Shown one piece after another: positions 1-50,193 of a stretch of DNA of 50,193 nucleotides (position 1 is its first letter; each line of letters starts with the position of its first letter). Source of the stretch: Saccharomonospora iraqiensis subsp. paurometabolica YIM 90007 (GTDB lineage: Bacteria > Actinomycetota > Actinomycetes > Mycobacteriales > Pseudonocardiaceae); NCBI RefSeq assembly GCF_000231035.2, contig NZ_KI912196.1:75295-125487 (forward strand), written 5' to 3'. The notes beneath the pieces were generated by a model that ran no database searches, was not told the origin of the DNA, and saw only the letters and a list, made by a program, of their open reading frames with translations. Both the position numbers and the translations under genes were made by a program.

Positions 1-318
1 CAGGTCACCGGCCTGCCGGTGGCCCCCCGGGTCCGCGTCCGCAGCCCCGGCCTCGCCGGGCGGAGTCAGCTGCACCTCCGCGGTCCCGGGCTCCGGCCAC
101 CGGGGTTCGGGCGTCCGCTTCGCCACCGCGGTCTCCACCGGATTCTCCGGCAGTGGTGGCCTGTCGGTCGGTTCACCGGAGACCGACCGTTCCCGCCGCA
201 GTTCGGGCAGGTCGACGTGCCGGGGGTCGTCCGGCTCGGCGACCGCCACGACCGTCGTGGAGAACACGGTGGCGGTCACGAACAGGGTGAGCGCACGAAG
301 GACGGGTCGCACGGACAA
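1..318 (-). CDS. N-terminus of secreted RHS/polymorphic-toxin-like protein (partial, runs off left edge)
   Basis: Reading the complement from 318 to base 1 gives 106 uninterrupted codons, and the reading frame leaves the window. The product starts MSVRPVLRALTLFVTATVF, a short basic stretch followed by a hydrophobic Sec-type signal with a likely cleavage after AVA. Next is a proline- and acid-rich region with the pieces LPELRRERSVSGEP and WPEPGTAEVQL. That opening is typical of large actinobacterial RHS-repeat or polymorphic toxin proteins, but none of the diagnostic RHS repeats lie inside the window, so the family call is inference. The TTG at 318 sits 6 nt after GGGAG (325-329); a GTG at 312 is the alternative start. 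It lies 100 bp downstream of the LamG gene on the same strand, the usual pairing for such loci, probably as one transcript. Confidence 0.7.
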   Translation of the reverse strand, partial: MSVRPVLRALTLFVTATVFSTTVVAVAEPDDPRHVDLPELRRERSVSGEPTDRPPLPENPVETAVAKRTPEPRWPEPGTAEVQLTPPGEAGAADADPGGHRQAGDL

Positions 319-421
319 GGAGAACTCCCGGGTCTCTCGCCGCGCCGGTGGGCGCCGACGGTCGTCGTGCAGGTGGTGGTGAACCGTGCGAGGTCTCCCG
401 CCCGGTGTGTCGGGGTCCGGA

Positions 422-3400
422 TCAGATCGGGAGCTGGCCGATCTGTTGGTCGCTCACGGCGCCCGAGTAGAGGCGGACGTCGCGGACCGCGCCGTTCCAG
501 GGATCCACTCCCTGACCGACCCACGTCCCCTCACCGATCGTCAGCCCTCCGGGTCCGTTCCAACCCGCGACGTCGGTACGGACGGCGGAGAACTGTCCGT
601 TGACGTAGAGCCTGGCCTCCGCACGGGCGTGGTCGTACACCGCGGTGAGGTGCGTCCACTCCCCCTCGACGGGCTTCTGCGCGCTCCGCACCGGCCAGCC
701 GTTCTCCGCGTCCGGCCCCAGGGACAGCAGGAACGCCCACCGCTCGGAGCCGTACCGGTACTGCAGCATGAAGGGGGAGAAGTCCGAGTGGGCGAAGCTG
801 ACGGCCGTGCGGGGATGGTCACTGTCGAGGTCGTCGAGCCGTACCCACGCGGACACGGTGTACGAGCGGTCGGTCCGGACCTCCGGACGCGGAGCATCCA
901 CGCGGCCCCAGCCCTCGGTGCCGATCCCGACCGCCGAGTACTCCCCGTTTTCCCAGGTCGCCTTGCCGACGAGCTCGGCCGTGTCCCCGGTGACCGAGTC
1001 CGTGGCGACATCCCCGGCCCCCTCGTCGAACGGGTAGTGCGCACGGAGGACCGCCTCGTTCGCGAGAGCCTCCGCCTCACTGTCGATAATCACCCGTTGA
1101 TACACGCGGACGTCGTCAACGACTCCCGGGAAGTGGTCCACGCGGTAGTCGTTCCACAACGCCGCTCCGATCTGGAAGTCGCCCGACGCACTCCACGGAC
1201 TGTCGTAGACCTTTTCCGCGGCGAGGGAACCGTTGACATAGAGGCGCAGCCGTTCGGCTCCGTCGTCGTAAACTCCCATGACGTGTGTCCACACGCCCGT
1301 CTGGACCGGCTGGGACGAGATCGCCCGGACCTGGTCGCCGTTCCCGTCACCGTCCTTGGAAAACATCGCCATCGACCAGTTGCCGTCCGGTGACGCTTGG
1401 AGCTGGAAGCCGCTCGTGTGTTCGCCGTCCTGCGAGGCGATCGCGGGCCAGCCACCGACCTCGTCAAGTTTCGCCCACGCCGACACCGAGAAGCTCGATG
1501 ACGTGTCGAGTACGGGGCCCGGGTGGTAGAGCCGCTGGGAGGCGTTGTCGAACCGGACGGCCCCTTCCTTGTACCCGGAAGCGGCAACCTCGGTGTCCGC
1601 CGTCGCGGACAGTCCGAGATCGTTCGGAGTGCTGTCGTTCAGATCGCCGTCCAGTTCCCAGTGTGCGGCCGCCCCACTCAGCGGCTCCCGCGCCCGGACC
1701 AGAATCTTGTACCGGACGATCTCCGACCGGTTGCCCGCACGGTCGACCGACCGGACGAACACGGTCTGGGGCCCGTCGAGGGTGGGCGTCCACCGGACCG
1801 TCGCCGTCCCACCCAGCCGGTCCGCATCGACACGGGTCTGCGGATCGTCGTTCTCCTCCTCTGAGACGGACCACAGGTAGTGCTCCACGTCCTCGGTCCC
1901 CGCCGCGCCGAAGGTGAAGGTTCCGGTACGGCCGACACCACCGCCGGGGGTCTCACCCCCGCCGGGGTAATCGGTCGAGGCCACGGAGGGTTCGCCGGGT
2001 GCGGTGTGGTCCACCCCGAACTCACAGTCGCCCACCCACGCCGATCCGTTGCCACCGTCGCTGGCGTACATCGACCAGTGGTAGACGCCCTCTTCGGTCA
2101 CCAGCCCGTTCGGCACGGTGACCTCGGCGAACGAGCCGGACGGCACATTCGCGACCGTCTCCTCCCAGATCCGGGTGCCTGTTCCGACCTCACCGGTGTA
2201 GAGGGCGAACCTTCCTTCGAGCATGCCACCGTCCGGATCGCTGACCTTGCCCCGCAGCCGGGGTGTGGAGGTCGGCACGAACGCACGGTCCTCACCCGTG
2301 GTGCAAGGGAGCTCACCGCCCTCCATGCCGAGTTCGCCCGGGACGTTGGGGACGGAGTTGTAGGTGACGTCCAGGACCGGGTCCAACGCGAACCGGCGCC
2401 AGGCCTCGTTCGCCGCGCTCTCCGCCCGGAGACCGAACGTGATCGTGGGTCGATCCCACTCTCCCTTCGCCGCCTCCCGCATCGCACTGAGCACATCCGC
2501 CTCGGCATGCCCGTCCGACGGGCAATACTGTGCGTGGTTCGACCGCGTGATGTCGTCGAGGTTGCTGCTCCACGACGGCTGGGTGTTCCAGGTCGTCGAT
2601 GGCCATATTCCGCCGGTCAACCACAGCTGAGTCGCCGGTCCGCCACATGTCCATGAATGAATGACCCTCGTGCGCACCGTCGCCGCGTGGATCACTTTTC
2701 CGTGCATGTCCCCGACTTCGAAGTCAAAGAACGACCTCGAGGTGTATCCTCCCTGAACGCCCGCCTTCAGATCAGCGAGATCCCCGTCCGTGCGGTTATA
2801 ATTCTGCGCGTCCGGCCATGCGCTCTGTACCACGACGTGGTTCTGCTTCTGCCCTGCCCACTCGTACTCCGGATCGATATACACCGGGTACACCCGGTCC
2901 GGGGAGGTGAGGAACTCGCGGTCCGGTCGCACGACCACCTCGCCCTCCCCGATCTCGACATCCATGTCGGCACGCGCGGGTGCACTCGATCTGGTTTCCG
3001 CGGTGTCCGAGGTCGAGTGGATCCGGTTACCACGCGAGTCCCACATTCTGTTCGCGTTTCCCCGGAAAATCACGGTCCCGGATTCGTCCCTGGCTTCGAT
3101 ATCCGAGGACTCGCCGACTCGAAGGTCGACGTTTCTCGTATGACTCCGAAATGCCAACTCTTCGAGGCGTGGGTTCCGGGCGGCCTCCGCATCCGTGATT
3201 TCGAGCATCTGCCGAAAACCGAAATGCTTGACCGTGAGCATGAGGTTCACACCGGGGAGAACATCGTGGTAGGTGGCGGTCCGCCCGTCGAGGGTCGGCT
3301 CGGGCAGCGCACCCGACCACCCGATTCCGACCTCCCGGTCGTCCTTACCGACGACCGCGAGCTCTGGTGTGGACTCTCCGGCACCTCCGGAGAACCGCAC

Positions 3401-3748
3401 GTCAACGGTCGCGGCGCGGGGCCCCACGGTCCCGTCGTCGCTCCGCACCAGTGTGAGGTCCACCGGAACCCATCCGCCGTCGCGGCGCACTCGCTGCGGG
3501 AAGAGCGCCTTGGTGGATGTCAGGGTTCCGTCGGGATTCGCAGTGACAGTCGTCGTCTCGGTCGTCCGTGAAGGTACCGGGACCTGTTCGTTCCGGTCTC
3601 GTGCTGCCGCGAGAGATTCTGCGACATGCTCGTCCGGTTCCCCGGAAGAATGCTCGTCACCGACCGCGCCGGCCGGGAATGCCGGCAATGGCGCCAACAC
3701 CATGGCAACCAATACGGAACACACACCCAGGGCGCGCCGAGGCCGCAT
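422..3748 (-). CDS. Secreted DNRLRE / LamG-domain protein
   Basis: An 1108-residue exported protein. Residues 1-29 form a signal peptide ending FPAGAVG. Residues 60-300 resemble the N-terminal beta-rich region of RHS-associated wall proteins. About 310-470 matches a DNRLRE-type module (SRSFFDFEV, WPSTTWNTQPSW, RFALDPVLDVTY). About 475-690 contains Ig-like segments (TPRLRGKVSDPDGG; YLWSVSEEEN). Two laminin-G/concanavalin-like domains follow (about 695-870 and 885-1108), each with the pattern AHWELDGD/AHYPFDEG, then FSVSAWAKL/YTVSAWVRL, then LRLYVNGSLA/ARLYVNGQFS. Such proteins sit at the surface or are secreted, and LamG domains often bind glycans. The start has GGGGGTGG upstream. It directly precedes the putative RHS gene on the same strand, so it may be the adhesion or delivery partner of that protein; this is inference from context. 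Confidence 0.85.
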   Translation of the reverse strand: MRPRRALGVCSVLVAMVLAPLPAFPAGAVGDEHSSGEPDEHVAESLAAARDRNEQVPVPSRTTETTTVTANPDGTLTSTKALFPQRVRRDGGWVPVDLTLVRSDDGTVGPRAATVDVRFSGGAGESTPELAVVGKDDREVGIGWSGALPEPTLDGRTATYHDVLPGVNLMLTVKHFGFRQMLEITDAEAARNPRLEELAFRSHTRNVDLRVGESSDIEARDESGTVIFRGNANRMWDSRGNRIHSTSDTAETRSSAPARADMDVEIGEGEVVVRPDREFLTSPDRVYPVYIDPEYEWAGQKQNHVVVQSAWPDAQNYNRTDGDLADLKAGVQGGYTSRSFFDFEVGDMHGKVIHAATVRTRVIHSWTCGGPATQLWLTGGIWPSTTWNTQPSWSSNLDDITRSNHAQYCPSDGHAEADVLSAMREAAKGEWDRPTITFGLRAESAANEAWRRFALDPVLDVTYNSVPNVPGELGMEGGELPCTTGEDRAFVPTSTPRLRGKVSDPDGGMLEGRFALYTGEVGTGTRIWEETVANVPSGSFAEVTVPNGLVTEEGVYHWSMYASDGGNGSAWVGDCEFGVDHTAPGEPSVASTDYPGGGETPGGGVGRTGTFTFGAAGTEDVEHYLWSVSEEENDDPQTRVDADRLGGTATVRWTPTLDGPQTVFVRSVDRAGNRSEIVRYKILVRAREPLSGAAAHWELDGDLNDSTPNDLGLSATADTEVAASGYKEGAVRFDNASQRLYHPGPVLDTSSSFSVSAWAKLDEVGGWPAIASQDGEHTSGFQLQASPDGNWSMAMFSKDGDGNGDQVRAISSQPVQTGVWTHVMGVYDDGAERLRLYVNGSLAAEKVYDSPWSASGDFQIGAALWNDYRVDHFPGVVDDVRVYQRVIIDSEAEALANEAVLRAHYPFDEGAGDVATDSVTGDTAELVGKATWENGEYSAVGIGTEGWGRVDAPRPEVRTDRSYTVSAWVRLDDLDSDHPRTAVSFAHSDFSPFMLQYRYGSERWAFLLSLGPDAENGWPVRSAQKPVEGEWTHLTAVYDHARAEARLYVNGQFSAVRTDVAGWNGPGGLTIGEGTWVGQGVDPWNGAVRDVRLYSGAVSDQQIGQLPI

Positions 3749-4128
3749 TCGTCCACCCCCAGTGGGACTTCTGTCGACCTCTCGGGTCGATCTATGGGCA
3801 AACCCCCGAAACGCTAACAGTCATCCTGCTTCCGTTGAACCCACTCGATCAACGAGATCGACTTTTTGATCGCGCCGATGCTGTGTTGTAACTTCGCTCC
3901 TGCGAACAGCTCAATCGGTTGAACCGGTTTCACTATCACCGGGACACCGACCGGCGGATGAATACCCCATTCGGGCGAATGTCAATGTCCGGATCTTGGT
4001 ATCTGGCGGCGTAGCGCCCCTCGTGTTACAGACTGCAGAGTGAGGGTGGTCACAAATCCTCCGAGGAAACCGTTTTCTCTCCACATGGCACACTGTCGGG
4101 TACGTGATCCTCAGCGGAAGGAACCCAG
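3749..4128. other. Divergent intergenic region (LamG gene / lipoprotein gene)
   Basis: 380 bp between two divergent starts. It is clearly more AT-rich around 3820-3930 than the neighbouring genes, as expected for promoters firing both ways. I see short dyads such as GGTTGAACC (about 3916-3924) and repeated GATC-containing words (3846-3875), but no element I can assign to a regulator. No ORF here has credible coding character. Confidence 0.4.
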
Positions 4129-4824
4129 GTGCCACGACCCGCAGTCGCTGTCCTCGCCACCCCTCTTGTCACATTCGCGCTGGCCGCGTGCGGCGCACCC
4201 GCGGAGGACGCCGGAACGCCCGACAAGGGACATAACGCCACCACCAGTGCATCGCAGTCACGCCCAACCACCGGATCAACGGACAGCGACGTGTGGCACG
4301 ATTCCGTTTCCCCAGCCGAGGCCGGTGGATCGGTCGGTCCTGACGACAGTCCCTGCCCACTTCCCGTGACGTTCGACGTGCCCGCCGGATGGCAGCCCGC
4401 GGCCCTCGACCCGGGTGACCCGGACGGTGATTTCGCCTCGATGACGTACAACGGCGACTTCGCGGTCGCCTGTGAGATCAACGCCGGACCTGCCGGGCCG
4501 ATCGGTCACCTACGGGTGTGGGTCAGTGAGGAGCAACCGGAGGACCTCGAAGAGACCTTGGGGACCTTCCTCCGAGAAGACGTCTCCGGCGAAATCTCCG
4601 AGCGGCACTACCGCGAGAAACATGCCGGTGACCTGGAGACGGTCGAAGCAACGGTTCTGGCCTACTCGGACGTACTCGAGGAACAGCGCCGCACCCGGGG
4701 CTTCATCGTCCGCACACCCGACGGTGCCGCCGTGGTTGAGTACACCGGATTCGACCGGATCGAACACGAGGCCATGGTCCCCGGATACATCCGCGCTCGC
4801 GACAGCATCCAGCACACGGAGTGA
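4129..4824 (+). CDS. Lipoprotein, LpqN-like
   Basis: 231 residues. The start is GTG with AAGGAAC about 5 nt upstream. Residues 1-21 are a lipoprotein signal with lipobox LAAC, so Cys21 should be lipidated and the protein anchored outside the membrane. A low-complexity Thr/Ser/Asp linker follows (about 25-70), and then a globular domain beginning CPLPVTFDVPAGWQP. The pattern of a beta-strand 'P.GW' entry, 'ASMTYNGDFAVACEIN' and a late 'YTGFDRIEHEAMVPGYI' resembles the Lpp-LpqN lipoproteins of mycobacteria and Pseudonocardiaceae, whose function is poorly known. It stands alone. The IS element lies 25 bp beyond its stop and does not interrupt it. Confidence 0.75.
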   Translation: MPRPAVAVLATPLVTFALAACGAPAEDAGTPDKGHNATTSASQSRPTTGSTDSDVWHDSVSPAEAGGSVGPDDSPCPLPVTFDVPAGWQPAALDPGDPDGDFASMTYNGDFAVACEINAGPAGPIGHLRVWVSEEQPEDLEETLGTFLREDVSGEISERHYREKHAGDLETVEATVLAYSDVLEEQRRTRGFIVRTPDGAAVVEYTGFDRIEHEAMVPGYIRARDSIQHTE

Positions 4825-4849
4825 AACCGTCGTCGGCACAGGTCCCTCA

Positions 4850-4860
4850 GAGGCTGTTCC
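4850..4860 (+). repeat. IS left terminal inverted repeat
   Basis: GAGGCTGTTCC, identical to the reverse complement of 5841-5851. The flanking TCA at 4847-4849 is the target duplication. Confidence 0.88.
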
Positions 4861-4865
4861 TGATC

Positions 4866-5744
4866 TCAGGTGAGGCGTTTGCTGGTTGTGTGGATCATGG
4901 CCCAGCGGACGATGGCTTCGTGGTGTTCGGGGAGTCGTTCGTAGTCGCGTACGCAGCGGCGGTGTTGGTTGATCCAGGCCAGGCTGCGTTCCACGACCCA
5001 CCGCCGGTGTAGTACCACGAACCCGACTTGGCCTGCGAGTTTGGCGACGATGTCGAGGGTGATCCCGAACGTCGAGCGGGCCCGGTCGATGAGGGTGCCG
5101 GTGTAGCCGGAGTCGGCCCACAGGTGCCGCACGCTGGGGCAGTGGTGTTTCAGGCGGGCGAGGAGGTCCCGGGCGGCGGTGCGGTCCTGGGTGTCGGCGC
5201 CGGTGACCAGCACGCAGATCAGCAGGCCGACGGTGTCGACGGCGATATGCCGTTTGCGGCCGTTGATCTTCTTGCCGGCGTCGAACCCCCGGGTTCCCGC
5301 GCCGACCGTCTCGGCGGCTTTGATCGAGGCCGAGTCGATGATCCCCGCGCTCGGTGCGGCGTGACGACCTTCGGTCAGCCGCACGCGGTCACGCAGAGCG
5401 TCGAGCACGTCTTGAGTCGCTCCCTGCCGTTCCCAGGCGGCGAAGTGCTTATACACAGTCGACCATGGTGGGAAATCCGCTGGCAGGGCCCGCCACTTGA
5501 TCCCGTTGTCGACCACGTACAGGATCGCATCGACGAGCTCACGGCGGCAGTGCTTGGTTCGCCTACCGCCCCTGCCCGCCAGCCAGCCCGGGGCGGGCAA
5601 CAACGGTTCGATCAGCGCCCATTGAGCGTCGGTGGTGTCCGACGGATAACGCCGTGACCGGGACGAAGGCTGATGCGTGGTGGCCAGCAAGCAGCACTGC
5701 CCACCCCGCGCGCGCATGATCGGCGCACTCGGGCACGATGGCAC
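4866..5744 (-). CDS. IS5-family DDE transposase
   Basis: 292 residues, single ORF. The N-terminal DUF4096-type domain reads RRYPSDTTDAQWALIEPLLP (about 31-50) and GRRTKHCRRELVDAILYVV. The DDE catalytic core has Asp in IIDSASIKAAE (about 150), Asp in LWADSGYTG (about 217) and Glu in VVERSLAWI (about 255), with the IS5 signature following (NQHRRCVRDYERL). It catalyses cut-and-paste or replicative transposition of the surrounding element. GTG at 5744 is preceded by GAGGAG about 6 nt away and lies just inside the right inverted repeat. Many IS5 relatives need a programmed frameshift; here the frame is continuous and no catalytic residue is missing. Confidence 0.92.
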   Translation of the reverse strand: MPSCPSAPIMRARGGQCCLLATTHQPSSRSRRYPSDTTDAQWALIEPLLPAPGWLAGRGGRRTKHCRRELVDAILYVVDNGIKWRALPADFPPWSTVYKHFAAWERQGATQDVLDALRDRVRLTEGRHAAPSAGIIDSASIKAAETVGAGTRGFDAGKKINGRKRHIAVDTVGLLICVLVTGADTQDRTAARDLLARLKHHCPSVRHLWADSGYTGTLIDRARSTFGITLDIVAKLAGQVGFVVLHRRWVVERSLAWINQHRRCVRDYERLPEHHEAIVRWAMIHTTSKRLT

Positions 5745-5840
5745 CCGGGACTCCTCGGTAGAACGGTTGACTAGACACCACCCGATCTACCAGGAGTCCC
5801 TCCTCATCTCCGCACCCACCCCACCACCAAGATCAGTTCG

Positions 5841-5851
5841 GGAACAGCCTC
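5841..5851 (-). repeat. IS right terminal inverted repeat
   Basis: The reverse complement reads GAGGCTGTTCC, matching the left end. It is followed by the TCA duplication at 5852-5854. Confidence 0.88.
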
Positions 5852-5998
5852 TCAGTCTTCGCAGCCGATGCCGTCGCCGTCGGCGTCGAACCGATGAGGG
5901 TCGCCCGAACGGACCGGGAAGTTACGTTCCGCGATCTCGCCACTGGGGCACTCGACCCGCTTCCGAAGGCTGTCCTCGTGGGTGACAGCGTTCCGCAC
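5852..5998 (-). pseudogene. Excalibur (Ca-binding) domain gene, short or 5'-truncated
   Basis: The minus strand from GTG at 5998 encodes 48 residues ending GDPHRFDADGDGIGCED. This is a clear excalibur motif (DxDxDGxGCE), normally found at the C-terminus of secreted nucleases or small exported proteins and thought to bind calcium. The partner cysteine is in VECPSGEIAERNFPV. No signal peptide precedes it, and no good ribosome site lies before the GTG, so it is probably the tail of a larger gene whose 5' part is lost. The TGA stop (5852-5854) is exactly the TCA target duplication of the IS, so transposition left the stop codon intact. Confidence 0.6.
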
Positions 5999-6042
5999 AG
6001 CGAGTGAATGCGCCCCGTCCACCCCCGGCGGCTCCCACGGTG

Positions 6043-7107
6043 TCACGCGACCAGGCGGCCCGCCCCGCGGACGTGCGCGGCCAATGCGGCGGTGACGTAC
6101 TCCGCGTCGCGGTGCACCCCGCGCAGGGTGTTCGAGGCGAACGAGCGTTGGAACTCCAGCCCCACGTACACCAGCCCGGGGTGTGTGCCGGAGAGGCCGC
6201 CGGTGTGCCGGGGAACCCCGTCGACGACGGCTCCGAGCGGTTCGAGGTAGCCCAGATCCGGGCGGTACCCCGTGGCGAACAGGACCGTGTCCACCGCCTC
6301 CCGGCTCCCGTCGGCCCAGACGACCGATTCGTCGTCGAAAGCGGTGAACATCGGACGGCGATCCAACCGCCCGGTGTCGACGGCGCGGCGGTACTCGCCG
6401 GTGTCCAGCACGAGTGTGGTGGACACGAGTCGGGCCAACCACTCCGGTGGCAGGTCGTCGAACCCGGTCGTCCGTAGCCAGTGGTGCAGGTCCCGGCCAC
6501 CCGGTCGCTGTTCCATGAAGGCGAGGGGCCTGCGGGTGGCGAGCGTGACGTCGGCGACCCCGGCCAGCTCGGAGCCCACCTGCATCGCGGAGTTGCCGCC
6601 GCCGACCACGATGACACGCTGCCCGGTGAACGGCTCCGGTTCACGGTAGTCGGACACGTGCAGCACCTCCCCGGTGAAGCCGTGTTGACCGGGCAGGACC
6701 GGACGGTGCGGGTTGCCGAACGAGCCGCTGGCGGCCACCACCCCGGCGGTGGGCACCGTGTCACCCGCGTCGGTCCGCACGAGAAAGCCCCCACCGCCGT
6801 CGGTGGTGACTCCGGTGACCCGGGTACCGGTACGGATCTCCACGTCCAGATCGGCGGCGGAGGCGCGCAGATGGGCGGCGACCTCGTCCCGGGTGGGGTA
6901 GCGCTCCGCGTCCCCGGGGAAGGGCGCGCCGGGTCGGCCACTGTACCCGGCGGGAGAGAAGAGAGTGAGACTGTCGTAGTAGCGCGGCCACGACCCGGTC
7001 GGTTCCGAACCCGCTTCCAGGATCACCGGCACCAGGCCGCGCTCCGCCGCGGCCCGGGCCGCGGCGAGTCCGGACTGGCCGGCGCCGACGATGACGACAT
7101 CGTGCAT
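6043..7107 (-). CDS. FAD/NADPH-dependent monooxygenase, ArsO-like
   Basis: 354 residues, with the layout of single-component flavin monooxygenases: FAD-binding VIVGAGQSGLAAA (4-16), a second Rossmann motif VIVVGGGNSAMQVGSEL (about 165-182) for NADPH, and the late VLFATGYRPDLGYL (about 283-297). It is cytosolic and expected to oxidise a small substrate with NADPH and O2. It most resembles the flavoproteins of actinobacterial arsenic loci (ArsO type), and the neighbouring ArsR-ArsN fusion and operators support this; the true substrate is unknown. ATG with AAAGGACAG upstream. It is the third gene of a minus-strand operon, 65 bp after the MFS gene. Confidence 0.75.
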   Translation of the reverse strand: MHDVVIVGAGQSGLAAARAAAERGLVPVILEAGSEPTGSWPRYYDSLTLFSPAGYSGRPGAPFPGDAERYPTRDEVAAHLRASAADLDVEIRTGTRVTGVTTDGGGGFLVRTDAGDTVPTAGVVAASGSFGNPHRPVLPGQHGFTGEVLHVSDYREPEPFTGQRVIVVGGGNSAMQVGSELAGVADVTLATRRPLAFMEQRPGGRDLHHWLRTTGFDDLPPEWLARLVSTTLVLDTGEYRRAVDTGRLDRRPMFTAFDDESVVWADGSREAVDTVLFATGYRPDLGYLEPLGAVVDGVPRHTGGLSGTHPGLVYVGLEFQRSFASNTLRGVHRDAEYVTAALAAHVRGAGRLVA

Positions 7108-7172
7108 TTACTGTCCTTTCAGGATTCGCGTTGACAAAGTGGAGGGTCGCCGTTTGACTCCTTCGATTCCAC

Positions 7173-8405
7173 TCAGGCGTTGATCGAACGGTCCGCGTGC
7201 GCCGGGGTCGAGGCGAGGGACAACAACGCCGCCACCGCGGTGAGTCCACCCAGGAACAGGAAGGCGGCGGAGTACCCACCGAGCAGTCCCGCCAGTGCCG
7301 CCCCGGCGAACGGAGCCAGCGCCATCGTGACGGTCAGCGGCGCGGACAACACCCCGGTCAGCCGCCCGTAGTGGGCCGTGCCCCACCTGTCGGTGATCGC
7401 GGTGGCCTGCACCAACGTGAACACGCCGCGCGCCGTCCCGGCCAGGACCGAGGCCGCGATCAGGGTCGGGACCGTGGTGAGCATCCCCAACAGGGCGGTC
7501 GTGGCGGCCATGGCCAGCAGGATCATCGCGGTGCGTGTCCGCACCGTGGTGTGTCGGTCCAGGGCGGCGTAGCCGAGGCGACCGGCGACCTGGCCCGCGC
7601 CGCCGAGTCCGAGTGCGACGGCGGCGGTGCCGGTGCCGATGCCGCGTTCCGCCAGCAGCGGCACCAGGTTGATCACCACGGCGAACGTCGCGAACGCCGC
7701 CACACTCAGCGACACCACCAACAACACGAACGCCCGGCTGCGCACCACCCGAGCCGGGTCGCCGTTGTGGCCCGGCCCCGGTTCGGGCCGCGGCGCCTCC
7801 GGCCACCGGAGCCGCAGCCCGAACCAGTGGGCCGGGACAGTGATCACCGCCAGCACCGCGGCCAGCACCAGGTAGGTGCCGCGCCAATCCAGGTGCGCCG
7901 ACACGCCGGCCGTGAGCGGCGCGAACACGGTGCTGGCCAGTCCCGCGACCAGGGTGAGCACGGTCAGTGCCCGCACCCGGTCCGGACCGTGCCAGCGGGT
8001 CAGCGCCGCGAACGCCGGAGGATAGAGCACCGCGCCCATCGCGACCCCCACCATCAACCACGCGGCGACGAAACACCCCAGATTCGGTGCGAGGGCCACC
8101 GCGACGATCGCCGCCACGGCCACGACCGAGCCCCCGGTCATCACCCCGCGGGGACCGTGTCGGTCCAGCTGTCGCCCCACCGGGATCCCGACGAGCGCGG
8201 CGACCAGCTGTCCCGCCGACAACGCCGCCGTCAACGACGTCGCCGACCACCCGGTGTCGGCGGTGATCCGCCCGGCGAGCACCGGGAAGGCGTAGTACAG
8301 CACGCCCCAACTGGTGATCTCCGTCGCGCACAACACGACCAGCACACGCCGCGTCCCCTCGCGCGTCCGCGCGCGCCGCTCCGCCGGTGCCTGCGGGGCG
8401 TCCAC
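7173..8405 (-). CDS. MFS transporter of the arsenic-type operon
   Basis: About 410 residues with 12 predicted membrane helices. The first helix includes VLVVLCATEITSWGVLYYAF, and the family loop motif appears as GRQLDRHGPRGVMTGGSVV (between helices 2 and 3). I place the start at GTG 8405, 4 bp after the stop of the upstream flavoprotein, which implies translational coupling; a longer frame extends into that gene but is not credible. Position between two flavoproteins, behind repeated ArsR-type operators, suggests export of an arsenical or its modified product. MFS members cannot be assigned a substrate from sequence, so this is inference. Confidence 0.75.
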   Translation of the reverse strand: MDAPQAPAERRARTREGTRRVLVVLCATEITSWGVLYYAFPVLAGRITADTGWSATSLTAALSAGQLVAALVGIPVGRQLDRHGPRGVMTGGSVVAVAAIVAVALAPNLGCFVAAWLMVGVAMGAVLYPPAFAALTRWHGPDRVRALTVLTLVAGLASTVFAPLTAGVSAHLDWRGTYLVLAAVLAVITVPAHWFGLRLRWPEAPRPEPGPGHNGDPARVVRSRAFVLLVVSLSVAAFATFAVVINLVPLLAERGIGTGTAAVALGLGGAGQVAGRLGYAALDRHTTVRTRTAMILLAMAATTALLGMLTTVPTLIAASVLAGTARGVFTLVQATAITDRWGTAHYGRLTGVLSAPLTVTMALAPFAGAALAGLLGGYSAAFLFLGGLTAVAALLSLASTPAHADRSINA

Positions 8406-8409
8406 GCCG

Positions 8410-9750
8410 TCAGTGGGCGGTGGGGGCGGACAACGACACGGCCTCCGGTCCGGCCGGGGCACCGCAGCAACCACCGGCGTCCTCGGTGTCGCTGTCGGCG
8501 TCGGACAGCCCCGACCCGCTGCACACCCCCGTCTCGGGGAGAACGAGTTCGACCCGCTGCGCGGAGTCACGGTCTCCGGCCAGTTCCGCCGCGATCGAGC
8601 GGACCTGCTCGTACCCGGTCAGTGCCAGGAACGTCGGTGCCCGCCCGTAGCTCTTCATCCCGGCGAGGAACACGCCCGGCTCCGGGTGGGCCAGCTCGGT
8701 GGCGCCGTGCGGGTAGACGGTGCCGCACGAATGCACGTTCGGATCGATCAGCGGGGCCAGCGCGACCGGTGCCTGCAACGTCGCGTCCAGCGCCAGCCGC
8801 AGTTCCGAAAGCCACGACAGGTCCGGGCGGAACCCGGTCACCGCCACGACCTCGTCGACCGCCTCCACGACCTGTCCGGTCGCCGAACGCAGTCGCAGCC
8901 TGCCCGCGCCGTCGCGCTCCACGGCCCCGGTCCGGAACCCGCGCACCACCTCGAGGTGTCCGCTCTCGACCGCGGCCCGCGCGCGCTCGCCCAGCGCGCC
9001 CCGCGCCGGGAGCTGGTCCGACGCACCCCCGCCGAACGCCGACCCGACGGTCTCCCGGCGCAGCAACCACGTGATTCTCGTCGACGGGTGCCGGGTGGCG
9101 ATCCCGGCGAGGTCGACCAGTGCCGTCAACGCCGAGTGCCCGCTCCCGGCGACGACGACGTGCCGCCCCGCGTACCGCTCGGCCACCGGCTTGTCGCGCA
9201 GGTCGGGCACCCGGTAGGAGATCCGGTCGGCGGCCGACGCCTCACCCGGCGCGGGCAGGCCGTCCGCGCCGAGCGGATTGGGTGTGCCCCACGTTCCCGA
9301 CGCGTCGATCACCGCGCGGGCGGTGAGGAGCTCCGCACCGCCGTCGGACGTGCGGACGTGGACGGTCAGGGGCTCCGAGTCCCGTCCGGCGTCGACCACC
9401 CGATCCCGGCCCTGTCGCGCCACGCCGACGACCTCGGTGCCGAAGCGCACCTTCTCCCCGAGCGCGTCGGCCAGCGGCCGCAGGTACCGCTCCACCCACT
9501 CCGCGCCCGTCGGGTAGGTCGCCGCATCCGGCAGTTGCCGACCCTGTCTCTCCAACAGTCGGCGAGCGGCGGGGGCGACGAGTTCGCCCCATCGGGAGAA
9601 CAGCCGCACGTGACCCCAGCCCGACACCGCCGCGCCCGCGTGCGTGCCGCGCTCCACCACCAGCACGGGCAGACCGCGCTCGGCCACCTCCGCCGCCGCG
9701 GCCAGCCCCACCGGACCCGCCCCGACGATCACCACAGGGACCTCCGCCAT
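8410..9750 (-). CDS. NAD(P)/FAD flavoprotein with cysteine-rich tail, first gene of operon
   Basis: 446 residues: FAD site VVIVGAGPVGLAAAAEVAE (about 5-23), second dinucleotide site VVVAGSGHSALTALVDLAG (about 190), and VAVTGFRPDLSW (about 310). The C-terminal extension is unusual: Cys410 and the pair Cys428-Cys429 (sequence GGCCGAP) lie in a flexible acidic tail, a plausible thiol site for As(III) or a redox partner. Proteins of this kind sit beside ArsR genes in actinobacteria. ATG at 9750 has AGAGGTG 6 nt upstream; an upstream extension of the frame would run through the operators and is rejected. Transcription probably starts within the repeated operator region 9766-9842, so repression by the ArsR protein is expected. 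Confidence 0.75.
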   Translation of the reverse strand: MAEVPVVIVGAGPVGLAAAAEVAERGLPVLVVERGTHAGAAVSGWGHVRLFSRWGELVAPAARRLLERQGRQLPDAATYPTGAEWVERYLRPLADALGEKVRFGTEVVGVARQGRDRVVDAGRDSEPLTVHVRTSDGGAELLTARAVIDASGTWGTPNPLGADGLPAPGEASAADRISYRVPDLRDKPVAERYAGRHVVVAGSGHSALTALVDLAGIATRHPSTRITWLLRRETVGSAFGGGASDQLPARGALGERARAAVESGHLEVVRGFRTGAVERDGAGRLRLRSATGQVVEAVDEVVAVTGFRPDLSWLSELRLALDATLQAPVALAPLIDPNVHSCGTVYPHGATELAHPEPGVFLAGMKSYGRAPTFLALTGYEQVRSIAAELAGDRDSAQRVELVLPETGVCSGSGLSDADSDTEDAGGCCGAPAGPEAVSLSAPTAH

Positions 9751-9762
9751 CCCGACACCTCT

Positions 9763-9816
9763 TTCATCGATAACCTTCGATACAGCATGGAGACTGTATC
9801 GACTCCCATCGATGAA
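9763..9816. promoter_or_regulatory. 54-bp nested palindrome with two ArsR-type operator sites
   Basis: Left arm 9763-9785, 8-nt centre 9786-9793, right arm 9794-9816; 18 of 23 arm positions are complementary, with perfect 9-bp inner and outer blocks. Each arm contains the 19-bp motif ATCGA-N6-TCGATACA: 9766-9784 on plus, 9795-9813 on minus. The motif overlaps TACAGT (9793-9798 on minus), a plausible -10 for the flavoprotein operon, placing its start about 35 nt before the ATG at 9750. Bound repressor would cover the promoter. Confidence 0.75.
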
Positions 9817-9823
9817 GGCAAGT

Positions 9824-9842
9824 ATCGACCGCGATCGATACA
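9824..9842 (+). promoter_or_regulatory. Third copy of the ATCGA-N6-TCGATACA operator
   Basis: ATCGA-CCGCGA-TCGATACA; the dyad is 7 bp per arm here (GTATCGA...TCGATAC at 9822-9841). It lies 8 bp from the nested palindrome and completes a triple operator upstream of the flavoprotein operon. Confidence 0.75.
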
Positions 9843-9957
9843 TTGACGGGCCGACAGCCCTGCCCATGCCCCGGTCGGTGCGCATCCGGCGGGCCGGGCA
9901 CGCCCGGCACGTCACCGGTCCGCCGGACCCTCCCGACCCGGCGGGACGTCCGTCCGG

Positions 9958-11268
9958 TCAGAGGGGTGCCACCCTGCGGATCCGGTACTGGCCGAAGTCG
10001 GCGACGAACAGGTTCTCGCGGCCGTCCGTGACGACACCTCCCGGATCGAGCGGGAGCCCGGTGGCGGGCCCACGCTCGTCCCCGTCACCCGCGTGACCGT
10101 TTCCGACGATGGTGTCGATGGTGTGGTCGGTCGCGGAGACCTTCCGTACCCGGCAGGTGTCGGGATCGGCGATGTAGAGGTTCCCGGCCCCGTCGACCGC
10201 GAGACCGACCGGGAAGCTCAGGGTCGCCCGGATCGCGGGACCACCGTCGCCGTCACCACCCTCGGCCCCGGTGCCCGCGACGGTCGAGATCGTGTGGTCG
10301 GCAGCCGACACCCTGCGCACCCGGTGGTTTCCGGTGTCGCCGAAGTAGAGGTTCCCGGCCCCGTCGACCGCGAGGCTGTTCGGATACCGGACCTCCGCGT
10401 CGGTGGCCGGTCCGCCGTCACCGCCGTCTCCCTCCCGCCCCGTCCCGGCGACCGTCGTGATCGTGTGATCGGTGGCCGAGACCTTCCGCACGCGATGACT
10501 CCTCGGGTCGGTGAGGAAGACATTGCCGTGGCCGTCGACCGCCACACAGTTCGGGAAACGGAGTTCGGCGTCGGTCGCGGGGCCTCCGTCACCGCTGTCT
10601 CCTTCCCGCCCCGTCCCGGCGACGGTTGAGATCGTGTGATCGGTGGCCGAGACCTTCCGCACCCGGCGGCTCTCCGGGTCCGTGAGATAGACGTTGCCGT
10701 GCCGGTCCAGAGCGACCGTCGTCGGGTGCCGGAGTTCCGCGTCGACCGCGGGGCCGCCGTCACCGCTGTCCCCGTTCTGCCCGGTACCCGCGACAGCGGC
10801 GAACGAGGCGCCGTCGGCCGTGACACGCCGCACCTGACACCCGTCCGCGTCGGCGACGTAGAAGTTCCCCTGCGTGTCCAGTGCCAAGCCCCACGGTCTG
10901 CCGAAGGCGCGTGCGGCGGTGCTGATGGTCCGCACCGTCGTCGGCGGGGCAGGAGACGGTGTCGGGTGTGGAGTCGGGTGCGGTGCGGCCTCCTGATCGA
11001 CTTCGAACGTATCCGGAGACCGGACGTGACCGGTGGTCCAGGGCCCGGCCGCGTCCGAAGTGACGTAGCGAGCACGCCATTCCGTCCTGATCGTGGACGC
11101 GGCGTACACAGGGACGAGGTGTTCGGCACCTCGCACCGCCGCCGGTGTCCACCGACCGTCGACGTGTTCCTGTACCTCGGTCGTGCAGTCCGGCCGTGGC
11201 GGCACCGACAGGAACGCCCAGCCGGGCGTGAAACGGGCGTGCAGGCCCTGGGGACGCGGAATCGACAC
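9958..11268 (-). CDS. NHL-repeat beta-propeller protein
   Basis: 436 residues. GTG at 11268 follows GAGGAGGAG, a strong ribosome site. There is no signal peptide. Residues 1-90 look like a small beta-sandwich (WRARYVTSDAAGPW), then a Pro/Thr/His linker (about 95-115), then five to six NHL repeats of about 56 residues with the recurring pieces GLAVDGAGNLYIAD, RVRKVSATDHTI and TVAGTGREGDSGDGGPATDA. The repeats should fold into a propeller that binds protein, carbohydrate or another ligand; no catalytic residues are visible. The near-identical repeat units suggest recent internal duplication. It lies between the two halves of the arsenic-type cluster but has no visible copy of their operator at its own start. 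Confidence 0.85.
   Translation of the reverse strand: MSIPRPQGLHARFTPGWAFLSVPPRPDCTTEVQEHVDGRWTPAAVRGAEHLVPVYAASTIRTEWRARYVTSDAAGPWTTGHVRSPDTFEVDQEAAPHPTPHPTPSPAPPTTVRTISTAARAFGRPWGLALDTQGNFYVADADGCQVRRVTADGASFAAVAGTGQNGDSGDGGPAVDAELRHPTTVALDRHGNVYLTDPESRRVRKVSATDHTISTVAGTGREGDSGDGGPATDAELRFPNCVAVDGHGNVFLTDPRSHRVRKVSATDHTITTVAGTGREGDGGDGGPATDAEVRYPNSLAVDGAGNLYFGDTGNHRVRRVSAADHTISTVAGTGAEGGDGDGGPAIRATLSFPVGLAVDGAGNLYIADPDTCRVRKVSATDHTIDTIVGNGHAGDGDERGPATGLPLDPGGVVTDGRENLFVADFGQYRIRRVAPL
10230..10800. repeat. Internal tandem DNA repeats within the NHL gene
   Basis: Units of about 168-171 bp repeat the same words, for example the complement of CTCCCTCCCGCCCCGTCCC near 10430 and of CTCCTTCCCGCCCCGTCCC near 10600, and 'GTGTGATCGGTGGCCGAGAC' near 10460 and 10635. 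The similarity at DNA level means the copies arose or were homogenised recently. It is coding, so not a CRISPR array. Confidence 0.7.
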
Positions 11269-11485
11269 GGGCTCTCCTCCTCGATCAGGCTCACTCGGCC
11301 ACATCACCCGCCGCGAGAGTAGGGATGCGCGCCGCGGAAAGGGAGCACGGTTCACGCGAAGGAGTACGCGGCTCTTCGGGTGATCTTCGCTTGACAGGCG
11401 GCACGGGCCGCGACGGAGATCCCGTGACTCCGCGGCCACCGGGTGCCGCGGCGGACGGCACGGAGAGCACGCGTTCAACCGGACG

Positions 11486-11504
11486 ATCGACCCGACTCGA
11501 TACA
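11486..11504 (+). promoter_or_regulatory. Fourth ATCGA-N6-TCGATACA operator, at the arsR-arsN promoter
   Basis: ATCGA-CCCGAC-TCGATACA, the same 13 fixed positions and spacing as the three copies at 9766-9842. It overlaps TACACT (11501-11506), a likely -10 placed so that transcription would begin at or near the ATG at 11513 (leaderless message). Autoregulation by the ArsR domain of the fusion protein is the simplest reading. Confidence 0.72.
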
Positions 11505-11512
11505 CTGGCGAC

Positions 11513-12352
11513 ATGCCGACCGCGCTCCCCCGGATCCCGCTGCTGCCCAGCGGCCAGGCCACCGCCTACGCGGACCAGTTCGCCTGTCTGGCCGAACCCG
11601 TACGGGTCAAGCTCCTGCACGCCGTGGCCACCAGCCCGCAGGGCATCACCGTCGGCGCACTCACCGGGATCCTCGGCACCAGCCAGTCCACCACGTCGCA
11701 CCACGTGCGCAAGCTCGCCGAGGCCGGGTTCGTGCGCACCCGCAAGGACGGCACGGCCAGCCTGGTCACCATCAACGAGGCCTGCTGTTCCGGGCTCCCG
11801 CACGCCGCCGACGCCGTCATGGGTCTGCTCGGGCCGCAGCCCTGCTGCCCGGACAACCTCCCCACCGACGTCACCGTCCGCGCACTGCGGCCCGACGACT
11901 GGCCCGCCGTCCGGCGCATCTACCGCGAGGGCCTCGCCACCGGCCTGGCCGGCTTCGAGACCACCGTGCCCACGCGGGTCACCCTCGACGCCACCTGGCT
12001 GTCCGACCACCGGTGGGTCGCCGAGATCGACGGGACCGTCGTCGGCTGGACCGCCGCGAGCCCCGTGTCGGCCCGGGACTGCTACTCCGGCGTCGCCGAG
12101 ACCCTCGTCCACGTCGCCGAGGGATACCGGGGCCGGGGCGTCGGCAGGTCCCTGCTGCACCGGCAGGTCACCGCCGCCGACGCCGCGGATCTGTGGACGC
12201 TCCAGACGTCGGTGTTCACGGAGAACCGGGCCGCCGTCGCGCTGCACCACGCCGCCGGGTACCGCACCGTCGGTGTCCGGGAACGCATCGCCCGACTCGA
12301 CGGCGTCTGGCACGACACCATCCTGCTGGAACGCCGTTCCCCGGTACGTTGA
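11513..12352 (+). CDS. ArsR regulator fused to ArsN1-type GNAT acetyltransferase
   Basis: 279 residues in two domains. Residues 20-90 are an ArsR/SmtB winged helix (FACLAEPVRVKLLHAV, then the recognition helix region SQSTTSHHVRKLAEAGFV). Vicinal cysteine pairs follow at 91-92 (EACCSG) and 111-112 (QPCCPD), plausible As(III) sites that would release DNA. Residues 119-275 are a GNAT domain of the phosphinothricin/arsinothricin acetyltransferase type: VTVRALRPDDWPAVRRIY, FETTVPT, GWTAASPVS, acetyl-CoA loop GYRGRGVGRSLL, and VGVRERIARLDG. ArsN1 enzymes acetylate the amino group of arsinothricin and related glutamate mimics. The fusion would couple sensing to detoxification. No ribosome site is seen; ATG may be leaderless. 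The TRIC gene follows after 79 bp. Confidence 0.88.
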   Translation: MPTALPRIPLLPSGQATAYADQFACLAEPVRVKLLHAVATSPQGITVGALTGILGTSQSTTSHHVRKLAEAGFVRTRKDGTASLVTINEACCSGLPHAADAVMGLLGPQPCCPDNLPTDVTVRALRPDDWPAVRRIYREGLATGLAGFETTVPTRVTLDATWLSDHRWVAEIDGTVVGWTAASPVSARDCYSGVAETLVHVAEGYRGRGVGRSLLHRQVTAADAADLWTLQTSVFTENRAAVALHHAAGYRTVGVRERIARLDGVWHDTILLERRSPVR

Positions 12353-12431
12353 CCCGCGCCGTGCGACGAGAACGTCGCGACACCCGGCACGGATCGGCGG
12401 TACGACCGCATCGGTGGTCCAGACTGACAGC

Positions 12432-13121
12432 ATGTCGCAGTCGCTGGTCATCCTCGTACTGGACCTGACGGGCACGTTCGCGTTCGGCCTCAACGGCGCC
12501 CTCACCGCCGTCCGGGCCGTGCGCCTGGACCTGGTCGGCGTGCTGGTCCTGGGCGTGATGACCGCGCTCGGGGGCGGGATCATCCGCGACGTCCTGCTCA
12601 ACGTGTCCCCGGCGGCCTTCACCGACGTCCGGTACCTCGCGGTGGCCACGGGCGGGGCCCTGCTCGTGTTCCTGCTGAGTGTGGAACTCGAACGGTTCAC
12701 CCGGCTCATCACCGTCTTCGACGCCGTCGGGCTGAGCGTGTTCTGCGTGACCGGGGCCAGCACGGCACTCGCCACCGGCCTGGGCAGCGTGCAGGCGGTG
12801 CTGCTCGGCGTGATCGCAGGCGTGGGTGGGGGAACCCTGCGGGACGTGGTCCTGCGGCGGGTTCCCACGGTGCTGACCAGCGACTTCTACGCCGTTCCCG
12901 CCCTGGTCGGCGCCGTCCTCGTCGTCGTGGCCACGAATCTCGGCATCCAGGGGCTCGTCGGCGCGCTCGTCTCGGCGGCCGTGACCTTCGTCCTCCGCAT
13001 GCTCGGCGTCCGGTACGGGCTGAGCCTCCCCGGCCCCCGGCAAGGCGGCTCCAAAACCGGCGAATCCCGGCCACGACGACGCGGACGGCGGTCCCGGGGG
13101 ACGGACGAGGACACCGCGTAG
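12432..13121 (+). CDS. TRIC-family cation channel protein (YadS-like)
   Basis: 229 residues, mostly membrane (about seven helices), with the duplicated signature of the bacterial TRIC (formerly UPF0126) family: DLTGTFAFGLNGALTAVR / DAVGLSVFCVTGASTALA and LGGGIIRDVLL / GVGGGTLRDVVLRRVPTVL. Bacterial members form trimeric cation (K+)-conducting channels in the inner membrane; the physiological role is unclear. The C-terminal 30 residues are basic and charged (RRRGRRSRG), a cytosolic tail. ATG at 12432. Its position after the ArsR-ArsN fusion may be coincidental. Confidence 0.88.
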   Translation: MSQSLVILVLDLTGTFAFGLNGALTAVRAVRLDLVGVLVLGVMTALGGGIIRDVLLNVSPAAFTDVRYLAVATGGALLVFLLSVELERFTRLITVFDAVGLSVFCVTGASTALATGLGSVQAVLLGVIAGVGGGTLRDVVLRRVPTVLTSDFYAVPALVGAVLVVVATNLGIQGLVGALVSAAVTFVLRMLGVRYGLSLPGPRQGGSKTGESRPRRRGRRSRGTDEDTA

Positions 13122-13369
13122 GCATCGTGGTCCCGCGCGGAGCGGCGGTGATCGCGGGCCCTCCGCAGACCACCGTCCCGACCCGTACAGTCTCCTGGTT
13201 TCAACTGCTGTTGCCGTTCTCGGGGTTCGCGATGATCACAGGGCGGTACCTCCGCGAACGAAAGCTCAGGAACGCAGGCTACGAGATGACCCGGCGCGAC
13301 CTGTGGAGATGAGTCCGGGATCGGCTGAGGCTCGCGGACGATTAGCGTCGTGACCAGCCGCGGCGCCCG
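13122..13369. other. Intergenic region without a convincing gene
   Basis: A 61-codon open frame (13127-13312) ends in a basic segment (RYLRERKLRNAGYEMTRR), but it has no ribosome site or recognisable domain. I treat it as non-coding or a remnant. No hairpin terminator is obvious between the convergent TRIC and MFS genes. Confidence 0.35.
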
Positions 13370-14821
13370 TCAGGGACCTGGTGGCTCAGACCGGTACCCC
13401 GCGGGGACGGTGTCGGAGGCACCGCCGGACACGCGACGGGGACCCGGAACGATCAACGCGATCAGCAACGCGGCCACGACCACCCCGCCCGCGAGCAGGT
13501 ATCCGAATCGGTACCCGGCCAGCATCGCGGGGGGCTCCGGCGTGCCGTCGGCGACGAGGTCGCGGGTGCGTGCGGCGGCGACCACCAGCATCGTCGACAA
13601 CCCCAGCGCACCACCCACCTGCTGCGTGGTGTTGAACAGACCGGACACCGTGCCCGAGTCCGCGGGCGTGGCCTCGGCCATTCCCCAGGACATCAACGCG
13701 GGCATCGCCAGACCGAAACCCGTGCCGAGCAGGAGCAGTGCGGGCAGGACGTGGACGGGGTAGTCGGCGGACAGGGGTGTCCGGGCGAGTATCGCGAGTC
13801 CACCCACGACAGCCACCAGCCCCGCGGTGAGGACAACCCGTTCCCCGAACCGGGTGATCGCCCGCGGCGTGATGCTCAGCGAGAACAGGGCGATCGCGAG
13901 TGCGGCGGGCACCATGGCGAACCCGGTCTCGCGGGCGCCGAACCCGAGAACGGTCCGCAGGAGCAGGACCGTGCCGAACATGAACCCGAACATGCTCGCC
14001 ACCAACAGCAGCAACACCGCGTTGGCTCCGGCGAGGATCCGGGACCGCAGCAGACGTGCTGGCAGGAGCGGGGTACGCGCCCGGGACTGCCGGAGAGCGA
14101 ACGCCGTGAGCAACAGCCCGCTCGCCGCTGCTCCCAGAGCCGTGTGTCCCGACGCCCACCCGTGCTCCTCGATCCGCACGATCGTGGCGATCCCGGCGAC
14201 CAGCGCACCGGTCACCAGCGCGGCACCCGGGAGGTCCATCCCCGCACTCAGGCCCGCTCCGCGGTCGTCCGGTACGACCCGCACCGCGAGAACGAGGGCG
14301 ACAAGACCGACGGGGACGTTGACGAAGAACACCCAGTGCCAGCTCACCAGCTCGGTGACCACTCCCCCGACGAGCATACCGAGGGTACCGCCGGAAGCCT
14401 GGACGAAACCGAACGCGCCGAGCGCCTTCGCCCGTGGCCGGGGCGAGTCGAACAGCGTGACGATGATGCCGAGAATGACCGCCGTCATCGCGGCCCCTCC
14501 CGCACCCTGCACGAACCGGGCGGTCACGAGCACAGCAGGGTGCCATGCGAGCCCGCACAGCACGGACGCGGAGGTGAACACCGCCATGCCGACGAGGAAG
14601 ACCCGCCGCCTGCCGACGAGGTCACCGAGGCGCCCGGCGAACAACAGCAGCCCGGCGAAGGCGATCAGGTAGGCACTGGTCACCCAGGCCAGCCCGGCAG
14701 GGGAGAACCCGAGATCGGCACCGATCGCGGGCAGCGAGACCGCGACGACCGTCTCGTCGACGATCGCCATGAGGGCCCCGGCGCACAGCACCGCCAGAGC
14801 CGTCCGTGGTGACGGGGACAT
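13370..14821 (-). CDS. DHA2-family (EmrB/QacA) drug efflux MFS transporter
   Basis: 483 residues with 14 predicted helices. Diagnostic pieces are MAIVDETVVAVSLPAIGADL (helix 1 motif D1), AGRLGDLVGRRRVFLVGM (motif A) and VQGAGGAAMTAVILGIIV (motif C region, antiporter). It is a proton-coupled exporter of hydrophobic drugs or dyes; the substrate is unknown. I choose the ATG at 14821, which has GGAG 8 nt upstream, over an in-frame ATG at 14872 that would place the start inside the direct repeats. It diverges from an HxlR regulator 109 bp away, the standard arrangement for inducible efflux. Confidence 0.9.
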   Translation of the reverse strand: MSPSPRTALAVLCAGALMAIVDETVVAVSLPAIGADLGFSPAGLAWVTSAYLIAFAGLLLFAGRLGDLVGRRRVFLVGMAVFTSASVLCGLAWHPAVLVTARFVQGAGGAAMTAVILGIIVTLFDSPRPRAKALGAFGFVQASGGTLGMLVGGVVTELVSWHWVFFVNVPVGLVALVLAVRVVPDDRGAGLSAGMDLPGAALVTGALVAGIATIVRIEEHGWASGHTALGAAASGLLLTAFALRQSRARTPLLPARLLRSRILAGANAVLLLLVASMFGFMFGTVLLLRTVLGFGARETGFAMVPAALAIALFSLSITPRAITRFGERVVLTAGLVAVVGGLAILARTPLSADYPVHVLPALLLLGTGFGLAMPALMSWGMAEATPADSGTVSGLFNTTQQVGGALGLSTMLVVAAARTRDLVADGTPEPPAMLAGYRFGYLLAGGVVVAALLIALIVPGPRRVSGGASDTVPAGYRSEPPGP

Positions 14822-14839
14822 CGAGGGGACTCCGGTTCC

Positions 14840-14872
14840 GTTCCGTGGTGCACCACTTGGTTCCTGGTGCAC
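14840..14872. promoter_or_regulatory. Direct repeat GTTCC(G)TGGTGCAC between efflux and HxlR genes
   Basis: Copies at 14840-14853 (GTTCCGTGGTGCAC) and 14860-14872 (GTTCCTGGTGCAC), about 20 bp apart, in the shared intergenic region. The first contains the perfect palindrome TGGTGCACCA (14846-14855). Two sites one to two helical turns apart fit a dimeric HxlR repressor; binding is inference. Confidence 0.55.
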
Positions 14873-14930
14873 GGTTTGTTACCGGGTCTATCGTGTGTGA
14901 CTATGACGGTTCGCGGAAGGAGGCACTTTC

Positions 14931-15341
14931 GTGTCCCGGAGGAACACTGATGTACCCCACGACGTCATGGCCACCGAGGCCTGCCCACTGGCCGAGGTGC
15001 TCGACCACGTGGCGGGCAAGTGGAGCATCGGAGTCCTGGTCGCCGCCGCACACGGCCCGGTGCGGTTCACCGAACTCGAACGCGCCATCGAAGGTGTCAG
15101 CAGGCGGATGCTGACGCTGACCCTGCGCAGACTGGAACGGGACGGGCTCCTGCGACGCACCGTCTACCCGACGGTGCCGCCGAAGGTGGAATACCGCCTG
15201 ACCGACATGGCCGCCGAACTGGTCACGACGCTCCGGTCCCTCACCGACTGGGCGGAGCGGCACCGTGGCGACATCGCCACCTCCCGCGCCGCGTACGACG
15301 CGGAACGGGCGGTCGATCCTTCCGAATCTGTGGACGGATGA
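14931..15341 (+). CDS. HxlR-family transcriptional regulator
   Basis: 136 residues with the HxlR winged helix: CPLAEVLDHVAGKWSIGVLVAAA (18-40, including the family's conserved first cysteine), RFTELERAIEGVSRRMLTLTLRRLERDGLL (recognition region about 45-75) and the wing YPTVPPKVEYRLT. HxlR proteins respond to oxidative, aldehyde, quinone or drug signals, often through the N-terminal Cys. GTG at 14931 has GGAAGGAGG about 7 nt upstream. It probably controls the divergent DHA2 pump. Confidence 0.92.
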   Translation: MSRRNTDVPHDVMATEACPLAEVLDHVAGKWSIGVLVAAAHGPVRFTELERAIEGVSRRMLTLTLRRLERDGLLRRTVYPTVPPKVEYRLTDMAAELVTTLRSLTDWAERHRGDIATSRAAYDAERAVDPSESVDG

Positions 15342-15402
15342 TCTGGCGCCCCTCCTCGGCCGCCGGCGGCTCGTCGTGCAGACTGCCCGCGTCGCCGGAA
15401 CG

Positions 15403-16920
15403 CTACGGACGGCCCGGGACAGTATCCCTCTCGACCGGCTCGGGTGCTGCGGTACTGACCGAACGGTGGCGCCTGCCGGTGTACCAGGCGATCGCGCCGC
15501 AACACAGCGCGAGCACAGCCACCGCGATGAGCACGTCGGTGGTCGAGGCCACAATGGAGGACAGCACCAGGGGGCCGGTGAGGCCACCGAGGCGGTTGAA
15601 GAACGACACCCCGCCGGTGACGCGTTCGCGGGAACCCGCGTCGGCGAGATCGGCCGCGATCGGCAGAAAGATCGCGGCCATGGTGTTGACCGCGAACAGT
15701 GCTGCCGCGAGCACCGCGGCCGACAACCACGACACCGCCGACGCGAGCCCGGACGCGGCCAGTGCCAGCAGCACGACCGCCGTGCCCGTCGCCAGCAGGA
15801 CCGCCAGTCTGATCGGCCCGACCCGCCGATAGCAGACCGCGACCAGTATCGCGCACGGCACCATCACCACCGCCACGACGGTGAGCAGCGTGTTGGCGGT
15901 CATCACGGAGAGCCCACCCGCGCGGGCGAGTGTGGGTATCCAGGTGTTCAGGCCGAATGTCAGCACACCGACCGTCGCCGCGTAGATCGCCTGAAGCCGC
16001 AAGGTGAACGCGAGCCGCGCCGTCCGGTGTGTGTCTGCCGGCATGCCCGACCCCTCGGGCGCTGCCATGGCCGACCGGTCCCCGACCTGTGGCGACACGC
16101 GCCGTTCCGGGATGAGCACGGTCGCCAGTGCCAGGAGCAGTCCCGTCGGCGCGCCGGTGAGCCAGAGGATCCGCCAGCCGAATCCCGGTTCCAACCAGAG
16201 CGCGGACCCGGCCGCGACCAGATAGCCGGTGGCGGTCGCCACCACCGACAGCGCGATCACCGTCGAGCCGCGCGCAGGCCCCGGGGACACGTCCAGCAGA
16301 GTCGTGATCAACAACGGCGCCAGGCCGCCCACCGCGACCCCCATCAGCAAGCACATCACCACATTGCCGAGGAAGGTGGGCATCGTCGCGCACATGCTCG
16401 TCGCGGTGAATCCCAGTGTGGTGATCAGGTAAGACGCCCGGCGCCCGATCCGGTCGGCGAGCCGCCCCACGCACACCGCGCCGAGAGCGGTCCCGGACAG
16501 CCCGGCCACCGCCAACATCGACGCCTCGGCCGGCGCCAGCCCGTACTCCACACTCATTCCGGGGATCACGAAGCCCAGGGTCGAGGTCTTACTGACATCG
16601 ATCGTCAGCGCACCGGTCGCGACCCCGGCGACCAACCACCGTCTCCGCTTCCCCGGCACGGCCGACGCCGTGGTGCCGACGACCCGGAACCCACCCCACC
16701 GCGAGTGGGTGCGCAACAGCATCCCGACCAGGGCGATCACGATCCCGACACCCGCGACGAACATCTCCGGCATACCCGACAACGGCATACCCCGCAGCGG
16801 TCCGCCTTCCGGCGGAAACGCCCGGAAGAAGCCGACGACGGAACCGCCCACGGCGAGAACCACGCCGACCACCGTCACCGGGTCACGCGAATACCGCAGG
16901 AGAGACCGCGCCACAACCAT
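15403..16920 (-). CDS. MFS transporter with extra N-terminal helices (metabolite:H+ symporter type)
   Basis: 505 residues. An N-terminal pair of hydrophobic segments (VTVVGVVLAVGGSVVGFF; EMFVAGVGIVIALVGMLL) precedes the 12-helix MFS core, which begins RRWLVAGVATGALTIDVSKT. Core motifs are GRLADRIGRRASYLI (loop 2-3) and IPERR. The overall pattern resembles aromatic-acid or metabolite:H+ symporters (AAHS/MHS). The extension of about 90 residues is atypical, and a fused DUF or a small membrane protein is possible. ATG at 16920 with GGAAGGGG close upstream; GTG two codons on has better spacing. No functional partner is adjacent. Confidence 0.8.
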   Translation of the reverse strand: MVVARSLLRYSRDPVTVVGVVLAVGGSVVGFFRAFPPEGGPLRGMPLSGMPEMFVAGVGIVIALVGMLLRTHSRWGGFRVVGTTASAVPGKRRRWLVAGVATGALTIDVSKTSTLGFVIPGMSVEYGLAPAEASMLAVAGLSGTALGAVCVGRLADRIGRRASYLITTLGFTATSMCATMPTFLGNVVMCLLMGVAVGGLAPLLITTLLDVSPGPARGSTVIALSVVATATGYLVAAGSALWLEPGFGWRILWLTGAPTGLLLALATVLIPERRVSPQVGDRSAMAAPEGSGMPADTHRTARLAFTLRLQAIYAATVGVLTFGLNTWIPTLARAGGLSVMTANTLLTVVAVVMVPCAILVAVCYRRVGPIRLAVLLATGTAVVLLALAASGLASAVSWLSAAVLAAALFAVNTMAAIFLPIAADLADAGSRERVTGGVSFFNRLGGLTGPLVLSSIVASTTDVLIAVAVLALCCGAIAWYTGRRHRSVSTAAPEPVERDTVPGRP

Positions 16921-17363
16921 CCCCTTCCGACGGAGCGGTTTCGCCTGCCGCGACGCACCGTCCGATCCGAACCTCGTCCGACCTCACCGTCGAGCGCTGC
17001 TGCCGTCACGGTATTGGCATTCACGCGGAACCACAATGTCGTCGCGGCATTCCCGTGCGAGGGGAGCAAACCGGCTGCCTTTCGGACACTCCCGGGCGTC
17101 GATCCGGAACCTCCGACCGCGATCGGACGAGAGTCGATCCCGTCGGGCCTGTCAATGACTCCGCGGAGTCCGGGCCCGCGTGCGCGGACCGCGAGCGGGC
17201 CACAGCTCGGAGCGGGACCGAGGAGCGGTCCTGGGGAGAAGGCCGGATCGGCCGATGTCCGCGGAGGCTGATCGGCTCCGGGACGCGTCACGACGACACG
17301 TCGATCAGTGACTCGCGATCGGCTGGGAGAGGTGCGTGGGACCGTCCGCGGGACGAGATGGCG
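16921..17363. other. Intergenic region, no gene seen
   Basis: 443 bp between the MFS start and the end of the LLM gene on the same strand. Open frames here extend from or mirror neighbouring genes and lack domain features. I see no strong dyad or terminator hairpin. Confidence 0.4.
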
Positions 17364-18263
17364 TCAGCGCCGGGCGGCCCGCAGCACCCGGTCGACGATC
17401 TCCAGCGCCTGTTCAACCGTGCCTGCCAGGTTCATCAGCTCCACGAAGACGTGGTCGATACCGGTATCGGGTCCGGCCGAGGCGACAGCATCGAGCACGC
17501 CGTCCATCGACTCCGTACCCCAGGGATAAACCCGCAGGACGGTGTCCAGCTCCGCCGGATCCCGCCCCGCCTCCCGGGCGAGCTCGCGGATCCGGGTCAT
17601 CGGTTCGGTGACCTCGGCGGGATCGAACGGACCCCATTCCGGGACATGGGCCGGGAGCCAGCCGTCCGCCCGCTGTGCCACCCGCCGCATCGCCGTCGGC
17701 GCCCAGCCCGCGAGATACACGGGTGGACGGGGCTGCCGGGCGGGTTTGAGGTCGACCCGGCTCGCGGGGACGGTCCAGTGCTTCCCGGAATACTGCACGG
17801 GATCGTCCGACCACCAGGCCTGCACCACGTCGAGACACTCGTCGAGCCGGGCGCCACGCTCGTGCATCGGGACACCCGCGGCCCGGTACTCCTCGGGGGA
17901 CCAGCCGGTACCGAAACCCACGAGCAACCGGCCGCCGCTGACACGGTCGATCGTGGTCAGGGACCGGGCCAGCATCGCGGGTGCGTACCAGGGTCCGACC
18001 AGGACATTCGTCCCGATCTCGACCCGCTCGGTCACCGCCGCCGCCGCGGACATCACGGCGAACGGATCCAGCACCCGGTGGAAGACCTCCGGTATCGTGT
18101 CCCCACCGGCGTAACCGACGGTGGGCTCCACCGGCGTCAGCAGCCGGTCGCCGACCCAGAGACTGTCCGCACCGAGACGCTCGGCCTCCGCCGCGAAGTG
18201 CATCACCTCCCGCGCCTCCTCCGCGAGCGGACCGAACTGCGGCAGCGTGAAGCCGATACGCAC
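17364..18263 (-). CDS. LLM-class F420-dependent oxidoreductase
   Basis: 299 residues, a luciferase-like TIM barrel: MRIGFTLPQFGPLAEEAREV (start), GADSLWVGDRLLTPVEPTVG, ERVEIGTNVLVGPWYAPAMLA (about 80-100), GRLLVGFGTGWSPEEYRAAGV and MHERGARLDECLDVVQAWW. The GFGTGW loop and sequence style match the F420-dependent actinobacterial subfamily, which oxidises or reduces small organics with coenzyme F420; the substrate is unknown. GTG at 18263 is preceded by GGGGG. A degenerate fragment of a close paralogue lies at 19066-19125, beyond the VOC gene. Confidence 0.9.
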   Translation of the reverse strand: MRIGFTLPQFGPLAEEAREVMHFAAEAERLGADSLWVGDRLLTPVEPTVGYAGGDTIPEVFHRVLDPFAVMSAAAAVTERVEIGTNVLVGPWYAPAMLARSLTTIDRVSGGRLLVGFGTGWSPEEYRAAGVPMHERGARLDECLDVVQAWWSDDPVQYSGKHWTVPASRVDLKPARQPRPPVYLAGWAPTAMRRVAQRADGWLPAHVPEWGPFDPAEVTEPMTRIRELAREAGRDPAELDTVLRVYPWGTESMDGVLDAVASAGPDTGIDHVFVELMNLAGTVEQALEIVDRVLRAARR

Positions 18264-18638
18264 CCGTACCCCCTGAGCTGTCGGTGCTGATCCTCGGGCC
18301 GTGGTGACCGCCCGGAACGGGTACCCATCGTGGCAGCGGGGCGCGCGGCCCTCAATCACCCTTCCGTGGCGACGAACGGAAGTCCGTCGCTCTGCCCACC
18401 GGGGCACGCAGTGTTCGTGGTTCCGCAATCCTCGAATCGACGTCACGGATTTCCGGGAAGCCCGGACCCTGGTGTCCCGTGCGCCTGTCGGATCGATGCG
18501 TGAATTGGCCCCCCAGGACCGTTCCGGACCATTCGTTCGGGCGTGGCTCAATTGACAGCATAATCTGTCGAATGGAGGATAATCTCGTGACCAGCGGGCT
18601 CCACCACGGACGCGGTCCAACAGGAAAGGCGCGACACC
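18264..18638. promoter_or_regulatory. Divergent promoter region with GACAG-N6-CTGTC dyad
   Basis: 375 bp between the LLM and VOC starts, AT-rich around 18540-18590. TTGACA (18552-18557) is a consensus -35 overlapping the dyad GACAG-CATAAT-CTGTC (18554-18569). GATAAT (18578-18583) is a possible -10, but the 20-bp spacing is long. A dyad over the -35 suggests repression; the regulator is unidentified. Confidence 0.45.
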
Positions 18639-19046
18639 ATGACGGACGGCACCATCGGCACCATCGTCGGCTTCGACCTCACGGTGCGGGACGCACCGGC
18701 CGTGCGGGACTTCTACGCCGACGTCGTCGGCTGGAAACCCGAACCGCTCAGCATGGGCGACTACGACGACTACATGATGCTGACCCCGGACGGCACACCG
18801 GTGGCCGGTGTGTGCCACGCGAAGACCGAGAACGCGGACCTCCCCCCGCAATGGGTCACCTACATCGCCGTCGGCGATCTCTCCGCGAGCATGGACCGGG
18901 TCACCGCCCGGGGCGGTGAAGTACTGCGGGCGCCGAACGGGTACGGCCCGGGCGGATTCGCACTCGTCAAGGATCCCGCGGGAGCGGTGCTCGCACTGAT
19001 GCAGAACCCGTACGGCGGCTCGGACGCCGGCGACGCGGAGAGTTGA
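18639..19046 (+). CDS. VOC-family (glyoxalase/dioxygenase-like) protein
   Basis: 135 residues forming two beta-alpha-beta-beta-beta modules: GFDLTVRDAPAVRDFYADVVGWK (9-31), WVTYIAVGDLSASMDRVTARGGEVLRAP (72-99) and FALVKDPAGAVLALMQN (ending the second module). Small stand-alone VOC proteins of this type act as glyoxalase-, bleomycin-resistance- or lyase-like proteins. Metal ligands are not obvious, since the usual His/Glu positions are poorly conserved. ATG with GGAAAGG about 10 nt upstream. It diverges from the LLM gene. Confidence 0.88.
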   Translation: MTDGTIGTIVGFDLTVRDAPAVRDFYADVVGWKPEPLSMGDYDDYMMLTPDGTPVAGVCHAKTENADLPPQWVTYIAVGDLSASMDRVTARGGEVLRAPNGYGPGGFALVKDPAGAVLALMQNPYGGSDAGDAES

Positions 19047-19065
19047 CGCGCATGTCGTGAGGCCC

Positions 19066-19125
19066 GGGCTGGCTCCACCGGCGCCAGGAGGCGGTCGGCC
19101 ACCCTCAGGCTGTCCGCCACGACCC
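19066..19125 (-). pseudogene. Fragment of an LLM oxidoreductase paralogue
   Basis: The minus strand reads ADSLRVADRLLAPVEP, nearly the same as ADSLWVGDRLLTPVEP in the intact LLM gene at 17364-18263, for about 16 codons and then diverges. No start or domain remains. It is a short relic of a duplicated or transferred copy. Confidence 0.6.
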
Positions 19126-19173
19126 ACGGCAGCACGGGACGCATGTCCGGCGCGGAGGCCCGCGTCGTGTGCC

Positions 19174-19968
19174 TCAGCTCCGAAGCACGAAGGACTCCCG
19201 GGCGAGCGCACTTCCGTAGGCCGCACGGTCGAGGAAGTCGTAGGTTCCCCCGGTCCGCAGTTCCCGTGCCGCCTCCGCCAGCGCCTGGTAGGCGGTGAAG
19301 GCGAACCCTCCGCCCACGGAGACCCGCCGCACCCCGAGCTCGGCGAGTTCGCCCACCGGAGGAACCCCCGGCCGCGCGAGCACGTTGACCGGGACGTCCA
19401 CCGCCTCGACCAGCGCCCTGATCTCCTCCCGGCCGGTGAGCCCCGGCGCGTACACGACGTCCGCATCGGCCTCCCGGAAAGCACGAAGCCGCGCGAGGGT
19501 GTCGTCGAGGTCGTCGACACCCCGGAAGTGGTTCTCCGCCCGCGCGGTCACCACCAGCTGCCCCTCGGCCGCCTCCACGGCGGCGCGCACCCGCTCGCCC
19601 GCCAGATCCCGGTCGTAGAGCGCGGTACCACTCCAGTCCTCGACCGACACCCCGGCCACCCCGGTGTCCCGCGCCCGCCGGACCGTGTCGGCCACCCCCT
19701 CCGGGTCGTCGGCGAAGCCGTTCTCCAGGTCCGCCGAGACCGGGACGTCCACCGCACCGGCGAGTTCGGCACAGTGGGCCAACACCTCGTCCCGGCCGAG
19801 GGCGCCGTCCGGCAGACCCCGTGCCGCCGCGGCTCCGCTGCTGGTGGTGGCCACCGCGCGGAAGCCCAGATGCCGTAGCAGCACCGCCGACCCCACGTCC
19901 CAGGCGTTCGGCAGCAACAGGACATCCCCGGAGTGGTGCAGCGCGCGGAAATGCTCGAAGTCGGACAT
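19174..19968 (-). CDS. Isocitrate lyase / PEP mutase superfamily protein
   Basis: 264 residues: FRALHHSGDVLLLPNAWDVGSA (6-27), FRAVATTSSGAAAARGLPDG, DVPVSADLENGFAD (about 80-93, carrying the acidic metal ligands of the family), VAGVSVEDWSG, LVVTARAENHFRG and VPVNVLARPG. This is the 2-methylisocitrate lyase/phosphonomutase-like 'PEP mutase' family of stand-alone actinobacterial enzymes, acting on C-C or P-C bonds of an oxaloacetate-like substrate with Mg2+. The exact substrate cannot be assigned. ATG at 19968 matches the family N-terminus; an in-frame GTG at 19998 is the alternative. Confidence 0.88.
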   Translation of the reverse strand: MSDFEHFRALHHSGDVLLLPNAWDVGSAVLLRHLGFRAVATTSSGAAAARGLPDGALGRDEVLAHCAELAGAVDVPVSADLENGFADDPEGVADTVRRARDTGVAGVSVEDWSGTALYDRDLAGERVRAAVEAAEGQLVVTARAENHFRGVDDLDDTLARLRAFREADADVVYAPGLTGREEIRALVEAVDVPVNVLARPGVPPVGELAELGVRRVSVGGGFAFTAYQALAEAARELRTGGTYDFLDRAAYGSALARESFVLRS

Positions 19969-20080
19969 GGCGCGGACGATAGCGGACACCACCGACACCG
20001 GCGGCGAATCACGCCGATATCGGGCTCTCTCGGCACGGGGCCGACTTCTCTTTCCCCGGATCGTGTGCGAGTCTGCACCG

Positions 20081-21325
20081 ATGGGGGATACCGTCCGCCG
20101 CCCGCTCGGGGTCGCCTACCGGTGGCTGTGGACCTCGTCCGGGTTGTCCAACCTCGCCGACGGGGTCGTCAAGGTCGCGCTGCCGCTGGTGGCGATCCAG
20201 TACACCCGGTCGCCCACGCTGATCGCGGGACTGGCCGTCGCGCTGGTGCTGCCGTGGCTGCTGTTCGCCCTGCCCGCCGGTGCGTTCGCCGACCGGTTCG
20301 ACCGTCGCCGGATGATGCTCGGCGCCAACACCGTGCGGATCGTGCTGTCCGCGGCCGGAATCCTGGCGGTCGCGCTCGACGCCGGCTCGATCTGGCTCCT
20401 CTACGGGATCGCGTTCGGTCTCGGCACCGCCGAGACGGTGTACGACACCTCCGCGCAGTCGATCATGCCGCGGATCGTGGAGCGTGATCAACTGTCCCGG
20501 GCCAACAGTCGCCTGTTCGGGGTCGAGCTGACGACCAACCAGTTCGTCGGCCCGCCGCTGGCCGGTCTCCTGGTGGCGGCCGGGGTGGCCGTCACGTTCG
20601 CGGCCCCCACCGCGTTGTGGGGCCTCGCCCTGGTGGCGCTGCTGTTCGTGCGCGGCTCGTTCGGGACGGCGGAGACGGGCGGGCGCACCAGCCTACGGAC
20701 CGACATCGCCGAAGGACTGCGGTTCCTCTGGCGGCACCGGCTGCTCCGGACGCTCGCCGTACTCACCGGGACGGTCAACTTCGCGACGAACGCGGCGTTC
20801 ACCGTCTTCGTCCTGTTCGCGGTCGGCCCGTCCTCCGCCATGGGGCTCTCCGAGCCCGCCTACGGGGTCCTGTTCGCCACCACCGCGGTCGGCAGCCTGA
20901 TCGGCTCGCTCGTCGCCGAGCGGGTCGAACGGACACTCGGGCGGGCCCGCACATTCCGACTGGCCCTGCTCACCAGCGCGCTGCTGGTCGGCATCCCGGC
21001 GGTGACCACCAACCCGGTCCTGATCGGTGCCGCGTTCTTCACCGGGGGCGTCGGGATCATGCTGTGGAATGTCATCGCCGTCTCCCTGCGCCAGCGGATC
21101 ACGCCGGACCGGTTGCTAGGCCGCCTGAACAGCAGCTACCGCTTGCTCGCCTTCGGTACGCAACCGCTCGGGGCCCTGGCCGGGGGTGCGATCGCCGAAG
21201 TCGTCGGGCTGCGCTGGGTGTTCGGCACCATGGCGCTGCTGGTCCTGCTCGCCCTGCTGGGCGGCGCGAGGGCCCTGACCGACGACACCATGAACGCGGC
21301 CGAACGGGACACCGCTCAGGTCTGA
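20081..21325 (+). CDS. MFS exporter (MFS_3 / EntS-like)
   Basis: 414 residues with 12 helices: WLWTSSGLSNLADGVVKVALPLVA (helix 1), ALPAGAFADRFDRRRMMLGAN (motif A), GTAETVYDTSAQSIMPRIV (a signature of the enterobactin-exporter-like MFS_3 group), RANSRLFGVELTTNQFVGPPLAG and ITPDRLLGRLNSSYRLLAFG. Members export siderophores, macrolides and similar compounds. ATG at 20081; no strong ribosome site. The neighbouring AraC gene on the opposite strand converges with it. Confidence 0.9.
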   Translation: MGDTVRRPLGVAYRWLWTSSGLSNLADGVVKVALPLVAIQYTRSPTLIAGLAVALVLPWLLFALPAGAFADRFDRRRMMLGANTVRIVLSAAGILAVALDAGSIWLLYGIAFGLGTAETVYDTSAQSIMPRIVERDQLSRANSRLFGVELTTNQFVGPPLAGLLVAAGVAVTFAAPTALWGLALVALLFVRGSFGTAETGGRTSLRTDIAEGLRFLWRHRLLRTLAVLTGTVNFATNAAFTVFVLFAVGPSSAMGLSEPAYGVLFATTAVGSLIGSLVAERVERTLGRARTFRLALLTSALLVGIPAVTTNPVLIGAAFFTGGVGIMLWNVIAVSLRQRITPDRLLGRLNSSYRLLAFGTQPLGALAGGAIAEVVGLRWVFGTMALLVLLALLGGARALTDDTMNAAERDTAQV

Positions 21326-21349
21326 AGACCAGCCGGGACCGACCGACGG

Positions 21350-22285
21350 TCAGGACCACGTCCGGCGGTCGCGGCGCCAGCGCTGCGGGGTGGTGCCGTA
21401 CCGCTGCCGGAAGCGCCGGACGAGGTAGCCTGCGTCGCGCAGGCCGGTGCGGGCGGCCACCACGTCGAGCGGCAGGTCGGTCTCCCGGAGCAGGCGCCGG
21501 ACCTCGGTCAGGCGGCGCTCGGTGATCCACTCCAGCAGGGGGCGGCCCGTGCGCTGTCGGACCACGGTCGTGAGATGCCCGGGGGTGTAGCCGAGCGCGC
21601 GGGCGACGTCCGCCGCGGAGACCGGCTCGTGAAAGGTGTCCTCGATCCGCGCGAAGACCCGCTCCACCAGCGGGTCCGGCGTGACCGGCGCCGAGGGCGC
21701 CAGACGCGCGGCCGCCACCAGGATCCGGGTGAGCGACGAGGCCACGGCCTCACCGGCCCCGAGACGCCCCGGGTCGGCGAGCTCGGCGTCCAGATCCGCC
21801 AGCCACGTCGACCAGCGGGCCCGGTCGGGCCCGGCGACACGGCCGTGCCCCACGCCCGGGGCGAACAGGGCGAGCAGCGGGTGGTGTTCCCAGGTCAGCG
21901 GGGAGACCGACGCCAGGGCGGGCACGGCGTCGGGAGTGAACGCGACCGACCACGCCCGGCCCCGGGCCAACTCCCCGACGCCCGCGGCGTCGACGACCTC
22001 CCCGGGCGGCACCGCGTACACGTCCCCGGCACGCAGGGATCGCTCCCGCCCACCGATCGTGACCGAGCCGGCGCCCTGTTCGACATGCATCAGGACGAGG
22101 AAGTCGTGCGCGTGCCGGTGCTCCGGGGGCAGCCCGCCCGGGGACGCACCGGCGTCGAACCGGGTCACCGACACCGGAGGCACACCGGGACGCTCCCGCC
22201 GACGGTAGACCGGTGTCCCGTCCGGAAGCACCCGCCCCAGCACCGACCGAGCCGCATCGACCGAAGAATGTCCCATGACAGCCAC
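21350..22285 (-). CDS. AraC-family transcriptional regulator
   Basis: 311 residues. The N-terminal cupin sensor reads PPEHRHAHDFLVLMHVEQGAGSV (53-75) and LRAGDVYAVPPGEV (83-96). The C-terminal tandem HTH (about 205-305) contains EPVSAADVARALGYTPGHLTTVVRQRTGR and the second helix pair LDVVAARTGLRDAGYLVRRFRQRYGTTPQRWRR. A small-molecule ligand in the cupin is expected. ATG at 22285 or at 22276 (MGHSSVD). It diverges from the methyltransferase gene, its likely target. Confidence 0.92.
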   Translation of the reverse strand: MAVMGHSSVDAARSVLGRVLPDGTPVYRRRERPGVPPVSVTRFDAGASPGGLPPEHRHAHDFLVLMHVEQGAGSVTIGGRERSLRAGDVYAVPPGEVVDAAGVGELARGRAWSVAFTPDAVPALASVSPLTWEHHPLLALFAPGVGHGRVAGPDRARWSTWLADLDAELADPGRLGAGEAVASSLTRILVAAARLAPSAPVTPDPLVERVFARIEDTFHEPVSAADVARALGYTPGHLTTVVRQRTGRPLLEWITERRLTEVRRLLRETDLPLDVVAARTGLRDAGYLVRRFRQRYGTTPQRWRRDRRTWS

Positions 22286-22394
22286 GCTACAACCTGCTCA
22301 GCCACCACAGAACGTTCAACACTGGAGGAAGAGAGGGGACCCGGGGCCGCCGCCCCGGATCCCGAACCGACATCCCTCATCACCGGGAGCACCG

Positions 22395-23234
22395 ATGACA
22401 ACGCCCGACATCCAGCTGTTCGACCAGCGCACCCCCGACGAGCGGGACCGTCCGTTCCTGCCCGGCATGGGCAGGGCCTGGCTGCTCCCCCTCTACGACA
22501 CCGTCACCCGGCTCGCCGGGGTCCGGGCCGTGTACGAGCGGACGGCCGCACTCGCCGGCGTCGCGCCCGGCGAGTCGGTGGTCGACGTGGGCTGCGGCAC
22601 GGGGAACCTGACGTTCGCCGTGCTCGCGGCCACCCCGCAGGCCCGAGTAACCGGCCTCGACCCCGACGGCGACGCCCTCCGTCGCGCCGCACACAAAGCA
22701 CACCGCCGCCGTGTCGGCCTCACCCTCGTGCAGGGCTACGCCGACCGGATCCCCGCCGACGACGCCGCACTCGACCACGTGATCTCGTCGCTGGCCCTGC
22801 ACCACGCCGACGACGACGGCCGTGCCGGGTTCGCCCGCGACGCGCTCCGCGCCCTCCGCCCGGGAGGGACGGTCACCGTGGCCGACTTCGACTCCGGTCC
22901 GACGCAGGGCGCAACCACAGCGGCCCCACCGGCGCACACGCACCGCCACGGCCCCGGCCACGTGCTCCGGAACCTGCTCCGGATCGTGCAGCCCCGGCGC
23001 TCACGGGCTCCGGTCGTGGCGCACGAGCAGGGTGACGGCCTCGTCGCCCTGCTGACCGGTGCCGGGTTCACCGACGCCCGCGAGGTCGCCCACCTCGACC
23101 ACCGGTTCGGCCGGATCGCCGTCGTCCGGGCGACCCGCCCGATGGACACAATGGACAGCAGGAACGGTGATGCGGTCCGCGGGCATGCCTCCGCGGACCG
23201 CGAAGGCGAGGAGACACCCGGCCACGATTCCTGA
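22395..23234 (+). CDS. Class I SAM-dependent methyltransferase
   Basis: 279 residues. SAM motif I is VVDVGCGTGNL (about 60-70), motif II TGLDPDGDAL (acidic loop holding the ribose), then VQGYADRIPADDAALDHVISSLALHH (motif IV) and ALRPGGTVTVADF (motif VI). It belongs to the Ubi/COQ5-like methyltransferases; the substrate is unknown. The tail after about 235 (MDTMDSRNG onward) is low-complexity. ATG at 22395 with GGGAG 5 nt upstream; the longer frame from 22275 overlaps the AraC gene start and is rejected. Confidence 0.88.
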   Translation: MTTPDIQLFDQRTPDERDRPFLPGMGRAWLLPLYDTVTRLAGVRAVYERTAALAGVAPGESVVDVGCGTGNLTFAVLAATPQARVTGLDPDGDALRRAAHKAHRRRVGLTLVQGYADRIPADDAALDHVISSLALHHADDDGRAGFARDALRALRPGGTVTVADFDSGPTQGATTAAPPAHTHRHGPGHVLRNLLRIVQPRRSRAPVVAHEQGDGLVALLTGAGFTDAREVAHLDHRFGRIAVVRATRPMDTMDSRNGDAVRGHASADREGEETPGHDS

Positions 23235-23237
23235 TCG

Positions 23238-23254
23238 GGGCCGGGATCCGGCCC
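23238..23254 (+). terminator. Hairpin between convergent methyltransferase genes
   Basis: GGGCCGG-GAT-CCGGCCC, a perfect 7-bp stem with 3-nt loop beginning 4 nt after a stop codon. There is no U-tract, as is common in actinomycetes. It may serve both convergent genes. Confidence 0.4.
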
Positions 23255-23307
23255 GTCCGGACCCACGCGCCCGATGCCGAGCGCGCACGGCGGCAGGTGG
23301 GCCGAGG

Positions 23308-24144
23308 TCAGGGCTTGCGCCCGACCGCCCCGGCGACCAGCCGCTGCGCCACCCCGACCGGCGTCGTGCGCGGGCCGGACGGCCACCACCGGTGGGTCTC
23401 CACGATCCCCGGTTCCAGCAGTTCCAGCCCGTCCAGCATCGCCGCGATCTCCGCGTGCGTGCGCGCCCCGCCGCTGCCGAGGCCACCGGTGCGGGCCGCG
23501 TGCTCCAGCGCCCGCATCGCCGCGGACTCCCCCTGCTCCTCCGGGTCGTACAGGTGTGACAGCACCACGTACGAGCCGGACGGCAGCGCGTCGAGGTACT
23601 CCCGCAGCACCCGCACCGGCAGCTCCCGGTCGTCCCCGGAGTACATGTGCAGCGTCGCCGTGCACAACAGTCCGATCGGCCGTGCGAAGTCCAGCGCGGC
23701 CCGCACCTGCGGGTCGTGCAGGATGCCGGACGGTTGCCACGCGTCCCCACCGACCATGTGGGTGCGGTCGTTCGCCGCCAGCAGGGCACGGCCGTGGGCC
23801 AGCACCACCGGGTCGTGGTCGACGTAGACCACCGTGGCCTCCGGGTCGACCCGCTGCACGACCTCGTGCGTGTTCTCCGCGGTCGGCAGCCCCGAACCGA
23901 CGTCGAGGTACTGGACGATACCGGCGTGCCGGGCGAGGTAGCGGGCCGCGCGGGTGACGAACGCCCGGTTCTCCCGCGCGATCTCCGCGACGTCCGGTAC
24001 GGCGGCCTCCAGGGCCCGGGCCTGCTCCCGGTCGACCTCGTAGTTCTCCGTCCCGCCGAGCAGGTAGTCGTAGACCCGGGCCTGGCTCACCCGGGTCGGG
24101 TCGATCTCCACCGGTTCCGGATCCGGCTCCCCCACCGCGGACAC
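23308..24144 (-). CDS. DUF574 (PF04672) S-adenosyl methyltransferase
   Basis: 278 residues: DPTRVSQARVYDYLLGGTENYEVDREQA (16-43) is the hallmark opening of this actinomycete-specific family. SAM binding is at VQYLDVGSGLPTAENTHEV (about 85-103), with TVVYVDHDPVVLAH after it and LCTATLHMYSGDD later. Targets are unknown; such proteins are abundant in Streptomyces and Pseudonocardiaceae. I choose GTG at 24144, with GGAGGA 8 nt upstream, over longer in-frame starts. Confidence 0.92.
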   Translation of the reverse strand: MSAVGEPDPEPVEIDPTRVSQARVYDYLLGGTENYEVDREQARALEAAVPDVAEIARENRAFVTRAARYLARHAGIVQYLDVGSGLPTAENTHEVVQRVDPEATVVYVDHDPVVLAHGRALLAANDRTHMVGGDAWQPSGILHDPQVRAALDFARPIGLLCTATLHMYSGDDRELPVRVLREYLDALPSGSYVVLSHLYDPEEQGESAAMRALEHAARTGGLGSGGARTHAEIAAMLDGLELLEPGIVETHRWWPSGPRTTPVGVAQRLVAGAVGRKP

Positions 24145-24377
24145 AGGATCAACTCCTCCGAGAGCGGACAGTGACGCCGAGCGTACTTCGTTGATCAAGA
24201 ACTGGACGACCCCGGTCCCGCAGCAGCCCGGATTCCGATCCTGACCGGGTCCGGCCCGGGTTGTCCCGCACCGGGCGGCGGTCTGCCCGGCGATCCCGGC
24301 CGGCAAGGGTGACAACATCCCTTGTCCCGCCGACCGCCGGATGCATAGGGTCGCTGATCGGGCGTTAAGGAGGCCGC
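24145..24377. promoter_or_regulatory. Divergent promoter region with GACAA-N6-TTGTC dyad
   Basis: Between the DUF574 and acyl-CoA dehydrogenase starts. GACAA-CATCCC-TTGTC lies at 24311-24326, a 5-bp dyad of TetR-like shape, overlapping TTGTCC (possible -35) with CATAGG about 17 bp downstream as a possible -10 for the acyl-CoA dehydrogenase operon. Confidence 0.4.
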
Positions 24378-25634
24378 ATGGACTTCCCGCTGCCGGAAGA
24401 ACTCGTCGCACTGCTCGCCGACCTCGACGGTTTCATCGACGCCGAGATCGTGCCGTTGCAGCAGCAGGACGACAACGACCGGTTCTTCGACCACCGACGG
24501 GAGTACGCCCGCACCGACTTCGACGCCGGTGGCACCCCACGGCCGGAGTGGGAGGAACTGCTGGCCGAGATGACCCGCCGCGCCGACCGGGCCGGGTGGC
24601 TGCGCTACGGGCTGCCGGAGGAGGTCGGCGGTGGGGGCGGCAGCGAGTTCGAGATGGCCGTGATCCGCGAACACCTCGCCGCGCGGGGACTCGGGCTGCA
24701 CAACGACCTGCAGAACGAGTCCTCGGTCGTCGGCAACTTCCCCGTGGTGCACATGCTGCTGCGATTCGGCACGCAGCAGCAGCGGGACGAGTTCCTGCAG
24801 CCGGTGCTCTCCGGTGACCTCCGGATCGCTTTCGGGCTCACCGAGCCCGAGCACGGCAGCGACGCCACCTGGCTGGAGACCACCGCCGTCCGGGACGGCG
24901 ACGACTGGGTGCTCAACGGCGGCAAGCGGTTCAACTCCGGGATGCACACCGCCACCCACGACGTCGTCTTCGCCCGCACCTCCGGCGAACCGGGCGACGC
25001 GCGGGGCATCACCGCCTTCCTGGTCCCCACCGACACCCCCGGCTTCTCCGTGGACTCCTACTGGTGGACCTTCAACATGCCCAGCGACCACGCCGAGGTC
25101 TCGCTCACCGACGTCCGGATCCCCTCGTCGGCGATCCTCGGGCAGGAGGGTGCGGGCCTGGAGGCGGCGCAGTGCTTCGTGCACGAGAACCGCATCCGCC
25201 AGGCCGCCTCCGGCGTCGGCGCGGCCCGGTACTGCATCGACCGCAGCGTCGAGTACGCCCGCGAGCGTGTGACGTTCGGCGTGCCGCTCGCCCGACGGCA
25301 GGCGATCCAGTGGCCGCTGGTGGAACTGCACACCGAGGCGGAGATGGTGCGCGAACTGGTCCGCAGGACCGCCTGGGAGATGGACCGGCGGCCGCACGAC
25401 GAGATCAGCGACCGGGTCTCGATGTGCAACTACCGGGCCAACCGCCTCGTCTGCGACGCGGCCGACCGGGCGATCCAGGTGCACGGCGGGTTCGGCTACA
25501 CCCGGCACGCCCCGTTCGAGCACATCTACCGGCATCACCGCCGGTACCGGATCACCGAGGGCACCGAAGAGGTGCAGATGCGCAAGGTGGCGGCCCACCT
25601 GTTCGGCTTCGCCGGCCCGGACAAGCGCCCGTGA
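24378..25634 (+). CDS. Acyl-CoA dehydrogenase
   Basis: 418 residues, full length for an ACAD: FAD/substrate segment LRIAFGLTEPEHGSDATWLETTA (about 150-172), middle beta domain (WVLNGGKRFNSG; DARGITAFLVPTDTPGF), and a C-terminal helical domain with VHGGFGYTRHAPFEHIYRHHRRYRI interrupted by the standard RITEGTEEVQM flavin-binding motif (about 390-405). It oxidises an acyl-CoA with FAD. The ATG has GGAGG 6 nt upstream. Its stop overlaps the kinase start (GTGA), so the two are co-translated. The pairing resembles ACAD10/11 and LvaC/LvaA, which handle 4-hydroxyacyl-CoAs; that role is inference. Confidence 0.93.
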   Translation: MDFPLPEELVALLADLDGFIDAEIVPLQQQDDNDRFFDHRREYARTDFDAGGTPRPEWEELLAEMTRRADRAGWLRYGLPEEVGGGGGSEFEMAVIREHLAARGLGLHNDLQNESSVVGNFPVVHMLLRFGTQQQRDEFLQPVLSGDLRIAFGLTEPEHGSDATWLETTAVRDGDDWVLNGGKRFNSGMHTATHDVVFARTSGEPGDARGITAFLVPTDTPGFSVDSYWWTFNMPSDHAEVSLTDVRIPSSAILGQEGAGLEAAQCFVHENRIRQAASGVGAARYCIDRSVEYARERVTFGVPLARRQAIQWPLVELHTEAEMVRELVRRTAWEMDRRPHDEISDRVSMCNYRANRLVCDAADRAIQVHGGFGYTRHAPFEHIYRHHRRYRITEGTEEVQMRKVAAHLFGFAGPDKRP

Positions 25635-26986
25635 GCACCGGAGAGCTGAGCGAGGCGCTGGCCGCGCGGTTGGGCGAGATCTCCGCGCGCCCGGTCCGGG
25701 TGACGCGGCTGGAGCAGGCCACTGGCGGGGCGAGCCGGGAGACCTGGTTCGTCGAACTCGACCACCCGCCGCACCGCCTCGTGCTGCGCCGGGATCCGGT
25801 CGGCCGGTCCGATCCCGACGGGATGGCACGCGAGGCGGTGGTCCTCCGCGCCGCCGAGCAGGCCGGGGTCGCGGTACCCCGCGTGGTGGACCACGGCGTC
25901 GACGACACGGTGCTGGGCTCACCGTACGTGCTCACCGGCCATGTGGACGGCGAGACGATACCCCGGCGTCTGCTGCGGGACGACGCCTACGCCGGGGCCC
26001 GCGCGGGACTGGCCCGCGAACTCGGCAGGTGCGCCGCGCGGATCCACCGGATCCCGATCCCGGACGGCGTGCCGGAACACGACCCGTTGGACCAACTCCG
26101 CACCGAGTACGACGACCTCGACGATCCCGTGCCCGCCCTGGAGATCGCGTTCCGGTGGCTGCACGCGAACCGGCCGACCGACTCGCGCAGAACCCTCGTG
26201 CACGGGGACTTCCGCAACGGCAACCTGATCGTCGACGAACACGGCCTGCGGGCCGTGCTGGACTGGGAGCTCACCCACGTCGGCGACCCGATCGAGGACC
26301 TGGGCTGGCTGTGCACGAAGGCGTGGCGCTTCGGCTCACCGCTGCCGGTCGGCGGATTCGGCGGGCGCGACGAACTCCTCGACGGCTACGCCGAGGTCGC
26401 CGGGGAACGACCGGACCCGGACGTGCTGCGCTGGTGGGAGATCTACGGCACCGCCAGGTGGGGCGTGCTCTGCCGGTCGCAGGCGGAACGGCACCTCAGC
26501 GGGGCGAGCCCGTCGGTGGAGCTCGCGGCGATCGGTCGCCGGGTCTGCGAACAGGAACACGACCTGCTCGTGGCCCTGGGTATCCCGGAACCGGCGTCCC
26601 CACCGGAACAGGTCGCCGACGCCGCCTCGGACCTGCACGGCAGCCCCTCGGCGGCGGAGCTCGTCGCCGCGGTCCGGGATTTCCTACGGGACGACGTGCG
26701 CGCCGAAACAGAGGGGAGAACGCGCTTCCAGGCCCTGGTGGCCGCCAACGCGCTGGCCACCGTGGAACGCGAACTGCGGTTCGGTGCGAACCAGGAGCGC
26801 CGCCACCGGGAACGGCTCGACGAACTCGGCCTCCCCGACCGCGCCGCCCTCGCCGCGGCGCTGCGGAGCGGCGAGGCGGACCCGTGGGACCCGGACGTGG
26901 CCGCCGCGGTGTGGGCGGACGTGCTGGACCGGCTGGCGGTGGCCAACCCGCGGCACCGGACCACCGACGACCACGGTGCTGCCTGA
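25631..26986 (+). CDS. APH-type acyl-CoA kinase with C-terminal DUF6285-like domain
   Basis: 451 residues. Residues 10-300 are an aminoglycoside-phosphotransferase-like kinase: HRLVLRRDPVGRS (ATP lysine region replaced by Arg as in this subgroup), catalytic loop LVHGDFRNGNLIVDEHG (about 191-207) and metal-binding VLDWELTHVGDPIEDLGWLC. After a linker (about 325-345) comes a helical domain, SAAELVAAVRDFLRDDV and QALVAANALATVERELRFG (348-410), matching DUF6285. In the levulinate pathway a kinase (LvaA) works with a small accessory protein and an acyl-CoA dehydrogenase to phosphorylate and remove a 4-hydroxyl. Here the accessory-like domain seems fused to the kinase. GTGA overlap with the upstream ACAD. 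Confidence 0.85.
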   Translation: MSTGELSEALAARLGEISARPVRVTRLEQATGGASRETWFVELDHPPHRLVLRRDPVGRSDPDGMAREAVVLRAAEQAGVAVPRVVDHGVDDTVLGSPYVLTGHVDGETIPRRLLRDDAYAGARAGLARELGRCAARIHRIPIPDGVPEHDPLDQLRTEYDDLDDPVPALEIAFRWLHANRPTDSRRTLVHGDFRNGNLIVDEHGLRAVLDWELTHVGDPIEDLGWLCTKAWRFGSPLPVGGFGGRDELLDGYAEVAGERPDPDVLRWWEIYGTARWGVLCRSQAERHLSGASPSVELAAIGRRVCEQEHDLLVALGIPEPASPPEQVADAASDLHGSPSAAELVAAVRDFLRDDVRAETEGRTRFQALVAANALATVERELRFGANQERRHRERLDELGLPDRAALAAALRSGEADPWDPDVAAAVWADVLDRLAVANPRHRTTDDHGAA

Positions 26987-27064
26987 GCAGGCTGCGACCG
27001 GGTGCGGGGCCGAATTCGGCAGTGACGGTCGTGAGGGGCATCACCGCCATCGAGCGCGATCCCC

Positions 27065-28801
27065 TCATCGGCACTCTCCCTTGTCGGCGTTGTGCTCGGC
27101 CTCGGCACCTTCGAGGTCCCAACTTTGGGCCAACGCGAAATGCCGCTCATAGGCAGCGGCCCGCCCGCCGGTACCACTGGTGGAGACCACCTCCGGCATG
27201 TACCCGAGCACCCGGCGGACGGCCCGGGCGAGGGCGTCCGCCGAATTGGACGGCACCACGGCGGCGACGTGCCCGTCGGGACGCAGCAGCCACGTCTCAC
27301 CCGGCCGTGCGTTCAGTGCGGTGGTGAGCGTGCCGTGTTCGTCGATGTCGGCCAGCCGGAGCACCCGCCGGGGCGCGTCGGTGGTCTCGGTCAACACCCT
27401 CGCGACCTCGGCGGTGTCCACGCCCGTGGTGGTGAGCGCCAGCAGGCCGTCGCGGACCAGCTCGCGTAGCCGGGTGACGTCGGGCCGCTCCGCGACCGTG
27501 ACCGGCGCGTCGGGGACCAGGACGCCGGGCACCACCGTCGGCATCTCCCCCCGCGGCGGGCGACCGCCGAACGGGCGGTCCGGGTCGGTGGTGGTCAACG
27601 GGGAGTCGACGTACCAGTACGGTTCGGCGAACCTGCCGGAGTCGACCCGTGCCCGCGCCTCGGCGTCGTCCCGCGCCTGCTCCAGCACCCGTTCGCGGGC
27701 GCGTCGCTCGTCCCCGGTCCGCGGCACCAGGAAGCGCATGGTCTCGCTGGTGACGGCGAGGTTCTCCCGCGCCGCGGCGGAGCGCTCGTGGTGGTAGCTG
27801 TCCAGCAGGTCCTCCGGCACCCAGCCGTGCAGCACGAAGGCGAGCTTCCACGCCGCGTTCTCGGCGTCGGCGACCCCCGAGTTCAACCCGCGGGCGCCGA
27901 ACGGGGCCACCAGGTGGGCACAGTCCCCGGCGAGCAGCACCCGCCCGACCCGCATCCGGTCGACGCAGCGGCTGTGGAACCGGTAGACCGACCTCCACAC
28001 GATCTCGTAGTCACGGTCCCCGATGATCGCCCGGATGCGCGCGTCGAGCCGGCCGTCGGCGTCCTCGGCGTCGAGGTCGAAGTCGGCCGGGACCTGCCAG
28101 TCGATCCGGAAGATCTGCTCCGGGCAGGGGTGGATCAGCACCTGGCGCCCCGGGTTCCACTCCGGGTCGAAGTGGAACCGGCGCTCGGTCTCCCACCCGG
28201 GCAGGTCGGCGCGGATGTCGCAGATGAGGAACCGGTCGTCGAACGAGTGCCCGGCGAAGTCCACACCGAGCAGGTCCCGGATGCGGTCTCCCCGCGCCCC
28301 GGCCGCCGCGACCGCGTACGCCGCCTCGACCCGCACCTCCCCGGCGGCGGTGGCGCAGGTGAGCAGCACCGTCCGGTCGTCCTGCCCGATCGCCGTGACC
28401 TCGTGGCCCCAGCGGACGTCGATGCGCGGCTCGGCCGCGAGGGCCTCGTCGAGGATCTGTTCGGAGCGGCACTGGCTGAGATTCACGAACGGCGGCAGCG
28501 GCGAGTGGCCACGGTCGGTGAACGACCAGGAGAACAGTTCGCGGTCCCGGTGGAAGGTGCGCGCGGTGTCCCAGGTGAGGCCCTCCTCGGCGATCCGCCC
28601 GGCCCCCACCGCGGCCCAGATATCGAGGACGTCGCGCTGCTGGCAGATGGCCTTCGACCCGACCGCGTCGCGTTCCGGTCGGGCGTCGAGCAGCACCACC
28701 GGGATGCCCCAGCGGGCGAGCAGCAGGGCGGTGGTCTGGCCGACGGGACCGTTGCCCACCACCGCCACCGGCGGCCCGCCGTACGGGGAGGGAGTGTCCA
28801 T
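27065..28801 (-). CDS. FAD-dependent aromatic hydroxylase (MhpA/PheA-like)
   Basis: 578 residues of the class A flavoprotein hydroxylases: GxGxxG motif VAVVGNGPVGQTTALLLARWG (11-30), GSKAICQQRDVLDIW (about 45), the DG-type motif around VAAAGARGDRIRDLLGVDF (about 160-178), and VLLAGDCAHLVAPFGARGLNSGVADAENAAWKL in two parts (GD motif about 288 and the FAD pyrophosphate contact). The C-terminal thioredoxin-like domain is present (WLLRPDGHVAAVVP). It hydroxylates a phenolic substrate using NAD(P)H. ATG at 28801 has AGGGG 8 nt upstream; GTG at 28810 would give a 4-bp overlap with the MBL gene. It is second in an operon with that hydrolase, suggesting an aromatic catabolic step. Confidence 0.88.
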   Translation of the reverse strand: MDTPSPYGGPPVAVVGNGPVGQTTALLLARWGIPVVLLDARPERDAVGSKAICQQRDVLDIWAAVGAGRIAEEGLTWDTARTFHRDRELFSWSFTDRGHSPLPPFVNLSQCRSEQILDEALAAEPRIDVRWGHEVTAIGQDDRTVLLTCATAAGEVRVEAAYAVAAAGARGDRIRDLLGVDFAGHSFDDRFLICDIRADLPGWETERRFHFDPEWNPGRQVLIHPCPEQIFRIDWQVPADFDLDAEDADGRLDARIRAIIGDRDYEIVWRSVYRFHSRCVDRMRVGRVLLAGDCAHLVAPFGARGLNSGVADAENAAWKLAFVLHGWVPEDLLDSYHHERSAAARENLAVTSETMRFLVPRTGDERRARERVLEQARDDAEARARVDSGRFAEPYWYVDSPLTTTDPDRPFGGRPPRGEMPTVVPGVLVPDAPVTVAERPDVTRLRELVRDGLLALTTTGVDTAEVARVLTETTDAPRRVLRLADIDEHGTLTTALNARPGETWLLRPDGHVAAVVPSNSADALARAVRRVLGYMPEVVSTSGTGGRAAAYERHFALAQSWDLEGAEAEHNADKGECR

Positions 28802-28806
28802 CGCGC

Positions 28807-29769
28807 TCACCCCTGCAACTCGGCCCAGACCTCGCGGTCACGCGCGGCGGTCCAGATCCGTGGCCAGTCGATGCCGTCCAGCTCGTCCCAGAGCCGTTGG
28901 ACGTTGAACGGCAGGCAGTGCTCGAAGATCGGCCACGCCCCGAAGGTCGGGGCGAGCGCCGCGTGGGTGGCGTCGAACGCCTCCCGCAGCGTCCCCCCGC
29001 GGGCGTGCACCGCGCCCGTCTGCTCCCGCATCCCGAGCAGGAACGAGCGGGTCTGCTCGACCGCGGCGTCCACGGCCTCCCTGCCGCGCGACACCGCGCC
29101 GCGCCCCCCGACCAGCGTCTCGGCGCCGAACTCCTTGACCCGGTCGAGCGTGCCGGTCGACCAGTCCGCGTGGAAGGCGTCCCCGGTGTACAGCGCGGCC
29201 TCCGCCTCGACCAGGTCCCCGGCGAAGAGGATCTTCTGCCGCGGCAGCCAGGCGACGAGGTCGCCCGCGGTGTGCCCACGGCCGCAGTACCGCAGAACCA
29301 GCTCGCCCCGGCCGCCGCCGAGGTCGATCCGCATGCCGTCGGTGAAGGTGAGGTCGGGCCGGGTGAGCCCGGGAATCGAGTCGGGCTCGCGGAACAGCCG
29401 CGGCATCCGGCCGAATTCACTCTCCCAGTCCTCGCGGCCGCGCTCCTCGATGAGCTCGCGGGTGGTCTCGTGCGTGATCACCGTGTCCGCGTCGAAGGCG
29501 GACGCGCCGAGCACGCGGACGGCGTGGTAGTGCGACAGCACGAGGTACTTCACCGGCTTGTCGGTGTGCTCGCGCAGCTTCCGCAGCCAGTCCCGCGCGG
29601 CGACCGGGGTGGCGCGCGCCTCGAAGGCGACCAGGAAGTCCTCGCCCTCGATCGCGCCCACGTTCGGATCGCCCTCGGCGGTGAGCGCGTAGACGCCGTC
29701 CGCGAGGACGTCGAGCGTCTCGGTCTTCTCCCCCAGATCGGCCGAGGAGGCGAAGGGCTTGGCGGCCAT
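28807..29769 (-). CDS. MBL-fold metallo-hydrolase with atypical metal motif
   Basis: 320 residues. Metallo-beta-lactamase fold features are GVYALTAEGDPNVGAIEGEDF (26-46), YLVLSHYHAVRVLGASAF (about 77-94), YCGRGHTAGDLVAWLPRQKILFAGD (third His and bridging Asp, in two strands about 165-188) and a long C-terminal helix region. The normal HxHxDH becomes HYHAVR: the first two His remain, but the Asp and third His of the second metal site are gone. Either a one-metal enzyme or a changed function is implied. ATG at 29769 with AAAGGG upstream. It is the first gene of a two-gene operon with the FAD hydroxylase, overlapping it at the stop. Confidence 0.85.
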   Translation of the reverse strand: MAAKPFASSADLGEKTETLDVLADGVYALTAEGDPNVGAIEGEDFLVAFEARATPVAARDWLRKLREHTDKPVKYLVLSHYHAVRVLGASAFDADTVITHETTRELIEERGREDWESEFGRMPRLFREPDSIPGLTRPDLTFTDGMRIDLGGGRGELVLRYCGRGHTAGDLVAWLPRQKILFAGDLVEAEAALYTGDAFHADWSTGTLDRVKEFGAETLVGGRGAVSRGREAVDAAVEQTRSFLLGMREQTGAVHARGGTLREAFDATHAALAPTFGAWPIFEHCLPFNVQRLWDELDGIDWPRIWTAARDREVWAELQG

Positions 29770-29946
29770 GGTGGTTCGTCCCTTTCTCCGTGCGGGGCGG
29801 TGATCACTGCGAGGCCTCGAACGGTCGCGACAGGTCACGCGGGCGTTGTGTGGATCACTGTGCCAGCCGCCACCGACACGGGAAAGAATCCGGAAGTCGG
29901 GACACCGGAACCGACCGCCGCACCCCTCCGGTCGCCGGAACTCCCG

Positions 29947-30212
29947 TCAGGTGAACCAGCGCCGCCCCCGCCCGGCCAGCACCCGGCCGAACCGCAGCTC
30001 GGGGAAGTGTGCGCCCGCGCCGAACGTCACGCCGTCCTCCAGTTCGCGGAACAGTCGTTCGCGGACCCGCCGTGCCAGCGTCGGGTCGACGTCGCCGATC
30101 GGGTGCCAGGTCGGTTCGTCGAGTGGCGGGCGTGCTCGCCGAAGTAGGCGGGCGAGGCGTGGAAGGTCCCGTCGGCGACGGGATGGATGTCGATGTCACC
30201 GGGGCGGATCAG
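29947..30212 (-). pseudogene. Internally deleted, frameshifted MBL-fold hydrolase
   Basis: The minus strand encodes two pieces of one MBL-type protein in different frames. The first begins IRPGDIDIHPVADGTFHAS (first beta-strands). From about 30124 a shifted frame continues PPLDEPTWHPIGDVDPTLAR, RVRERLFRELEDGVTFGAGA and HFPELRFGRVLAGRGRRWFT before a stop; these are the last C-terminal elements of such proteins. About 200 residues with the metal motifs are missing. The expected start codon position reads CTG, overlapping the end of the EthD-like gene. It is a clear relic, not functional. Confidence 0.75.
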
Positions 30213-30215
30213 GGC

Positions 30216-31166
30216 TCACTCCCGGAGGCGGTCCAGTCCGCGCACGGCATCGCCGAAGAGGTGTTCGAGAACCGCACCGCTGTGCTGGGCGTCCGCGCCC
30301 ACCGCGTCGATGGTCCGGACCGCGGGATACCCGCGCAGGCCGACGTCGGTCGGTCGTCCGGCGGAAATGATCGTGTAGACCTCCCGAACCGGGTACGTGT
30401 GGAGGGCCCCGACGTGGCGGGAGAGCGCGTCGGTGGCGAGGTGTTCCGGGAGAGCACCGAGTACTCCCTCCTCCCGCACAACCAGTTCGATCCAGCCGAG
30501 GTACGGCGTGTCGCCCGGCCACGCGTGCGGGACACCGGGCGAGCTCATCGCCGAACTCTCGTAGGGCGGCAACGGCTCGACGCGCAGACGCAGGACGTCC
30601 GGGTGTTCGCTCCACGGGCGCGCCACCCGCTCGGCCAGGACGTGATGGAAGTCCTCGGCCGAGGTCACCCCCGGTGCGGGAGCGAAGCACAGCGCGAACG
30701 TGGGTGCCGGGACGACGCCCTGCACGGCGGGATCGTCGATCCGGTCGACGAGGGTGCGCCCGCCGTGCGGGGGTGACAGCAGCGCGCCGATCCGGCCGAG
30801 GAAGGTCTGCGCGTCGTCCGGGATCGCCTGTCTCGGGAGCGGGTTGTCGCCGAACGCGGTCAGATCGGCCCCGGACAGGAAGAGTCCGTGCGGAATACCC
30901 TGCGGTTGCGCCGCGGTCGGCACGTCGAACGAGATGCTCCCGATCTCCGGCCAGAGATCGGGGCGATTGGCCCCCAGGCGCAGTTGCCGGTACTGCCACA
31001 GGCCCGGAGCACGCGCGAACATGATGCCGTGCACGTCGCGCCAATAGTCCTCGCACACCTCCGGCGGCAGATCCTCACGCCACCAGCAGAACGACGTCAG
31101 GGACAGCTCGGCGGCATTCTCGCGGTCGACCGTGTTCGCAGGTCCGGAGGGTGAGGCATCGTCCAC
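30216..31166 (-). CDS. EthD-like protein with two halves
   Basis: 316 residues. The first half opens LTSFCWWREDLPPEVCEDYW-RDVHGIMFARAPGLWQYRQL, the typical EthD 'W.r..LspeefrdYW.dvHg.l....Pgl..Y' pattern. The second half has TFALCFAPAPGVTSAEDFHH with RPWSEHPDVLRLRVEPL, a likely second copy of the ferredoxin-like fold. EthD domains occur in ether/polyketide/aromatic catabolism and form dimers; this tandem form would be a built-in dimer. Function is unknown. It lies upstream of the decayed MBL gene on the same strand and diverges from the photolyase. Confidence 0.65.
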   Translation of the reverse strand: MDDASPSGPANTVDRENAAELSLTSFCWWREDLPPEVCEDYWRDVHGIMFARAPGLWQYRQLRLGANRPDLWPEIGSISFDVPTAAQPQGIPHGLFLSGADLTAFGDNPLPRQAIPDDAQTFLGRIGALLSPPHGGRTLVDRIDDPAVQGVVPAPTFALCFAPAPGVTSAEDFHHVLAERVARPWSEHPDVLRLRVEPLPPYESSAMSSPGVPHAWPGDTPYLGWIELVVREEGVLGALPEHLATDALSRHVGALHTYPVREVYTIISAGRPTDVGLRGYPAVRTIDAVGADAQHSGAVLEHLFGDAVRGLDRLRE

Positions 31167-31354
31167 GGAGCGAGTCTGCCACGCCGCCCCGCCCGCACGA
31201 CACCGACCAAGCAGGGTCGGTCACGACGGCCCAGGGGACGTGGAATGCCCCGGTGGACACGGCGAGCGGTGTCGCGATGGTCCGGTGAGGGCATGCCGGG
31301 CGCCACGTGGAGTAGCGCCGGAATGGCCGACCGGTCTTGCGGGTAGCCCCGACA

Positions 31355-32719
31355 ATGCGTGTCTCCCTCGTGCTGTTCACCCGGGACCTGCGGGTGCACG
31401 ACAATCCGGCGCTGCGGGCCGCCGTGGACGGGGCCGAGCGCGTGATCCCGCTGTTCGTGGTCGACAGTCGACTCGTCGCCACCGGCTACCCCGGAGGCAA
31501 TCGGGCGGCGTTCCTCGCCCGGTGCCTGGCCGACCTCGACGCCGGGCTGCGGGAGCGGGGCGGGCGGTTGATGATCCGCACCGGCGACCCGGCGGACCGG
31601 GTGCGCGGCCTCGTCGAGGAGCACGGGATCCGCGAGGTGCACGTCGCCGACGACGTCAGCGGCCACGCCCAGCGCAGGCTCCGGCGGTTGCGCGCCGCGC
31701 TCGACGGGACCGCCGCCCGGGTGCACGCGCACACCGAGTCGACCACCGCGATCGCCCCCGCACGCCTGAGCCCGTCGGGCCGCAAGGACCACTTCGCCGT
31801 GTTCACCCCGTACCTGCTCCGGTGGCTGGAGACGCCCCTCCGTCCGGTGCTGGCACCGCCGGAGCGGGTGCGGCTGCCCGGGCACCTCTCCCCCGGCGAT
31901 CTTCCGGCGCCGGAGGCGTTCAGCTCGGACGAAGTCACCGCCGAAGCCGTCGACGGCGGGGAACAGGCGGCCCGGGAAGCCCTCACGACCTGGGCGGACG
32001 GGCCGGTCGAGGACTACGCCGAGAGTCACGACGACCTGCCCGGGGATCGGACCTCGCACCTGTCACCCCACCTGCACCTGGGCACGCTCTCCGCGATCGA
32101 GGTGCTGCACCGGGTCGGCTCCCGCACCCCGGGCGCGCGGGAGTTCACCCGGCAACTCGCCTGGCGGGACTTCCACCACCAGGTACTGGCCGCCCGCCCG
32201 GCGTGCGCGCACGAGGACTACCGACCGCACGACGACCGGTGGCGCGACGCCCCCGCGGAACTGCGCGCGTGGCAGGAGGGCCGCACCGGCTTCCCGATCG
32301 TCGACGCGGGCATGCGCCAGCTGCTGCAGGAGGGCTGGATGCACAACCGCGCCCGGCTGATCACCGCGAGCTTCCTCACCAAGACCCTCTACCTCGACTG
32401 GCGCGCCGGGGCCCGCCATTTCCTGCGGTATCTGCTGGACGGCGACCTCGCGAACAACCAGATGAACTGGCAGTGGGTCGCGGGCACCGGCACCGACAGC
32501 CGGCCGAACCGGGTGCTCAACCCGCTGCGCCAGGCCGAACGCTACGACCCCGACGGCACCTACGTGCGGCGCCACCTGCCCGAACTGGGCGAGATCACCG
32601 GCCCCGAGGTGCACCGTCCGTGGACCCTGTCGGACACGGTCCGCTCCGGCCTCGACTACCCGGACCCGATGGTCGACCTCGCCGAAGGCCGCGAACGGTT
32701 CCTCACCGCCCGGGGATGA
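31355..32719 (+). CDS. phr: Deoxyribodipyrimidine photo-lyase
   Basis: 454 residues with the two photolyase domains. The N-terminal alpha/beta antenna domain begins VLFTRDLRVHDNPAL (6-20). The C-terminal FAD-binding helical domain has TSHLSPHLHLGTLS (about 232-245), FTRQLAWRDFHHQVLA, GRTGFPIVDAGMRQLLQEGWMHNRARLI (two overlapping motifs, about 310-338) and LANNQMNWQWVAGTGTDS with NPLRQAERYDPDG at the end. It repairs cyclobutane pyrimidine dimers using blue light and reduced FAD. The electron-transfer tryptophans appear present. ATG at 31355; no strong ribosome site. It is not in an operon. Confidence 0.95.
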   Translation: MRVSLVLFTRDLRVHDNPALRAAVDGAERVIPLFVVDSRLVATGYPGGNRAAFLARCLADLDAGLRERGGRLMIRTGDPADRVRGLVEEHGIREVHVADDVSGHAQRRLRRLRAALDGTAARVHAHTESTTAIAPARLSPSGRKDHFAVFTPYLLRWLETPLRPVLAPPERVRLPGHLSPGDLPAPEAFSSDEVTAEAVDGGEQAAREALTTWADGPVEDYAESHDDLPGDRTSHLSPHLHLGTLSAIEVLHRVGSRTPGAREFTRQLAWRDFHHQVLAARPACAHEDYRPHDDRWRDAPAELRAWQEGRTGFPIVDAGMRQLLQEGWMHNRARLITASFLTKTLYLDWRAGARHFLRYLLDGDLANNQMNWQWVAGTGTDSRPNRVLNPLRQAERYDPDGTYVRRHLPELGEITGPEVHRPWTLSDTVRSGLDYPDPMVDLAEGRERFLTARG

Positions 32720-32770
32720 TCCGCCCGCCGGGCACCGACCGCCGGATACCGGGCCGACAGCGGTCGTCCG

Positions 32771-33616
32771 TCAGCGCGCGCCGAACGAACGCATCCGCCA
32801 CAGATACCGCACGAGCCCGCGGAACGGGACCGGCCGCGGCCAGGCGTCGGCGCGGAAGTAGGCGTCCGACCCGCCGTCCACGAACACGACGCTGCCCACC
32901 AGGAAGTTCGCGGAGTCGGAGAGCATGAACACCACCCAGTCGGCGAGCTGGGCGGGTTCGCCGTAGCCGCCGACGGGCACCGGGAAGGATCTGACCGCCT
33001 TCGCCGCCGAGGCGTCGGCCAGCTGCCGCTCCAGCAACGGGGTCCGGATCGCGCCCGGGGCGAGTGCGTTCAGCCGGATACCGGAGCCCGCCCAGTCCGG
33101 CAGCACCGCGGTGCGGCGCACCCAGTGGCTCAGGGCGATCTTGGATCCGGCGTAGACCATCGGGGCGGCGGCCCTGCCGAGCAGCCGGACGCTGCGCACC
33201 GCCCTGTCCGGGTCATCGGCCAGCAGTGCCCGCACCGTCCGGCGCGGCACCGCCGGTGTCGTGGTCGTCGAATTGCTGGACAACACCACGACCTTGGCCT
33301 CACCCGCCGCGGCCAGTGCGGCCCGCCACGCCCGCAGCAGCTCGACCGCGCCGAGGTAGTTGACCTGCGCGATCGTCGATTCCCGGCCCGGGACCGGCCC
33401 CAGCCCGGCCGCCAGAACGGCTCCGTCGAGACGTCCACCGGCGGCATGGAGCACCTCTCCGGCCGCGGCACGGCGACCCTCCGGGGTGGACAGATCAGCC
33501 GTCACCTCGGCGTCGGCCAGATCGACCCCGAGGACGGTATGCCCGGCGGCGCGGAGCTTCTCGGCGGCCTCACGCCCCATGCCCGACGCCGAGCCCGTGA
33601 CCGCGTAGGTGCCCAC
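32771..33616 (-). CDS. SDR oxidoreductase (hydroxysteroid-dehydrogenase-like)
   Basis: 281 residues: NAD(P) motif TYAVTGSASGMGREAAEKLR (3-22), VLGVDLADAEVTADLS (Asp selects NAD), VLAAGLGPVPG in place of NNAG, catalytic Ser in VVVLSSNSTTT and YAGSKIALSHWVRR (Tyr-x-x-x-Lys, about 168-172). The C-terminal VVFVDGGSDAYFR is typical. It resembles 3-alpha/20-beta-hydroxysteroid dehydrogenases; the substrate is uncertain. GTG at 33616 with GGGAGGAG 6-8 nt upstream. Confidence 0.9.
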   Translation of the reverse strand: MGTYAVTGSASGMGREAAEKLRAAGHTVLGVDLADAEVTADLSTPEGRRAAAGEVLHAAGGRLDGAVLAAGLGPVPGRESTIAQVNYLGAVELLRAWRAALAAAGEAKVVVLSSNSTTTTPAVPRRTVRALLADDPDRAVRSVRLLGRAAAPMVYAGSKIALSHWVRRTAVLPDWAGSGIRLNALAPGAIRTPLLERQLADASAAKAVRSFPVPVGGYGEPAQLADWVVFMLSDSANFLVGSVVFVDGGSDAYFRADAWPRPVPFRGLVRYLWRMRSFGAR

Positions 33617-33814
33617 TGACCACTCCTCCCGCAGCGTTGCGACCGGACGGTATCAGGTTTCCGGCGCTTAACGCGAAAAGTATTCACCAGGGGGTCAGAG
33701 CGCCGCGCCACGCCGACCGGTCCCGTTCACCCGGCCGATTCCGGTGTCCCCTCGGGCGGGTCAGATCGCGTGAGGTGGACCGGACCGTCGTCCCGGTGGT
33801 CGATACTTCCTGCC

Positions 33815-34661
33815 ATGCCTGATCCTGCGGACCGTGCTCTCGCCCACGTGGCGTCGCTGGCCACCGGCGGTCCGGTGGATCCGTCGTTGCGGGTGACACT
33901 GCACTTCCACCCCGATCGCCTGGTGTCCGGGGTCCCGATCCTGGACAGCATGGCCCACGACGGCGTGTACCGGTCGCAGTTCGAAACCGGGACGAGCAAC
34001 GGGGGACTGACGGGCGCACCCGGGCGGTGACCGCTGGAGATGGGAGAGTCGGATCTTCGCCGGAGCCTACGACGAGGCGCCGCCGGCCGACCGGCCGAAG
34101 TACGGATCGTTGAACCACCGCCGCCGCGTGGTCGGCGGCTCGCCGCGGTTCGGCTCGGCGCATCTGCGGCTGGCCCACCACACCCTGGCCCGCACCACGT
34201 TCTGTTACCCGGACAGCGCGTTCGAACCGCGACACTTCGGTGTCGCGTCGGCGCTCTCGGCGCTGATCTCGCTGGCCGAGGACGACGACCCGGATCCGCT
34301 CGACGACTACGTCGAGGCCCAGGTGCACGGTTCGGTCGAGCTGGACCGGGACGTCGAGGCACTGGTGCTCGACCCCTGCTATCGCGGCACCTCGGTGGAG
34401 GCCGCCGCGAACCGGCTGGCGTGCCCGGTCGAATGGCACAGCGGATTCACGCTGACCACCACCGAACTGCGCGCCCACCCCGACTACCGGGGTCCCGGTT
34501 TCGTGCGCCTCGGTGAGTCCCTGGCACGGGCCGGCCGCCTGAACCCCCGGATCCTCGGCGACGCATCGCGGAGCGGACACCACGACGGGCAGGGGCTCAA
34601 ACGCGTGTGGCATTACCTCGCGCGGTTCGGCTGCGCCGAGCTCGCGTCGGCGGATCCGTAG
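33815..34661 (+). pseudogene. DUF3626 protein, disrupted by a one-base frameshift
   Basis: ATG at 33815 opens MPDPADRALAHVASLATGG, and the frame runs through RVTLHFHPDRLVSGVPILD and VYRSQFETGTSNGGLTG to a TGA at 34028. Shifting by one base near 34021-34024 restores GGDRWRWESRIFAGAYDEAP, PKYGSLNHRRRVVGGSPRFG, LDPCYRGTSVEAAANRL and FGCAELASADP to the TAG at 34659-34661. The joined product (about 280 residues) is a standard DUF3626 protein of unknown function. One extra G in the run CCCGGG explains the shift. It is either a real loss or a sequencing error. Confidence 0.85.
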
Positions 34662-34704
34662 ACATCCACCGACGAATCACACGCGCCGCCCCGCCGCTTG
34701 TCGG

Positions 34705-35058
34705 CTAGTCGACGATGGTGGTGAGTCCTTCGTGACCGTGGCCTGATTCGATGCGTCGCCGGACGAGGCGGTGGACGTGGTCGAGGGCACCGTTACCGAG
34801 ATTCTGGTCGGCCCGCAGCTGCAGGATCCTTTCCAGCACAGGCTCGTGCTCGGTCAGATCGGCCGGACCCCGCGGGAAGACCCCGGTGCTGACCTCGTGT
34901 GCGGTGGCGGCGGTGGCGTCGGCGACGTGACCCAGCTGTTCCGCGGCCAACGGAGCGAAGTCCTCGACGTCGGGTATCGCGAGCACATGCACGGTCGCCC
35001 GCGTCTTCGGTCTCGCCAACACCGACCGCCTCGCCGTCGCGGCACCGGTTGCGGGCAC
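34705..35058 (-). CDS. Hypothetical protein
   Basis: 117 codons in a frame with C/G-biased third positions, unlike random shadow frames. The body reads VHVLAIPDVEDFAPLAAEQL (about 23-42) and then LTEHEPVLERILQLRADQNL and LDHVHRLVRRRIESGHGHEG. The start is uncertain; ATG at 35058 or an internal GTG near 34990 would both work, and no ribosome site is clear. No domain is recognised. It lies upstream of and divergent from the TetR gene. Confidence 0.4.
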   Translation of the reverse strand: MPATGAATARRSVLARPKTRATVHVLAIPDVEDFAPLAAEQLGHVADATAATAHEVSTGVFPRGPADLTEHEPVLERILQLRADQNLGNGALDHVHRLVRRRIESGHGHEGLTTIVD

Positions 35059-35085
35059 GCACGTGGGACCGTAGCATCAGGGCAG

Positions 35086-35119
35086 TTGCACAGGACACTT
35101 GCACAGTACGTTTGCACAG
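35086..35119 (+). promoter_or_regulatory. Three direct repeats TTGCACAG with 13-bp period
   Basis: TTGCACAG at 35086-35093, 35099-35106 and 35112-35119, each followed by 5 variable bases. They lie 25 nt before the TetR start at 35144. The first copy could serve as a -35 (TTGCAC) with TACGTT (35107-35112) as a weak -10. This is a strong candidate operator array, likely for the adjacent TetR protein. Confidence 0.65.
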
Positions 35120-35143
35120 CTCGCAGACGGGAAGGGGAGCGCG

Positions 35144-35701
35144 ATGTCTCCAGCGGCGTCCCGGGGGTGGGAGGTGCGGCAGCGGCTGCTGACGGCGGCG
35201 GCCGAGCTCATTCCCGAGCGTGGGTGGTCGGCGGTGAGCACGCGGAATCTCGCCGAGCGCGCCGGGGTGAACCCGAGCGTGGTGCATTACCACTTCCCCT
35301 CCCTGCCCGCGTTGCTCAACGAAGCGGTACTCGGGATTCTGCGGCAGGTGCTGGGCGAGGTGGACACCGTCCTGGACAACGCGCGGACCCCGGCCGAGGC
35401 GGTCGAGGCGGTCGTCTCCGCCGCACAGCGCTACACCGGGGACGACCCGACCTCGCTGCTGGCCATCGAGGCCTACCTGGCCGCCGCACGGGGAGAACCA
35501 CTCCGCGACGAGGTCGGCGGGATGGTCGCCGAGTTCCGGCACCGGTTCGGCCGCTGGCTGGGCGAGCACGGTGTGCCCGACCCGGAGACGACCGCCGGGC
35601 TCGTACTGGCCACGGTCGACGGGCTGCTCCTGCACCGCGGGATGGGCGCAGGCATGGACACCGACCCGACCGCCGCGGTCCTGCGCCGGCTGGTCGGTTA
35701 A
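35144..35701 (+). CDS. TetR-family transcriptional regulator
   Basis: 185 residues. The N-terminal HTH reads RQRLLTAAAELIPERGWSAV then STRNLAERAGVNPSVVHYHF (recognition helix about 34-50). The C-terminal ligand domain is helical, with LLAIEAYLAAARGEPLRDEV and TTAGLVLATVDGLLLHRGMG. ATG at 35144 with GGGGAG 5 nt upstream. It is followed after 21 bp by a flavin monooxygenase on the same strand and preceded by three direct repeats. It probably represses this two-gene operon until a substrate of the monooxygenase binds. Confidence 0.93.
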   Translation: MSPAASRGWEVRQRLLTAAAELIPERGWSAVSTRNLAERAGVNPSVVHYHFPSLPALLNEAVLGILRQVLGEVDTVLDNARTPAEAVEAVVSAAQRYTGDDPTSLLAIEAYLAAARGEPLRDEVGGMVAEFRHRFGRWLGEHGVPDPETTAGLVLATVDGLLLHRGMGAGMDTDPTAAVLRRLVG

Positions 35702-35722
35702 CCACCACGGAGGGAGAACACC

Positions 35723-36910
35723 ATGAAAGTGGTCGTCTGCGGGGCCGGACTCACCGGTCTGACCCTGGCGAATCGCGTCTCCACCCTCGGGGGCGAGGTC
35801 GTGCTGCTGGAACGCGCCCCCGCCCCGCGCGAACAGGGCTACATGATCGACTTCTTCGGCCCGGGCCACGAAGCTGTCGAGGCCATGGGACTGCTTCCGG
35901 CGGTCGAAGAGATCGCCCATCCCCTGGCGAAGGCGGATCTCGTCGACGAGGGCGGCCGGCGCCGCGCGACCGTGCGGCCCGGGCAGATCGCCCGCGGGCC
36001 GTTGCTGAACCTCATGCGGCCCGACCTGGAGCGGGTGCTGCGCGAGCACCTGCCCCCGGCGGTCGACCTGCGGTTCGGCACCACCCCGGTGGCCGTGGAC
36101 GAGCACGACGACGGTGTGCGGGTCACCCTCGACGACGGCACCGCACTCGACGCCGACCTGCTCGTCGGTGCCGACGGGATCCACTCGACCGTGCGGCGAC
36201 TGGTGTTCGGGCCCGAGGAACGGTTCCTGCGCCTTCTCGGCTTCCACACCGCGGCGTTCGCGTTCGAGTCCCCGCGGATCCATGCGCAGGTGCGGGGCCG
36301 GGCCTGCCTCACCGACACGGTCGACCGGCAGATGGGCTTCTACGCACTCGGCGGGGACCGCGTCGTGGCCTTCGGCGTGCACCGAACGCCGGATCCGGAC
36401 TTGCCGGAGGACCCACGGGCGGCGGTGCGCGAGGCCTACGGTGGCCTGGGATGGGTCGTGCCCGAGGCGCTCGACCGGTGCCCGCCCCCGTCCGAGATCT
36501 ACTACGACCAGGTCGCGCAGACCGTGCTGCCCCGCTGGCACCGGGGACGGGTCGTGCTCGCCGGAGATGCCTGCTACGCCGTCTCGCTGGTGGCAGGCCA
36601 GGGCACGTCCCTGGCGATCGCCGGTGCCTACCTGCTGGCCGAGCAACTCGCCCGCACGCCCTCCGTCGAGGACGCACTCGCGCGGTACGAGCGATTGTGG
36701 CGCCCGGTGGCCGAGGAAAAGCAACGTGTCGGCCGGTCCGGTGCCGGGCGGTTCGTGCCCGCGACGAAGCGGCAGCTGTGGATACGGCGGGGCGTGCTCC
36801 GGCTGTCGCGGCTGCCGCTGATCGACCGCTCCGTGGCGGCGGCCCTGACGGGCGACTCCCCGTCGCTGCACGCGACACTCCACCGAGCCGAGAGCAACCC
36901 TACCGCCTGA
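35723..36910 (+). CDS. FAD-dependent monooxygenase, Tet(X)-like
   Basis: 395 residues: FAD site VVVCGAGLTGLTLANRVSTLG (3-23) then VVLLERAP, REQGYMIDFFGPGHEAVEAMGL, NLMRPDLERVLREHLP (Arg at the re-face), DADLLVGADGIHSTVRRLVFG (DG motif about 145-165) and GRVVLAGDACYAVSLVAGQG (GD motif about 272-291). It is related to tetracycline-inactivating and other class A hydroxylases; the actual substrate is unknown. Strong ribosome site GGAGGGAG. It is co-transcribed with the TetR gene upstream, which argues for an inducible detoxification role. Confidence 0.9.
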   Translation: MKVVVCGAGLTGLTLANRVSTLGGEVVLLERAPAPREQGYMIDFFGPGHEAVEAMGLLPAVEEIAHPLAKADLVDEGGRRRATVRPGQIARGPLLNLMRPDLERVLREHLPPAVDLRFGTTPVAVDEHDDGVRVTLDDGTALDADLLVGADGIHSTVRRLVFGPEERFLRLLGFHTAAFAFESPRIHAQVRGRACLTDTVDRQMGFYALGGDRVVAFGVHRTPDPDLPEDPRAAVREAYGGLGWVVPEALDRCPPPSEIYYDQVAQTVLPRWHRGRVVLAGDACYAVSLVAGQGTSLAIAGAYLLAEQLARTPSVEDALARYERLWRPVAEEKQRVGRSGAGRFVPATKRQLWIRRGVLRLSRLPLIDRSVAAALTGDSPSLHATLHRAESNPTA

Positions 36911-36994
36911 CCAAGGAAGCACGCGCCGGAAAAACCCGTGGATTCGATACCGCTGGCGTCGGGCGGGCGGCTCACTCCGCCGACCCGCGCGCGG

Positions 36995-37294
36995 TCAGGA
37001 GACCAGCAGCCGATGCTCGTCCGACCCGATCGCCCGGAGCAGTTCCGACCGGGCGATCGTGTGCGGGCCGCATTCACAACTGGCGGGCAGCGCGTCGTCG
37101 ACCGTCACGTCCGCCTTCGGGTCGAGCAGATCCACGACCTCCATCCCGTGCGCGGCATCATGGTGCGCAGCGTCGACGAAATCCCTCGAACCGTGCGCGT
37201 GTGGCCCGCTGCGTGCGACGTAGACCAGACCCTCGTCCGTGTCGTAGACAGTAGCCACGTGATGGCTCTCCGCGCACTGCACCCGGAGCTTCAC
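36995..37294 (-). CDS. Small Cys/His-rich conserved protein
   Basis: 99 residues from GTG at 37294 (frame open to 37417). The sequence reads VKLRVQCAESHHVATVYDTD, GLVYVARSGPHAHGSRDFVD, AAHHDAAHGMEVVDLLDPKA and PASCECGPHTIARSELLRAI. Cys8 with His11/His12, and Cys-x-Cys later, look like a zinc-ribbon or metal-binding pattern; many small Pseudonocardiaceae proteins share it. Function is unknown. It diverges from the nicotianamine synthase, with 442 bp between; a metal-related link is possible but unproven. Confidence 0.6.
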   Translation of the reverse strand: MKLRVQCAESHHVATVYDTDEGLVYVARSGPHAHGSRDFVDAAHHDAAHGMEVVDLLDPKADVTVDDALPASCECGPHTIARSELLRAIGSDEHRLLVS

Positions 37295-37736
37295 ATGCCG
37301 GTTGGGCTGCTCGAGTGCCTGTACGGCGTTCCGAGCCGCCGTACGTCTCTTCGCCGGAGTGCCGTAAACCTTCTGTACCACCGTCGACTCCGTCCGCTGT
37401 GGGTCACACAAAGCCACCGAGCCTCGTGCCCGGACACGTTCAGCATCCGCCGCACCCAGCCCCCGGTGAAGGGGCCGGAAGTCCCTGTCCCGGGGCCCGG
37501 GAACGCCGGTTCCGCGGCGTACGGCTCTTACTCACGCCGAGCCACCGGGCAACGACCCGGCCAACATCGAGGACGTGCCCACGTCTCCGCCGACTGGTAC
37601 CGGGCGGTCCTGGATTTCGCCCACGGCACGCCATCGATCGTGCAGACCGCCCCGCCCGATCGACCCGGCGAGGTGCAGACCAGTCGCGGGCCCGTCACCG
37701 CGGGTCGTGAGCCCAGCTTCCATACACTGCTCATGC
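37295..37736. other. Intergenic region before nicotianamine synthase
   Basis: 442 bp. TACACT (37723-37728) ends 8 nt before the GTG at 37737 and looks like a -10 giving a leaderless message. A plus-strand frame near 37587-37650 reads SADWYRAVLDFAHGTPSIVQ, which faintly recalls the start of PAP2 phosphatases; with no continuation I treat it as a possible remnant. No clear dyad for a metal regulator was found. Confidence 0.4.
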
Positions 37737-38639
37737 GTGACCGACACACAATCCGATGTCTCCAGGGCATCGAAGACGATCCCGCAACCCGGCCTCGTCG
37801 CCCGTCTCGCCGAGCTCGACGATCGGCTCCGGGCCACGGACTTACGGCCTTCCCCCGAGGTCGACGACGCCTTCGGTCGTCTCGTGGAGCTGTGTACCGT
37901 GGTCGACGACGAACTCACCGGGCAGGTTCTCAACGACCCGTCCGCCAAGCCGCTCATCGCCTCGCTGCGCTCGGTCAGCGCCCGTGGCGAAAAGGAGCTG
38001 GAACACGCCTGGGCCCACCGCATCATCGCCGCCGACGACCCTTGGGCCGAGCTCCAACAGTTCCCCTACCTGGACAACTACCACCGCCTCGTCCGCTTCG
38101 AGCTCGCCGGGCTCACCGCGGTCGGCGCGTCCCACCCCAGCTCAGCGGTCATCCTCGGCGCGGGCCCGCTCCCGCTCACGGGCCTCGTCCTGGCCCAGTG
38201 CCACGGCGTGGAAGTCACCAACGTCGACAATGACGCCGACGCCTGCGACCTCGCCTTCGCCGTGAACGAAGCGCTCGGTGTCGCCAAGCAGATGAGTACC
38301 GTCTGCGCCGACGCCCGCGCCGCGGGCGATCTCCCCGGCCTGGCCGAAGCCGACATCGTGCTGCTCGCGGCCCTGGCCGGCGATGACCCCACCGCCAAGC
38401 GCGGCATCACCCGAGGGCTCGCCGGGGGTATGCATCCGCACGCGCTCCTGCTCGCCCGCTCGGCCCATCGGCTTCGTACCGCGCTCTACCCGCCCGTCTC
38501 GCCCGACGACCTGAACGGCTTCACCCCGCTCGTCGAGATGCATCCCTGCGACGACGTCGTCAATTCCGTCCTCATCGCACGTCCCACTCCGCGCGAACCG
38601 GACTCGCAGGCGTGGACCGGGACCGGCTACGCCGCCTGA
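37737..38639 (+). CDS. Nicotianamine synthase
   Basis: 300 residues matching the NAS family (PF03059) across its core: AELQQFPYLDNYHRLVRFEL (about 104-123), SAM-binding VILGAGPLPLTGLVLAQ (about 137-153), VTNVDNDADACDLA, DIVLLAALAGDD (about 206), LLLARSAHRLRTALYPPV (about 235-252) and HPCDDVVNSVLIAR (about 267-280). NAS enzymes join aminocarboxypropyl groups from S-adenosylmethionine to make nicotianamine or, in CntL-type bacterial forms, add one group to an amino acid to build opine metallophores for Ni, Co, Zn or Cu. No opine dehydrogenase, racemase or importer lies beside it here. GTG start, probably leaderless. Plant enzymes are similar in length. Confidence 0.92.
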   Translation: MTDTQSDVSRASKTIPQPGLVARLAELDDRLRATDLRPSPEVDDAFGRLVELCTVVDDELTGQVLNDPSAKPLIASLRSVSARGEKELEHAWAHRIIAADDPWAELQQFPYLDNYHRLVRFELAGLTAVGASHPSSAVILGAGPLPLTGLVLAQCHGVEVTNVDNDADACDLAFAVNEALGVAKQMSTVCADARAAGDLPGLAEADIVLLAALAGDDPTAKRGITRGLAGGMHPHALLLARSAHRLRTALYPPVSPDDLNGFTPLVEMHPCDDVVNSVLIARPTPREPDSQAWTGTGYAA

Positions 38640-38767
38640 CCGAAGGCTCGGTGGGTGCCCGCGACCCTCTCGCTGACGCTCGGTCCGGAGCTGTGGCGCC
38701 TCAGCGTCCCCTACACCGTCGTGTTCCTCGCGCTCGCTGCCCGACACGGTCCCCGGTCCGTGCCCGT

Positions 38768-39652
38768 TCAGATCAACAGTCCGTGCCGCCGGGCGGTGGC
38801 GACAGCGTCGTGGCGGGTGTGGACGCCGAGTTTGCGGCAGGCGCTGCGCAGGTAGGCCTTGACGGTCTCGGAGCTCAGGCCGAGCCGGTGCGCCGCCTCG
38901 GCGCTGGTGCACCCCAGGGCCACGTAGGAGAGCACGTCGACCTCCCGGGAGGACAGCCGGGGCACCGGGGCGGCCCGGCCCGCTCCCTCCGCGTGGGCGT
39001 CGTGTTCGACGCGGGTGAAGCACTCGCACGCGCGCCGGAGCCGTTCGCGGATCGCGGCGTCGTCGACGTCGTGGGCGATGCCCCGGAGTTCGGCGTGCAG
39101 GTCGCGCAGCTCGTCGAGCGTCACCGGAGGCGGAGCCTCCTCCCGGCGGGGACGGTGGGCGGCGTCGAGGAGAGCGATCCGGCGGTCGACCTCGTCGCGG
39201 ACGGCGAGCTCGCCCGCGAGGCGCCGCGAGACCTCCCCCAGCGCGGCGGTCGCGCGGTCGCCGAGCGGGTGGACGTCGCGGACGGCGGCGTAGAGCACCC
39301 CGCGCACGCCCCCGTGCACGGCCACCGGCGTCGCCACGATGGAACGGATCCCCTCACCCTGCACCGGGTCGTCGTAGTCGTGGGTGATGGTGGTGGCGGG
39401 GACGTAGTCGGTCACTGCGTGCGGTCGGCCGCGTTCGAGGACGACGCCCCCGAGGCCGCGCCCCCGCTGCACCCGCAGTCCCCGGATCGCGTCGGTGCGG
39501 GCGCCCGCGAACTCCGTCAGCCGCAGCCCGTCCGCGCCCACCCGACCGCCGAAGACCAGGGGAAGCCCGGTCTCGCGCCGCGCGAGGCGGACGCAGTGCC
39601 GGAACGCGTCCCCGTCGTCGGGGCGCATCGATTGCCGGTGCGGTGCGGGCAC
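38768..39652 (-). CDS. GAF-domain LuxR-family regulator
   Basis: 294 residues. About 10-170 is a GAF-like sensor (FRHCVRLARRETGLPLVFGG, QRGRGLGGVVLERGRPHAVT, GIRSIVATPVAVHGGVRGVL). A helical linker follows, and the LuxR HTH occupies about 228-290: LSSREVDVLSYVALGCTSAE, AAHRLGLSSETVKAYLRSAC, RKLGVHTRHDAV. GTG at 39652 has GGAGGGAGGGGG just upstream; the later ATG at 39628 lacks one. Such proteins often control aromatic or fatty-acid catabolism. It lies directly downstream of the acyl-CoA ligase on the same strand. Confidence 0.88.
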   Translation of the reverse strand: MPAPHRQSMRPDDGDAFRHCVRLARRETGLPLVFGGRVGADGLRLTEFAGARTDAIRGLRVQRGRGLGGVVLERGRPHAVTDYVPATTITHDYDDPVQGEGIRSIVATPVAVHGGVRGVLYAAVRDVHPLGDRATAALGEVSRRLAGELAVRDEVDRRIALLDAAHRPRREEAPPPVTLDELRDLHAELRGIAHDVDDAAIRERLRRACECFTRVEHDAHAEGAGRAAPVPRLSSREVDVLSYVALGCTSAEAAHRLGLSSETVKAYLRSACRKLGVHTRHDAVATARRHGLLI

Positions 39653-39710
39653 GGCCCCCTCCCTCCGACGCCGGGCCGACGGGTGACCTGGGACACGGCG
39701 AGCATACGGC

Positions 39711-41366
39711 TCAGCCCCGCCCGTCGTCACCGGCGGAGGCGAGGCCGAGTAGCTCGACGGCCCGTTCGCGCATCGCCACCTTGCGCACCTTGCCGGTGAC
39801 GGTCATCGGGAACTCGTCCACCACGTGCACGTAGCGGGGGATCTTGTAGTGGGCGAGGCGCCCGGCGCAGAACTCGCGCAGTGCCTCCGCCGTCAAGGTG
39901 GGCGCCGGGTCGCGGAGCTGGACCCACGCCATGAGTTCCTCGCCGTAGCGCTCGTCGGGCACGCCGATGACCTGCGCGTCGAGGATGTCCGGGTGGGTGT
40001 GCAGGAACTCCTCGATCTCGCGGGGGTAGATGTTCTCGCCGCCCCGGATGACCATGTCCTTGCTGCGCCCGGTGACGGCGACGTACCCCTCGTCGTCCAT
40101 CACGGCGAGGTCGCCGGTGTGCATCCACCGCGCGGCGTCGATGACCTCGGCGGTCTGCTCGGGCTGGTCCCAGTAGCCGAGCATGACCGAATAGCCCCGC
40201 GTGCACAGCTCGCCCGTGTGGCCGCGGGGCACGGTCAGCCCGGTGGCCGGGTCGACGATCTTGATCTCGAGGTGCGGCCCGACCCGGCCGACGGTGGACA
40301 CCCGCCGGTCCAGGGTGTCGTCCCGGCGGGTCTGCACGGACACCGGCGAGGTCTCGGTCATGCCGTAGCAGATGCTCACCTCGGCCATGTGCATCCGGTC
40401 GATGATCTGCCGCATCACCTCGGCCGGGCACGGCGAGCCGGCCATGATTCCGGTGCGCAGGCTGGTGAGGTCGTAGTCGTCGAAGCCGGACAGGGCGAGT
40501 TCAGCGATGAACATCGTCGGCACCCCGTACAGCGAGGTGCACCGTTCGGCCTCGACGGCGGCCAGCGTGGCCGCGGGGTCGAACGCGGGCGCCGGGATGA
40601 CCGTCGCGGCGCCGTGGCTGGTGGCCGCCAGGTTGCCCATCACCATGCCGAAACAGTGGTAGAAGGGCACGGGGAGGCAGATCCGGTCGGTCTCGTCGTA
40701 GCCGCACAGTTCACCGACGGAAAAGCCGTTGTTGAGGATGTTGTGGTGCGACAGCGTCGCGCCCTTCGGGAAGCCCGTGGTGCCCGACGTGTACTGGATG
40801 TTGATCGGATCGTCGGCGGACAGGGTGGCCGCGATGTCGGCGAGGCGGGTCCGGTCGGCCGCCCGTCCCCGCCGCCGGAGATCCTCCCAACCGTGCTCAC
40901 CGAGCAGCACGACGTCGGTGAGGTCGGGGCAGTCCGGCCGCACCCGCTCGATCATCGCCGCGTAGTCGGACGTCCGGTGACTCCGGGCGGCGATCAGGGT
41001 GCCGATCCCGGCCTGCCGGAGCACGTACTCCAGCTCGTGCACCCGGTAGGCGGGGTTGATGGTGACCAGCACTGCGCCGAGCCGCGCCGTCGCGTACTGC
41101 ACGATCGTCCACTCCGGGCAGTTGGGGGCCCAGATGCCCACCCGGTCGCCCTTGGTGACGCCGAGGTCGGCGAGGCCGAGCGCGACCACGTCGACCTCGT
41201 CGGCGAACTCCCGGTAGGTCCAGCGCCGTCCGGTCGCCACATCGACCACGGCCTCCCGCCCGCCGTGCGCGGCGACCGTGCGGGCGAGGTTGTCGCCGAT
41301 GGTGTCGCCGAGCAGCGGCACCGCCGACGGCCCGGACGCGTAACTCGGCGGCACGGGTGAGTCCAC
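39711..41366 (-). CDS. AMP-dependent acyl-CoA synthetase (FadD/MACS-like)
   Basis: 551 residues of the ANL superfamily: the phosphate loop [20 protein letters not shown] (about 190-209), [28 protein letters not shown] (A5, about 335), [20 protein letters not shown] (A7), [20 protein letters not shown] (hinge, about 438-457) and the catalytic lysine in [13 protein letters not shown] (about 530). It activates a medium- or long-chain acid to its CoA thioester with ATP. I choose GTG at 41366, which has GGAGG 5 nt upstream, over GTG 41378. It may feed acyl-CoA dehydrogenases elsewhere. Confidence 0.93.
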
Positions 41367-41464
41367 GATGACCTCCACGCATTGACGTCGATGGCGGCTC
41401 GTCAGGTCGTTCGACGCGACCCGGCGACCTCTTCATGAAGCACACACCCGCCCCCTCGCCGTGC

Positions 41465-41486
41465 GCTACCCCCGCCCGGGGGTAGC
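41465..41486. promoter_or_regulatory. Perfect palindrome GCTACCCCC-N4-GGGGGTAGC
   Basis: 9-bp arms with a 4-nt centre (GCCC), in the 297-bp region between the divergent acyl-CoA ligase and PPOX protein genes. The ACCCC/GGGGT core recalls CsoR-type copper operators, but no CsoR gene is near; a local repressor is equally possible. It could also form an RNA hairpin. Confidence 0.5.
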
Positions 41487-41663
41487 CCTCGCTGGAGGGA
41501 GGAGCCGGCGGAGCCTCCCACCGGGTGCGACATGCTGGTGGCCTCGGCCGGAACAGGGTGTGATTACCCTGGCCACGAGATTTCCCGTGTCGGTGTTGAA
41601 GCACGCCCCGAGACGGCGTCACGTCCAACAACACTCCGACAATCTCGAAAGGCTGGTGCCGAG

Positions 41664-42128
41664 GTGAGCCGTACGATCGCCACGAACACGGAGGTCGACC
41701 TGGACGGCCTGTTGGCCTTCGTGCGTCCACGTCACCGTGCTCTGTTGATCACCCGACGCGCTGACGGGTCCGTACAGGCGTCGCCACTGACGTGCGGAGT
41801 GGACGACGCGGGGCGCCTGGTGATGTCCACCTATCCCGAGCGTGCGAAGACGCGGAACGCTCGCCGTGACTCCGCGGTGAGCGTCGTGGTGCTGTCGGAT
41901 GACTGGAACGGGCCCTGGGTACAGGTCGACGGCGATGCGGAAGTGATTGATACCCCGGACTCCGTCGAACCACTTGTGGAGTACTTCAGGAACATTTCCG
42001 GTGAGCACCCGGACTGGGATGAGTACCGGGCTGCGATGCTGCAACAGGGCAAGTCCCTCATCCGGGTCACTCCCCGCCGCTGGGGCCCCGTGGCGACAGG
42101 CGGCTTCCCTGCGCGCCTCGCGGAGTGA
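41664..42128 (+). CDS. PPOX-class F420-dependent oxidoreductase
   Basis: 154 residues of the split-beta-barrel flavin/F420 family: LLAFVRPRHRALLITRRADG (15-34), SPLTCGVDDAGRLVMSTYPE (the R/K-rich phosphate contact follows in RAKTRNARRDSAVSVVVLSD), then WVQVDGDAEVID and LIRVTPRRWGPVATGGFPAR. Members reduce substrates with F420H2 or simply bind it (Rv1155-like). The start is GTG at 41664. It sits near an LLM F420 enzyme, consistent with an F420-using host. Confidence 0.9.
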   Translation: MSRTIATNTEVDLDGLLAFVRPRHRALLITRRADGSVQASPLTCGVDDAGRLVMSTYPERAKTRNARRDSAVSVVVLSDDWNGPWVQVDGDAEVIDTPDSVEPLVEYFRNISGEHPDWDEYRAAMLQQGKSLIRVTPRRWGPVATGGFPARLAE

Positions 42129-42150
42129 ACCCGCCCTTGGAACACCTCCG

Positions 42151-42167
42151 GACGACGAGCCGTCGTC
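42151..42167 (+). terminator. Possible hairpin after the PPOX gene
   Basis: GACGAC-GAGCC-GTCGTC, a 6-bp stem 22 nt after the stop codon. There is no U-tract; a weak candidate. Confidence 0.3.
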
Positions 42168-42307
42168 ACCGCACGGGTCCCGACCTCTGATTGTGCTCCC
42201 GCGGCCCCTCCGGCGTCGGGTCGTCGTCCGGCGAGTGATCCCGCGTGCGGGAGTGCGCTCCGAACGCTAGTGTCGCGACAGAACTCTTGGTCGGGTGAGG
42301 GAGCTGC

Positions 42308-43177
42308 ATGGAACTGGGCATTCACGTGCCGGTCTTCGACATCGACGGCGGTACGGGTGCACTCGCGGGGGAACTGGCCAGGGTCGGCACCGCGGCGGAG
42401 GCCGCGGGCGCGACCTGGTTGTCGTTCATGGACCACTTCTTCCAGATCGAGCCGACCGGGCTCCCGGCGGAGTCGCCCATGCTGGAGGGCTACACCACGC
42501 TGGGCTACCTGGCCGCGCACACGTCCACGATCGAGCTGGGGCTGCTGGTCACGGGGGTCACCTACCGGAACCCGGGGGTGCTGGCGAAGATCATCAGCAC
42601 GCTCGACATCCTCTCCGAGGGCCGGGCGGCCCTGGGGATCGGCGCGGCATGGTACGAGCGTGAGCACGACGGACTCGGCGTGCCGTTCCCGCCGGTCGCC
42701 GAACGGTTCGAGCGGCTGGAGGACACACTCCGCATCTGCGAACAGATGTGGGATCCGGGCAACGACGGACCGTTCGAGGGCAAGCACTACTCACTGACCG
42801 AGACGTTGTGTTCACCGCAACCGCTGCACAAGCCACGGGTACTGATCGGCGGCGGCGGGGAGCGCAAGACGCTGCGGCTGGTCGCGGCGTACGGCGACGC
42901 GTGCAACCTGTTCGCCTCCTCCCCCGCCGAGGTGGAGCACAAGCTCGACGTGCTGCGCCGCCACTGTGACGACCTCGGCCGCGACTACGACGCGATCCGT
43001 AAGACGATCCTCGCCAACGACCCGAGCCCGGACAACCAGGACGAGTTCGTGCGCGAGATGGCGAACTACGCCGAACTCGGGGTGCACGCGGTGATGGTCA
43101 TGCCCACCACCGGATCACCGGCCACCTGGATCGAGGGAACAGCGCCGACAGTCCGCCGACTCTCCGAACTCGGCTGA
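42308..43177 (+). CDS. LLM-class F420-dependent oxidoreductase
   Basis: 289 residues: MELGIHVPVFDIDGGTGALA, GATWLSFMDHFFQIEPTGLP (about 36-55), GLLVTGVTYRNPGVLAKIIS (about 80-99), GRAALGIGAAWYEREHDGLG (about 107-126), RFERLEDTLRICEQMW and PLHKPRVLIGGGGERKTLRL. It has the conserved G-x-G-A-A-W flavin/F420 loop of the F420-dependent subgroup. Substrate unknown. ATG with GAGGGAG 5 nt upstream. It is unrelated in detail to the LLM gene at 17364. Confidence 0.92.
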   Translation: MELGIHVPVFDIDGGTGALAGELARVGTAAEAAGATWLSFMDHFFQIEPTGLPAESPMLEGYTTLGYLAAHTSTIELGLLVTGVTYRNPGVLAKIISTLDILSEGRAALGIGAAWYEREHDGLGVPFPPVAERFERLEDTLRICEQMWDPGNDGPFEGKHYSLTETLCSPQPLHKPRVLIGGGGERKTLRLVAAYGDACNLFASSPAEVEHKLDVLRRHCDDLGRDYDAIRKTILANDPSPDNQDEFVREMANYAELGVHAVMVMPTTGSPATWIEGTAPTVRRLSELG

Positions 43178-43219
43178 ACGCCGCCGAAGGTCCCGGCGGC
43201 GCACACCCTTCGGAACAGA

Positions 43220-43586
43220 ACACCGTTGCGTCGACCGAACCGCTGCCGCGACCGGCGGGCTCACCCGTTCTCCCTCGGACAGCTCGGTGAGGTCCGCCAG
43301 ACCCGCCGAGGGTGACGGCGGCCGCGACCGGCGATCCACGGTCCGTCTCGTCGGCCCGCGGGGCGTCGCCGGTGGTGATGGCCGTGATCACGACCTCCCG
43401 GGCGAGGGTCGCCAACCGGGCGTCATGTTCGGGCTCGAGTGAACCGAGGAGCGAGAGCACCGCGCCGCGCCCCGCCGCGTGGACGAGCTGAGCCGCTCGT
43501 TCCTCGGGAACGGCGAGCCGTCCGGCCTGAGCCACCCGGCGGACGATGCCCGCCAGGAGCTCCTCCGCCCGCCGTTGCGCGGACCA
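43220..43586 (-). pseudogene. C-terminal remnant of a TetR regulator
   Basis: After an in-frame TAA (43587-43589), the minus strand reads SAQRRAEELLAGIVRRVAQA, GRLAVPEERAAQLVHAAGRG and AVLSLLGSLEPEHDARLATL, then REVVITAITTGDA. This is the ligand-domain part of TetR proteins. Near 43302 one extra base shifts the frame, after which the family's ending continues as LADLTELSEGER. The DNA-binding N-terminus is absent. The break is at about 43590, close to the start of the truncated amidohydrolase, so one deletion may have damaged both. Confidence 0.7.
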
Positions 43587-43683
43587 TTACCGACATCGGG
43601 TGAGCCTGAGGCGTGCCAGGGTGCGGCGCACCCCGGTGCTTCCCGACCTTCTACGGCAGGCCCCGGGAAGCCAGCCTGAAGGC

Positions 43684-44412
43684 ATGGCAACGATTCACGG
43701 CTTCACAGACTCTGTGCTGTCCGCGCTGCGCGCCGCAGCGGACCGTCCCTTGCTCCTCAACGGAGCGACCGTACACACGTTCGATCCGCTCATCGGGACG
43801 ATGCGTCGAGCCGATGTCCTCGTGGGCTCGGGTCTGGTGGTGGGCGTGGGCCCGGGCATCGTCAACGCGGCCGAGGACGACGGCGCTCTCGTCGTCGACG
43901 CGACCGGGACGACCCTCGTTCCGGGACGGCCCGCTCTGGTCGCCGAGCTCGGCGGTGCCAGGCAGGACGAGCGGGCCGGAACGCTCGCGCCGGGCGCCGA
44001 CGCGGACCTCGTCGTCGTCGACCGGGACGAAGCGGAACCGGCCGCGGCGGTGCGGACCGCTCTCACCCGACCCGATCACGTGCTCGCCGCGCTGCGTGGC
44101 GGATCGCCCGTCACCTGGGCCGGCCACGTGGTCAGCGAGCCCGTTCCCGCGTGGGACCCCGATGCCATGGTCGTGGACGCGCAGCGGGTCGGGGTATGGA
44201 CCGACACGGAGGGTTTCCTGCACCAGGAGCTGACCGTCGATGGCCGGTACGACGAAACCCGCGGTGGTCGCGCGCATGCCTTCCAGGGCCGTTACCGGGT
44301 GGACGGCGACCGAATCGACTACCTGGACGACCTCGGTTTCTGGTCATTCGGTCGGTTCGACGGCGAAACCCTGCACCACGCCGGCTACACGATGCACAGG
44401 AAGGACGACTGA
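43684..44412 (+). CDS. Amidohydrolase lacking its catalytic barrel, with Atu4866-like domain
   Basis: 242 residues in an intact frame. Residues 22-79 match the N-terminal composite domain of amidohydrolases (RPLLLNGATVHTFDPLIGTM, GALVVDATGTTLVPG). Then, where the catalytic HxH should start, it jumps to the C-terminal end (AGTLAPGADADLVVVDRDEA, about 98-117). The metal-binding TIM barrel is absent. Residues 175-240 (GVWTDTEGFLHQELTVDGRY, AFQGRYRVDGDRIDYLDDLG, LHHAGYTMHR) look like the Atu4866 domain of unknown function. It is upstream of an intact paralogue with a 1-bp stop/start overlap. Hydrolase activity is very unlikely; the Atu4866 part could still work. Confidence 0.7.
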   Translation: MATIHGFTDSVLSALRAAADRPLLLNGATVHTFDPLIGTMRRADVLVGSGLVVGVGPGIVNAAEDDGALVVDATGTTLVPGRPALVAELGGARQDERAGTLAPGADADLVVVDRDEAEPAAAVRTALTRPDHVLAALRGGSPVTWAGHVVSEPVPAWDPDAMVVDAQRVGVWTDTEGFLHQELTVDGRYDETRGGRAHAFQGRYRVDGDRIDYLDDLGFWSFGRFDGETLHHAGYTMHRKDD

Positions 44413-45809
44413 TGGACCACACCGATCGGACTCTCGACGAGCTGCGACGTACGGCGACCGACCCCGAGCGTCTCGTCCTGCTGACCGGTGCGACGGTCGT
44501 GACGATGGATCCGGCGCTCGGGACCGTCGCCGGCGGAGACGTCCTGGTCAGAGGAGATCGCATTGTCGACGTCGGACGGGACCTCCCGACAGACGGCGCC
44601 CTCGTCGTCGACGTAGGGGGCAGCATCGTCGCTCCCGGGATGGTCGACACCCATCGTCATGCGTGGCAGACACAGATGCGGCGCACGATCCCCGACGTCG
44701 ATGACCTGCCGGGCTACCTGCGGTCCACCCTGATGTCCGTCGCCCCCGCCTACACGCCGGACGACGTCCACCTCGGTACGCGCCTGGCCGCGCTGACCGC
44801 GCTGGACAGCGGGATCACGACGATGCTCGACTTCGCACACAACTCCCGCAGCGCCGCGCATTCGGACGCCGCGATCACCGCGCTGATCGACTCGGGGATC
44901 CGCGGGGTACACGCGTCCATGGCTCCGCACTTCGGCGAATGGGACGGCCAGTGGCCCCGGGACCTGGCGCGGCTGCGTTCGACCTATGTTCCCGACGACG
45001 ACCGGCTCGTCACGCTGCGCCTGGCGGCGCTGGCCACCCCGGCCATCGCCGAGCACCTCGCCTACGGCCCGGAGCTCGCCCGGATCGCGGCCGATCTGGA
45101 CATCGGGGTCAGTCTCGATGTGATGTTCGGGCAGGCGGCATCAGCGGCCCTCCTCAACTGGGAGAAGGAGGGCCTGCTCGGCCCGCACCTGGAGTCGATC
45201 CATTCCACGGCGCTGTCCGCCGATGCGTGGGCCGCGATACGCGAGCACGGGATGACGGTGGCGCTCGCCCCGACCTCGGACGCGCAGATCGGGCTGGAGG
45301 ACGCCGTTCCCCCGGTGGACGAGGCACTCGCGCACGGCATCCGGCCGGGCTTGTCGGTGGACGTGGAAGTCGCCCTGGCCTCGGACATGTTCACGCAGAT
45401 GCGGGCGTTGCTGACCGTTCAACGGATGCGGGCGGTCAACGCCGTGCACGGCACCGACGAGATGCCGTCCAGGATCACCACCCGCGACGTCCTCGACTTC
45501 GCCACCCTGTCCGGTGCTCGCACGCTACGGCTGGACGACCGCACCGGGTCGGTCACCCCCGGCAAACAAGCCGATCTCATCGTCGTGGACGCTGAGGCGA
45601 TCAACACCATGCCGCTGCACGATGCGGTCGGCACCCTTGTGCTCGGCGCCGACCGCTCGAACGTCACCTCGGTCTGGGTGGCCGGCCGGGTCCGCAAGTG
45701 GGGCGGTGCGCTCGTCGACGTCGACATCGACTCCCTGCGCGATCGGGTCCACGACTCGGTCGCGGCGATCACCGCCCGCGTCGCAGCCGCCCCGGCGGAC
45801 GGTCGGTGA
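44412..45809 (+). CDS. Amidohydrolase (cytosine/8-oxoguanine deaminase-like)
   Basis: 465 residues. The composite domain contains LVLLTGATVVTMDPALGTVA (21-40). Metal ligands are in APGMVDTHRHAWQTQMRRTI (His-x-His about 80), a later His segment around LESIHSTALSADAW (about 265) and Asp in LSVDVEVALASDMF (about 320). The C-terminal part has LDDRTGSVTPGKQADLIVVD. The DTHRHAWQTQMR signature is that of chlorohydrolase/deaminase-like enzymes acting on N-heterocycles. ATG at 44412 shares one base with the stop of the truncated paralogue, so they are co-translated. The regulator was probably the decayed TetR on the other side. Confidence 0.9.
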   Translation: MDHTDRTLDELRRTATDPERLVLLTGATVVTMDPALGTVAGGDVLVRGDRIVDVGRDLPTDGALVVDVGGSIVAPGMVDTHRHAWQTQMRRTIPDVDDLPGYLRSTLMSVAPAYTPDDVHLGTRLAALTALDSGITTMLDFAHNSRSAAHSDAAITALIDSGIRGVHASMAPHFGEWDGQWPRDLARLRSTYVPDDDRLVTLRLAALATPAIAEHLAYGPELARIAADLDIGVSLDVMFGQAASAALLNWEKEGLLGPHLESIHSTALSADAWAAIREHGMTVALAPTSDAQIGLEDAVPPVDEALAHGIRPGLSVDVEVALASDMFTQMRALLTVQRMRAVNAVHGTDEMPSRITTRDVLDFATLSGARTLRLDDRTGSVTPGKQADLIVVDAEAINTMPLHDAVGTLVLGADRSNVTSVWVAGRVRKWGGALVDVDIDSLRDRVHDSVAAITARVAAAPADGR

Positions 45810-45860
45810 GACCGTTGCATCACGCCGGGTTCGTGATGCTCCGCCGAGGAAAAACGGCGC

Positions 45861-45901
45861 CCCGCGGCAACCAGGACCTGGCACGGCCTGGTTGCCGCGG
45901 G
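45861..45901. promoter_or_regulatory. Perfect 15-bp inverted repeat before the MmyB-like gene
   Basis: CCCGCGGCAACCAGG (45861-45875), 11-nt spacer, CCTGGTTGCCGCGGG (45887-45901), ending 22 nt before the ATG at 45924 and 51 nt after the amidohydrolase stop. It may be a terminator for the amidohydrolase operon or an operator for the regulator; the length and exactness are exceptional for the window. Confidence 0.65.
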
Positions 45902-45923
45902 CAGGACGACTTACCGTCGACGC

Positions 45924-46760
45924 ATGCACACCGACCTCGGCCGCTACCTCAAGGCACGGCGCGGACAGGTACGGCCCGACGACGTCGGGCTGCCCGCACA
46001 CACTCCACGCCGCGTGCCCGGGTTGCGACGGGAGGAGGTCTCGATGCTCGCCGGCGTCAGCGTGGACTACTACGCACGCCTGGAACAGGGCAGGGAACGC
46101 AACCCCTCGCCGTCGGTCCTGGACGCGCTCTCGGGCGTGCTGTGCCTCGACGGCCACCAGCGCGACTACGTCTTCCGGTTGGCAGGCCTGACCCCGGCCC
46201 CCGTAGCGACACCCGCTCCGGTGCCGTCACAACCGCTGCGGGACCTTCTGGACACATGGGCGCAGACACCGGCCATGGTCATCAACCGCTGTCTGGACGT
46301 GGTCGCCTTCAACCGGTTGGCCGGTGCGCTCCACACCGACTTCGAACGCGTCGACAACCTGGTGCGCATGACGTTCCTCGACCCTGCCGGACAGCGCTTC
46401 TACGCGGACTGGAACAGCGCTGCCGAAGCGTGCGTGGCCACCCTGCGGATGGCACTGCCCTACGGGGCCGAGGCCGACGACGTGCGCAAGCTGGTCGCCG
46501 AGACGTCGGACGCCAGCGCATCGTTCCAGCACCTGTGGGGCCGGCACGACGTGCGCGGCAAGACCCGTGACGACAAGGCGTTCCACCACCGGGAGGTGGG
46601 GGACCTGGTCCTCGCTTACCACGCGTTCGACGTCAAGGACGCCCCGGGCCACCAGCTCGTCGTCTACCACGCAGCCCCCGGCTCACCCAGCGCGGAGAAG
46701 CTGCAGCTGCTGGCGTCGCTGCATGCCGACTCGGAGCCTGTCCGCGACCCGCGCACCTAG
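45924..46760 (+). CDS. XRE/MmyB-like transcriptional regulator
   Basis: 278 residues. The N-terminal HTH reads RRVPGLRREEVSMLAGVSVD then YYARLEQGRERNPSPSVLDA (27-68). The C-terminal MLTR/PAS-like ligand domain (about 100-265) contains PAMVINRCLDVVAFNRLAGA, LDPAGQRFYADWNSAAEACV, FQHLWGRHDVRGKTRDDKAF and VYHAAPGSPSAEKLQLLASL. MmyB-type regulators of this kind usually control a neighbouring short-chain dehydrogenase. It converges with a second member of the family. A 15-bp inverted repeat lies just upstream. Confidence 0.92.
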   Translation: MHTDLGRYLKARRGQVRPDDVGLPAHTPRRVPGLRREEVSMLAGVSVDYYARLEQGRERNPSPSVLDALSGVLCLDGHQRDYVFRLAGLTPAPVATPAPVPSQPLRDLLDTWAQTPAMVINRCLDVVAFNRLAGALHTDFERVDNLVRMTFLDPAGQRFYADWNSAAEACVATLRMALPYGAEADDVRKLVAETSDASASFQHLWGRHDVRGKTRDDKAFHHREVGDLVLAYHAFDVKDAPGHQLVVYHAAPGSPSAEKLQLLASLHADSEPVRDPRT

Positions 46761-46799
46761 GACGTCGGTGACGACGAGCGTCGCGGAGGGCCGCGACAC

Positions 46800-47711
46800 T
46801 CAGAGTTCGTCCCGACGGTCCGCTCGGCCGGTGGCCGCGGAACGGAACCGGAACCGCCCGCCGCCCGGTCGGGACGGTTCCGCGGCAAGGAGCTGCAGCG
46901 CGTGAGCCGAGGGCGACCCGGGTTCGGCGTCGTAGATCATGACGGTCTGGTCGGGGTCGTCGCTGGGGGTCAGAGCCTGGTACGTGATCGTGAGGTCGCC
47001 GACGAGTGGGTGGTGGTAGGCCTTGGTGCCGGTGCTGCGCTGGTGCACGCGCTGGCGGGCCCACAGGTGCCGGAACTCGGGACACCGGATGGACAGGTCA
47101 CCGACGAGACTTCCGAGTCCGGGGTCCTCGGGATGTCTTCCGGCATCCATGCGGAGCATGGCGACGGTGTCCGCGGCCACCCGGTCCCAATCCACGTAGA
47201 GCTCACGCGCATGGGGGTCGAGAAACACGAAGCGTGCCTGGTTTCGCTCGGCCGCGGGCATGGCCTCGAAATCCGCGATCAGGAGCGCCGCGAGCCGGTT
47301 CTGCCCCAGGATGTCCAGGCGGCGCCCCAGGACGAAAGCCGGTCGGGAGACCGTGTCGAGGTCATCGAGCAGGCTCCGGGTCGCCGGATGCAGCCGCTGC
47401 GGCTTCGCTGCCCGGCGACGGTGAGACGGAGCGGGTCGGGCGAGGGTGTGCAGATGCGCGCGCTCTGCGTCGTCGAGTCGCAGGGCGTCGGCGATGACGT
47501 CCAGGACCTGCGTCGAGGCGCTCGTGCTGCGCCCCTGTTCCAGCCGGGTGTAGTAGTCGACGCTCACCCCGGCGAGCATCGCCAGTTCCTCACGGCGAAG
47601 TCCCTCGACGCGCCGTGGTCCCTCGTCGGTGATACCTGCTTGTTCCGGGGTGATCCGTGCACGCGCGGCACGCAGGAAGTCGGCCAGGCGCGGCTTGAGA
47701 CGGTCGGACAT
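46800..47711 (-). CDS. XRE/MmyB-like transcriptional regulator (second copy)
   Basis: 303 residues, the same two-domain layout as the convergent gene at 45924: HTH RRVEGLRREELAMLAGVSVD-YYTRLEQGRSTSAS (33-66) and ligand domain RPAFVLGRRLDILGQNRLAA, LDPHARELYVDWDRVAADTV, FRHLWARQRVHQRSTGTKAY and IYDAEPGSPSAHALQLLAAE. ATG at 47711 with AGGGAG 10 nt upstream. It diverges from the SDR gene over 165 bp, the typical regulator-target pairing of this family. The pair of regulators is divergent in detail, so not a recent duplication. Confidence 0.93.
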   Translation of the reverse strand: MSDRLKPRLADFLRAARARITPEQAGITDEGPRRVEGLRREELAMLAGVSVDYYTRLEQGRSTSASTQVLDVIADALRLDDAERAHLHTLARPAPSHRRRAAKPQRLHPATRSLLDDLDTVSRPAFVLGRRLDILGQNRLAALLIADFEAMPAAERNQARFVFLDPHARELYVDWDRVAADTVAMLRMDAGRHPEDPGLGSLVGDLSIRCPEFRHLWARQRVHQRSTGTKAYHHPLVGDLTITYQALTPSDDPDQTVMIYDAEPGSPSAHALQLLAAEPSRPGGGRFRFRSAATGRADRRDEL

Positions 47712-47876
47712 GTCCGTGATTCTCCCTGCCCGACGGGGCATCCGCGAGGGCGCTGGGGTGCCCAAATCTTCCCCGGAAACCCGGGGCCTTCCCGGCCGTC
47801 GCGGGCCGCCACACGATGGGTCCAGTCGCGCGAAGCGGCATGTCGAAGACGAACACTTCCCGGAAGGAACCCGGAC
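47712..47876. promoter_or_regulatory. Divergent promoter region of MmyB-like regulator and SDR
   Basis: 165 bp. It includes the dyad CCCCGG-AAAC-CCGGGG around 47776-47791, a candidate operator by position. No good -10/-35 pair stands out. Confidence 0.4.
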
Positions 47877-48716
47877 ATGTCTGTATGGATGATCACCGGC
47901 GCCGGCCGCGGCCTCGGCCTGGAGACCGCCCGCGCCGCCCTGGCCGGAGGTGAACGGGTCGCCGTGGCCGCGCGTCGCCCGGAGAGGTTGCCGGAGGATG
48001 TGCGTACTCACCCGAACGCCTTGCCGGTGGGGCTGGATGTGACCGACCAGACACAGATCGCCTCAGCTGTCACCCAGGTGGTCGATCGGTTCGGCACCAT
48101 CGAGGTGCTCGTCAACAACGCCGGTCGGGGTCTGCTCGGCGCCCTGGAGGAGATCACCGACGCGGAGACACGCTCGCTGTTCGACGTCAACGTCTTCGGC
48201 CTGGTCAACACCACCCGCGCCGTGCTGCCGATCATGCGCGCGGCAGGCACCGGCAAGCTCGTCCACATCGGCTCCCGCTCCGGGTTCGAGGGTGAACCCG
48301 GCGTGAGCTTGTACTCCGCCTCCAAGTTCGCCGTCGCGGGCGTCAGTGAGGCCCTTGCCGCCGAACTGGAGCCCTTCGGCATCCAGAGCATGGTCGTCGA
48401 GCCCGGCGTGTTCCGCACCGACTTCCTCGACGCCTCCTCGGTGCAGCTGCCCGGCAATCGCATCGCCGCCTACGACGGTACCCCGGCACACCTCACCCTC
48501 GACTGGGTGGAGAAGGCCAACCACACCCAACTCGGCGACCCCGTCAAGGGAGCCGCGTTCATCTACCAGGTCGCCTCCGGCGAGAAGCTCCCCCTGCACC
48601 TGCCCGTGGGCCGGGACGCCCTCGACCGCCGTGCCGTGATGACCGAGCGTATCGAACGCGAGACCACTCCCCTACGCGAGGCCTCCGCCGCTACTGCGCA
48701 CGCCGAGGGCGAGTAG
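47877..48716 (+). CDS. SDR-family oxidoreductase
   Basis: 279 residues of classical SDR type: VWMITGAGRGLGLETARAAL (3-22), VAVAARRPERLPE (Arg pair suggests NADPH), VGLDVTD, EVLVNNAGRGLLGALEEITD (about 82-101), VHIGSRSGFEGEPGVSLYSASKFAVAG in which Ser and Tyr-x-x-x-Lys are catalytic (about 135-160), and VVEPGVFRTDFL. ATG at 47877 with GGAAGGA 9 nt upstream. It is probably controlled by the divergent MmyB-like regulator. Substrate unknown. Confidence 0.93.
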   Translation: MSVWMITGAGRGLGLETARAALAGGERVAVAARRPERLPEDVRTHPNALPVGLDVTDQTQIASAVTQVVDRFGTIEVLVNNAGRGLLGALEEITDAETRSLFDVNVFGLVNTTRAVLPIMRAAGTGKLVHIGSRSGFEGEPGVSLYSASKFAVAGVSEALAAELEPFGIQSMVVEPGVFRTDFLDASSVQLPGNRIAAYDGTPAHLTLDWVEKANHTQLGDPVKGAAFIYQVASGEKLPLHLPVGRDALDRRAVMTERIERETTPLREASAATAHAEGE

Positions 48717-48744
48717 ACCCGCGCCGAGAATCTTCCGGCCGTGT

Positions 48745-48819
48745 CGGCTCCGCATCCTCGCCGGCCCGGCCCGCTGGGTCAACGGCCAGGCGATCTTCAC
48801 CAACGGCGGCCTGGCCTGA
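48745..48819 (+). pseudogene. C-terminal remnant of another SDR
   Basis: RLRILAGPARWVNGQAIFTN-GGLA followed by TGA at 48817-48819. The 'W.nGq.i..nGGla' ending is the standard C-terminus of many SDR enzymes, but nothing upstream continues it. It sits directly behind the intact SDR. Confidence 0.65.
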
Positions 48820-48927
48820 CCGGCCGGGGGAAGAGGTGCCCTCAACCCAGGAACCCGGCCGGCCGGACTACCGCGGTGCCGCCCCGTACCGGCGGGCGCA
48901 CCCGGTAGCCGGTCGGCGTGGACGGCC

Positions 48928-49560
48928 TCAGCTCTGCGGGTATGCCGCCCAGCGCAGGTAGGGCTTGGCCTCCTCGACCTGCTCGAACCGCTGCCTGGCC
49001 TCGTCGGTCGCCATCGCGGGGGACACGATCACCTGGTCGCCGGGCGTCCAGTCCGCCGGAGTGGACACCGGGTGCGCGTCGGTCAGCTGCAACGCGTCGA
49101 TCACCCGCAGGATCTCGTCGAAGTTGCGACCGACGGACTTCGGGTAGGTCAGCGTGAGCCGCACCTTGTTCTGCGGGTCGATGATGAACACCGAGCGCAC
49201 GGTCGAGGTGTCCCCCTCGCCCGCGTGGATCATGTCGTAGAGCGCGGAGACCCGGCGGTCCGGGTCGGCGATGATGGGGAAGTTCAGATCGGTGCCACCG
49301 ACATCGCGAATGTCCGGCGCCCAACCACGGTGGTCCTCCACCGGGTCCACCGACACCGCGATCGTCTTGACGTCGCGCTTCTCGAACTCACTGTTGATCG
49401 TCGCCGTCCGGCCCAGCTCGGTGGTGCACACCGGGGTGTAGTCGGCGGGGTGGCTGAACAGCACCGCCCACTTGCCGGCCTTCCACCGGTGGAAGTCGAT
49501 CGAACCCTCGGTGGTCTCGGCGGTGAAGTCGGGCGCTTCGTCACCCAGATGAATGCTCAA
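48928..49560 (-). CDS. 1-Cys peroxiredoxin (Prx6/AhpC-TSA family)
   Basis: 210 residues: LGDEAPDFTAETTEGSIDFH (5-24), WAVLFSHPADYTPVCTTELG (31-50; peroxidatic Cys45 in the PxxxTxxC motif), TIAVSVDPVEDHRGWAPDI, FPIIADPDRRVSALYDMI, VRSVFIIDPQNKVRLTLTYP, and the long C-terminal extension PADWTPGDQVIVSPAMATDE ending YLRWAAYPQ, typical of the Prx6 subgroup. It reduces H2O2 or organic peroxides. The start is TTG at 49560 with GGAG 8 nt upstream; the family N-terminus begins exactly here. Confidence 0.93.
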   Translation of the reverse strand: MSIHLGDEAPDFTAETTEGSIDFHRWKAGKWAVLFSHPADYTPVCTTELGRTATINSEFEKRDVKTIAVSVDPVEDHRGWAPDIRDVGGTDLNFPIIADPDRRVSALYDMIHAGEGDTSTVRSVFIIDPQNKVRLTLTYPKSVGRNFDEILRVIDALQLTDAHPVSTPADWTPGDQVIVSPAMATDEARQRFEQVEEAKPYLRWAAYPQS

Positions 49561-49815
49561 GAGTGTTCTCCTTTTCGGTTCCAGTACGGGGTACCCGCCC
49601 CCAAAGTAGATCAGACGGCCCGGATCAGGGCGCGGAACGTCCGGCCGTGAACACGGCCATCCACGACCGGAACACGCGTTCCGAATTCGTCCGGACCACC
49701 CCGGCTGCGAGACGGGGTACCCGGCGACCGCGGGGGCACGCCACGACGAGTTCCCGGTACGCTCGGTTCGCACGCGGATCCGAACGGATCACGTCGTCGG
49801 CCGAAGGAGGACCTC

Positions 49816-49863
49816 GTGTTCCCGACGCCCGACCGGCCCGGCGCGGCCGGCCTCATCCGATGA
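49816..49863 (+). CDS. 15-codon leader ORF overlapping the DUF2157 gene
   Basis: GTG at 49816 with GGAGGACCTC directly upstream encodes MFPTPDRPGAAGLIR, with TGA at 49861-49863 overlapping the ATG at 49860. The strong ribosome site belongs to this short frame, while the long gene has none of its own, so translational coupling is likely. It could instead be the original 5' end of the gene after a frameshift. Confidence 0.45.
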   Translation: MFPTPDRPGAAGLIR

Positions 49864-50193
49864 TGCGACGTGTGCCTCCCCGGCGCCGTGGTGACGACCT
49901 GACCGCCCGGCTGGACCGGTGGGTCGCGCACGGGTTGCTCACCCGCGAGCAGGCGGACCGCATCCTCGCAGCAGAGCGGGCGGGGCCCACCGGGAGCGGC
50001 GAGGAGACGGGCCGGACACCGTCGCCGGTCGCCGAGGCGCTGGGCTATGTCGGCGGCGTGCTCGTCCTCGTCGCCGTCGGGCTCGTCGCCGGCCGCTACT
50101 GGTCCGAACTGGGTGTCGCGGGCAGGCTCTCGATCGCCTTCGGCACCGCCGCACTGTTACTCGCGGCGGGAGCGAGCCTCCGGCCGCGCCTGG
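49860..50193 (+). CDS. DUF2157-like membrane protein (partial, runs off right edge)
   Basis: 111 residues are visible. A basic N-terminus (MMRRVPPRRRGDDLTARLDR) is followed by a short helical region WVAHGLLTREQADRILAAER, which is the DUF2157 pattern of a soluble segment that ends at the membrane. Then come VAEALGYVGGVLVLVAVGLV (first helix), AGRYWSELGV and SIAFGTAALLLAAGASLRPR (second helix). The function of DUF2157 proteins is unknown. ATG at 49860 or 49863; translation probably depends on the upstream leader ORF. Confidence 0.75.
   Translation, partial: MMRRVPPRRRGDDLTARLDRWVAHGLLTREQADRILAAERAGPTGSGEETGRTPSPVAEALGYVGGVLVLVAVGLVAGRYWSELGVAGRLSIAFGTAALLLAAGASLRPRL

Follow-up and report, generated by a model that had tools for sequence, protein, structure and literature searches.

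Nicotianamine is a metal ligand of plants and fungi, and the locus described here raises the question of what an enzyme of the nicotianamine synthase (NAS) family may be doing in an actinobacterium. An earlier note on this DNA saw no metallophore partners next to the gene, but its nearest homologues do have an importer, an exporter and Zur boxes. In the window, i.e. the whole stretch of 50,193 nucleotides that was analysed, the following features are relevant:

37737..38639, + strand: nas gene (nicotianamine synthase), 300 aa, GTG start, PF03059 match
37723..37728, + strand: -10-like hexamer TACACT, 8 nt before the GTG, which would fit a leaderless transcript
37506..38757, no strand: NAS-bearing segment of 1.25 kb with no counterpart at the corresponding site of the congener G200
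35723..36910, + strand: left neighbour, FAD-dependent monooxygenase (Pfam FAD_binding_3), syntenic in G200 and G185; conserved flank outside the system
38768..39730, - strand: right neighbour, GAF/LuxR regulator, RamA-like but under the RamA cut-off; conserved flank outside the system

A plant-type synthase and its predicted product

The reading frame at 37737-38639 (+) is open, its translation contains all three motifs that had been quoted as evidence for a NAS, and PF03059, the sole Pfam family matched above its cut-off, covers profile positions 8-270 of 276 with 173.3 bits (cut-off 27.1, E 8.5e-51), leaving a tail of 18 residues only; the assignment to the NAS family thus holds. A genome scan found the four nearest homologues, with 65-70% identity, in Allosalinactinospora lopnorensis (L002), Nocardiopsis coralli (L003), N. 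salina (L004) and Nocardiopsaceae bacterium YIM 96095 (L005), and these four proteins open with the same MT-T peptide at the N-terminus, in support of the GTG at 37737 as start. Pairwise omega between the window NAS and the four homologous genes is 0.28-0.31 (0.22-0.39 among the relatives themselves), i.e. the gene is under purifying selection.

The plant/CntL ancestry that had been proposed stands in its first half only. By its residues the enzyme has a plant/fungal-type core, whereas the CntL model NF033601 scores 21.3 bits over residues 69-184, against an equivalog cut-off of 350, and a filing of the protein as CntL/staphylopine-type was dropped on these figures. The closest solved sequence is that of the archaeal MtNAS (3fpe, E 2.2e-20), and when a predicted model of the window NAS and its four homologues (mean pLDDT 75, pTM 0.74) was compared with Foldseek, MtNAS ranked first and CntL next.

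For the key residues, 33 prokaryotic NAS rows (window included) were aligned with a partial MtNAS stretch and with an AtNAS1 sequence that agrees with nine published positions. In AtNAS1, E77 and Y106, which are common to MtNAS, are essential, and E73 and 206-VGMD-209 are also needed; the latter are conserved among nicotianamine-making or plant NAS and differ in microbial NAS-like proteins (Seebach 2023, PMC10248798). The catalytic glutamate and tyrosine are present in all 33 prokaryotic rows, the glutamate corresponding to E73 in 32 (window included; L044 has serine, MtNAS glycine), and the four-residue insert is filled in 32, with a two-residue gap in the archaeal L105. In the alignment with this AtNAS1, the window equivalents of E77, Y106 and E73 are E89, Y115 and E85, and the insert A214-D217 has the matching length and reads AGDD in place of VGMD. 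With plant/fungal NAS, here represented by this AtNAS1, the window protein thus shares PF03059, the catalytic pair, the E73 equivalent, an insert of four residues and the motifs HP-DDVVNSV-IA and RSAH-LR--LYP; it differs in being bacterial, in its AGDD and in having 18 residues after the PF03059 match. MtNAS, which makes thermonicotianamine, shares the fold and the catalytic Glu/Tyr but has neither the E73-type glutamate nor the insert, and its starter is glutamate (PMC10491745).

Overall, the window gene firmly qualifies as encoding a NAS-family aminocarboxypropyl transferase that is plant-type by its key residues and under constraint. Because the core is of the plant/fungal and not of the CntL type, true nicotianamine made from three SAM is favoured as the likely product: the enzyme would join three aminocarboxypropyl groups from SAM to give nicotianamine, releasing MTA. 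AGDD in place of VGMD leaves some doubt here, and the activity could differ.

Importer, exporter and Zur boxes beside related genes

In all four loci of the nearest homologues, NAS is divergent from five transporter genes in one common order (fused permeases, binding protein, MFS, ATPase, ATPase), i.e. a complete Nik/Opp-type ABC importer and an MFS exporter lie beside it. In L002 this set carries the Pfam domains SBP_bac_5, BPD_transp_1, ABC_tran and MFS_1; in L003-L005 some genes are hidden behind longer spurious frames in the ORF calling, which tblastn corrects. For the L002 binding protein, the nickel-binding Opp5A/NikA model comes closest with 195 bits (under its equivalog cut-off of 600), versus 43 bits only for CntA. 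An ArsR-type regulator and a P-type (E1-E2) ATPase, perhaps another metal locus, are found about 8 kb from NAS at 18800-20866 of L002.

These loci also carry boxes for the zinc regulator Zur. The Zur operator footprinted in Streptomyces coelicolor is TGAAAATGATTTTCA (7-1-7) as quoted in PMC2823685, and similar variation is described for mycobacterial Zur boxes (PMC4298942). Allowing up to three mismatches and either centre base, we scanned 33 stretches of 651.6 kb in total (the window, L002-L005, L031-L053 and five further stretches of the window's own genome, two of which overlap the window) and obtained 16 matches, 12 of them upstream of NAS in 10 loci, 3 upstream of a binding-protein gene and 1 elsewhere. 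In L002-L005 the predicted boxes, one mismatch from consensus, lie between NAS and the divergent ATPase gene and would serve both. Against 200 first-order Markov resamplings per upstream region, the match was equalled by no shuffle in 10 of 33 NAS upstream regions; matches were weaker at L041, L044 and L049 (1-7 of 200) and at L050 and L053 (14 and 16), and the remaining 18 regions, that of the window included, gave no Zur signal. About half of the sampled NAS genes are thus without a sign of Zur control. Matches to Nur boxes with 1-3 mismatches were scattered, absent from the window and without a clear pattern, and no DtxR-type box with five or fewer mismatches was found.

NAS genes without these transporters are common. 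When the five L002 transporter proteins were compared by tblastn (E limit 1e-25) with 31 stretches, 27 of them with NAS, matches were limited to L003, L004, L005 and, for the exporter alone, L046; 22 of the 23 further NAS regions thus match none of the five genes, a count that underestimates partners, as some of the stretches are short or break off close to NAS where the contig ends, and that leaves aside two NAS genomes with 3-kb contigs. Most of the NAS regions sampled lack the set. At L046 (G039, 9448-11649), in a clade distant from the window gene, a Zur-like box is followed by NAS and by an MFS gene that overlaps NAS by 4 bp and is 56% identical to the L002 exporter, which is missing in the sister L045.

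Two other groups of neighbours were seen among the sampled NAS genes. The clade of L041, L042, L048, L049 and L052 has similar genes around NAS (in L042 metallo-beta-lactamase-fold and CoA-binding proteins by Pfam; for the clade, by eye, an SDR and an oxidase subunit), with no match to the five L002 transporters and with Zur-like boxes of up to three mismatches in three of the five. L105 (5971-6735) lies on a plasmid of the haloarchaeon Halocatena marina, its annotated neighbours including neither a metallophore transporter nor a dehydrogenase.

The relatives' loci share their plan, i.e. NAS, MFS exporter and Opp/Nik ABC importer, with the cnt loci for staphylopine, pseudopaline, bacillopaline and yersinopine, whose CntL belongs to the same superfamily as the window NAS; they differ in that no CntM, the opine dehydrogenase, was found. 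PF10100 (CntM) gave no match in 30 NAS-bearing genomes (the window's own, those of L002-L005 and 25 further ones), and no opine dehydrogenase was seen among the scanned L002 neighbours; the genome search had no positive control, since the search of 396 genomes of the phylum yielded a single match, below the cut-off, and the absence of CntM is therefore suggestive only. In the relatives, the product would presumably be secreted and then reimported as a zinc or nickel chelate.

According to PMC7438024, CntM completes all four of the bacterial nicotianamine-like metallophores characterised, which are opines; the survey of zincophore loci in that paper also started from CntM, so that a NAS locus lacking it would by design escape notice. 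Actinobacterial NAS are already recorded in NAS gene-tree work (PMC12454661), the excerpts of which make no mention of Zur control or transporters; these proteins and the Halocatena plasmid NAS are prokaryotic members of the same family as the window NAS. Among the matches listed from open-licence PMC papers, none describes an opine-free Zur-linked NAS locus. A prior mention is possible; the opine-free arrangement of Zur, importer and exporter nevertheless looks new, while actinobacterial NAS as such are known.

A copy without Zur box or partner transporters

The earlier note had read the start of the window gene as a possible leaderless promoter without a metal box, and this picture is borne out. 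In L002 and L005, the hexamer TACTAT and then the GTG start come directly after a Zur-like box; at the position of this hexamer the window has retained TACACT, without the box. No Zur-like box with up to three mismatches occurs anywhere in the 50-kb window, and the best match in the 330 nt of the NAS promoter has seven mismatches and is equalled by 144 of 200 shuffles. In lacking the metal box, the window gene thus departs from each of its four nearest homologues.

Likewise, neither a dehydrogenase nor an ABC importer adjoins the gene, as had been observed before. A Pfam scan of 41 of the 45 called window genes (the small or end-cut frames 1-318, 13127-13312, 25987-26316 and 49563-50193 lay outside it) detected neither an opine dehydrogenase nor any importer part, and importer and exporter are absent within six ORFs of NAS. 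To its left are genes for a photolyase, an SDR, a DUF3626 protein in two pieces, a reductive-aminase (RedAm)-like fragment, a TetR regulator and the FAD monooxygenase; to its right follow the GAF/LuxR regulator, an acyl-CoA ligase, an LLM-type F420 oxidoreductase, an Atu4866-domain protein, an amidohydrolase, an HTH regulator, an SDR and a peroxiredoxin. The two DUF3626 pieces (33770-34030 and 34110-34661, +) correspond to N- and C-terminal parts of the profile, and G185 (L092) has one frame of 377 aa. Four MFS transporter genes, interspersed with flavin oxidoreductases and regulators, lie at 7173-21325, and an IS4/5-type transposase at 4866-5744.

Comparison with congeners delimits the segment that carries the gene. 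In G200, window positions 35077-37505 match at 90% and 38758-41485 at 95%, with 51 bp separating both matches. The site looks variable because G185 has 9.8 kb of other genes at the place of the window NAS (L092, 4872-14655). By eye, this G185 stretch contains molybdopterin/cytochrome-like oxidoreductase, proline dehydrogenase and P5C dehydrogenase-like genes, an SMR transporter and a TetR regulator. Direct repeats of at least 6 bp, as would mark a mobile element, are absent within 50 bp of each end of the 1.25-kb segment, where a single 6-bp inverted match was seen. For the leader (231 bp) and the trailer (118 bp), all matches were short and weak, with no Pfam match in the leader and no plasmid match for its 41-aa piece; searching plasmids with the whole segment returned the LuxR gene alone. 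GC3 of NAS is 0.867, versus 0.878-0.955 in seven neighbour genes.

Of 12 genomes sampled from the genus, only the window's own yielded a NAS; none was found in the 11 other members, three of which, including G200 and G185, are only 82-83% complete. Counting the own genome each time, the gene was detected in 26 of 200 genomes at the family level and 5 of 396 at the phylum level, two of the latter five being weak partial matches (L103 and L104) that were left out of further use. In a tree of 35 rows, including AtNAS1 and the partial MtNAS, L002-L005 and the window NAS form a five-member clade with 100/98 support, joined next by L043 at 96/92, and the position of the window NAS inside the five is weaker (93/75); L043 has a Zur-like box but none of these transporters nearby. 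The window NAS was likely gained as a single gene. Loss in the sister genomes is the less simple alternative, because the nearest homologues found sit in other genera and repeated losses would be needed.

Since these homologues have importer, exporter and Zur boxes and no opine dehydrogenase was found with them, the window gene can be read as an uncoupled copy of an opine-free system. It would probably have been acquired alone from a Zur-controlled NAS/MFS exporter/Nik-type ABC importer locus as found in Nocardiopsis and Allosalinactinospora, and would in this way have become uncoupled from both Zur and the transporters.

Intracellular ligand or secreted chelator

What, then, may the product do? 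Most likely it would stay inside the cell as a ligand for zinc, nickel or copper, in buffering or tolerance, rather than undergo secretion and reuptake, the one ground for this being that the operator and the dedicated exporter and importer are missing. Taken as a whole, the reading of a true nicotianamine synthase, acquired alone from a Zur-regulated opine-free locus and now giving an intracellular ligand, seems to us on balance probable, with product, direction of transfer and cellular role all being inferred.

The main rival is a shared or undetected transporter, i.e. nicotianamine would still be secreted and reimported via generic exporters, an own Opp/Dpp-type importer or partners encoded in DNA that the assembly does not cover. 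Relatives do couple NAS with import and export genes, the own genome has at least three Opp-type systems (contigs C49, C62 and C75), and export could fall to the four MFS transporters encoded 16-30 kb upstream of NAS. None of these MFS genes, however, was matched by the relatives' exporter at E 1e-25 (tblastn), and the three importer regions contain no Zur-like box. The earlier note had proposed to search the genome for an opine dehydrogenase and an importer. The former was not found, in a search without a positive control, and the best matches to the relatives' transporters are all partial (binding protein 28%, E 2e-10; permease 36%, 5e-20; exporter 29%, 2.6e-4), none of those listed being on the window's contig, in an assembly that is 91.9% complete and from which unlinked partners could be missing. 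As these are weak general matches only, the idea of orthologues elsewhere in the genome was dropped, and we regard continued secretion as rather unlikely. The window gene is the single NAS detected in this genome (82 contigs, with the completeness just given).

Less probable still is a shorter product, in which aminocarboxypropyl is transferred to an amino acid to give a CntL-like xNA/yNA or a thermonicotianamine-like compound instead of nicotianamine. Characterised prokaryotic NAS-like enzymes do work in this manner (PMC10491745, PMC10248798), but the score with the CntL model, the fold match that places MtNAS above CntL, the plant-type glutamate and the presence of an insert all speak against it for the window NAS, as does, within the limits of the genome search without a positive control, the lack of an opine dehydrogenase to use the intermediate.

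That the gene is a functionless relic, kept by chance after partner loss, would fit a copy that lacks both a Zur box and such partners and occurs in one of 12 genus members; with an intact frame, a protein that is not shortened, the low omega and a conserved -10-like hexamer, such a fate appears quite improbable. Finally, the closest thing to a partner near NAS, a RedAm-like gene at 34705-35058 (-) whose C-terminal domain lies 2.7 kb away and might stand in for an opine dehydrogenase, can be set aside almost completely, as it is truncated to 117 aa with its N-terminal half gone (280 aa in G185, L092, partly masked) and as no NAS was found in G185 (genome 83% complete).

For the actinobacteria in general, we tentatively propose an opine-free zincophore: Zur would govern the synthesis of unmodified nicotianamine, which a dedicated MFS protein would export and a Nik-type ABC system reimport, with the NAS gene also spreading alone to provide an intracellular, plant-like metal buffer. 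Thus, nicotianamine itself may serve some bacteria to retain zinc or to bring it in. Should the loci of the relatives function as predicted, the compound would be a bacterial zincophore as well, and actinobacterial NAS could show which role the family had before plants acquired NAS, with the window gene serving as a natural test of NAS function without its transporters.
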